From assembly GCA_029975295.1 (NCBI GenBank), contig JARKPK010000179.1, positions 1 through 37,923 on the forward strand: a stretch of 37,923 nucleotides of DNA, written 5' to 3'. Positions 1-37,923 of this stretch are shown in pieces. The position numbers and the translations under genes are program-made. How positions within the stretch are numbered: the first letter of the stretch is position 1; the number at the start of each line of letters is the position of its first letter. The notes beneath the pieces were generated by a model. It worked only from the letters and a program-made list of their open reading frames with translations, ran no database searches and was not told where the DNA came from. Source of the stretch: Thermoguttaceae bacterium. GTDB taxonomy: Bacteria > Planctomycetota > Planctomycetia > Pirellulales > Thermoguttaceae.

Positions 1-1
1 C

Positions 2-2677
2 GACAATCCCGACTGGCGCAACTACTACCTGCGCGGCCAAAGCCTTCAAGCCTATGCAGTCATCGATGGCGAAGGCGAGGCCTACCTTCGCTACGACACG
101 CCGACGCCTTGGCGTACGATCGGGCCGGGCGAGGCCGAGGCCGAACGCGATCATCTGGCTGTTCGCGCCCCGCGTGGCCGCGACATCACCGGCAAGCTCT
201 ACCTGCCCAAGGGCGACCTGAGCGGCATGACTGCCGTCAAGTTCCGCCTGCCGGCCTCGGCCGCCGATGCCGACGCGAAAAACCGCTTCCTCCGCATCAA
301 GGCCGATCACTACGCGCGATTGGTTGGCGCCGGCTCGCCCGGCGGGGCTTGGTTCCGCCATCAACTGCGCGAAACCCGTCGCGCATTGGGCGAGAGAGAT
401 CCGAACGAACCGCGGGGCGTGCCGTGGCGGGGCCGTCCGATGCTCTTCGACTCGCCCGACGCCACCTTCGAGCTGTTCACCGGCGGGCGTGCGATCAGCG
501 AGAACCTTCAGCTCGATCGAGCGTTGATGTCCGGTCCGACGAACGAACAGACCGTGCCAATCGACTCGATTGAGGGCATTACCGTGCGCGAGATCGATTG
601 GAAGCCGCTCTTGGCCGACAAAAAGCCGAAGCTCGATCCGTTGGCCGCGTCGGTTCCCGCCGACCAGCATGTGGTATTCTTTCCCACGTTCCGCTCGGCC
701 CTGGCCATGTCCGACGAAACGGCCGACGCGGGCGACCTGATCTTCCAGTTGGCCGAGCCGCGTTCCACCGACGCCAAGGTGCTCGAACGCTACCAACGGC
801 AACTGTGCCTCAGCGTCAGCGGGCTGGCGAGGGTCTTAGGCCCGAAGGTCGCCAAAAGCGTGGCGCTGACCGGCTCCGACCCCTACTTCCTCACGGGCAC
901 GGATGTGGCCGTCCTTTTCGAAAGCCCCGAGCCGGCGGTGCTGAAGCAACTGATCTTCGCTCAGGCGACGATGAAGGTGCAAGGCGTCGAAGGAGCCAAG
1001 GCCGTCTCTGGCGAGGCGGCCGGGGTGGCCTACAAGGGCTATCGTTCGGCCGATCGGCGCGTTTGCTCGCTCATCGCCCAAGTGGGCGATGCGGTGGTCG
1101 TAACCAACTCGCCGGCCCAACTCGAGCGTTTGGCCTTGGTGGCGCAGGGCAAGAGCCCGTCGATCGCCTCGCTGGACGAATACCACTTCTTCCGCGACCG
1201 CTACCCGTTGGGTGATTCGGATGAAACGGCCTTCCTGTTCCTCAGCGACGCCACGATCCGCCGTTGGTGCGGTCCGCGATGGCGCATCGCCAACAGCCGG
1301 CGGACCCGCGACGCCGCCGTGCTGGCCGAGCTGCAAGCGGCCCATCTCGATCGCCTGGTGGCGGGCAAGGCTGCGCCCGGCCCGATCTACACCGACCTGC
1401 CCACGAGTTTCGCCGGCGAGTTGCAGTTGCAGCCCGCGGGCGTAACGTCGTCGGACCTTGGCGCGCTCGATTTTCTGACGCCCCTCGCGGAAATCCCGCT
1501 CGACCGCGTGACCAAGACCGAGGCCGAGGCCTATCGCCGCTGGCGCGAAGGCTACCAGTCGAACTGGCAGTGGGCGTTCGATCCGATCGGGCTGCGGTTG
1601 GAGATCGGCAAGAAGCGCCTGGCGGCCGATCTGACCGTAATGCCCTTGATCGCCGGCTCGCAGTATCGTGAGCTGATCGCCGTGTCGCAGGGCGCGCGAT
1701 TGGCGCCCACCGCGGGCGACCCGCACGACACACTGGTCCATTTCATCTTGGCGATCAACAAAGATTCCAACCCGATGCGCGAGGCCGCCAACTTCGCCCG
1801 AATGATGGCCCAGGGCGTCCGTGTCGATCCGCTTTCCTGGTTGGGCGACAACATCGGTTTGTACGTAGAAGACGATCCGCTTTGGGACGAAGTGACGAAG
1901 CTCGATCCGAACGAACGCGACCGGTTCGTCGAGAAGAACCTGCACCGCTTGCCGGTCGCCTTCCGGGCCGAGGTGAGCAGCGGACTGAAGCTCACCGCGT
2001 TCTTGGCGGCGTTCCGGGCATTCGTCGATCAAACCGCTCCGGGTATGACCGCATGGGAATCGCTCACCTACCGAGATCAGCCTTATGTGAAGATCACGCC
2101 GACGCCTCGGGCCGCTCGCGAAACCGAGGAGCTGCGCAACCTGGCACTCTACTACGTCGCCTCGGGCGAATCGCTGCTGGTAACCCTGAGCGAACCGTTG
2201 CTGAAGCGCGCGATCGACCGGCAAGTTGCCCGCGACGAGGCCAAGGCCAAAGGCGAAACGTCGCCGGCGGTCGAGCGGCCGTGGTTGGGCGAGAGCGTCG
2301 GCTTGCAGGCACGGCAGAAGATACTGCGAATTGCCGCCGCTCTGACGCGGCGCGAATACCAAGCGATGATGCAGCAGCGCGCGTGGAGCAACCTGCCAAT
2401 CCTCAACGAGTGGAAGCGGCGCTATCCCGACCAAGACCCATTGGCCGTTCACGCTAAGTTTTGGCACGAGGAACTGATCTGCCCCGGCGGCGGTAAATAT
2501 GTGTGGAATCCCCAATGGCAGACGATGGAATCGACCGTGTACGGCCACCCGGGCGAACCGAAGGACGGGCCGACCGCTCCGCCGCTGTTGGAGCAAGTGC
2601 AGGTGGGCAACTTCGGCCTGAGCTTCGAGGAGCAGGGGTTGCGGGTGCGCACCTCGCTAGAGAGATCGGCACAATAG
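2..2677 (+). CDS. Large hypothetical protein, 5' end outside the window
   Basis: The reading frame is open from the first bases of the window to a TAG stop at 2675-2677, so at least 891 residues are present and the start lies upstream. I do not recognise a domain. The protein is rich in Ala, Leu, Arg and Glu and has no obvious membrane segment or catalytic motif in the visible part. The sequence reads as a globular protein with alternating hydrophobic stretches, for example VVFFPTFRSAL and PYFLTGTDVAVLFESP. An internal ATG at 227 is available, but the upstream codons read as normal coding sequence, so it is probably not the true start. It vaguely resembles large planctomycete proteins of unknown function that report on secreted or surface substrates, but this is a guess. 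Next downstream is a convergent glycosyltransferase gene. Confidence 0.8.
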   Translation, partial: DNPDWRNYYLRGQSLQAYAVIDGEGEAYLRYDTPTPWRTIGPGEAEAERDHLAVRAPRGRDITGKLYLPKGDLSGMTAVKFRLPASAADADAKNRFLRIKADHYARLVGAGSPGGAWFRHQLRETRRALGERDPNEPRGVPWRGRPMLFDSPDATFELFTGGRAISENLQLDRALMSGPTNEQTVPIDSIEGITVREIDWKPLLADKKPKLDPLAASVPADQHVVFFPTFRSALAMSDETADAGDLIFQLAEPRSTDAKVLERYQRQLCLSVSGLARVLGPKVAKSVALTGSDPYFLTGTDVAVLFESPEPAVLKQLIFAQATMKVQGVEGAKAVSGEAAGVAYKGYRSADRRVCSLIAQVGDAVVVTNSPAQLERLALVAQGKSPSIASLDEYHFFRDRYPLGDSDETAFLFLSDATIRRWCGPRWRIANSRRTRDAAVLAELQAAHLDRLVAGKAAPGPIYTDLPTSFAGELQLQPAGVTSSDLGALDFLTPLAEIPLDRVTKTEAEAYRRWREGYQSNWQWAFDPIGLRLEIGKKRLAADLTVMPLIAGSQYRELIAVSQGARLAPTAGDPHDTLVHFILAINKDSNPMREAANFARMMAQGVRVDPLSWLGDNIGLYVEDDPLWDEVTKLDPNERDRFVEKNLHRLPVAFRAEVSSGLKLTAFLAAFRAFVDQTAPGMTAWESLTYRDQPYVKITPTPRAARETEELRNLALYYVASGESLLVTLSEPLLKRAIDRQVARDEAKAKGETSPAVERPWLGESVGLQARQKILRIAAALTRREYQAMMQQRAWSNLPILNEWKRRYPDQDPLAVHAKFWHEELICPGGGKYVWNPQWQTMESTVYGHPGEPKDGPTAPPLLEQVQVGNFGLSFEEQGLRVRTSLERSAQ

Positions 2678-2801
2678 GGAAACCGGCCGCTGCCGGCGTG
2701 ATGCTGCCAATCGCCCGATCCGCGCGCTTGAGCGGCTTTTGATCTTGCGCGATTGCGTTGAGAACGTTGATGGGCCGCGGCAGGCGGCTTGTCGTCAGCG
2801 G

Positions 2802-3548
2802 TCAGTCGGCCACCGCGTAGCGGAGGATCGACCATAGCACGCGCAGCCCGTCGAAGAATCCGATCTTCTTGCCTTGGGCGTAGGTTCGGCCGTGATAAGA
2901 GATGCCCACCTCGTACACGCGGCAACCTCGACGCGCCACCTTGGCCGTCAGTTCCGGATCGAAGCCGAATCCGTTTTCTTTCAGGGTGGGCAAGATAGCA
3001 GCGGCCACCTCGCATCGCATCGCCTTGTAGCACGTTTCGATGTCGCTGAGGTTCAGGCCGGTCAGCGCGTCGGAGAGCAGCGTCAGGGTTCGATTGGCCG
3101 CGTAGTGCCAAAAGTAGAGCACGCGCCGCGGACCGGCTGAAATGAACCGCGAACCATACACCACGTCGGCCTGTCCGGCCAAGATCGGGCCGATCAGCGC
3201 CGGATACTCGGCCGGATCGTATTCCAAATCGGCGTCTTGGATCACAACCACCCGTCCCCGGGCATGAGCCAACCCGCTGCGCACGGCCGCCCCTTTTCCA
3301 GCATTGATCGGGTGACGAAGAAGCCGCATATCGCCATCAGCGGCCAGCCCGGCAAGCACATCGAACGAGCCGTCGGTGCTGCCGTCGTCAACGGCGACGA
3401 TCTCTTTGTCGATCGGCACGGCACGGACGCGGGCGATCAGCTCGGCCAGCGTGCCCGCCTCGTTGAAAACCGGAATCACCACCGAGAGCGTCGGCTCGGG
3501 CTTGGGCTGTTCGGCATCGGGCGGCGGCTGATCGGGGCAGTTGCTCAT
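2802..3548 (-). CDS. Family 2 glycosyltransferase (DPM1/polyprenyl-phosphate type)
   Basis: This 248-residue protein transfers a sugar from a nucleotide-sugar donor, by family precedent often to a polyprenyl phosphate or another lipid carrier at the inner face of the membrane. The GT-A core is clear: LSVVIPVFNEAGTL near residue 20, the nucleotide-binding VDDGSTDGS near 54, the metal-binding DADLEYDP near 105, and GSRF near 135. The C-terminal YHGRTYAQGKKIGF and DGLRVLW segments are typical of short bacterial DPM1-like enzymes. No transmembrane helices follow the catalytic domain, so it is the soluble short form. The ATG at 3548 is preceded only by a weak purine-rich stretch. It is divergent from the GalU-type gene, which fits a shared role in glycan assembly, but donor and acceptor cannot be read from sequence. 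Confidence 0.9.
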   Translation of the reverse strand: MSNCPDQPPPDAEQPKPEPTLSVVIPVFNEAGTLAELIARVRAVPIDKEIVAVDDGSTDGSFDVLAGLAADGDMRLLRHPINAGKGAAVRSGLAHARGRVVVIQDADLEYDPAEYPALIGPILAGQADVVYGSRFISAGPRRVLYFWHYAANRTLTLLSDALTGLNLSDIETCYKAMRCEVAAAILPTLKENGFGFDPELTAKVARRGCRVYEVGISYHGRTYAQGKKIGFFDGLRVLWSILRYAVAD

Positions 3549-4041
3549 ACCCGTCTAGTGTACCAATTCGTTCGAGCAAAGCCGTCAGCAGCCGTTCCTC
3601 AAGCGGTTCACCGGCGTAGAAACAAGCTCGTTTCGCAAGCGGTCGGCTGCTTCCGGCGGCATCACGGTATTATAGTGCGGGCGGCGCCGGTCCGCTTCGG
3701 GGGCGGCCCAGGGCGTGTTTCGGCGCCGTTCCGACAAGGGGCAATAGGCCCGAGCCGCGCGGGCGGCGGGCAGTGCGCCTATGTCTATTTCCGTACTTAT
3801 GGCTATGCGCCGTCCGTTGGCGAGCCCGCGCAAGCTATGTTATGATGGGCGTCGAATGTCGGCGATTGCCGGCACGTTGAGGTTCGACCGCCACGGGGCA
3901 TTCCACAGGCCGTTCTCGCCGGAGCGGATCGATCCTCGCGTCGTGGAACACCACGGCGCATGGGCTGTCGTTTCATTTGGTCGTCTTCCTGCGACTCGGT
4001 TTAGCAGTCCGACATGAGCAGGCGGTTTCGAGGGGGAATAT
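3549..4041. other. Divergent intergenic region
   Basis: The 493 bases between the glycosyltransferase and the GalU-type gene hold no convincing gene. Short open frames here lack family signal. The region should carry the promoters for both directions. The clearest motif is a perfect TATAAT on the minus strand at 3669-3674. Just before the GalU start, the ribosome-binding sequence AGGGGGA lies at 4031-4037. Confidence 0.6.
3669..3674 (-). promoter_or_regulatory. Possible -10 box for the glycosyltransferase gene
   Basis: A perfect TATAAT reads on the minus strand about 120 bases upstream of the glycosyltransferase start. No good -35 hexamer is present at 16-18 bases, so this is only a candidate. 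Confidence 0.25.
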
Positions 4042-4926
4042 ATGACGGTTGAGTTGGCCGTGGTGCCGGTGGCCGGTCGCGGCACGCGATTGCTTCCGTT
4101 GACCAAGAGTCAGCCGAAGGAAATGCTGCCGGTGGGCCGCAAGCCCGTGGTGCAATACGTCATCGAGGAGTTGACCCGCTGCGGGCTGACCAAGGTGTTG
4201 TTCGTCACCGGACCGGGCAAGACCGCCATCGAGAATCACTTTGACATCGATGGCGAGCTGATCGCTCACCTGCGCGAGACGGGGAAAGAAGAACTGCTCG
4301 AAGAGCTGGCCTTCGAACGTGAGAACGTCGAATACTTCTACACCCGCCAACGGCGGCAGTTGGGGCTCGGTCATGCGGTGCTTTGCGCCGCGCCGGTGGT
4401 GGGCGGCCAACCGTTTGCCGTGGCCCTGGGCGATTCGATCATCGGTTTGCAAGCGCAGTCGCAAGTGGTGCGGCGGATGGTTGAAGTGTTCGAGTCGCGC
4501 CGCGCCGATGCCGTGATCGCCTTCGAGGCGGTGCCGCGCGACGAAGTGGTGCATTACGGCATTGCCGCCCCGCGCGGCCCGGTGGCCGAGGTGTTCGAGC
4601 TGGCCGACCTCGTGGAAAAACCCGCGGTCGATCAGGCCCCCAGCCATTGGGCCGTCGCCGCCCGATACGTCTTCAGCTCGGCCATCTTCGATTGCCTGCG
4701 GCAGACCAAGCCGGGCAAGGCCGACGAAATTCAACTGACCGACGCGGTGCGATTGCTGATCCGGCAAGGGGGTAAAGTGCTGGGCGTTCCGTTGCCGTCG
4801 GGCGAACGGCGTTTCGACATCGGCAACTTCGCCAGCTACTTCGAGGCCTTCGCCGCGTTCGCCTTGGCCGATGCCCAAGACGGTCTGGCGCTCCGCGAGC
4901 ACCTGAAGAGAATGCTATGCGATTGA
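4042..4926 (+). CDS. galU: UTP--glucose-1-phosphate uridylyltransferase family protein
   Basis: This 294-residue enzyme should join UTP to a sugar 1-phosphate, classically glucose 1-phosphate, giving the UDP-sugar and pyrophosphate. The N-terminal nucleotide loop AGRGTRLLPLTKSQPKEMLP (about residues 11-30) is the GalU/RmlA signature, with the catalytic Lys in PKEMLP. Further GalU features are the dinucleotide-binding ALGDSI near 132, a VEKP-type sugar-binding segment near 192 and RRFDIGN near 255. Length matches bacterial GalU. The ATG is preceded by a strong AGGGGGA at about five bases. The last ten bases overlap the following GHMP kinase, so the two are translated as a pair. Because the partner looks like glucuronokinase, the true substrate may be glucuronate 1-phosphate rather than, or as well as, glucose 1-phosphate; that is inference. 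Confidence 0.9.
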   Translation: MTVELAVVPVAGRGTRLLPLTKSQPKEMLPVGRKPVVQYVIEELTRCGLTKVLFVTGPGKTAIENHFDIDGELIAHLRETGKEELLEELAFERENVEYFYTRQRRQLGLGHAVLCAAPVVGGQPFAVALGDSIIGLQAQSQVVRRMVEVFESRRADAVIAFEAVPRDEVVHYGIAAPRGPVAEVFELADLVEKPAVDQAPSHWAVAARYVFSSAIFDCLRQTKPGKADEIQLTDAVRLLIRQGGKVLGVPLPSGERRFDIGNFASYFEAFAAFALADAQDGLALREHLKRMLCD

Positions 4927-5927
4927 TCCGTCGCCAGGCCTTCGCGCGGGCGGGATTGGCAGGCAACCCGTCCGACGGCTACCAGGGCCGAACCATCTCG
5001 CTTTCGGTGCGCAATTTCGCGGCCACGGTCACGCTCTACGAGTGGGACCAAATCGAGGTGGTTTGGAGCCAGGAAGACCGCAGCCGCTTCGACTCGATTG
5101 ACGAATTGGTGCGCGACGTCCGCCTGCACGGCTATTACGGCGGCGTGCGCTTGGTGAAAGCGACGATCAAGAAGTTCGCCGAGTTCTGCCGCGCGCACGG
5201 CATGCCCCTGCACGGCCGAAACTTTTCGGTGCGCTATGCAAGCGATATTCCCCGGCAGGTCGGGCTGGCCGGCAGCAGCGCCATCATCGTCGCCACGTTG
5301 CGCTGCTTGATGGAGTTCTACGGGGTAGAGATTCCGCTGCGCGTGCAGCCCTCGTTGGTGCTTTCGGTGGAAACCGACGAGCTGGGCATTGCCGCCGGGC
5401 TGCAAGACCGCGTGATCCAGTGCTACGAAGGATTGGTGTTCATGGACTTCGGCCCGGCGAGCACCGAGAACATCCTCGGGTTGTCGTGCGGGTCGTACGA
5501 GCCGCTTGATCCGCGGCTGCTGCCGCCGCTGTATCTGGCCTATAACGCCGAGGCCGGCGAACCGACCGAGGTGATTCACAACAACCTTCGCGCGCGCTAC
5601 CAAGCCGGCGAAAAGCCTGTCATCGAGGCGATGCGCCGCTTGGCTCAACTGGCCGCCGCGGCGCGAGAGGCTTTGCTGGCCCGCAACTGCAAGTTGCTCG
5701 GCGCGTTGATCGACGAGAACTTCGACGTGCGGCGTTCGATTTGCCGCTTGGCGCCCATGCACGTCGAAATGATCGAACGGGCTCGGGCGGCCGGGGCCTC
5801 GGCTCATTTCACCGGCTCGGGCGGAGCGATCTTGGGCATTTGCGACAACGACGCCCTCTTTTCCCGGTTGCAACATTCCCTCGGCGAAATCGGCTGCCGC
5901 GTGGTCCGCCCACAGGTCAGCCCTTGA
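4917..5927 (+). CDS. GHMP kinase, glucuronokinase-like
   Basis: This 336-residue protein belongs to the GHMP small-molecule kinases, which phosphorylate a substrate hydroxyl with ATP. The family ATP loop IPRQVGLAGSSA lies at 111-122. Other blocks match plant glucuronokinase as I remember it: ARAGLAGNPSDGY (10-22), HGYYGGVRL (71-79), ELGIAAGLQDRV (155-166) with the likely catalytic Asp164, GLVFMDF (172-178), NFDVRRSI and the C-terminal FTGSGGA. These go well beyond the general GHMP motifs. Glucuronokinase makes glucuronate 1-phosphate, which a uridylyltransferase converts to UDP-glucuronate. The gene starts inside the end of the GalU-type gene (ATG ten bases before its stop ends), so it is translationally coupled to exactly such an enzyme. 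The alternative is a kinase for another hexuronic acid or hexose. GHMP membership is very secure; the substrate is moderately supported. Confidence 0.88.
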   Translation: MRLIRRQAFARAGLAGNPSDGYQGRTISLSVRNFAATVTLYEWDQIEVVWSQEDRSRFDSIDELVRDVRLHGYYGGVRLVKATIKKFAEFCRAHGMPLHGRNFSVRYASDIPRQVGLAGSSAIIVATLRCLMEFYGVEIPLRVQPSLVLSVETDELGIAAGLQDRVIQCYEGLVFMDFGPASTENILGLSCGSYEPLDPRLLPPLYLAYNAEAGEPTEVIHNNLRARYQAGEKPVIEAMRRLAQLAAAAREALLARNCKLLGALIDENFDVRRSICRLAPMHVEMIERARAAGASAHFTGSGGAILGICDNDALFSRLQHSLGEIGCRVVRPQVSP

Positions 5928-5950
5928 CCGATTCTCCATCGCGCTCTCTT

Positions 5951-6061
5951 TGAACGAACGCTGCGTTCGCCAGTGATGCGCAGTACGACAACACGCCGAT
6001 ACCCGCAGGGTGAACGAGCGTTGCTGCTGCGTTCACCTATAATGCGCAGGACGGCAACACG
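5951..6061. repeat. Two imperfect direct repeats, each with a hairpin
   Basis: Copy 1 (5951-5995) and copy 2 (6011-6061) both begin TGAACGA and end with ATGCGCAG, then a near-identical ACAACACG or GCAACACG tail. Copy 1 contains the inverted repeat CGAACG-CTG-CGTTCG. Copy 2 contains GGTGAACG (6009-6016) paired with CGTTCACC (6030-6037). They lie between convergent genes and could form RNA hairpins that end transcription. Confidence 0.6.
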
Positions 6062-6080
6062 ACCAGGCGGACCAACGCAA

Positions 6081-6101
6081 GGCGGCCGTCTGTCGGCCGC
6101 C
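6081..6101. terminator. Hairpin between convergent genes
   Basis: GGCGGCC (6081-6087) and GGCCGCC (6095-6101) form a seven-pair GC stem around a seven-base loop. There is no strong T tract on either side, so termination is plausible but not certain. It sits 34 bases past the NnrD stop. Confidence 0.4.
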
Positions 6102-6134
6102 CCGGATTTCGAGGCTGCATCGCCTTTCTAACGA

Positions 6135-7037
6135 TCACCGACGGTTCTCGGGGCCGGGCCCGGAAGCGTTCGCGCCGGCCGAACAGCGCAGCCAGGCGCG
6201 GGGGAGCCAGCGGGCGATGTCGGCGGCGGTCATGCCGATTGGGCCGATCGCCTCGGCCGCCAGATCACCGGCCAGCCCGTGAACGAACACTCCCAGCCGC
6301 GCGGCGTCAAAGGGATCCATCCCTTGGCCGAGCAGGGCCGCCACCACGCCGGTCAGCACGTCGCCCGAGCCGCCGGTGGCCATCCCCGAATTGCCCGTGG
6401 TGTTGCGCCACGAGCGGCGGCCGTCGGTCACCAGCGTGTGTCGGCCTTTGAGAACGACGACCGCGCCGAGTTGAGCCGCCAGGTTTTCGGCCGCGGCAAT
6501 GCGCTCGTCGCCTTCGAGTTTTCGGCCGATCAGCCGGGCGAACTCGCCGGGGTGCGGGGTAAGCACGCGCGCTGCGCGAGCGGGGCGAAGGTTCTGCGGT
6601 TCGGCGGCCAGGGCATTCAGCGCGTCGGCGTCAACGACCATCGCCTTGGTTTGTTCCGCGAACAGTCGGCCGACCAGCCATTCCAATTCCCACGAACGCC
6701 CCAGCCCCGGTCCAATTGCCAGCGCTGTGGCGGCCAGCGCGGCCGCTTGCAGAACCTCGTAGCTTGACTGGCTCAATCGGCCCACCGCATCGCTGCCGAG
6801 AGGAATAACCGTGTAGCACGGATCGAAAGCGGCTACGGTGGGCGCGATGGGCGCGGGAACCGCCGCGCGAACCAAGCCGGCCCCGCTGCGCAGCGCCCCC
6901 ATGGCCGCCAGCGCCGGCGCGCCGGCCATGCCCACCGAACCGCCGACAACCAATGTCGTGCCGAACGTGCCCTTGTGCGCGTCGGCCGGGCGCGCAGGCA
7001 GCGGCGGCACGTCGTCGTCGGGCAACCATTGAACCAT
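6135..7037 (-). CDS. nnrD: ADP-dependent NAD(P)H-hydrate dehydratase
   Basis: This 300-residue cytoplasmic enzyme repairs NADH and NADPH damaged by hydration, using ADP (in bacteria) to drive dehydration. It has the ribokinase-like carbohydrate-kinase fold. HKGTFGTTLVVGGS near residue 20 starts the domain, followed by GAPALAAMGALRSGAGLV, VLTPHPGEFARLIG near 180, VVLKGRHTLVTDG near 215 and NSGMATGGSGDVLTG near 238 with the catalytic Asp. Length matches the stand-alone dehydratase; the NnrE epimerase domain that is often fused in front is absent. I chose the ATG at 7037 because GAGGAGG ends nine bases before it. The GTG at 7046 would sit directly against that ribosome-binding site. It is divergent from an oxidoreductase gene and convergent with the kinase pair. 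Confidence 0.92.
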   Translation of the reverse strand: MVQWLPDDDVPPLPARPADAHKGTFGTTLVVGGSVGMAGAPALAAMGALRSGAGLVRAAVPAPIAPTVAAFDPCYTVIPLGSDAVGRLSQSSYEVLQAAALAATALAIGPGLGRSWELEWLVGRLFAEQTKAMVVDADALNALAAEPQNLRPARAARVLTPHPGEFARLIGRKLEGDERIAAAENLAAQLGAVVVLKGRHTLVTDGRRSWRNTTGNSGMATGGSGDVLTGVVAALLGQGMDPFDAARLGVFVHGLAGDLAAEAIGPIGMTAADIARWLPRAWLRCSAGANASGPGPENRR

Positions 7038-7331
7038 GTTTTTCACCCTCCTCGCGCAATCCTATTCTACATGCCCGGCGGCCCGCTGCGACCCCGTGCC
7101 CGTCGAACGCTTTTCGCCGCCCGCGGTTGGTCGCATAGCGACGCCGCCGGGGCCGCAACCGTGCTGCCACGGCTGGTCATCGCGCGAAAAACACACTACA
7201 CTCTTGGACAATCGGCCTGAGAATTGACCCGTCATCCGAGGACCGGACAAGCGACGCGCGAAACAGAACCGTCGCGGTTCGACGCCTCGTTTCCGAGACA
7301 TTGCCATTTTCTGAAAAAGGGAGCTGGAACG

Positions 7332-8432
7332 ATGCCCGTGGGATTCGGAATTATCGGTTGCGGAATGATCGCTCGTTTCCATGCCCGCGCGGTGGCCGAC
7401 CTGCGCGGAGCGAAGGTGACGGCCTGTTATGACAATATTCCGGCAGCGGCCGACAAGCTGGCCGAAGAACTGGGCTGCAAAGCCTATCACAACCTTAACG
7501 AGATGTTGGCCGATCCCAGCGTCGATGTCGTGACCATCGGAACGCCCAGCGGCGCCCACATGGAACCGGCCGTAGCCGCCGCCCGCGCGGGAAAGCATAT
7601 TATCGTCGAAAAGCCGCTGGAAATCACGCTGAAGCGATGCGATGCGATCATCGCCGCCTGCGAGAAGGCCGGCGTGGTTTGTTCGACGATCTTCCCCTCG
7701 CGTTTCCATGAATCGAGCATCGAAATGAAACGCGCCGTCGACAGCGGCCGCTTCGGGCGGCTGACCCTCGGCGACGCGATCGTCAAGTGGTATCGCTCGC
7801 AGCAATACTACGACAGCGGCGCTTGGCGCGGCACCTGGGAACTCGACGGCGGCGGCGCACTGATGAATCAGGCCATCCACAGCGTCGATCTGCTCACCTG
7901 GTTGATGGGGCCGGTGGTCGAAGTCCGCGCGCGGACCGGGCTGCTGGCGCACCAGCGAATCGCGGTGGAAGACGTGGCGCTGGCCACGGTCGAGTTCGCC
8001 AACGGGGCCCTCGGAGTGATCGAAGCCACCACAGCCGCGTACCCCGGCTACCTGAAGCGGATCGAGATTCACGGCGATCAGGGTTCAGCGGTCATGGAGG
8101 AGGAAGACATCAAGGTTTGGGATTTCGCCAAGCCGAACAAACGCGACGAATTGATCCGCACCCGAATGGCGGAAAAGAAAAGCACGGGCGGCGGCGCGGC
8201 CGACCCCAAAGCGATCGGGCACCATGGGCATGCGCGGCAGTTCGACGACGTGCTCAAGGCCATCAAACGCGGCGCAGCGCCGGCGATTGACGGGCCCGAA
8301 GGTCGCCGCTCGGTCGAGGTGATTCTGGCGATCTATAAGTCGGCCGAAACGGGCAAGGCGGTGCGGTTGCCATTGGCGGGCGATCCTTCGCTTCAGGCGC
8401 GAAAGGCTTCCCGGGGAAAGGGCTCTGCCTGA
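7332..8432 (+). CDS. Gfo/Idh/MocA family oxidoreductase (cytoplasmic)
   Basis: This 366-residue NAD(P)-dependent oxidoreductase probably acts on a sugar, inositol or sugar-nucleotide. The N-terminal Rossmann motif GIIGCGMIARFHA (about 5-17) and the family signature EKPLE near 94 are clear. The C-terminal substrate domain begins with GGGALMNQAIHSVDLLTWLMG, read in two blocks near 175-195, where the conserved His of the family lies. There is no signal peptide. I chose the ATG at 7332 because AAGGGAG lies about nine bases upstream and because Rossmann similarity begins immediately. An in-frame ATG-like start at 7224 would add 36 residues with no family match. The fold of substrate cannot be named; many planctomycetes carry dozens of paralogues. 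A second, exported family member lies at 23036. Confidence 0.9.
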   Translation: MPVGFGIIGCGMIARFHARAVADLRGAKVTACYDNIPAAADKLAEELGCKAYHNLNEMLADPSVDVVTIGTPSGAHMEPAVAAARAGKHIIVEKPLEITLKRCDAIIAACEKAGVVCSTIFPSRFHESSIEMKRAVDSGRFGRLTLGDAIVKWYRSQQYYDSGAWRGTWELDGGGALMNQAIHSVDLLTWLMGPVVEVRARTGLLAHQRIAVEDVALATVEFANGALGVIEATTAAYPGYLKRIEIHGDQGSAVMEEEDIKVWDFAKPNKRDELIRTRMAEKKSTGGGAADPKAIGHHGHARQFDDVLKAIKRGAAPAIDGPEGRRSVEVILAIYKSAETGKAVRLPLAGDPSLQARKASRGKGSA

Positions 8433-8897
8433 GCGCCGGCAACGCCTTCTGATGCTCGGAACCGCGATTGCCCTCGGCACAGCGATGCCTGAAGGCCGAT
8501 CGGCAGGCGGTCGCGTTCTGCCGACCAAAGGCTGTCTCGGCGTGGGATTGCACTGCTGGCGAGCAAACCGTCTCGGAAAATCAACGCAAGACTGGGCTTG
8601 CGCCCATTGGGAACTAATCCAGTCGCCTGGCCCGGTAATGCAGCGCCGGCAATCGCCAGCAAGAAACGCCGGTTGTTCTGGCGTCGGGCGATGGCGCAGT
8701 CTATGATCGTATATCGGTCTTTTGCAACGGGAGCGCCCCGGGCAAGCCTGCGCCGTTCGCAGCCGGCCGGCCCGGTGGTGGTCGATCTGGCCGCGCGATT
8801 GGATCACGACGAAGTCGCTCGGTTCCCAACGAAATCATTGTCCGCCGCGCCGGAAACGGCGGGCTGATCGGATTGTTCACCTTCGAGGATCATCATC
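8433..8897. other. Intergenic region without recognised content
   Basis: I see no gene with family signal in these 465 bases. Small open frames have GC-rich random-looking composition. The only clear element is the GAGGA ribosome-binding site at 8885-8889 ahead of the sppA start. Confidence 0.6.
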
Positions 8898-10886
8898 ATG
8901 AGCGGACTGTTCCACCGCGCTGCGTTGTCTGTGACGGTTGTATTGTTGCTGGGCGCAGGCGTTTGGGCCGACGAACCCGCCGGCGACGAGTCCGCTGCGA
9001 AGGCGGCGTCGGTGACTGCTGCTGAGAAGAAGGCGGAACAACCGGCCGCCAACTCGGAACAGAAACCGGAAGCGAAACCGGCGGCCAAGCCCGCGGAGAA
9101 ACCCGAGGCAAAACCGGCCCAGAAGCCGGCGCACCAGCCCGCAGGCAAATCGGACGAGAAGCCGGCCGAGAAGAAGCCGGCCGCGCCGCCGGCGCCCAAA
9201 GTGGCCAACGTGGTCCGATTCACTCTGCGCGGGTCGATGCCCGAGGGTCCGGCCGCGCCGGGACTGTTCGCCGAGTTGCAGACTTCGCTGAAGGACTTGG
9301 TCGAACGGTTTGACGCCGTGGCCGCGGACAAGTCGGTGTCCGCCGTCTGGCTTCGCATCGAAAACTTGGCCGTCGGTTACGGCAAGCTGCAAGAGCTGCG
9401 CGACGCGATTGCGCGAATGCGCGCGGCCGACAAGTACGTGGTCGCCGAACTGACCAACGCCGAGACGGCCGAGTATCTTGTCGCCTCTGCATGCGATCGG
9501 GTGGTGCTGGCGCCGTGCGGCAACCTGTTGGTGCCGGGCGTTCGGGCCGAAGTGACGTTCTACAAGGGGTTGTTCGACAAGTTGGGCGTCGAGTTCGACA
9601 TGATGCAGATGGGCAAATTCAAGGGCGCGGCCGAGCCGTACACCCGCGCCGAAATGAGCGACGAGTTCCGCGAAAACATGACCGCCATCATCGACGACGT
9701 TTATCAGCGCCAAGCCGAGTTGATCGCCGGAGATCGCGGGATGAAGGACTATCAGGTCAAGGTGTTGATCGACCAAGGCCTGTTCACCCCGGCGGCGGCG
9801 CAGCGGGCGAAGCTGGTCGATCAGGTGGCCTATGCCGATCAGATCGAGCTCGATCTGCGTAAGCGGCTGAAGGTTGATGAATTGAAGATCAACACCCGCT
9901 ACCGCAAGAAGCAAGTCGATACCGACTTCTCCGGCATCGGCGGGTTCATGAAGTTCATGGAGTTGCTCATGGGCGGCAAGCCCGGCGCGCGGCCGTCGAA
10001 GAACAAGCAAATCGCCGTGATTTACGCCGTTGGGCCGATCGTCGAAGGCAGAAGCGAAGCCGATCTGTTCGGCGAATCGACCGTCGGGTCGTCAACGATC
10101 GTCGGCGCGATCCGGCAAGCGGCGGAAAACCCGAAGGTGGCGGCAATCGTGCTGCGGATCGACAGCCCCGGAGGAAGCGCCACGGCCAGCGACTTGATCT
10201 GGCGCGAGGTCACCCGTTGCGAGAAGCCCGTGGTGGCCAGCATGGGCGATGTGGCCGCCAGCGGCGGCTACTACATTGCCATGGGGGCCGACACCATTTT
10301 GGCGGCGCCGACGACGATTACCGGCTCGATCGGCGTCGTGGGCGGCAAGGTGGTGCTGCGCGGCTTGTACGACAAACTCGGGCTGACCACCGAAACGATC
10401 AGCCGCGGCGACCGCAGCGGCGCCCTGTCGTCGAGCAGCACTTTCTCGCCCGAGGAGCGCAAGGCTTGGCAGGAGATGATGCGCGAAACGTATCGGCAAT
10501 TCGTCGACAAAGCCGCGCAGGGCCGAAAGAAGCCGCGGCGGGAATTGGAGCAATTGGCCCAGGGTCGGGTGTACACCGGCCGGCAGGCTTTGGAGAATGG
10601 GTTGGTCGATCAGTTGGGCACGTTGCGCGACGCCATTGCCGCAGCCCGCAAAGCCGCGGGACTGAAAGACGAGGAACCGACCGACGTGCTCGTGCTGCCC
10701 GAGCCGAAGTCGTTCTTCGAGCAGCTCCTCGGTCTGGACGAAGAAGTGAGCCTTCAATCGGCCGTCGAGCCGGCGCTGGCCCTTTGGCCCGAAGCGGCCG
10801 CAGCGCTGGGCAAGGTGCGGACGATCCGCAAACTGGTTCGAGAGCCCGTGCTGATGTGGATGCCGTACGACGTTCGGCTGAAGTAG
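8898..10886 (+). CDS. sppA: Signal peptide peptidase SppA, 67K type, with Lys/Pro/Ala-rich linker
   Basis: This 662-residue serine protease should cut leftover signal peptides or other membrane-associated peptides outside the cytoplasmic membrane. An N-terminal signal or anchor (about residues 5-25, ALSVTVVLLLGAG) is followed by a low-complexity segment of about 80 residues made of KPA, KPE and EKPA units. Two S49 halves follow, as in the E. coli 67-kDa enzyme. The catalytic Lys is K242 in MGKFKGAAEPY and the Ser is S455 in DVAASGGYY, matching the E. coli Lys209 and Ser409 pair. IDSPGGSA near 418 and TTITGSIGV near 472 are also typical. The start is supported by GAGGA eight bases upstream. 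The stop is only 14 bases from the convergent kinase gene stop. Confidence 0.93.
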   Translation: MSGLFHRAALSVTVVLLLGAGVWADEPAGDESAAKAASVTAAEKKAEQPAANSEQKPEAKPAAKPAEKPEAKPAQKPAHQPAGKSDEKPAEKKPAAPPAPKVANVVRFTLRGSMPEGPAAPGLFAELQTSLKDLVERFDAVAADKSVSAVWLRIENLAVGYGKLQELRDAIARMRAADKYVVAELTNAETAEYLVASACDRVVLAPCGNLLVPGVRAEVTFYKGLFDKLGVEFDMMQMGKFKGAAEPYTRAEMSDEFRENMTAIIDDVYQRQAELIAGDRGMKDYQVKVLIDQGLFTPAAAQRAKLVDQVAYADQIELDLRKRLKVDELKINTRYRKKQVDTDFSGIGGFMKFMELLMGGKPGARPSKNKQIAVIYAVGPIVEGRSEADLFGESTVGSSTIVGAIRQAAENPKVAAIVLRIDSPGGSATASDLIWREVTRCEKPVVASMGDVAASGGYYIAMGADTILAAPTTITGSIGVVGGKVVLRGLYDKLGLTTETISRGDRSGALSSSSTFSPEERKAWQEMMRETYRQFVDKAAQGRKKPRRELEQLAQGRVYTGRQALENGLVDQLGTLRDAIAAARKAAGLKDEEPTDVLVLPEPKSFFEQLLGLDEEVSLQSAVEPALALWPEAAAALGKVRTIRKLVREPVLMWMPYDVRLK

Positions 10887-10900
10887 CGTGCGGTTTCGGT

Positions 10901-12598
10901 TCAATGCACGGTGGTCGGCCCGCCCGCCGCAGTCGCCGGCGCGGCGGGCAGCTCGATGACAAACGAACAGCCGCCGCCGGTCCGGTCGCCCAGTTCGATC
11001 TTGCCGCCGTGTTCATGCACGATTTTTCGGCTGACGGCCAACCCGAGGCCGGTGCCGCGCACGCCCTTGGTGGAAAAGAACGGATTGAAGAGGTGGTCGC
11101 GGTGTTCCGGGGCGACGCCCGGGCCGTCGTCTTCAATCGTGATCCGGGCGATTCGCTCGGCGGGAAGATATTCCGTTCGCACGGCGACGCGGCCGCCACG
11201 ATCCCCTTCGCCGGCCGCGTCGATGGCGTTGGTGACGATGTTCAGCACCGCGCGATGAACGCCTTCAGCGTCGAAGACGCTTTCGGGCATCGACTCGTCG
11301 GGCGCATAGCTGAGCGCCACATTCCGTTCGGCGGCGCGCGCCTGCATCAACTCAACCACGTCGGCCACCGTGCGGTTCAGCTGGCCCGGCGACAGATCGG
11401 GCTCGCGCTCTTTGCTGAAGGTGAGCATGTCGAGCACCAGCGATGAAATCTTGTTCTGGTTCTTCTCGACGATCGTCCAGCCTTTGCGGACAATCGATTC
11501 GTCGTGCTCGTTCAAGCCCATTTCGATCAGGTAGCTGCCCCCGCGAATCCCTTGCAAAATGTTCTTGATGTGGTGCGAAAGCACGGCCACGGTTTGGCCC
11601 ACGGCCGCCAGCCGCTCGGCTTGCACCATGGCGGAGTAGTATCGCGTGTCTTCGACGGCCAAGGCGGCCTGATGCCCGATGGCCACCATCAGCTTCAGAT
11701 GGTCGCCGGTGAACTTGTTCTTGTGGCCTTTGAGAAGAACCTCCTCGGGCGGCGTCGAGGTGTCGATGTAGATCACGCCGACCATGTCGTATCGGCCCTG
11801 CATCGGCACGCAAATCGCTTCGCGCACGCCGGCCTGCACGATGCTCGCGCCGGGCTCCCAGCGCTGATCTTGCTTGGCGTCGCTGGTCAACACGCCCTCG
11901 CCCCGTTCCACCACGTAATCGAGTATCGTTCGGCTGATCGTAATCGTCTCGTCGGCGCCGGGGCGGGCGCGCGCGCGGCGGACCCGCGGCGCAAACTGCT
12001 TCGTCCGGGGATCGAGCAGCATGATGCAACCGCGGTCGGCCTCGACCCACTCGAAGATCAACTCCATGATCCGCTGCAAGAGCTGATCGATATCGAGCGT
12101 ATGGCTGACGGCCAACGCCGTCCGATACATCACCTGCAAGTTGCCGCGGGCCCGGGCCAGCCAGGCGTTTTCGGGCTTGTCGGCCGAAAAGTCGAGCAGC
12201 GCGCTGCCCTCCTTTTGCGTAACCGACCGCACGATTCGCGAGGCCTCCTGTTCGGTCGGAGCGTCGGCAATCCGGACGATGTCGGCCAACCGGTCGGCCG
12301 ACGGATCGAGCGCGCCGGTATAGAGCAGCAGCGTGCCGCCCACCTGAACCTGTTCGCCGCTGCGGAGCGCATGCTGCCGAATGCGCCGGCCGTTGACGTA
12401 GGTGCCGTTGGAACTGTTCAGATCCGAAATGACGTAGTCGCCCTGCTCGTCGCGGCGCAGTTCGGCATGATGCCGCGAAACCTCGCTATCGTGCAACTGC
12501 GCAAGGGCCGACGCGTCGCGTCCCAGTCGAACGACCGGATCGACCAGCTCGAACCGCATCCCCTGATCATTGCCGCGAATGACGAACAGCGATGGCAT
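10901..12598 (-). CDS. FHA-GAF sensor histidine kinase
   Basis: This 565-residue soluble histidine kinase has three parts. An FHA domain (about 3-95) carries LGRD, SRHH and NGTYVNG, the phosphothreonine-binding pattern. A GAF domain follows (about 168-316). The transmitter has the H box AVLSHHIKNILQ with H342 as likely phosphoacceptor, an N box near 453-457, DDGPGV (490-495) and GTGLGL (515-520). There are no membrane segments or signal peptide, so it should sense a cytoplasmic ligand or a phosphorylated protein. FHA domains suggest a link to Ser/Thr kinase signalling, common in planctomycetes. No response regulator is adjacent. I started at the ATG at 12598 because FHA similarity begins at once; the frame continues upstream to 12751 with basic, unrelated sequence. 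Confidence 0.92.
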   Translation of the reverse strand: MPSLFVIRGNDQGMRFELVDPVVRLGRDASALAQLHDSEVSRHHAELRRDEQGDYVISDLNSSNGTYVNGRRIRQHALRSGEQVQVGGTLLLYTGALDPSADRLADIVRIADAPTEQEASRIVRSVTQKEGSALLDFSADKPENAWLARARGNLQVMYRTALAVSHTLDIDQLLQRIMELIFEWVEADRGCIMLLDPRTKQFAPRVRRARARPGADETITISRTILDYVVERGEGVLTSDAKQDQRWEPGASIVQAGVREAICVPMQGRYDMVGVIYIDTSTPPEEVLLKGHKNKFTGDHLKLMVAIGHQAALAVEDTRYYSAMVQAERLAAVGQTVAVLSHHIKNILQGIRGGSYLIEMGLNEHDESIVRKGWTIVEKNQNKISSLVLDMLTFSKEREPDLSPGQLNRTVADVVELMQARAAERNVALSYAPDESMPESVFDAEGVHRAVLNIVTNAIDAAGEGDRGGRVAVRTEYLPAERIARITIEDDGPGVAPEHRDHLFNPFFSTKGVRGTGLGLAVSRKIVHEHGGKIELGDRTGGGCSFVIELPAAPATAAGGPTTVH

Positions 12599-13146
12599 GA
12601 GCGTAAGTGAACCAACCGCGCGCCGACAATTGCCCCGGCCCAACGGCCCGAAGACGACCGCGAACAACCGAAGACAACGCAACACAGCCCGATGAGCCAG
12701 CTTGCTTGATTGTACGAACCGGCGGCGCGCGACGGTAGATCCGCCCACCACTGCCGCCCTGGAGAAGTGTTGATTGAGCTCAAGTCAGGCAGGCGCAACT
12801 GCTACGCTTTACCCATTTTTCCCGAATACGAAGGTTCCGCGTATTCGTCAAGCGGGAGAGATCGGAGCTGCGCGGTTCGAAATGGTCCGATATCCCCCGC
12901 CGATAACGCGAAGCGGCCCAAGCCCGAGCAAGTGACGCTGTTGAGCCGTTTCGCTGAACCGGGGGACGGCATTTGCCCGTTTCGCGGACCTGCTCGGCCC
13001 GCTTCGGAAATCATCGCGCATGGCGCGGCGCGAACACGCCGATCAAGTGCCGTGGCGACCTAGCCTGGACATCAGGCGGGCAAGGCGCCGGCCTCCGCGG
13101 GGTCGCCGGTGGCGGGGTGATAGGAACGCAGCGACCGGCGATCGAC
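12599..13146. other. Intergenic region upstream of the FHA kinase
   Basis: These 548 bases lie between the sulfotransferase stop and the kinase start, both on the minus strand. I see no gene with family signal. The notable element is the inverted repeat at 12823-12847. The promoter of the kinase is expected here. Confidence 0.55.
12823..12847. promoter_or_regulatory. Perfect 8-bp inverted repeat, possible operator
   Basis: CGAATACG (12823-12830) and CGTATTCG (12840-12847) are perfect inverted copies around nine bases. They are unusually AT-containing for this GC-rich spacer. No T tract follows on either strand, so an operator fits better than a terminator. Confidence 0.35.
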
Positions 13147-14208
13147 TCAGCCTTCGTCATCGCCGGCAACTTCGTCTTCAGCGGCAACACGGTCGCGGTT
13201 GGCGGCGACCGAAACGCCGCTGCCTGCTGAACTCCGCGGATCGCCGTCCGGCAAGTAGCGATGCAGCCCGACGCGAGCCAGCGCCCGTTGCGTCTTCCGG
13301 TCGTAGCGGGCGCGTTGATCGTCGTCGAAGTGTTCGGTCCAGCCTCCTGCCTTTCCGCGCCGGATAAAGGCGCCGGGCGTCATCCCCTGTTCAAGCATGA
13401 ACTCGGTGGCGAAATCGAACTTCATTTCATACTTTTTCATGAAGGCGAAGCTCGAACGTTCGAGTATCCGCGGCATCTCGCTTTCGGGGATGTCGAGATC
13501 GCAGAACGCGATGATTCGCCGGATCGTTCCCTCCAGGTCGTTCACCAAGTCTTCGTAGAACAGGAAAAGCACATTGGGATTATCGCGGTGTTTCCACCAA
13601 TGCGCCACGTGATACCACCACGATCCCCAAACGACCCAGCCGCGCATGTAGTAGCGGAAGAAATCGGCGAACGAACCGCGATAGCGGAAGTGCGACTGAT
13701 AGAAGTGGTAGAACGAAACGGCCACGTCGCGGCCGTCGCGGGCGCAATAGATGAAGCGGCAGGCCCGCTTGGGAATCCAAATGTAGGGCAAGTGGCTCTT
13801 GAAGACGCGCGGCGACTTGAGTTTCTCGAAGTTGCGTTTATTCAGAGCGGCCCGTTCGAACCAGGGACAGACGTCGGCGATGTGGTCGAAATCCATCGAG
13901 CCGTCCGTGGTCAGTTGATACAGGATCATTTGCAGCCAGGTGGTGCCCGATCGAGGATAGGTCACCAGGAAAACATCGTCGCGGCGGGCAGTGTAGTCGA
14001 GGAACATCAGCCGCGCGTAGTCGATGGCCACTTGCAGCCCCCAGAAGATCCACGAGAGCAATCGGAGCTGGAATCCCACGATCCACAGTGCCCGCGATAC
14101 GATCCACCGCAACGGCGCAATTGCCCGCCACAGAGCCGCTCTTCTAAGCAGCGAGGGGGGGTAGGAACACTTCTTCGGCGTCGCGGCCGATGCCGCTTGG
14201 GTAGTCAT
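13147..14208 (-). CDS. PAPS-dependent sulfotransferase, last gene of the lipopeptide operon
   Basis: This 353-residue sulfotransferase should move a sulfonate group from PAPS to a hydroxyl or amine of the operon product. The 5'-phosphosulfate loop is TYPRSGTTWLQ (83-93), the likely catalytic His is H139 in RVFKSHLP, the 3'-phosphate site is CARDGRDVAVSFYH (155-168), and RRGKAGGWTEHF (283-294) matches the family RKG motif. About 75 residues precede the loop, rich in Trp, Leu, Ile and Arg (roughly 18-70), longer and more hydrophobic than in soluble family members. This suggests membrane contact or lipid substrate binding. The C-terminal tail is acidic. The start ATG overlaps the NRPS stop as ATGA, so the two are translationally coupled. 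The open frame extends upstream to 15090 only as an overlap with the NRPS gene. Confidence 0.92.
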   Translation of the reverse strand: MTTQAASAATPKKCSYPPSLLRRAALWRAIAPLRWIVSRALWIVGFQLRLLSWIFWGLQVAIDYARLMFLDYTARRDDVFLVTYPRSGTTWLQMILYQLTTDGSMDFDHIADVCPWFERAALNKRNFEKLKSPRVFKSHLPYIWIPKRACRFIYCARDGRDVAVSFYHFYQSHFRYRGSFADFFRYYMRGWVVWGSWWYHVAHWWKHRDNPNVLFLFYEDLVNDLEGTIRRIIAFCDLDIPESEMPRILERSSFAFMKKYEMKFDFATEFMLEQGMTPGAFIRRGKAGGWTEHFDDDQRARYDRKTQRALARVGLHRYLPDGDPRSSAGSGVSVAANRDRVAAEDEVAGDDEG

Positions 14209-17200
14209 CGCAAGCCTTTCGGTTGTTCGTCGGCAGATTGGGTAAGGGCTCGGGCCGGGTTGGGTGGCGACGGGCTGTCGCGGCCGACCCGCGCGAGGCA
14301 TTGGCGGAGCCGCTCGGCCAACACGGCAACGTGCGGTCGGCGAATCACGTCGAGATGTCCGCCGGGGATGCGATGCACCTCGACGCCGCCGCGGGCCCAT
14401 GCGCCCCAGCCCATGGCCGGATCGGCGGTGATGTCGAAGCCCTCGGGCTGCTCGTCGCCGACGAAAAGAGTGATCTTGCCCGGATACTCGCGCGGCCGAT
14501 GCTCCCACAAAGCCTTCAGGTTGGCTTTGAACACGTCGAACACCCGGCCGATCGCGTCGTCGCCCACTTCGGGCAACGCCACGCCCGCCGCGGCCGCACG
14601 GCTGCGGAAGTAGTCGAGATGCTCGCGCGGGGTCATCCGGCGCAATTGATCGAGCGTCATCTGTTCGTCGGGGAACATCGTTAGAATGATCGGCAGGAAG
14701 TCGTTTTCGGTGGCTTCGCGCTGCGGCCGGAGCGTGCCCGAGTCGATCAGGGCCAGCAGTCCGACATGCTCGCCCATCGCAATAAGCTGCTGTGCGAGCT
14801 CGAACGCCAGGTTGCCCCCCAGCGACCAGCCGCCCAGCAAATAAGGGCCGCGCGGTTGAACGCTGCGAACCGCAGCGGCGTAATGAGCGGCCATCTCGGC
14901 GGCGTTGGTGTGCGGCGGGAACAGCCCATCGAGGCCGACAGCTTGCAGACCATACACGGGCCGCTCGCCGGCCAGCGCCGCCGCCAACGCCTGGTAGCAA
15001 AACACCGTGCCGCCGGCCGGATGCACCAAGAACAGCGGATCGCCCGGGCCGCCCAATTGCAGAGGCACGAGCGACTGTTCCACCGGACATTGGTCGGGCC
15101 CGGCAAGCAGCCGGGCCAAATGCGCCACGGTAGGCCGCTGGAACAACGCCAACATCGGCAAGCGCCGCCCGCAGCGCTCCTCCAACAAGCTCATCATTCG
15201 CACAGCCAGCAGCGAGTGCCCACCGAGGGCGAAGAAGTCGTCTTCAGCGCCGATGGGGCTGACGCCCAACACCTGCCGCCAAACGTCGGCCACCACAGCC
15301 TCCTCGGCCGTGCGCGGAGCCACATAGGCGGCCGACCATCCGGGACGGGCGGTTCCCGGGGGCGGCAAGGCGCGCGCGTCCAACTTGCCCGAGGCCCCGC
15401 GCGGAAGCGAATCGACCACCACCACGGCCGAGGGGAGCATGTAGTCGGGCAACTGCGACTGGAGCCAACCGCGCAACCGGCCTTCGAGCAAAGCGGCCCG
15501 TTGCGCCGCGCCCGGATTGTTGGCGAAACGCCGCGGTTCCCAGGCGGCCCCGCCCCATTGTTGAAAGAACTGATCGAACGCCGCCGCGCCACTGCCCGGC
15601 CGCTGCCGATCTGTTGAGCCGGCGCGAGCCGCCTCCACCATGCCGCGATGTTCGCTCGGCAACGGAATGAATCGCCCGCGGCCGCCATGAGAGACCAAGC
15701 CCTTGCGCCGGGCCATTTGCCGCAGCGCGCGGCGCTGCGATCGGAGGTTGCGCCGGATGCGGCGCCGATCGGCCGCGATGCGCGCGCCTATCCGCCGCCG
15801 AAGGTTCGCCGCTGGTTCCCGCCCCGTTGCTGCCTGACGCCGCGAGTCGCCCGGTGTGTCCTCTGTCCGAGTGAAGATGATGTCGCAGCATTCGGGCCGA
15901 TCGCTCCGCGGCCAGTGGAACTCGACGTTCCATCCCAGGGCAAGCGCCCACTGGCGCAACCGATCGGGGCGCAATCGCTGGTCGCCGGCAACGCCCGCAG
16001 CCGCAGCGCGCAGTGCGCCGACATCGGCCGGGCCTCCGGGCTTCTGCGCCGATTGCCAGCAGTTCAACGGGCTCGCCAGCCGCAGGTTTGGCACATTGTT
16101 CACCCGAACGCCCCGTGACGCGCCCTCGGCGAGCAACGCGGCCAACGCCTCCCAACCGACAAATTCCGTCTCCTCGACCAACTCCGCGCCGATTGGGGAG
16201 CGGTCGAAATGGAGCATCACGTCGTAACGGTATTGCGTCAGTTCGTTATCGTCGCCGAACGACTTCAGCAATACGTCAACGCGTTTCAATCGCGGCATTC
16301 GGCCGGGCAGCAGAAGAAAGAGCACCGGGTGGACGCCCAACTCCTGGTCGCTCGAAAGCCGCCGACCGACGCGGTCGAGCAATTCGTCGCGGACCATCGT
16401 ATCGGCCGCCCGAGCCATCTCGGCCGCGCAGGCGAACTCGCCGGCAACCGCTTGGTTGCGAACGTCGGTCACATAGATCGTTCCGCCGCGTTCCAGCCGA
16501 TCGGCAGCCGATTCGAGCCATTCGAGCAGATACTCGACATCGGGAAAATACGCCGCCAACGAGTTCAGCACAATCAGGTCGAATCGCTCCCGCGGCAACG
16601 AATCCCAGCGGTGCGGCTCGCAGCAAACAAGCGCAACCCGCTCGGCCTCTGCCGGACGGCGGGCCAGCGCGCTCTCGAGCCAGGAGATCGTTTCCGGACA
16701 GAAGTCGCTCGCCGTGTACGACCGGCACCGTTGAACCAACGGAAAGAGCAGCAGCCCCGTCTTGCATCCCATATCGAGCAGATGCCGCGGCCGCCGGGCC
16801 TGCAATCGGGCAAGGTGCTCGTCGCGCCAACACCGCATCTCCTGATGAGTGAACACCCGCCCGCTGATCGCGCCCACCCAGCCGGCTGGATGAAACGTGG
16901 GATCGCTGGGCGGGGGCGTTTGCCGCAAGGCGGCGTCGAACACTTCGCGCCAATGCGCGAAGCGCTCGGCAATCAGTTCACGCCGCTGCCGTTCGCCGTT
17001 GTCGCCTGCGGCGGCCACATAGGCCACCAAACGCGGGCCGCCCGGCGGCTCGTCGCGCACCACAACGGCTGCATCGCGCACGTCGGGGTGGCGGCGGAGC
17101 AAAGCGGCCACTTCTTCCGGCTCGACGCGAAAGCCGCGGAGCTTCACCTGCCCGTCCAACCGCCCAAGGAACTCCAGTTGGCCGTCCCGACGCCAGCGCC

Positions 17201-20096
17201 CCAAGTCGCCCGTGCGGTACGACCGCGCCCCGCCTCTGCGGAACCGATCGGGCCGAAACCGTTCGCTGTCGGAGCAGGCATCGCCAAGGTAGCCTCGGGC
17301 GACTTGCGGCCCACCGATGACGATCTCGCCGGGGAACCCCAAGGGCAACAGTTGCCCGCACGAATCGCATATGTAGATGGCCACTTCGGGCAGCGGGCGC
17401 CCCAACGGCGGTTTCTCGCGCGGCCCGCCGCGGCAGGGTTGCCCGCCTTCGCCTTGCGCGGCAGGCAGCGCATCAGCCGAAGTCCGCTCAGCCGAAGTCC
17501 GCTCGGTCGAAGGCAGCAAGGCCATCGTCGCGCCAATAGCGGCTTCCGTCGGGCCGTAGGCGTTGAATAAACGCCGCCCGCGCGCCCACCGGACGGCCAC
17601 GTCGGCAGGCAACGCCTCGCCGGCCGAAACCACGGTGCGCAACTGCGGCACGGCGTCGGGTTCCAGCGCGCGAAGCATTGAAGGCGTCAGTTGCGCCAGT
17701 GTGATCTCGGCCTGGCGGGCGATCTCGGTCCAGACCTCGGGATTCATGGGCAGGCCCGGGTTCGACGGCAGCACCAACGTGGCGCCCGAGGCCAGCGCAT
17801 TGAACATCTCGGCGAGCGATCCGTCGAACGCGGTCGAAAAGAACTGCAACACGCGGTCGCCGGGCCCGACGCCGAGAACCCCGTTCTGCCCCCGAACAAA
17901 CGCCGCCGCCTGTCCGTGCTCGACCACAACCCCTTTCGGCATTCCCGTCGTGCCCGAGGTGAAGATGCAATAGGCCGCCCGTTGCGGTGACGGAGGGGGC
18001 AAGAGGCCGGGCGATTCCATCCCCAAAGCGATCAATCGCTCAACCGTCGTGATCTCGCAACCGCTCGCCGACAGCACCGCGGCCGCATCCGTCGAAACGG
18101 CCTCCGAAGCCGAGGCGGTCGCGCGGCACGACGAAGCGGCGGGAACAACCGCCCGACGGCAGCCGGCCAGCGCGACGATTCGCGCCAGACGCTCGGGCGG
18201 CGATTGCGGATCCAAAGGCATGAAGAGGCCGCCCATCTGAAACAACGCGAGCATGACGGCCACCAGTTCGGGCGACCGCGGCAGCGCCACTGCCACCGGT
18301 TCTTCCGGGCCAACCCCCCAGCGGCTCAGTCCGTGGGCGCACTGCCCAGTCCATTGCGCCAAGGCGGCGTAGGTCCATCGCCGCCCCGCGAATTCCAAGG
18401 CGATGCGGTCGGGCCCAAGAACCGCCTGCCGCTCGAACAACTCATGCAAGGTCGCTGGTGGATCGAAGGCGGAAGAGCGGTCATCGCGAGAAGAGCGATC
18501 ATCGTCCAAAGAGCGATCGAAGGTAGATGATCGATCGAAAGCGGCCGGTTCATCGACGAGCGAAGGTCGTGCCCCGGCAGTATTGCGTGAACCGCTTTGC
18601 GCTGCGAGCAAGGCTTCGCCGCAGCCAAGCCGCAACAGTTCTCCGCTGGTGCGCGGATCAACCAGCGGCAATTCGCCGACGGGCATTTCGGGCCGTTCGA
18701 TCGCGGCCGCTAAGAATACTTGCAAGGCATCGGTCAACCGCGCAATCGTGTCGCGGTGGAAAAGATCTGTCGCATACTCTGCAAAGCCTTCAATGCCGTC
18801 CCGCTGGAAGAAATGCAGCGTCAAATCGTGGCGCGCGGTTTGCGGGTCGACGTCGTAAGGTTCGACCGACCATGGGCCGTCCTGCGGCCACTCGATCGGA
18901 GCGTTCTGCCATACGACCGCCATGTTGAACAGCGGGACTTCGATGCCCGTGCGCCGCGGGGCGGCCGCCTCGATGATCCGCTCCAACGGCGCCGCTTGAT
19001 GCTCTTGCACGCCGAGCATGACGCCGTGTTCGGCCGCGACGGCCGCGCGAAAACCCGCGCCAACGTCGGTCGCCCGCCGCACCGGCAACGCATTGACGAA
19101 GAAGCCCACCAAGTCACGGACGTCGGGATGCAAGCGGTTGGCCAAGGCCGCGCCGACGATCAGATCTTCTTGTCGGCACACGCGGGCCAGCACCGTCCGA
19201 ACAGCGGCCATCGCCACGACGAAAGCCGAGGTGCGGCATTCAGCCGCGAATCGCGCAACGGCTTCGCTCATCGCGCGGCTCCAAACAAACCGGACCCGCC
19301 CGCCCGACCACGAAGGAGCGGCCGGACGCGCGAAGTCGCACGGCAAGCCGGGCGGCTCCGGGGCTGCGGCCAGCGATTGGCGCCAATAGTCCAGGTCGGC
19401 CTTCCATGCGCCGGAAGCCTCGGCCTCGCGCTGCCAGGCGGCGTAGTCGGCGTAACGGATCGGCAGCGGCGGAAGGCTTGCAGGCCGGGCCTGCGCTTTC
19501 GCTGCATAGAGTAACACCAAATCGCGCAACGCCACCCCCAGCGACCAGCCGTCGGCCGCAATGTGATGCATGACGATCAACGCAACGTGATCATCGTCGG
19601 CCAAGCGAAACAGCGCGGTGCGGAACAGCGACGACCCTTCGAGATCAAAGCCCTTTCGCGCCTCGGCCGTGAGCAGTGAATCCAGCGTCGCCCAGCGTCG
19701 CTCCGGCGGTTCGGCCGAAAGATCCCAAAGCAATCGCGCCGCACTGACTGGAGGATGGACAACCCGGCGGGGCATGCCGCCTTCATTGCGGTACCCCGTT
19801 CGCAGGCTTTCGTGACGCGCAACCAATGCGTCGATGGCATCAAAGAACCACTCCGAGCGCAATGGCCCGCGCACCCGCGCCGCGGCCGAAAGAAGCTGCA
19901 CGGGATGCCCCGGCGCCGTTTGCTCGAGGAACCACAATCGCTGTTCCGCGGGCGACAAGAGAGCGGCTTGGCTGTCGGTGCATCGGGGAATGCGCTGCTG
20001 GTCGGCCCGGGCACGAGCGCGGCGGAGCAGGGCTTCTTCCAACAGGGCCCGCTTCGCCGGCGACACTTCGTTGATCCGAGACTCCCAACCTTGCAT
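14205..20096 (-). CDS. Single-module NRPS: C-A(MT)-PCP-TE
   Basis: This 1963-residue synthetase adds one amino acid to an acyl chain and releases the product. The condensation domain (about 40-480) has HHIAADGW at 177-184. The adenylation domain starts near 545, with TSGTTGMPKG near 713, NAYGPTE near 845 and YRTGDLG near 960. A methyltransferase of about 400 residues is inserted after the A8 motif (about 1035-1430), with LLDMGCKTG at 1106-1114. The A10 Lys is K1571. The carrier Ser is S1628 (GGHSLL), the thioesterase Ser S1758 (GWSLGG) and its His H1914. Position-by-position alignment to PheA gives the specificity residues D-G-A-Q-V-A-A-I-G-K, which I cannot assign. The ATG at 20096 is preferred over GTG at 20123. 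The gene lies 87 bases after the FAAL-ACP gene. Confidence 0.94.
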   Translation of the reverse strand: MQGWESRINEVSPAKRALLEEALLRRARARADQQRIPRCTDSQAALLSPAEQRLWFLEQTAPGHPVQLLSAAARVRGPLRSEWFFDAIDALVARHESLRTGYRNEGGMPRRVVHPPVSAARLLWDLSAEPPERRWATLDSLLTAEARKGFDLEGSSLFRTALFRLADDDHVALIVMHHIAADGWSLGVALRDLVLLYAAKAQARPASLPPLPIRYADYAAWQREAEASGAWKADLDYWRQSLAAAPEPPGLPCDFARPAAPSWSGGRVRFVWSRAMSEAVARFAAECRTSAFVVAMAAVRTVLARVCRQEDLIVGAALANRLHPDVRDLVGFFVNALPVRRATDVGAGFRAAVAAEHGVMLGVQEHQAAPLERIIEAAAPRRTGIEVPLFNMAVVWQNAPIEWPQDGPWSVEPYDVDPQTARHDLTLHFFQRDGIEGFAEYATDLFHRDTIARLTDALQVFLAAAIERPEMPVGELPLVDPRTSGELLRLGCGEALLAAQSGSRNTAGARPSLVDEPAAFDRSSTFDRSLDDDRSSRDDRSSAFDPPATLHELFERQAVLGPDRIALEFAGRRWTYAALAQWTGQCAHGLSRWGVGPEEPVAVALPRSPELVAVMLALFQMGGLFMPLDPQSPPERLARIVALAGCRRAVVPAASSCRATASASEAVSTDAAAVLSASGCEITTVERLIALGMESPGLLPPPSPQRAAYCIFTSGTTGMPKGVVVEHGQAAAFVRGQNGVLGVGPGDRVLQFFSTAFDGSLAEMFNALASGATLVLPSNPGLPMNPEVWTEIARQAEITLAQLTPSMLRALEPDAVPQLRTVVSAGEALPADVAVRWARGRRLFNAYGPTEAAIGATMALLPSTERTSAERTSADALPAAQGEGGQPCRGGPREKPPLGRPLPEVAIYICDSCGQLLPLGFPGEIVIGGPQVARGYLGDACSDSERFRPDRFRRGGARSYRTGDLGRWRRDGQLEFLGRLDGQVKLRGFRVEPEEVAALLRRHPDVRDAAVVVRDEPPGGPRLVAYVAAAGDNGERQRRELIAERFAHWREVFDAALRQTPPPSDPTFHPAGWVGAISGRVFTHQEMRCWRDEHLARLQARRPRHLLDMGCKTGLLLFPLVQRCRSYTASDFCPETISWLESALARRPAEAERVALVCCEPHRWDSLPRERFDLIVLNSLAAYFPDVEYLLEWLESAADRLERGGTIYVTDVRNQAVAGEFACAAEMARAADTMVRDELLDRVGRRLSSDQELGVHPVLFLLLPGRMPRLKRVDVLLKSFGDDNELTQYRYDVMLHFDRSPIGAELVEETEFVGWEALAALLAEGASRGVRVNNVPNLRLASPLNCWQSAQKPGGPADVGALRAAAAGVAGDQRLRPDRLRQWALALGWNVEFHWPRSDRPECCDIIFTRTEDTPGDSRRQAATGREPAANLRRRIGARIAADRRRIRRNLRSQRRALRQMARRKGLVSHGGRGRFIPLPSEHRGMVEAARAGSTDRQRPGSGAAAFDQFFQQWGGAAWEPRRFANNPGAAQRAALLEGRLRGWLQSQLPDYMLPSAVVVVDSLPRGASGKLDARALPPPGTARPGWSAAYVAPRTAEEAVVADVWRQVLGVSPIGAEDDFFALGGHSLLAVRMMSLLEERCGRRLPMLALFQRPTVAHLARLLAGPDQCPVEQSLVPLQLGGPGDPLFLVHPAGGTVFCYQALAAALAGERPVYGLQAVGLDGLFPPHTNAAEMAAHYAAAVRSVQPRGPYLLGGWSLGGNLAFELAQQLIAMGEHVGLLALIDSGTLRPQREATENDFLPIILTMFPDEQMTLDQLRRMTPREHLDYFRSRAAAAGVALPEVGDDAIGRVFDVFKANLKALWEHRPREYPGKITLFVGDEQPEGFDITADPAMGWGAWARGGVEVHRIPGGHLDVIRRPHVAVLAERLRQCLARVGRDSPSPPNPARALTQSADEQPKGLR
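18462..18539 (-). repeat. DRSS-type low-complexity repeat in the NRPS linker
   Basis: Between the C and A domains the protein reads as imperfect copies of FDRSS, DDRSS and RDDRSS (about residues 520-545). At DNA level, units around GAGCGATC recur on the plus strand. A second, shorter repeat (ERTSAERTSAD) lies at 17472-17504. Both are consistent with short tandem expansions in flexible linkers. Confidence 0.6.
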
Positions 20097-20183
20097 GACG
20101 ACTATCGATCCCGAGCAAACCACCGCGATCGCCGGGCAAAGTGCGCCGTTGCCCGGCGGCCGACCGCGTTCGGCCCAAGCCGA

Positions 20184-22346
20184 TCAACGCGTCTCGGGCG
20201 GCCAAGCCGAAGCTTGGCGCCGCTGCGCCTCTTCTTCGCTGATCGACTCAATTTCGGCAAGCACATCGGCCAAAGACAACTGTGGGTCGGCCCCCTGATA
20301 ACGCCGAATCAGGTTGCACAGCGCCGCGATGGTCGGGTCGCCGAACAACTGCGAGAGCGAATAATCGGGCGGCAGCAACGGGCGCAACCGCATATACAAT
20401 TCGACGGCCGAAAGCGAGTTTCCGCCAAGCTCGAAGAAGTTGTCGTCCAACGCCGCCGAATCCACACGCAGCACTTCGCACCAGTGCCGCGCGATCTCGA
20501 TCTCCAGCGGCGACTGCGGCATGGGACGGTCGCTTGCGGCGCGTTGATCCAGCGACGCGGCGCGCCATTGCGCGACAACGGGCAGTTGACCGCCGAGAAA
20601 ACTACTGCGGCAAACGGCGCGGGCGATCTTGCCGCTGTTCGTTCGCGGCAGCGCCCCGCCCGGGATCAGCACCACCGCCCCGGGCGCCAGAAAGAACTCG
20701 GCGGCAAGCTCGCGGCGAATCGCCGCCATCACCTGCTCGGGATCGAAGCCAGGCCCGCGACGCACCTCGTGAACGATCACCACGCGTTCGGCCCCGCCCA
20801 TCTCGCAGGCGAAGGCCGCGCCGCCGCCGTGGCGAAGCGACGAATGGCCGCGGGCGACGGCCGCCTCGATGTCGTGCGGGTAGTAGTTCCGCCCCCGAAT
20901 GACGATCATCTCCTTGATCCGCCCGACGACGAACAACTCGCCCTCGTGAAAAAATCCCAGGTCGCCGGTGCGGAGAAACGGCCCGTCGCCGTCCGCGGTA
21001 AAGGCATCGAAGGTCGCCCGGCTTTCTTGGGGACGATTCCAGTAGCCCAGCGCCACGTTAGGGCTTTGCACCCATATTTCGCCCACCGTGTCGGCCCCGC
21101 AGCGGCTCAGGGACGAGGGATCGACAATCTCGACTGTCTGCCCCGCCCACGGCCGTCCGCAGCCCACCAGTCGCCAAGCGTCGGGGGCCGTTTCGGCAGC
21201 GGGGATAGCGCGGCCTTCGGCCAAATGCCTCCGCGAAAAACAGCGTTCTACCCGCACTTCGAACCACCGGCCCGAAGTGACATTAAGCACCGCTTCGGCC
21301 AGGCCATAGGCCGGCAGAAAGGCCTCGGGCCGAAAACCGGCGACTGCGAACTTGGCGGCAAACTCGGCCAACGCGCCGCTGCGAACTTGCTCGGCCCCGA
21401 CAACGGCGACGCGCCAACTGCTCAAGTCGATTCCATCGAGTTCTTGCGGACGCACCTTGCGGGTGCAAAGCTCGTAGGCGAAGTTCGGCGCCCCGCTGGT
21501 TGTGCCGCGGTAGCGCGAAATTGCGGAAAGCCAACGCAGCGGCCGCTGCACGAACGCGGCCGACGGCATGAAGATCGTTTCTCGCCCGGCATAGACGGGA
21601 AGCAGCATCCCGCCGATCAGGCCGAAATCGTGGTGCGGCGGCAGCCAGGTAACGCCTACCGCGTTCGGCACGTCCTCGCGGCACATTGCCGCCACGCTGC
21701 TAAGCACGTTGCGGTGCGAAAGCAGCACGCCCCGCGGCGTGCCGGTCGAGCCCGACGTGTACTGCAAGACGGCCGGGCTGTCGTCTTCAATCGGCGGCGG
21801 CTGCCAGCGGGAGCCGTCGGCGGCAAACAAGGCGGCCATCTCAACCGCCTCAATCGAGCGGGCCGAGGCCCCCATCGCTTGCAACACCACCTGTCGTTCG
21901 TTGTCCGACGCCGTTAGGGCCGCGGTGGGCAAGGCGTCGGCCACAATCGCCTGCAAACGGGGCAAAGTGCGGCGCAGCCGCAAGGGATCGGGCGGAACCA
22001 CCGGCACGGCTGTGGCGCCCGCCAACAAACAACCCCATAGAGCGGTCACGAAATCGAGGCCCGAGTCGAACACCAACAGCACCCGCTGCCCGAAGGCGCC
22101 GCGCTGCTGCAAACCCGCCGCAACCGCCCGCGCTCGGCGAAACAGCTCTCCGTAGGTCAAACAGCCGCTTTCCGTCTCGCCGTCGGCCAGGAATCGAAAG
22201 GCCGTCGCGTTGGGCATCACCCGATGCTGCCGCAGCAAGGCGTCGACCAGCGTGGTCGAGTCGCCGGCAATCGAATCGGTCGCATGATCGGCGCCCGCAG
22301 CAGCTTCAACAGAATCCACGCCGGCGATGGGTATGCCCGAGTGCAT
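20184..22346 (-). CDS. Fatty-acyl-AMP ligase fused to an acyl carrier protein (FAAL-ACP)
   Basis: This 720-residue protein should activate a free fatty acid as acyl-AMP and load it onto its own carrier domain to prime the NRPS. The ATP loop YTSGSTGTPRGV is at 196-207, WLPPHHDFGLIGG at 234-246, the FAAL-type NFAYELCTRKV segment at 288-298, YGLAE at 347-351, RTGDLG at 459-464, and the A10 Lys at K573 (TNSGKIAR). The carrier domain (about 610-685) has its phosphopantetheine Ser at S644 in ELGGNSLSA. The FAAL insertion motif separates it from acyl-CoA ligases. I chose the ATG at 22346. The frame also allows a GTG at 22481, but that adds 45 basic residues and lies within the candidate promoter. 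It is first in the operon with the NRPS and sulfotransferase. Confidence 0.93.
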   Translation of the reverse strand: MHSGIPIAGVDSVEAAAGADHATDSIAGDSTTLVDALLRQHRVMPNATAFRFLADGETESGCLTYGELFRRARAVAAGLQQRGAFGQRVLLVFDSGLDFVTALWGCLLAGATAVPVVPPDPLRLRRTLPRLQAIVADALPTAALTASDNERQVVLQAMGASARSIEAVEMAALFAADGSRWQPPPIEDDSPAVLQYTSGSTGTPRGVLLSHRNVLSSVAAMCREDVPNAVGVTWLPPHHDFGLIGGMLLPVYAGRETIFMPSAAFVQRPLRWLSAISRYRGTTSGAPNFAYELCTRKVRPQELDGIDLSSWRVAVVGAEQVRSGALAEFAAKFAVAGFRPEAFLPAYGLAEAVLNVTSGRWFEVRVERCFSRRHLAEGRAIPAAETAPDAWRLVGCGRPWAGQTVEIVDPSSLSRCGADTVGEIWVQSPNVALGYWNRPQESRATFDAFTADGDGPFLRTGDLGFFHEGELFVVGRIKEMIVIRGRNYYPHDIEAAVARGHSSLRHGGGAAFACEMGGAERVVIVHEVRRGPGFDPEQVMAAIRRELAAEFFLAPGAVVLIPGGALPRTNSGKIARAVCRSSFLGGQLPVVAQWRAASLDQRAASDRPMPQSPLEIEIARHWCEVLRVDSAALDDNFFELGGNSLSAVELYMRLRPLLPPDYSLSQLFGDPTIAALCNLIRRYQGADPQLSLADVLAEIESISEEEAQRRQASAWPPETR

Positions 22347-23035
22347 GTCACGAAACCGACATAGATTGATCCCCAGCGAAGCTGTGCAGCGACGATCTCT
22401 CGTTGCTTCCCGCCAAGCCGGCCTGTTGTTGGTCGGCGCTGTTGTACGCTTCGTCCGAGGGGCTATCGAAAACGATTGCACTTAGAATAGTTCCGGAAAC
22501 ACCGGAAAACAAGGTTTTGCTTGACCGGGCGGGCCGCTCGCTCCCGTTGCGGCTCAAGCCCGCTGGAAGCGCCTCTTTTTGCCCTCGGGGTGCCGCCGGC
22601 CGAGTTCGACCCCGCCGGCGCGGCCACACGGCCGGTCCCCCCGTTGCTCGCGGTCCGTCCGGGCCATTTCTCCTGTTGCGGGCCCGATGCGCCATTGCGC
22701 AACGAGAACGGCGCCGGCAGGGCAGCGGTGCTTGCCTGCTACTTGCATCGGCCCACAAGGCTGCTTAGACTACCTTGGGGAGTGCGGTCCCGGCCGCAAG
22801 ATCGAAGCGGCTCGGGCCGAGCCCCGCCCGCCTCGCGCCGCGCGCGTTCGCCGAGGCGCCGCTGCCGCCAGCGCCCCCGCGATTGAATCGTGCATCGCTC
22901 AGCCAAGCCGCGCCGCTTTCCGTTTCCGCGGGGATTCGTGCAGCCGCGACGGTTGATAAATCCGGTCTTCGGCGAAGATCGAAACACCAATTCGCCCTCA
23001 CCACCAGTCGCTTTATTCAGGGAGCATCAACAGCC
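22347..23035. other. Divergent intergenic region of the lipopeptide operon
   Basis: These 689 bases separate the FAAL-ACP gene (-) from the Tat-exported oxidoreductase (+). No gene with family signal is seen; an in-frame upstream extension of the oxidoreductase to 22775 reads as Arg/Pro/Ala-rich noise. The region holds the candidate operon promoter at 22484-22512 and AGGGAG about ten bases before the oxidoreductase ATG. Confidence 0.6.
22484..22512 (-). promoter_or_regulatory. Candidate promoter of the FAAL-NRPS-sulfotransferase operon
   Basis: On the minus strand TTGTTT (22507-22512) and TATTCT (22484-22489) are separated by 17 bases. The spacer carries two TTCCGG units, the second as the palindrome TTCCGGAA, a possible regulator site. 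Matches to the sigma-70 consensus are partial, so this is tentative. Confidence 0.3.
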
Positions 23036-24385
23036 ATGAAAAAGATTTCCCGTCGTCGTTTCTCTGCCGTTGCCGGCGCCGGCATCGGCGCATGCGCGAT
23101 CGTGCCTCGCTGCGCCGTTGCCGGCGCGGGCGAAACCCCGCCCAGCGAAAAGGTGAACATCGCGGGCATCGGCGTGGGCGGCCAAGGTTGGGGCGATATT
23201 CGCAACTGGGAACGGGAGAACATCGTCGCGCTGTGCGACGTGGACGAAGGGCGCGCCAAAGAAGCCCGAGCGAAGTTCCAAGCGCCGTACTACCGCGACG
23301 CCCGCAAAATGTTCGACGAAATGGAGAAGAAGATCGACGCCGTGCTCGTCGCCACGCCCGATCATACGCACGCTTTCCACGCGATCAACGCCATGAAGCG
23401 CGGCAAGCACGTCTATTGTGAAAAGCCGCTGGCGCACTCCATCGGCGAAGTGCGCGCCATGATGGACGCCGCCCGCAAGCACAAAGTGGTGACCCAAATG
23501 GGCAACCAGGGCCATGCCAGCGGGTCGATCCGCACCTTCTGTCAGTGGATTTGGAGCGGGGCCATCGGCAATGTGACCGAAATCCACGCGGCATGCGGCG
23601 CGTTCCCCGGACTGTACAGCCAGATCCGGAACCTGGAAAAGCTCAGCGAAAAGCACGAAGTGCCCGCCACGGTCGATTGGGATTGCTGGCTGGGGCCGGC
23701 CAAAAAGCGCGACTACAGCCCGTTGTTCCACCCGTGGAACTGGCGCGGCTGGAGCGCCTTCGGCACCGGAGCGATCGGCGATTGGACCTGCCATGTGATC
23801 GACCCGGTGTTCTGGGCCCTCGACCTTGGCGCCCCCGAGTCGATCACCGCCGAGATCGAAGGCTGGGATCCGAAAACCCAGGGCGAAACCTTCCCGGCCG
23901 GATCGGCCATCACCTTCCAATTCGCGGCCAAGGGAAAACGCGGTCCGATCAAGATGGTTTGGTACGACGGCACGAAGCGCATCCCCCATCCGAAGGATCT
24001 GGAGGCCGATCGCAAGCCGCCCGAAACCGGCGCGGTGGTCATCGGCGATCAGGGGACGATCACCTACGGATCGCATGGCGCGGGCGGGGTGCGTTTGGTG
24101 CCCGAAAAGAAGATGCGCGAGTTCAAACAGCCCGAAGTGACCATTCCGCCGGCCCGCGGCGGCGGTCATCATCAGGAATGGATCGTGGCGATTCGCGAAG
24201 GCGGACAGGCCGGATCGAACTTCGACTACGGTGGACCGCTGACCGAGATCGCGCTGCTGGGGGCCATTGCTCAACGGTTCCCCGGCGAAACGCTGCGTTG
24301 GGATGCCGCCGCGATGCGGTTCACCAACAACGACGCCGCCAACGCGCACGTCACCCCGTCCTATCGCGAGGGCTGGTCGCTGTAG
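23036..24385 (+). CDS. Tat-signal Gfo/Idh/MocA family oxidoreductase (exported)
   Basis: This 449-residue oxidoreductase carries a twin-arginine signal, SRRRFSAVAGAG, within its first 20 residues, so it is probably exported folded with its NAD(P) cofactor. The mature part has a Rossmann loop GIGVGGQGWGDI near 45, the signature HVYCEKPLAHS near 124, and a C-terminal Gfo/Idh/MocA domain with WRGWSAFGTGAIGDWTCH near 235-255. Such exported members are very numerous in planctomycetes and are thought to act on sugars or glycans outside the cytoplasm; some catalyse glycosidic reactions through transient oxidation. The ATG at 23036 was chosen because AGGGAG precedes it and the signal peptide begins there. 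It is divergent from the lipopeptide operon, and a terminator separates it from parB. Substrate unknown. Confidence 0.92.
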   Translation: MKKISRRRFSAVAGAGIGACAIVPRCAVAGAGETPPSEKVNIAGIGVGGQGWGDIRNWERENIVALCDVDEGRAKEARAKFQAPYYRDARKMFDEMEKKIDAVLVATPDHTHAFHAINAMKRGKHVYCEKPLAHSIGEVRAMMDAARKHKVVTQMGNQGHASGSIRTFCQWIWSGAIGNVTEIHAACGAFPGLYSQIRNLEKLSEKHEVPATVDWDCWLGPAKKRDYSPLFHPWNWRGWSAFGTGAIGDWTCHVIDPVFWALDLGAPESITAEIEGWDPKTQGETFPAGSAITFQFAAKGKRGPIKMVWYDGTKRIPHPKDLEADRKPPETGAVVIGDQGTITYGSHGAGGVRLVPEKKMREFKQPEVTIPPARGGGHHQEWIVAIREGGQAGSNFDYGGPLTEIALLGAIAQRFPGETLRWDAAAMRFTNNDAANAHVTPSYREGWSL

Positions 24386-24493
24386 CGGGCCCGCAACAGG
24401 CGCCGCGGCCCAGCGCCCGACGCCGAGGGCGGCGCGGTTGGCTTTCCCGATCGCGCCGTAACGATCCAAGCAATTCAGCGGACAAGCAACTAA

Positions 24494-24543
24494 AAGAAAC
24501 CGCCGCGTTCGCCGAGCTCGATTGGCGAATCACGGCGTTTCTT
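24494..24543. terminator. Bidirectional intrinsic terminator
   Basis: AAGAAAC-CGCCG on the left pairs with CGGCG-TTTCTT on the right, and inside that TTCGCC (24509-24514 region) pairs with GGCGAA. One bulged base and a small internal loop break the stem. The right arm is followed by TTTCTTGTT on the plus strand. The minus strand ends GGTTTCTTTTAGTT. It can therefore stop both the oxidoreductase and parB transcripts. Confidence 0.75.
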
Positions 24544-24567
24544 GTTGCCGAGCGTAAAGCGTGGGGC

Positions 24568-25629
24568 TTAGCCGGTTCGGCGCGAAGCACCCGGACCGCA
24601 AATGCTTTCTTCGAGGCGTTCGAACTCCTCGAAACTGCGGAAGTGAATCACCAGCTTGCCGCGTCCGCGGGCGTTGTGGCTGAGTTGCACTTTCATCCCC
24701 AATGCGGCGCGGAATCGCTGCTCCAGCGCGGCCAGTTGCTCGTTGCGCGGTTTCACCGCGGCGGCCGCCCGACGCCCGGTCCGATCGACCACGCTCAACG
24801 GCTCGGCGTCCAGCGCGTCGATGCGTTCCTGCACCAACGCCTCGGTGGCGCGAACGCTGAGCGTCTCTTGCTGGATGCGGCGGCAAAAGGCCACCTGTTC
24901 GTTTTCATCTCCCAACGGCAGCAAGGCGCGGGCATGGCCCTGCGTGATCTTTCCGGCGCGGATCGCCTGCTGAACCTCGTCGGGCAATTCCAGCAACCGG
25001 ATCAGGTTGGAAATGGTCGAGCGATCGATCTTCAACCGCCCGGCAAGCTCTTCCTGGGTGCTTTCGTACCGTTCCAGGTACTGTTGGAACGACATCGCCT
25101 TTTCCAGCGGATCGAGGTCCTTTCGGTGCAAGTTCTCGATGATCGCCAGTTCGGCCGATTCGCGCGGGTCGGCTTCGACGATCTGCACGGGCACCTCGGT
25201 CCAATGAAGCTCCCTGGCCGCCCGAAGACGCCGCTCGCCGGCCACCAGCTCGTAGCCGGCATCGACGCATCGAACCACGATCGGCTGCAACAGTCCGTGA
25301 GCGGCAATGCTCTCGGCCAACTGGGCCAGTTCCAGCGGATCGAATACCTTGCGCGGCTGCGAGGGATTGTGCGCGATCTTGTCGATCGGCACGCGGCGCA
25401 ACGTGTCGGTCGATTCGCCCACCGGCCCTGCGCCCCGGCCGCCGCTCTCCGGGTGATCGAATTCGCCCGTCTGCTGCGGCAGTCGCCCGCCTTCGCTCGG
25501 CGCGACCGCGTCGCCCGAGGGGGGCGCGGCCGATGCAATCGGAGCGGCACTCGGCACGTTCCCGGCGGGACGGGCAATCCCGCCCAATAGGGCTTCCAAT
25601 CCACGGCCCAAACGGCGTTCTCTAGTCAC
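24568..25629 (-). CDS. parB: Chromosome partitioning protein ParB
   Basis: This 353-residue ParB/Spo0J protein binds parS and spreads as a CTP-dependent clamp to mark the origin region. The first residues RLGRGLEALLGG match the family N-terminus that touches ParA. A Pro/Ala/Gly-rich linker of about 50 residues follows, then the ParB core with IAHNPSQPRKVFD near 90, GERRLRAAR near 132 (the CTP-binding motif) and IIENLHRKDLDPLEKA near 164. The helix-turn-helix contains EELAGRLKIDRSTISNLIRL in two blocks near 190-210. The C-terminal part should dimerise. The gene begins with GTG and overlaps the parA stop by eight bases, so the pair is coupled. Two parS sites lie about 0.45 kb upstream of parA. 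Confidence 0.95.
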   Translation of the reverse strand: MTRERRLGRGLEALLGGIARPAGNVPSAAPIASAAPPSGDAVAPSEGGRLPQQTGEFDHPESGGRGAGPVGESTDTLRRVPIDKIAHNPSQPRKVFDPLELAQLAESIAAHGLLQPIVVRCVDAGYELVAGERRLRAARELHWTEVPVQIVEADPRESAELAIIENLHRKDLDPLEKAMSFQQYLERYESTQEELAGRLKIDRSTISNLIRLLELPDEVQQAIRAGKITQGHARALLPLGDENEQVAFCRRIQQETLSVRATEALVQERIDALDAEPLSVVDRTGRRAAAAVKPRNEQLAALEQRFRAALGMKVQLSHNARGRGKLVIHFRSFEEFERLEESICGPGASRRTG

Positions 25630-26368
25630 GATCGAGTACCTCCATGCACAGTTCCGCGTAGGCCCGGCTGCCGCGGGCGCGCGGGTTGTAGTCGATCACC
25701 GGCAACCCGTGGCTCGGGGCTTCGGAGACGGCCACGTCGCGCGGGATGGCGGTTTGGAAAACGATCTCTCCAAAGAATTCACGGACCTCTTGATCCACTT
25801 CGTGCGTCAGTTCGAGGCGGTGGTCGTACATCGTCAAGAGGATGCCGCCGAACTGGAGTTGGTGAGCGTCGTGCAAGATGACGTCGCGAATCACCTCGAT
25901 CATCTGCGTCAGCCCTTCCATGGCGAAATACTCGCACTGGATCGGCATCAGCACCTCCGTCGAGCCGGCCAAGGCCGTGCGGGTCAATGGCCCAACCGAG
26001 GGCGGGCAATCGATCAACACGAAGTCGTAGCGATTCAGCCCGAGTTCCAAATAGTCGCGCAGGCGATTGGTGGGCGAATTCTGGTCGCGCGCCAGCAGTT
26101 CGATATCGCGAAAACTGCGGGTGCCCGGCAACAGATCCAGCCCGGCAACGCCGGTGGCCAAAGCCCCCTCGGCCAAAGGCACGCCTGTCACCAGCGGGTG
26201 ATTTGCCGTCGGGGCTTGCCCCAACCCGGTCGTGGCGTTGCATTGCGGGTCGAGATCGACCAGCAGCACTTTCATCCCGGCCATGGCCAGCGCAGCCGAG
26301 AGGTTGATCGCAGTGGTTGTCTTCCCCACCCCGCCCTTCTGGTTGGCCACGCAAAGAACCCGACCCAT
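25622..26368 (-). CDS. parA: Chromosome partitioning ATPase ParA (Soj)
   Basis: This 248-residue Walker ATPase binds the nucleoid as an ATP dimer and is driven off by ParB, moving replicated origins apart. The deviant Walker A is NQKGGVGKTTTA (9-20), followed by VLLVDLDPQCNATTG near 34-48 (A' motif) and IDCPPSVGPLT near 118. Length matches the short chromosomal Soj type, without the N-terminal helix-turn-helix found in P1-type plasmid ParA. The ATG is preceded by AGAAGG at about five bases. It overlaps parB at its end. With parS nearby, this looks like the chromosomal segregation locus rather than a plasmid system. Confidence 0.96.
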   Translation of the reverse strand: MGRVLCVANQKGGVGKTTTAINLSAALAMAGMKVLLVDLDPQCNATTGLGQAPTANHPLVTGVPLAEGALATGVAGLDLLPGTRSFRDIELLARDQNSPTNRLRDYLELGLNRYDFVLIDCPPSVGPLTRTALAGSTEVLMPIQCEYFAMEGLTQMIEVIRDVILHDAHQLQFGGILLTMYDHRLELTHEVDQEVREFFGEIVFQTAIPRDVAVSEAPSHGLPVIDYNPRARGSRAYAELCMEVLDRD

Positions 26369-26800
26369 GACGCCTTCTTCCAGCTTTTATGCTCGCGCGG
26401 CAAACCGGCATTACATCGGCGAACAATGGTTGGTTCGCCTGTGCCGCCGACGGCCTCGTGCGGCTGTTCGCGCCTTGCGCGCGGGTCGGACACGCCGGCT
26501 CGCAATTGCCCCGGCAGTCCGCTCGACGTTGCGGCGGGATTGTATCAATCGGGCTTGTTGCGAGGAAATGGCAGTTTTCGGCCCAGGCCCAAAATGCCGA
26601 ATCGGTCAGCCCCCAGGCAAGCGACTTCGATGCCCCAAGACCGGCCGCCCCTTGAGCGGCCCGGTTGCCCCGGGGCGCCACGCAGAAGGCGGCTTGCAAT
26701 GGGGCGCAGATCGCCGAAATCGGCTTCCCCGGCAACCAGTTCGCGGCCCCGGGAAAAAACCGGCGAATTCAACGGGCAACGAGGGCCGACCGCAAAGCTC

Positions 26801-26816
26801 CGTTTCACGTGAAACA
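26801..26816. promoter_or_regulatory. parS: parS site 1
   Basis: CGTTTCACGTGAAACA matches the bacterial parS consensus TGTTTCACGTGAAACA at 15 of 16 positions. The central 14 bases are a perfect palindrome. This is the ParB loading site. Confidence 0.93.
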
Positions 26817-26898
26817 AGCCTGCGCACATTGCCCACAACTTGGCCCCAGGCGCGAACGGCGCATATCTCCAGCGCCGCCCACACGCCCCAGTTGGCAA

Positions 26899-26914
26899 TG
26901 TTTCACGTGAAACG
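26899..26914. promoter_or_regulatory. parS: parS site 2
   Basis: TGTTTCACGTGAAACG matches the parS consensus at 15 of 16 positions, mismatched at the opposite end from site 1. It lies 98 bases from site 1, centre to centre, both upstream of parA. Confidence 0.93.
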
Positions 26915-27066
26915 CCCCCGGGCATTGACGGGCGCGGATTGGAATTGCAGCCGAACGGCGCTAAGAACCCCAGTGAATCCGTGGTGCGTTGCACGGCGGC
27001 AATCGCCCCCCGAGGCGCGTCGCAGGTGCATTCTGAGGGCGGCCCGGCAATGCCGACAGCGCCGAA

Positions 27067-28386
27067 TTACTCCAGCGGGTTGAACACCAGCCCGGTGAGC
27101 AGTTTTGGGTAGAAATAGGTGCTCTTGGCGGGCATTCGCTCGCCCGACATGCTGATCTGGCGAACATGTTCCACTGTTGCCGGCATCACCAGGGCAGCCA
27201 GCGGGAAGTCGCCGTCGCGCAGCCCCTGCTGCACTTCATCAATCAAATGGACATAGCCGGGCCGAGGCAGTTCCGCGCCGCCGGAAAGCAGATCGTCGAT
27301 CACCAACCGATGCAACAAGGCCACGCCGAGCGCCTGCCACTGGGGCGAATGGTCGGCCGCAAGCTCGGCCATCCGAGCTCGCCCCGCTTCGGTCAACCGA
27401 GCGACGGTCCACCGCCCGTCCGCCGCGGTAAACAAGGCCAGCGTGTCTTGGCGATCTTCCAAGACCATCTCGTCCCAAAGCGACGAGGCCCGTTCGACGC
27501 CCGCGCCGCCGGCAGCCGTGTCGAAGAACGGCCGCAACTTCGACGCCAACTGTTCCGAGTTCAGACGCAGTTGCCCGCCGGGCCCGGCCCGAAACAGCCG
27601 ATGCGTGGGCATAATCGACAGCCCGGGGTCTTCCATCGAAACGCACATCATCAGGGTGTAGTTGGCCGGATGATTCGGCGAAAGAAACCCGCTGTCGTAC
27701 ACCTGATCGCGATAGTTGCACGCCGTTTCGTAGCGGTGGTGGCCATCGGCAATGAACAGCGGCTTGGGCCCCATGATGCCAGCCACCTGCGAAATGACTC
27801 CCACGTCGGTCATCGGCCAGAGGCGATGCTCGACGCCGAGGTGATCGTGCGCCACGATCGGGGTTTGCCCGGCCACAGCGGCTTCCAAGACACTCTGAGC
27901 CTCATTTTGCGGATCGGGGTACAGTCCGAAGATCGGGCTCAAGTTGGCCTTGGTGACAACCGTGAGCATCAGCCGATCGAGCTTCGGTCCGGGCATGGTT
28001 TCCTCGTGCGGAAACACCAGCCCTTCGCCAAAACGCGACAACCGCATCCGGGCCAAGAAGCCCCGGCGCAGGCAGGCGCGGCCCTCGATCTCAAATTGTT
28101 GATGATAGACGTAGATCGCCGGATCGGCCTCGGTGAACAACACACCTTCGCTTTGCCATTGTCGATAGAACTTGGCCGCCCGAGTGTATCGGTTGTTGGC
28201 TTCGTCGTCGTCGCCCGGCTCGATCCGATTCAAATCAATGCGAATCACGTTGCACGGGTGCTTGCGATACAGCCCGTCTTGCAACTCCGAACCGATGACA
28301 TCGTACGGCGGAGCCACCACGTCGCTCAAACTGCCGACGTGACCGAGGTTGTAGCGAACGGCGCGAAAGGCTTGAATTTCCGGCAT
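27067..28386 (-). CDS. DUF1015 family protein
   Basis: This 439-residue protein is a full-length DUF1015 member, as shown by the N-terminal FRAVRYN, VVAPPYDVIG near 24-33 and the later VYHQQFEIEG, FPHEETMPGPK and FIADGHHRYETA blocks, the last being the most conserved part of the family. No signal peptide or membrane segment is visible. The biochemical role of most members is not established; some archaeal and bacterial relatives have been connected to serine metabolism and free-serine phosphorylation. Charged and His residues in ADGHHRYE look like a catalytic or metal site, which is inference. The ATG at 28386 lacks a clear ribosome-binding site. It lies in the same direction as parAB but about 700 bases before them, so is probably separately transcribed. 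Confidence 0.88.
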   Translation of the reverse strand: MPEIQAFRAVRYNLGHVGSLSDVVAPPYDVIGSELQDGLYRKHPCNVIRIDLNRIEPGDDDEANNRYTRAAKFYRQWQSEGVLFTEADPAIYVYHQQFEIEGRACLRRGFLARMRLSRFGEGLVFPHEETMPGPKLDRLMLTVVTKANLSPIFGLYPDPQNEAQSVLEAAVAGQTPIVAHDHLGVEHRLWPMTDVGVISQVAGIMGPKPLFIADGHHRYETACNYRDQVYDSGFLSPNHPANYTLMMCVSMEDPGLSIMPTHRLFRAGPGGQLRLNSEQLASKLRPFFDTAAGGAGVERASSLWDEMVLEDRQDTLALFTAADGRWTVARLTEAGRARMAELAADHSPQWQALGVALLHRLVIDDLLSGGAELPRPGYVHLIDEVQQGLRDGDFPLAALVMPATVEHVRQISMSGERMPAKSTYFYPKLLTGLVFNPLE

Positions 28387-28854
28387 GTTTGTGGGCGCAA
28401 CAGCGATAAGCGTGACAAGGCGATATTACTCTGTCGTTCCCGCCGGAAAAGGCGCAACGCGGTGAACCGGCGCAGCGAAGCGAGCCTAACCGACGCAACA
28501 ACGCCTCAGAGGCGGAATCGAATGAGCCGTTATCGCGCATCGGCCCTCGGCTGTCAACGGGGCCATTGGCCGCCTGTTGGCCGCCGTTCGCCGCAGAAGC
28601 GGCATTCGGCCGAATGGACCTCCGCACGGAAATATCCGACTCCGTCAGCGGAACCCTTTTAGATCCGCGTCCGGCCAACTGCCAGACAACCCGCCGATCG
28701 CCGTCGGGCGTCAAGAAACGAAAACCGCCCGCAGGCCATTGCGACCCGAGGGCGGAATAAGTGTACGCACGTACCGCATCCACGGCAGGTTGGTCGAAGG
28801 GGCGTTCAGCGAGCCAGTCCAAACGCCGGCTGCCGACCATACCCCGTCGTTGGC
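28387..28854. other. Intergenic region downstream of the pseudopilin
   Basis: These 468 bases lie between the pseudopilin stop and the DUF1015 start, both minus strand. The clear element is the terminator at 28721-28755. I see no gene with family signal. Confidence 0.6.
28721..28755 (-). terminator. Intrinsic terminator of the pseudopilin gene
   Basis: On the minus strand CCGCCC (28755-28750) pairs with GGGCGG (28730-28725); inside, four more pairs form after one mismatch around a nine-base loop. TTTTCG follows directly. It lies 100 bases past the pseudopilin stop. Confidence 0.75.
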
Positions 28855-29310
28855 TTACTGGTTGAAGAACTCGGTGTTGTTCGGGTAGAAGCCACCGTTC
28901 GACTCGTCGTACTGCCAACCGGCGCCGCCGGCGACAACGGCGGTGGGCACCTGGCCGGGCGTGGCGACGGCCACGAGGGTGTTGCTGCCGTTGAACGGAT
29001 TGGCCGGCACTTCACCTTGGATGTACGGGCCGTAGAGCAGTTCACCGGTTTGCGTGCCGTTGATGTCGGTCTTTTCGGTCATTTGCTTCTTGAAATTGGC
29101 CAGCGTGGGATACTTCCCGTTGTGGTTGGCCTTGTACAGTTCGATCTGCGATCGAACCGTGTGCAGATTGAACTTCAGCGAGCTGTTTTTGGCGTCGGTG
29201 GTCGACGACGAGAACTGGGGGATGATCGTGGCGGCCAACACGGCCATGATGATCACAACGATCAACACTTCGATCAACGTGAAAGCAGAGCGACGGCGGT
29301 TCACAAGCAT
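28855..29310 (-). CDS. Type II secretion/type IV pseudopilin (GspG-like)
   Basis: This 151-residue pseudopilin has a short basic leader and the prepilin cleavage region RRRSAFTLIEVLIVVIIMAV. Cleavage by prepilin peptidase is expected before Phe, with Ala rather than the usual Gly at -1 and the conserved Glu at +5. The hydrophobic helix would anchor it in the membrane before assembly into a pseudopilus. The remainder, ending near WQYDESNGGFYPNNTEF, resembles the GspG major pseudopilin C-terminus. The gene is alone: no secretion ATPase, platform or secretin genes are adjacent, and it has its own terminator and a candidate promoter. GAGGA about nine bases upstream supports the ATG at 29310. Planctomycete genomes carry many scattered pseudopilin genes, so its machine cannot be named. 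Confidence 0.9.
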   Translation of the reverse strand: MLVNRRRSAFTLIEVLIVVIIMAVLAATIIPQFSSSTTDAKNSSLKFNLHTVRSQIELYKANHNGKYPTLANFKKQMTEKTDINGTQTGELLYGPYIQGEVPANPFNGSNTLVAVATPGQVPTAVVAGGAGWQYDESNGGFYPNNTEFFNQ

Positions 29311-29870
29311 GGCACCTGTTCCTCACTAAACTGGTCGGTAGACTGGAAACCCCTCTGGTCCAAGCCCGCCCCCCGCGACTCTGCCACGCGCGCTCAACAT
29401 GCTCGCAAGATCAGGGCTGTCGCGGCCGCCCGACAACAGCATCGGGCGTTATTGTGATTTAGGTCGCAGATTGGATCGAGTCAAATTGCCGAACCGTAAA
29501 ATCCGCGAGCGACCATCGGCACCGCCGGAATCGAGCGAGTCGGCCTTTTCTTCTCCGCTTCGCGTGCGCGCTACGATCATCAAAGTCTGCCGATCCGGAA
29601 CAACCAGAACGCGCACGTGGAAAGCGCGTGCATAACCGGTCGCTATATTCTCTGCACAGCCCCCACAATGACGATAAGCAGAATAAGTTGGTTGTTCCGT
29701 GACGCAGAGAACATGTACGACGAAAGGAATCGCTGGGCAAACCAGGCGGTCGGCGCAGTCCAGCTAATGTACGTCGATCGATACGGCCGAAGACGAAAGA
29801 CGGGGGGCAGTTTGCTCCGAGTCAACCAGACCCTTTTCTATATCCTCGTGATGCTCGAAGGAGGCAAGTC
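29311..29870. other. Divergent intergenic region, pseudopilin/YTV
   Basis: These 560 bases hold the candidate pseudopilin promoter (29456-29484, -) and the leader of the YTV gene. The part from about 29640 is less GC-rich than its neighbours. A frame of 85 codons from a GTG at 29617 overlaps the YTV start as ATGA, but has no family signal. AAGGAGGC just before 29871 is a very strong ribosome-binding site. Confidence 0.55.
29456..29484 (-). promoter_or_regulatory. Candidate promoter of the pseudopilin gene
   Basis: On the minus strand TTGACT (29479-29484) matches the -35 consensus at five of six positions. It is 17 bases from TAAATC (29456-29461), a poor -10 match. It lies about 145 bases upstream of the start. 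Confidence 0.3.
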
Positions 29871-31466
29871 ATGAAGTGGTTGCTGGGTGTACCGCTGCTT
29901 GCAGTGGTGCTGACGACGCTAGCAGCCGATCCGGCTCAGGCCTTTTACTGCGGAGTAGCGCGTTTCCGCTGTAGAACCGCCTGTAGCCCGGTTGAAGCGT
30001 GCGCCACCGACTGCACCGTAATGAAGACGGTGCGCGAGGTGTGCTACGAGAAGCGCCAGTACACCTGTTACAAGACAGTGTGCGAACCGGTCTGCGAGCA
30101 GAAAACGATTCAATGCGTCAAGTACGTTCCCGAAACGCGCTACCGCGAGCAACGATACACGGTGATGAAGCCCGTGTACGAAACTCGCATGAAGACCTGC
30201 CATTACACGGTCTGCAAGCCCGTCTGGGAAACTCGGACCAAGCAGGTTTGCTACACGGTCATGAAGCCCGTGTACGAAACCCGGACGAAAGAGGTTTGCT
30301 ACACGGTGATGAAGCCGGTGTACGAGACCCGCGAGAAGGTTTGCCGCTACACGGTCTGCAAGCCCGTGTGGGAAACCAAATCGAAAGAGGTTTGCTACAC
30401 GGTCATGAAGCCCGTGTATGAAACCCGCGAGCGGGAAGTGTGCTACACCGTGTGCAAGCCGGTGAAGGTGACGAAGACGGTCAAGGTTTGCTCCGGCCGC
30501 TGGGAGACCCGCGAGGTGGCCCCGAAGGCCTGCGATCCGGCCGCCTGCGCCCCCGAGGCCTGCACGCCCGCCACGTGCGCCCCGGTGAAGACCGTCCGCG
30601 TATGGGTGCCCGAGATTGTCGAGAAGCAGATCGAATGCACCCAATGGGTTCGCGAAACCTGCGTGAAGAAGGTTCCCTATACGGTCTGCCGCATGGTGCC
30701 CGAAACCCGCGTGAAGACCGTCACCTGGCAGGAATGCCGCATGGTGCGCGAATGCCATGAGAAGCGGATTCCGTACACCGTTTGCAAGATGGTGCCCGAA
30801 ACCCGCGTGAAGACCTGCACCTATCAGGTCTGCAAGATGGTGCCCGAAACCCGCGTGAAGACCGTCACCTGGCAGGAATGCCGCATCGTGAAGGAAGTCC
30901 ACGAGAAGCGGATTCCGTACACCGTCTGCAAGATGGTGCCCGAAACCCGCGTGAAGACCTGCACTTATCAGGTCTGCAAGATGGTGCCCGAAACCCGCGT
31001 GAAGACCTGCACCTATCAGGACTGCAAGATGGTGCCCGAAACCCGCGTGAAGACCGTCACCTGGCAGGAATGCCGCATGGTGAAGGAAGTCCACGAGAAG
31101 CGGATTCCGTACACCGTCTGCAAGATGGTGCCTGAAACCCGCGTGAAGACCTGCACCTATCAAGTCTGCCGCTGGGTGAAAGAGTGCCACACGAAGCAGG
31201 TTCCGTACACCGTTTGCAAGATGGTGCCGGTGGTCTGCACGAAGATGGTGCCCTATACCGTGTGCAAACCGGTGCATTACACCAAGACGGTCAACTGCGT
31301 CCGGTATGTCACGAAGAAGGTTCCCTACACGGTGACCCAGTGCGTTCCGGTGGTCACCTACAAGCAGGTGCCGGTGAAGGTTCATTGCCCGGCCCCGAAA
31401 TGCTGTGCGGCCCCAGAGGCCTGCGAGGCCCCGAAGGCTTGCGGCCCGGTCGGTTGCAATAGCTGA
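29871..31466 (+). CDS. Secreted cysteine-rich YTV-repeat protein
   Basis: This 531-residue protein has a signal peptide (MKWLLGVPLLAVVLTTLA, likely cut after AQA near residue 24). The rest is a 16-residue repeat of the type YTVCKPVxETRxKxVC, with 14 YTV triplets. In the second half seven copies of MVPETRVKT alternate with CTYQVCK or VTWQECR. I count about 54 Cys, roughly a tenth of the residues, often one per half-repeat, so extensive disulfide cross-linking is likely. YTV domains (Pfam family of that name) are known from cell-wall fractions of Rhodopirellula, so a structural envelope role is expected. A short CAPEACTPATC-like segment near 222-243 splits the two halves, and the tail ends CGPVGC. 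AAGGAGGC precedes the ATG, predicting strong expression. Confidence 0.93.
   Translation: MKWLLGVPLLAVVLTTLAADPAQAFYCGVARFRCRTACSPVEACATDCTVMKTVREVCYEKRQYTCYKTVCEPVCEQKTIQCVKYVPETRYREQRYTVMKPVYETRMKTCHYTVCKPVWETRTKQVCYTVMKPVYETRTKEVCYTVMKPVYETREKVCRYTVCKPVWETKSKEVCYTVMKPVYETREREVCYTVCKPVKVTKTVKVCSGRWETREVAPKACDPAACAPEACTPATCAPVKTVRVWVPEIVEKQIECTQWVRETCVKKVPYTVCRMVPETRVKTVTWQECRMVRECHEKRIPYTVCKMVPETRVKTCTYQVCKMVPETRVKTVTWQECRIVKEVHEKRIPYTVCKMVPETRVKTCTYQVCKMVPETRVKTCTYQDCKMVPETRVKTVTWQECRMVKEVHEKRIPYTVCKMVPETRVKTCTYQVCRWVKECHTKQVPYTVCKMVPVVCTKMVPYTVCKPVHYTKTVNCVRYVTKKVPYTVTQCVPVVTYKQVPVKVHCPAPKCCAAPEACEAPKACGPVGCNS
30690..31165 (+). repeat. Near-identical 48-bp tandem repeats inside the YTV gene
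   Basis: The DNA encoding MVPETRVKT recurs seven times as almost the same string (ATGGTGCCCGAAACCCGCGT), spaced at 48 bases or multiples of it. Identity is much higher than in the first half of the gene. Recent expansion or gene conversion is the simplest explanation. Confidence 0.85.
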
Positions 31467-31537
31467 TCGGAGCGCCCATTGCCAGGCATCACGCCCTAGG
31501 CGACCGGAAGGTTACCCGATGGGTCTGGTTTAGACGA

Positions 31538-31577
31538 CGGACGGCGGCTTGATTCCCCTGGGTCGAGCCGCCGTTCG
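31538..31577 (+). terminator. Probable terminator of the YTV gene
   Basis: A 12-pair stem, ACGGCGGCT (31541-31549) with AGCCGCCGT (31566-31574) plus three outer pairs including one G-T, surrounds a 16-base loop. The following CGATTTCTTG is only moderately T-rich. It lies about 70 bases past the stop. Confidence 0.6.
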
Positions 31578-31649
31578 CGATTTCTTGACCGCCGTTGGGC
31601 TGGCGCGATGCAGGGCAGCAGCGCCGCCGGGCGCCCGGACGGTCAGCCA

Positions 31650-32435
31650 TCAACCGCTCGGGCGTGTCTTGCCCTCGGCCGCGGTGTAGCGAAGCACGCG
31701 AACGTCTTCAATGGTGATCATGCCCTCGGCCACCGATTCTTCGAGGAACGGCAGCAGCGATTCGATCTTGTTGCCGACGTCGACGATTTCGATGACGATC
31801 GGCATGTCCGTCGACAGCTCCAGCACTTTAGTCGTATGCACCCGGCTGTTGGCGCCAAACCCCATCGGCCCGCGCAACACCGTGGCGCCGGCCAGTCCGA
31901 GTTCGCGGGCCTTCAACACAATCGCTCGATAGAGGGGCTGCCCCTGCCAAAGGTCCGACTCGCCGATGAAGATCCTGAGCAATTTGCCCTCTTCGCTGAG
32001 CTTCATGACGGGAAACTCCTCTGGACTAGGCAGGGTGGAAAAAGGGGTGATCGGCCCGGGAACCTCAAGCCGCATGGCCGCCTTGTCCGCGGCGACGCGG
32101 TTCTGACGATAAAGCAGCACATGGCCCCGTTCCAAGGTGGCCATTCCTTCGAGCACAACCTCGCCGACCACCGAGAGGAAACGGCCGATCGTGCGGGGAT
32201 TATCGACGAACTCAACGATCACCGGCACATGCTCGACCAGCGACCAACTGCTGCGTTCGAGCAATCGTCCGGTGATGTCCGTGCCGAGGATTCCGCGAAA
32301 AACGGTGGCGCCGGACAGACCGTTTGCCTTGGCCTTTCGGACCAACGTTTCGGCCGCCGGGGCGGAGAACCAGCCGTGCTTGTCGGTATTGCGGAGGTAA
32401 ACCCGCAGCAGCGTTTGTTCGCCTTCGAGTTTCAT
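31650..32435 (-). CDS. DUF190 protein with two tandem domains
   Basis: This 261-residue protein contains two DUF190 domains. The first (about 1-110) shows LLRVYLRNTDKHG, GLSGATVFRGILG and VPVIVEFVD. The second (about 142-255) repeats the pattern as LLRIFIGESDLWQG, GLAGATVLRGPMGFG and MPIVIEIVD. A linker with FSTLPSPEEFPVM joins them. DUF190 resembles small PII-like regulator folds and is often found next to crcB, as here, 19 bases after its stop, so the pair is an operon under the fluoride riboswitch. The function is unknown; modulation of, or a response linked to, fluoride export is an inference from position. The usual member has a single domain of about 110 residues. AGGAAGGC precedes the ATG. 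Confidence 0.9.
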   Translation of the reverse strand: MKLEGEQTLLRVYLRNTDKHGWFSAPAAETLVRKAKANGLSGATVFRGILGTDITGRLLERSSWSLVEHVPVIVEFVDNPRTIGRFLSVVGEVVLEGMATLERGHVLLYRQNRVAADKAAMRLEVPGPITPFSTLPSPEEFPVMKLSEEGKLLRIFIGESDLWQGQPLYRAIVLKARELGLAGATVLRGPMGFGANSRVHTTKVLELSTDMPIVIEIVDVGNKIESLLPFLEESVAEGMITIEDVRVLRYTAAEGKTRPSG

Positions 32436-32454
32436 ACGCCTTCCTACCGCCGCG

Positions 32455-32853
32455 TTAGCGTCCGAGCAAGATGCCGATGCGGACTGCCAACAAACCGAAG
32501 AAGAGGCTGCCGAAGAGATAGGTCATCGCCGTCAAGCCATCGCCGTCGCGCAGCAGTGCGTGCGATTCGTACTCGAAGGTCGAAAATGTCGTCAGCGAGC
32601 CGGTGAACCCGACGGCCAAAAGAAGACGCAAATCGTCTGGCTGCAAATACCAAACACTGCCCGAAGGGAATCGCTCGGAAAGCATCGTCATCAGCCAGCC
32701 TAGAAAGAGGCTTCCGACAACGTTGACCGACAACGTCCCCCAAGGGAAGCCGGTGCCCAACAGCCGGCCCATGCCGGCGGTAACGCCCCATCGTGTCAGG
32801 CCGCCCAGGGCCGAGCCCAACGCCACCAAACCAATCTGGATGAGCACGCGCAC
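32455..32853 (-). CDS. crcB: Fluoride exporter CrcB/Fluc
   Basis: This 132-residue membrane protein forms a dual-topology dimeric fluoride channel. Four hydrophobic segments are visible, beginning with VALGSALGGLTRWGVT, then the conserved FPWGTLSVNVVGSLFLGW region, AVGFTGSLTTFSTFEYES and a C-terminal LFGSLFFGLLAVRIG helix. The Asn in TLSVNVVGS and the GFTGSLTTFSTF segment, with its Phe pair and central Na+ site, are family hallmarks. I chose the GTG at 32853 because AGGAG ends seven bases before it; a TTG at 32877 would put the start inside the terminator T tract. It is preceded by a fluoride riboswitch and followed by the DUF190 gene. Confidence 0.93.
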   Translation of the reverse strand: MRVLIQIGLVALGSALGGLTRWGVTAGMGRLLGTGFPWGTLSVNVVGSLFLGWLMTMLSERFPSGSVWYLQPDDLRLLLAVGFTGSLTTFSTFEYESHALLRDGDGLTAMTYLFGSLFFGLLAVRIGILLGR

Positions 32854-32869
32854 GCGGCATCTCCTGCCG

Positions 32870-32910
32870 AAAAACAATAAACCCTGCCGTCGATCGTCGT
32901 TGGCAGGGTT
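32870..32910 (-). terminator. Regulated intrinsic terminator in the crcB leader
   Basis: On the minus strand AACCCTGCC (32910-32902) pairs perfectly with GGCAGGGTT (32888-32880) around a 13-base loop, and TATTGTTTTT follows. It lies between the riboswitch and the crcB ribosome-binding site, so it is the likely expression platform. Confidence 0.85.
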
Positions 32911-32955
32911 GAACCTCGATCAATCCGAATCCCTACCGTCGTTCCGCACCAGAAC

Positions 32956-33011
32956 GGTAGGAGTCATCATCCCCGGAAGGACCAGGGCGGTTGACGGCGA
33001 ACTCCATCGCC
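32956..33011 (-). ncRNA. Fluoride riboswitch (crcB motif)
   Basis: Reading the minus strand from 33011, the sequence starts GGCGATGGAGTTCGCC, passes AACCGCC and ends GATGACTCCTACC. These are the conserved blocks of the crcB RNA motif: the GGAGT and ACTCC arms can pair, and the GATG/CTCCTACC 3' part is typical. It is upstream of the fluoride exporter and followed by a terminator, so binding of fluoride should raise expression. Three bases of the 3' arm (CCTACC) can also pair with GGTAGG 25-30 bases downstream, a possible competing fold. Confidence 0.92.
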
Positions 33012-33170
33012 GATCTCACTCGATTAGGGCAAGGCCGGCCGCGGCCGAACAGAAGGCTTCGCCGCGGGGCGGACCTCGCAGCCATTCCCCTCAATCAAGG
33101 CTTTAAAGCGACATCTCGCGCACGTTCGTCTCTGAAAATAACGCCGCGGCCGATGTTGCGGGAGCCGAAT

Positions 33171-33204
33171 GGGGGCGCTCTTCTTGAAGATTCTAATCGC
33201 CCCC
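33171..33204 (-). terminator. Hairpin downstream of larB
   Basis: GGGGGCG (33171-33177) and CGCCCCC (33198-33204) form a seven-pair stem around a 20-base loop, about 26 bases past the larB stop. No T tract follows, so it may be a weak terminator or mRNA-stabilising hairpin. Confidence 0.35.
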
Positions 33205-33229
33205 GGCAGACCCGTCCAGAACAGATTGT

Positions 33230-34045
33230 TCAAACGCCGCGACAACCCTGCGAGCCCGTTGCGGTCGCAGCCAACGCCCGGGCGGCGGCCACATTTCGGG
33301 CGATCAGGCCGGCCACGTAACCGCCCTTGAACCCGGCATCGATATTCACCACGGTTACGTTCGAGGCGCAGCTATTGAGCATCCCCAACAGGGCCGCCAA
33401 ACCGCCAAACGCCGCCCCGTAGCCCACGCTCGTCGGCACCGCCACCACCGGACAGGCCACATAACCGCCGACAACGCTGGGCAACGCCCCTTCCATGCCT
33501 GCAACAACCACAACCGCGTCGGCAGGCTCGATCAACGGCAGATTGGCCCTCAGCCGGTGCGGACCGGCCACCCCCACGTCTTGAACAAACACCACCTCGG
33601 CGCCCGTCCAAAGGGCCGTTTCGCGGGCTTCCTCGGCCACGGGCAAGTCGCTGGTGCCTGCCGAAACCACGGCCACACGGCCCCGCGGTTCCGAGGGCCG
33701 GCTGTCGGCCATCGAACCGATGCGGAAGGTTCTGGCCATCGGGTTGTAGTTCCCTTGGGAAAAAACCGGGCCCAGCGCGGCCGCCTGTTCCGGCGACACC
33801 CGCGTTGCCAGCACCGATTGCCCGTGCTCAACCAGCGCCGACACAATCTTCAACATCGCCTCGGGCGTTTTTCCTTGCCCGTAAATCACCTCCGGGAACC
33901 CGCAACGGCGTGCGCGGTCGATATCGACCTGCGCCGGCCCAACGTCGGCAATCCCCCCGGTTGCCCGTTGCAGGAAATGATCGATCGAAAGCCTGCCGGC
34001 CAAAAGATCTTCGGCCAACCCGCGAAGCAGATTCGGATCGGTCAT
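33230..34045 (-). CDS. larB: Nickel-pincer cofactor biosynthesis protein LarB
   Basis: This 271-residue protein matches LarB, which carboxylates nicotinic acid adenine dinucleotide and cuts its phosphoanhydride, the first step to the nickel-pincer nucleotide used by lactate racemase LarA and relatives. The N-terminal LLRGLAEDLLAG helix and the FPEVIYGQGKTPE segment near 50 are typical. The C-terminal half is related to PurE: VAVVSAGTSDLPVAEEA near 123, GVAGPHRL near 158, VVVVAGMEGALPSVVGG near 178 and VPTSVGYGAAFGG near 203. I chose the ATG at 34045, preceded by AGGGGGG at about seven bases; the frame opens 14 codons earlier. larC, larE and larA are not in the window. It is divergent from thrS. 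Confidence 0.93.
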   Translation of the reverse strand: MTDPNLLRGLAEDLLAGRLSIDHFLQRATGGIADVGPAQVDIDRARRCGFPEVIYGQGKTPEAMLKIVSALVEHGQSVLATRVSPEQAAALGPVFSQGNYNPMARTFRIGSMADSRPSEPRGRVAVVSAGTSDLPVAEEARETALWTGAEVVFVQDVGVAGPHRLRANLPLIEPADAVVVVAGMEGALPSVVGGYVACPVVAVPTSVGYGAAFGGLAALLGMLNSCASNVTVVNIDAGFKGGYVAGLIARNVAAARALAATATGSQGCRGV

Positions 34046-34482
34046 CGGCGCCCCCCTGGGACTGAAAGCGAACGCAAAAAAGGTCACGAAAGATAGCAGC
34101 CGAAACGGCCGGCACCGCTGTGCCGCTCGCCCAGCGGTTTCATCTTACCACGGCGCCAACGTCGGGGCGAACCGCCCGTAAGGCTGCTTGCTTCTTGGCG
34201 CCTTCATTCCGCCGGAGGGAGTTCGAGGTTCCCCGACCCCGGCGCAGGCCCGGCGTATCGCAGCGCGATTGCCGGCCTTGCGGAAAATATCAAAGTTGGC
34301 CTATACTAACGCTTTGCGACAATGGTTCAACGCGGCATTGCGTTTGGCCCGCCGGCCGTCGGATTGGCGGCTTCCGTTCGGTCCTGTGCCTTGTGCCAGC
34401 CGACCAAGACCGATCGTCAGGCCCGCGAACTCTTGATCATGCGGCGCCACGGTCGCGATTGTCTCACCTTCGCCGAGGTTCC
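34046..34482. other. Divergent region, larB/thrS
   Basis: These 437 bases contain the candidate thrS promoter at 34278-34307 and a leader of about 170 bases. The thrS frame is open upstream to 34120 but reads as basic non-family sequence. I looked for T-box elements before thrS and saw none. Confidence 0.55.
34278..34307 (+). promoter_or_regulatory. Candidate thrS promoter
   Basis: TTGCGG (34278-34283) and TATACT (34302-34307) are separated by 18 bases. The -10 matches at five of six positions, the -35 at three. The local AT content is high for this window. Confidence 0.4.
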
Positions 34483-36474
34483 ATGATGTTGAATGTTGTT
34501 TTGCCGGACGGGAGTCGCAAGCAGTACGACCGTCCGGTCACTCCGTTAGAAATCGCCGCCGAGATCGGCCCGCGTTTGGCCCAGGCTACCGTGGCGGCGG
34601 CCGTCGATGGTCAGATTGTCAGCGCCAACGCCGCCTTGCCGGCCGAAGGCGAGATCGCCCTGCGGATCCTCACGGCCAAAGACGCCGAGTCGCTTGATGT
34701 GCTCCGCCATTCCTGCGCGCATATCATGGCCCGCGCGGTGATGCGTTTGTACGAGGGGGTGCAACTGGCCTTCGGGCCGACCGTAGAGAATGGGTTCTAC
34801 TACGATTTCGAACTGCCTCGTTCTTTGTCGGAGGAGGATTTTCCGGCGATCGAGGCCGAGATGGCCAAGATCGTCGCGGCCGACGAGCCGTTCGAGCGGT
34901 TCGAGCTGCCTCGCGACGACGCGATTCGCCTTTGCGCCGATCTGGGGCAGACGCTCAAGGTGGAGCATCTCCGCGAAGGTCTGGCCGAGCACGAACGCGT
35001 GTCGTTCTACCGCCAGGGCGAGTTCGTCGACCTCTGCCGCGGACCGCACATCGCTCGGCCCAAGTCGATTGGCGCATTCAAGTTGATGTCGGTTTCGGGC
35101 GCGTTCTGGAAAGGCGACTCGTCGCGGCAGCAATTGCAACGGATTTACGGCACCGCTTGGTTCACCGCGGCCGAGCAAGAGGCGTATCTCAAACGGATTG
35201 AAGAAGCCAAGCGCCGCGACCATCGCGTGCTGGGCCGCCAGTTGGAACTGTTCACCGTCGATCCGATGGTCGGTTCGGGCCTGATTCTCTGGTTGCCCAA
35301 AGGGGCGATCATTCGCCGCGAGTTAGAGAACTTTCTCTACGGCGTGCTGATGCAGAGCGGCTACCAGCCGGTGAACACTCCGCACATCGGGCGCATCGAG
35401 CTTTATCAAACTTCGGGCCATTATCCGTACTACAAGGAAAGCCAGTTTCCGCCGATCGATATGGCCTTGCGCGACACCGCCGGCGGCGATGAAGCCAACC
35501 GCGGCGAGCAGGAAAAATACCTGCTCAAGCCGATGAACTGCCCGCACCACATCAAAATCTATCAGTCGAAGCCGCGGAGCTATCGCGACTTGCCACTGCG
35601 TTTGGCCGAGTTCGGCACTGTCTATCGCTTCGAGCAAACCGGCGAACTGACCGGCATGACCCGGGTCCGCGGCTTCACGCAAGACGACGCCCATCTGTTC
35701 TGCACCGAGGATCAGGTGGCCGACGAGTTCCGCGGCTGCGTCGAAATGACGCAGTTCGTGCTGCAAACCCTGGGGATGAACGACTATCGTGTGCGATTGA
35801 GCTTCCGCGATCCCACGAGCGACAAATACGTCGGTCGTCCGGAGGTGTGGCAGCGGGCCGAGGCGGCGCTGAAGGCCGTTTGCGAATCGATGCAACTGCC
35901 CAATCTGGAAATCGCCCTGGGCGAGGCGGCGTTCTACGGTCCAAAGGCCGATTTCATCGTTAAAGATTGCATTGGCCGGCAGTGGCAGTTGGGCACCGTT
36001 CAGTTGGATTACAACCTGCCCAGCGCGGAACGGTTCAACCTGACCTACGTCGGGCCCGACAACCAGTTGCACCAGCCGGTGATGATCCATCGGGCCCCAT
36101 TCGGATCGCTGGAGCGATTCGTGGGGATGTTGATCGAGCATTTCGCCGGCGCCTTCCCGCTCTGGCTGGCGCCGGAACAGGTTCGGGTGATGCCCGTCTC
36201 GGAGAAGTTCGAGCAGTACGGCCGACAGGTTGAACAACGATTGGCCGCCGCGGGAATGCGCGCCGCGGGCGATTACCGCGCCGAGAAGATCAGCGCGAAG
36301 ATCCGCGACGCCCAACTCCAGCAGGTTCCGTATATGTTCGTGTGCGGCGGGCGCGAGGCCGAGGCGGAAGCCGTGGCGATTCGCCACCGGCGGCAGGGCG
36401 ACCTGGGCGTCGTCGGGCTTCCGGCCGCCATCGAGCGGCTGCAAAGCGAAATCGCCTCGCGCGAAATCCGTTGA
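34483..36474 (+). CDS. thrS: Threonyl-tRNA synthetase
   Basis: This 663-residue class II synthetase charges tRNA-Thr. Domains in order: TGS (about 1-65, starting [11 protein letters not shown]), the editing domain with HSCAH (76-80, the usual HxxxH pair) and a later LCRGPH, the catalytic core with MNCPHH (Cys as zinc ligand), [18 protein letters not shown] (motif 2) and QDDAHLFC, the third motif region [14 protein letters not shown], and the C-terminal anticodon-binding domain starting near [10 protein letters not shown]. Length fits the bacterial enzyme with both editing and anticodon domains. The ATG at 34483 is preceded by GAGG; the next codon is also ATG, so a start three bases later is possible. 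infC follows, a widely conserved order. Confidence 0.97.
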
Positions 36475-36606
36475 CCGGAACGGCCGCTTCGCGCATATTG
36501 TCAGGCAATTCGTGTGGCGAGCTCCGCCTCTCAAGCCCGCGCCGGAGGGCGTCGGTCGGTTTGGGCGGCGGGGTGAAAAATAGGGTTTGTCCGAGGGTGT
36601 CGTACG

Positions 36607-36625
36607 GCGGCGTCTCGAACGCCGC
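36607..36625 (+). promoter_or_regulatory. Hairpin in the infC leader
   Basis: GCGGCG (36607-36612) pairs with CGCCGC (36620-36625) around a seven-base loop, about 32 bases before the infC start. AAACGTTTCATTGTT follows. It could be a weak thrS terminator or an infC control element. Confidence 0.3.
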
Positions 36626-36656
36626 AAACGTTTCATTGTTAGTCGTAGGGAGAGGA

Positions 36657-37196
36657 ATGCCGTCAAAACCGATCAAGCCGGACCCGAAGAAGCCGGAAGT
36701 CAACAAACAGCGGATCAACGAGCAGATTCGCGTGTCGCCGATCCGAGTGATTTCGGACACCGGCGAACAATTGGGCGTGATGACGCCCGAAGACGCGCTG
36801 AAACGCGCCCGAGAGGTCGGCCTCGACCTTGTCGAGGTCGCCCCGAATGAGCGTCCGCCCGTCTGCCGTATCATGGACTACGGCAAGTTCAAGTATCAGC
36901 AGCGCAAGCGGCAACACAAAACCCAATCGCACCACACGAAAATCAAAGAGATCCGCTTGCGCCCGAAAACGGGCGAGCACGATCTGCAAACCAAGGTCAA
37001 CCACGCGCGCGGGTTTCTGGAACACAAGTGCAAAGTGATTGTCACAGTGGTATTCCGCGGGCGAGAACTGGCACACATTGAAGAAGGCCGCAAGGTGATG
37101 GACCAGGTTCTCGCGTTGCTGGAGCCGCTCTGCAAAGTCGAGGCGCCGCCCTCGCATCAGGGACGACGGATGGTTTGCACCATCGCGCCGAAGTAG
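36657..37196 (+). CDS. infC: Translation initiation factor IF-3
   Basis: This 179-residue factor binds the 30S subunit, blocks premature 50S joining and checks the initiator tRNA. The N-terminal domain begins [15 protein letters not shown] near 19 and contains [22 protein letters not shown] in two blocks (about 60-82). The lysine- and arginine-rich linker follows, then the C-terminal domain with [31 protein letters not shown] and [10 protein letters not shown]. Length and layout are standard. I chose the ATG at 36657 with GGGAGAGGA directly upstream. An ATT at 36635 is out of frame, so the rare ATT start seen in enteric infC is not used. The gene follows thrS by 182 bases; the usual rpmI and rplT do not follow here. 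Confidence 0.96.
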
Positions 37197-37269
37197 TTGC
37201 CGCCGGCCTTGTTTGCGGAAGCTGCGATTCCCGCCGGCCGTGGCCGAATGAGCGCAGATGGGATTGGCG

Positions 37270-37923
37270 ATGGATTCTCGGTCGGGCTGGTTGAACCGCA
37301 CGGTGCTGGGCGCCGGGCTGACCAGCGGTTTGGGCGACCTTTGCTACGAGACAGCGCAGGCCGTTCTGCCCGCGTTTCTTGCTCTGCTCGGCGCGCCGCC
37401 GGCAATGGTCGGCAGCATCGAGGGTTTGGCCGACGGACTGAACAGCTTCACCAAACTGGTCGTCGGTTACCTCGGCGATCGCCTCGGGGCGCGTAAGGCC
37501 CTGGCCGTTTTCGGCTACGCGCTGACCCCCTTGGGCGGCGCGCTGATCGCCCTGGCCACGGCCTGGCCGATGATCTTAGTCGGGCGGCTGATCGGCTGGT
37601 TCGGCAAAGGAGTTCGCGGGCCGGTGCGCGACGCCATTATGGCCGGCGCCGTCGGGCCGGCGTATCGCGGCCGGGCGTTCGGGCTCCACCGCGCTGCCGA
37701 CAGCCTGGGCGCCGTGCTCGGGCCCGCGCTGGCGGCCCTGACGCTGAGCGGGCTGAGTTGGTCCAACACTGCGCCGCCCGACCCGCCGCCAGCCGGCCCC
37801 GCCACGACAGCACAGCTCGTTCGCGCCGATCAGCCTCCGCAGGCTGAGGCGACCGCTGATTCAACGACCGCCGGTTCAACGACTGCGGATTCTGCAACTG
37901 GCAACGCAACGCCCGCTGCCGCT
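37270..37923 (+). CDS. MFS transporter, 3' end outside the window
   Basis: The first 218 codons of a major facilitator superfamily transporter are present. Hydrophobic segments begin near LNRTVLGAGLTSGLGDL and continue through TAQAVLPAFLALLG, ALAVFGYALTPLGGALIALATAW and LVGRLIGWFGKGVRG. The loop GKGVRGPVRDAIMAG is characteristic of a subgroup of bacterial MFS proteins related to drug or metabolite exporters. After about residue 165 the sequence becomes an Ala/Pro/Thr/Ser/Asp-rich stretch with TADSTTAGSTTADS, probably a long cytoplasmic loop between helices 6 and 7. The ATG at 37270 was chosen because family similarity begins there. Substrate unknown. Confidence 0.85.
   Translation, partial: MDSRSGWLNRTVLGAGLTSGLGDLCYETAQAVLPAFLALLGAPPAMVGSIEGLADGLNSFTKLVVGYLGDRLGARKALAVFGYALTPLGGALIALATAWPMILVGRLIGWFGKGVRGPVRDAIMAGAVGPAYRGRAFGLHRAADSLGAVLGPALAALTLSGLSWSNTAPPDPPPAGPATTAQLVRADQPPQAEATADSTTAGSTTADSATGNATPAAA

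What the first reader, a model, noticed from the sequence alone, without database searches (positions are those of the whole stretch)
13147..22346. Compact FAAL-NRPS-sulfotransferase operon: predicted sulfated lipo-amino acid
Seen: a FAAL fused to an ACP, one NRPS module (C-A-MT-PCP-TE), and a sulfotransferase with an ATGA overlap, all one strand. Known: FAALs activate free fatty acids for carrier loading, and the C domain would join the acyl chain to one amino acid. The TE then releases the product. Inference: a fatty-acylated, perhaps methylated, sulfated single amino acid, possibly a membrane or surface lipid. I do not know a described planctomycete pathway of exactly this minimal form.
Basis: partly seen in the sequence, partly recalled or inferred. 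Interest (0 to 1): 0.8.

Follow-up and report, generated by a model that had tools for sequence, protein, structure and literature searches.

The report
Gene trio for sulfated lipo-amino acid
Three adjacent bacterial genes look like a very small assembly line that joins a fatty acid to one amino acid, possibly an aromatic one, and then adds a sulfate group; the trio recurs in related bacteria, but its product has not been seen.

Summary
In detail: one minus-strand operon of FAAL-ACP (20184-22346), a single C-A(MT)-PCP-TE NRPS (14205-20096) and a SULT-type sulfotransferase (13147-14208) with an ATGA overlap. The trio is contiguous in 4 genomes of 2 genera (window included); none of 15 window neighbour genes matched in the 2-8 kb searched beside the other three. 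ST orthologues occur in 6 of 119 family genomes (the same 6 of 396 sampled in the order). Seven family genomes are known to carry an MT-bearing NRPS of this kind, and 6 of them have the ST; but in 2 of those 6 the ST is unlinked, and the seventh (81% complete) shows none. Six of the seven share the pocket DGAQ[V/I]AAIG; it keeps 4 of 9 residues of the TycA Phe pocket, so an aromatic residue, best guess tyrosine, is a tentative prediction. Methylation is doubtful: those six MT domains carry Lys for the middle Gly of the SAM loop, while three relatives with other pockets read GCGTG. PPTase and APS kinase genes are in the genome. Best reading: a sulfated N-acyl amino acid, perhaps aromatic; sulfation of this product, membrane role and substrate are inferred. 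New variant of a known kind (minimal FAAL-NRPS).

The parts
20184..22346 (-). FAAL-ACP didomain protein, 720 aa (FAAL about 20571-22253, ACP about 20307-20495)
   Evidence: Pfam and NCBIfam, solved relatives, coordinates
14205..20096 (-). single-module NRPS C-A(MT)-PCP-TE, 1963 aa from ATG; ORF extends to a GTG at 20123
18636..19970 (-). condensation domain, HHIAADG motif
   Evidence: PF00668 4.7e-82, motif
16977..18437 (-). adenylation core, pocket DGAQVAAIG(K)
15837..16976 (-). methyltransferase domain inserted between A8 and A10; SAM loop DMGCKTG, Lys for Gly
15327..15494 (-). end of the adenylation domain (A10 Lys, GKLD)
15105..15296 (-). peptidyl carrier domain, GGHSL
14325..15038 (-). 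type I thioesterase, GWSLG and GGHL
13147..14208 (-). SULT-type sulfotransferase, 353 aa, with a hydrophobic N-terminal extension
14205..14208 (-). ATGA overlap of NRPS stop and inferred sulfotransferase start
   Evidence: the same overlap is in G071

Best explanation
The operon makes a sulfated N-acyl amino acid. The FAAL adenylates a free fatty acid and loads its fused ACP; the C domain joins the acyl chain to one amino acid activated by the A domain, possibly aromatic (about 0.6) and at best guess tyrosine (about 0.35); the TE releases the N-acyl amino acid; the sulfotransferase, whose hydrophobic N-terminus may hold it at the membrane, moves sulfate from PAPS to a hydroxyl, the phenol if the residue is tyrosine. 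N-methylation is possible but doubtful. Shown: gene order, domains, motifs, recurrence of the trio, shared pocket, altered SAM loop, PPTase and APS kinase in the genome. Inferred: substrate, order of steps, that the NRPS product is what is sulfated, sulfation site, location and role.
For: Domains and motifs. Contiguous FAAL-NRPS-ST in G000, G030, G070 and G071; none of 15 window neighbour genes matched at E<=1e-10 in the 2-8 kb fetched on either side in the last three. ST in 6 of 119 family genomes at E<=1e-60. Known carriers of an MT-bearing NRPS of this kind in the family: G000, G001, G016, G030, G060, G070, G071; 6 of these 7 have the ST. The 6 ST genomes are also all among the 10 of 119 with a PCP-TE match at E<=1e-60: hypergeometric 6e-8 by genome, 4e-4 by genus, kinship not corrected; G001 counts there through another NRPS (C681, 45%), because its own C18 gene is cut, and without G001 the figure is 7e-7. 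Pocket DGAQ[V/I]AAIG in the window and five relatives. Aligned to TycA, 4 of 9 pocket residues are kept (D, A, A, I), with A->G, W->A, T->Q, I->V, C->G; the pocket positions, the Phe specificity of TycA and the reading of W->A as room for a ring substituent are recalled. ST keeps the PAPS loop and the His and is nearest to SULTs, among them phenol and tyrosine-ester ones. PPTase family: two matches; APS kinase: one.
Against: No product known. ST is unlinked in G001 and G060, and the G060 MT-bearing partner is a two-module system with pocket DGAKCAAVG. G016 has the NRPS but no ST at E<=1e-20, though its contig ends 78 bases after the NRPS frame and the genome is 81% complete. In G070 the ST follows the NRPS by 1.2 kb. 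The aromatic reading is thin: 5 of 9 pocket residues differ from TycA, the best solved match of the A core is another, 'dimodular' NRPS with a different pocket (8G97), and the whole A domain is nearest to LgrA; the code string is in no held paper. SULTs act on many substrates, and the best match is an estrogen sulfotransferase. In G030, G070 and G071 the C-terminal RKG..G.W stretch reads RKGQPGEGQ or RKGRPGEGQ. The best-described minimal relative, acinetin 505, is reported as a lipopeptide with more than one residue (passages). The DGAQ grouping is weakly supported (64/74) and the window A domain is on a long branch. N-terminal hydropathy is borderline (1.04-1.72).
Confidence: 0.5

Rival explanations
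1. The sulfate goes on a hydroxyl of the fatty acyl chain rather than on the amino acid, and the residue is Phe- or Trp-like or not aromatic.
For: Four of nine pocket residues match the Phe pocket of TycA, and the ST has a hydrophobic N-terminal extension. Hydroxy fatty acids are common in such lipids (recalled).
Against: No hydroxylase among the three proteins. The enlarged pocket may suit a substituted ring (inference).
Confidence: 0.2
2. The sulfotransferase works on another cell molecule; the FAAL-NRPS makes an unsulfated N-acyl amino acid, and the two are merely co-inherited.
For: ST is unlinked in 2 of 6 carriers and not found in G016; in G070 it lies 1.2 kb from the NRPS.
Against: Trio together in two genera with different neighbours in the stretches searched; ATGA overlap in G000 and G071; all 6 ST carriers in the family have an MT-bearing NRPS of this kind.
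Confidence: 0.18
3. The single module works more than once, or other steps add units, giving a small lipopeptide rather than a single amino acid.
For: Relatives in G060, G059 and G056 have two modules. [quoted passage not shown]
Against: One A and one C domain, with the acyl donor on a separate ACP; G007 and G060 C18 have single-module fused forms.
Confidence: 0.17
4. The MT domain is active and the product is N-methylated (compatible with the best explanation).
For: Best solved match is 5WMM, 6.2e-39 (recalled as the backbone N-methylating TioS domain); the domain is present in the window and five relatives.
Against: Lys for Gly in the SAM loop in those six, GCGTG in G060, G059 and G046; G056 fell out of that comparison.
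Confidence: 0.35

Closest known systems
Acinetobacter A1S_0112-0118 operon (acinetin 505)
   Same: An ACP and a four-domain NRPS with TE, whose solved relatives 4ZXH/4ZXI match this NRPS (passages of PMC5376624). That A1S_0112 is a FAAL-type enzyme and the order C-A-PCP-TE are recalled.
   Different: Separate ACP, an acyl-CoA dehydrogenase, glycine as preferred substrate; reported product a 505-Da lipopeptide with Gly and Cys-Gly moieties; no MT or ST in the passages seen.
Stieleriacines and other N-acyl tyrosines
   Same: N-acyl aromatic amino acids in Planctomycetota (passages of PMC12479983 and PMC12078418).
   Different: Attributed to N-acyl amino acid synthases; the word sulfotransferase does not occur in the main text of either paper.
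Fused single-module FAAL-NRPSs of this bacterial family (G007, G060 C18)
   Same: FAAL-ACP-C-A-PCP-TE, one module.
   Different: One protein, pocket DGSTCVGIG, no MT, no ST in the stretches fetched.
Cyanobacterial olefin synthase
   Same: FAAL, ACP, sulfotransferase and thioesterase in one pathway (passages of PMC11837247).
   Different: PKS module and an ST-TE unit leading to loss of sulfate and an alkene; here no PKS domain in the three proteins and a separate ST gene after the TE.
Interrupted adenylation domain 5WMM (recalled as TioS)
   Same: Methyltransferase next to the A8 region; nearest solved match.
   Different: Lys in the SAM loop here; 5WMM reads eigvgsg.

Membership tests
FAAL didomain starter | FAAL-type AMP ligase fused to a carrier domain | tested here: met
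   NCBIfam FAAL models match below their curated cut-offs
FAAL didomain starter | FAAL-specific insertion that disfavours CoA use (recalled) | not tested
   the insertion was not mapped
Minimal FAAL-NRPS (acinetin type) | FAAL, ACP and a single C-A-PCP-TE module | tested here: met
   the MT insertion and the ST are additions
Minimal FAAL-NRPS (acinetin type) | N-acylated amino acid or short lipopeptide product | not testable with these tools
   needs chemistry
NRPS backbone N-methyltransferase | MT between A8 and A10, nearest to 5WMM | tested here: met
NRPS backbone N-methyltransferase | intact Gly-rich SAM loop | tested here: not met
   GCKTG in the window, GCK[T/A]G in five relatives, GCGTG in G060, G059, G046
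PAPS-dependent sulfotransferase (SULT) | PF00685 with PAPS loop and catalytic His | tested here: met
   the loop reads YPRSGTTW where the aligned SULTs have Lys
Olefin synthase | PKS module and an ST-TE unit | tested here: not met
   no PKS domain in the three proteins
[quoted passage not shown]
   none among the three proteins in Pfam or the 25 NCBIfam rows shown; the rest of the genome was not searched for it

The most novel reading that the evidence does not exclude
The trio makes an O-sulfated N-acyl tyrosine lipid, an anionic aromatic lipo-amino acid made by an NRPS route independent of the known N-acyl tyrosine synthases, with an MT domain that has lost methylation and survives as a structural insert.
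Probability: 0.2. Interest if true: 0.7.

Novelty: new variant of a known kind. Interest (0 to 1): 0.5.

Why it matters
A self-contained three-gene route to a sulfated lipo-amino acid would add a lipid class to bacteria whose small molecules are little known, and would show an NRPS doing work attributed elsewhere in Planctomycetota to N-acyl amino acid synthases (passages). A 2024 review states that no aromatic amino acids had been found in bacterial aminolipids, though their N-acyl forms appear common (passage of PMC11631085). The shared Lys in the methyltransferase loop gives a direct test of whether an NRPS tailoring domain has been retained without its activity.

Tried and rejected
Olefin-synthase-like loss of sulfate: rejected, no PKS domain and ST is a separate gene. 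Chance ORFs: rejected by conservation. N-acyl amino acid synthase: none among the three proteins, genome not searched.

One search (A-MT query) found 4 of 119 and missed G030, G070 and G071, which carry the genes, so it is an undercount; I used the PCP-TE query and direct reading of loci instead. The genome-contig scan gave one distant relative, a Saprospiraceae MAG at 32%. The sigma-70-type promoter scan found none, and the terminator scan fewer than its shuffles (6 against a mean of 11.8). Code string search: no paper. One neighbour-gene match was seen, Gfo/Idh at 29% on the G001 contig with the unlinked ST. The first tree script stopped on a missing row name; the second ran. The first MT motif script failed after its first line; its repeat dropped G056, where the A8 motif was not found. 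PMC8406957 and PMC7794033, which held three or four of my search words, were opened in passages: a cyanobacterial P450/sulfotransferase cluster without a neighbouring carrier protein, and RiPP clusters, neither of this form. No structure prediction was run. On rechecking I lowered the best explanation from 0.55 to 0.5, tyrosine from 0.4 to 0.35, aromatic from 0.65 to 0.6 and the novel case from 0.25 to 0.2, and raised two rivals slightly, because the pocket keeps only 4 of 9 TycA residues, the best A-core match is not TycA, and acinetin 505 has more than one residue.

Full report
What is there. The window is contig C62 of a 5.01 Mb genome rated 99.99% complete. On the minus strand lie a FAAL-ACP protein (20184-22346), an NRPS (14205-20096) and a sulfotransferase (13147-14208); the last two overlap in ATGA at 14205-14208 and the first two are 87 bases apart. 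Pfam gives AMP-binding and PP-binding for the first, Condensation, AMP-binding, methyltransferase, PP-binding and Thioesterase for the second, and Sulfotransfer_1 for the third. FAAL models of NCBIfam match the first below their curated cut-offs, and its solved relatives include FadD23, FadD32 and FadD28. Expected motifs were found in C, A, PCP, TE, FAAL, ACP and ST. It is the only strong condensation-domain gene in the genome; a weaker one lies on C44.

Is it a unit? In G030, G070 and G071 (one genus) the same three genes follow each other, with FAAL 53-54%, TE 64-66% and ST 60-63% identical, and lower identity in C (38-40%) and A-MT (35-42%). None of 15 window neighbour genes matched at E<=1e-10 in the 1.9-7.8 kb fetched on either side of these. 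G071 repeats the ATGA overlap; G030 has a gap of 15 bases; G070 has 1.2 kb between NRPS and ST. ST orthologues at E<=1e-60 occur in 6 of 119 genomes of the family and in the same 6 of 396 sampled in the order. All 6 have an MT-bearing NRPS of this kind (window; G030; G070, G071; G001; G060); G016 has it without a detected ST. A PCP-TE query at E<=1e-60 marks 10 of 119, including the 6: 6e-8 by genome, 4e-4 by genus, without correction for kinship. That set is loose: G036 and G064 match at 41-42%, and G001 counts through another NRPS at 45%; without G001 the figure is 7e-7.

Against the unit. In G001 the ST lies on another contig after a PQQ-propeller gene, while FAAL and NRPS are on C18, whose end cuts the NRPS. 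In G060 the ST lies beside an altronate dehydratase-type gene, near a contig end, and the NRPS relatives are a two-module system on C9 and a fused single module on C18. G016's contig ends 78 bases after the NRPS frame. G007, G036 and G064 have a PCP-TE match, other pockets and no ST at E<=1e-60.

Amino acid. Nine pocket residues read from the alignment are DGAQVAAIG in the window, G030, G070, G071 and G016, and DGAQIAAIG in G001. G016 and G001 are cut by contig ends, so their single-module form is not certain. Other relatives differ: DGAKCAAVG (G060), DGSKLAGVG (G059), DACTIVGIG (G056), DAEHLGAIT (G046), DGSTCVGIG (G007 and G060 C18). Alignment to TycA keeps 4 of 9 and shows A->G, W->A, T->Q, I->V and C->G. 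The best solved match of this stretch is however 8G97, with a different pocket, and the whole A domain is nearest to LgrA. I read the pocket as possibly aromatic with room for a ring substituent, tyrosine at about 0.35. In a tree of 18 A domains the DGAQ set is one group at weak support (64/74), inside a strongly supported set (99/99) with the second modules of G060 and G059 and the fused modules.

Methylation. The MT lies between A8 and A10 and is nearest to 5WMM. Its SAM loop reads GCKTG; the five DGAQ relatives also have Lys there, while G060, G059 and G046 read GCGTG; G056 fell out of the comparison. The domain is kept but may be inactive or changed.

Sulfation. The ST has the PAPS loop, with Arg where aligned SULTs have Lys, the His and an RRGKAGGW stretch; that stretch reads RKGQPGEGQ or RKGRPGEGQ in the three G030-type relatives. 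It is nearest to cytosolic SULTs but has a longer N-terminus, hydrophobic and rich in Trp and Arg, with a maximum mean hydropathy over 19 residues of 1.04-1.72 in the six. That may suit work at a membrane but is borderline. An APS kinase match and two PPTase-family matches are in the genome.

What is known. Passages of PMC5376624 describe the A1S_0112-0118 operon, with an ACP and a four-domain NRPS that prefers glycine; its reported product has more than one residue. Passages of PMC12479983 and PMC12078418 describe N-acyl tyrosines of Planctomycetota, the first tying them to N-acyl amino acid synthases. Passages of PMC11837247 give the FAAL-PKS-ST-TE olefin route. The listings of searches, and the passages of PMC8406957 and PMC7794033, showed no described FAAL-NRPS-sulfotransferase trio; the library lacks most subscription journals.

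Verdict. A real three-gene unit that recurs in a second genus; most likely a sulfated N-acyl amino acid, possibly aromatic; methylation doubtful; product and role unproven.

Noticed in passing
L058 (G060 C18) and L023 (G007 C10): Fused FAAL-ACP-C-A-PCP-TE frames of 2136 and 2155 codons with pocket DGSTCVGIG, no MT and no ST in the stretches fetched: a second minimal lipo-amino acid synthetase in the family.
   Followed up: partly
L021 (G059), L043 (G060 C9), L025 (G056): FAAL-started two-module NRPSs whose first A domain has a DI[LC]Q.GV[VI]W pocket.
   Followed up: partly
window 24568-28386: ParB, ParA and DUF1015 genes close to the operon, so it sits near core genes.
   Followed up: no
window 29871-31466: Protein with nine YTV stretches (PF07639, 1.2e-99), which I recall as a planctomycete family.
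   Followed up: no
window 10901-12751: FHA-GAF-ATPase (histidine-kinase-like) gene on the same strand about 0.4 kb downstream of the operon; no match in the stretches fetched around the relatives.
   Followed up: partly
L035 6772-10008 (G001 C292): A protein joining a methyltransferase-like domain to PQQ propeller repeats just before the unlinked sulfotransferase.
   Followed up: no
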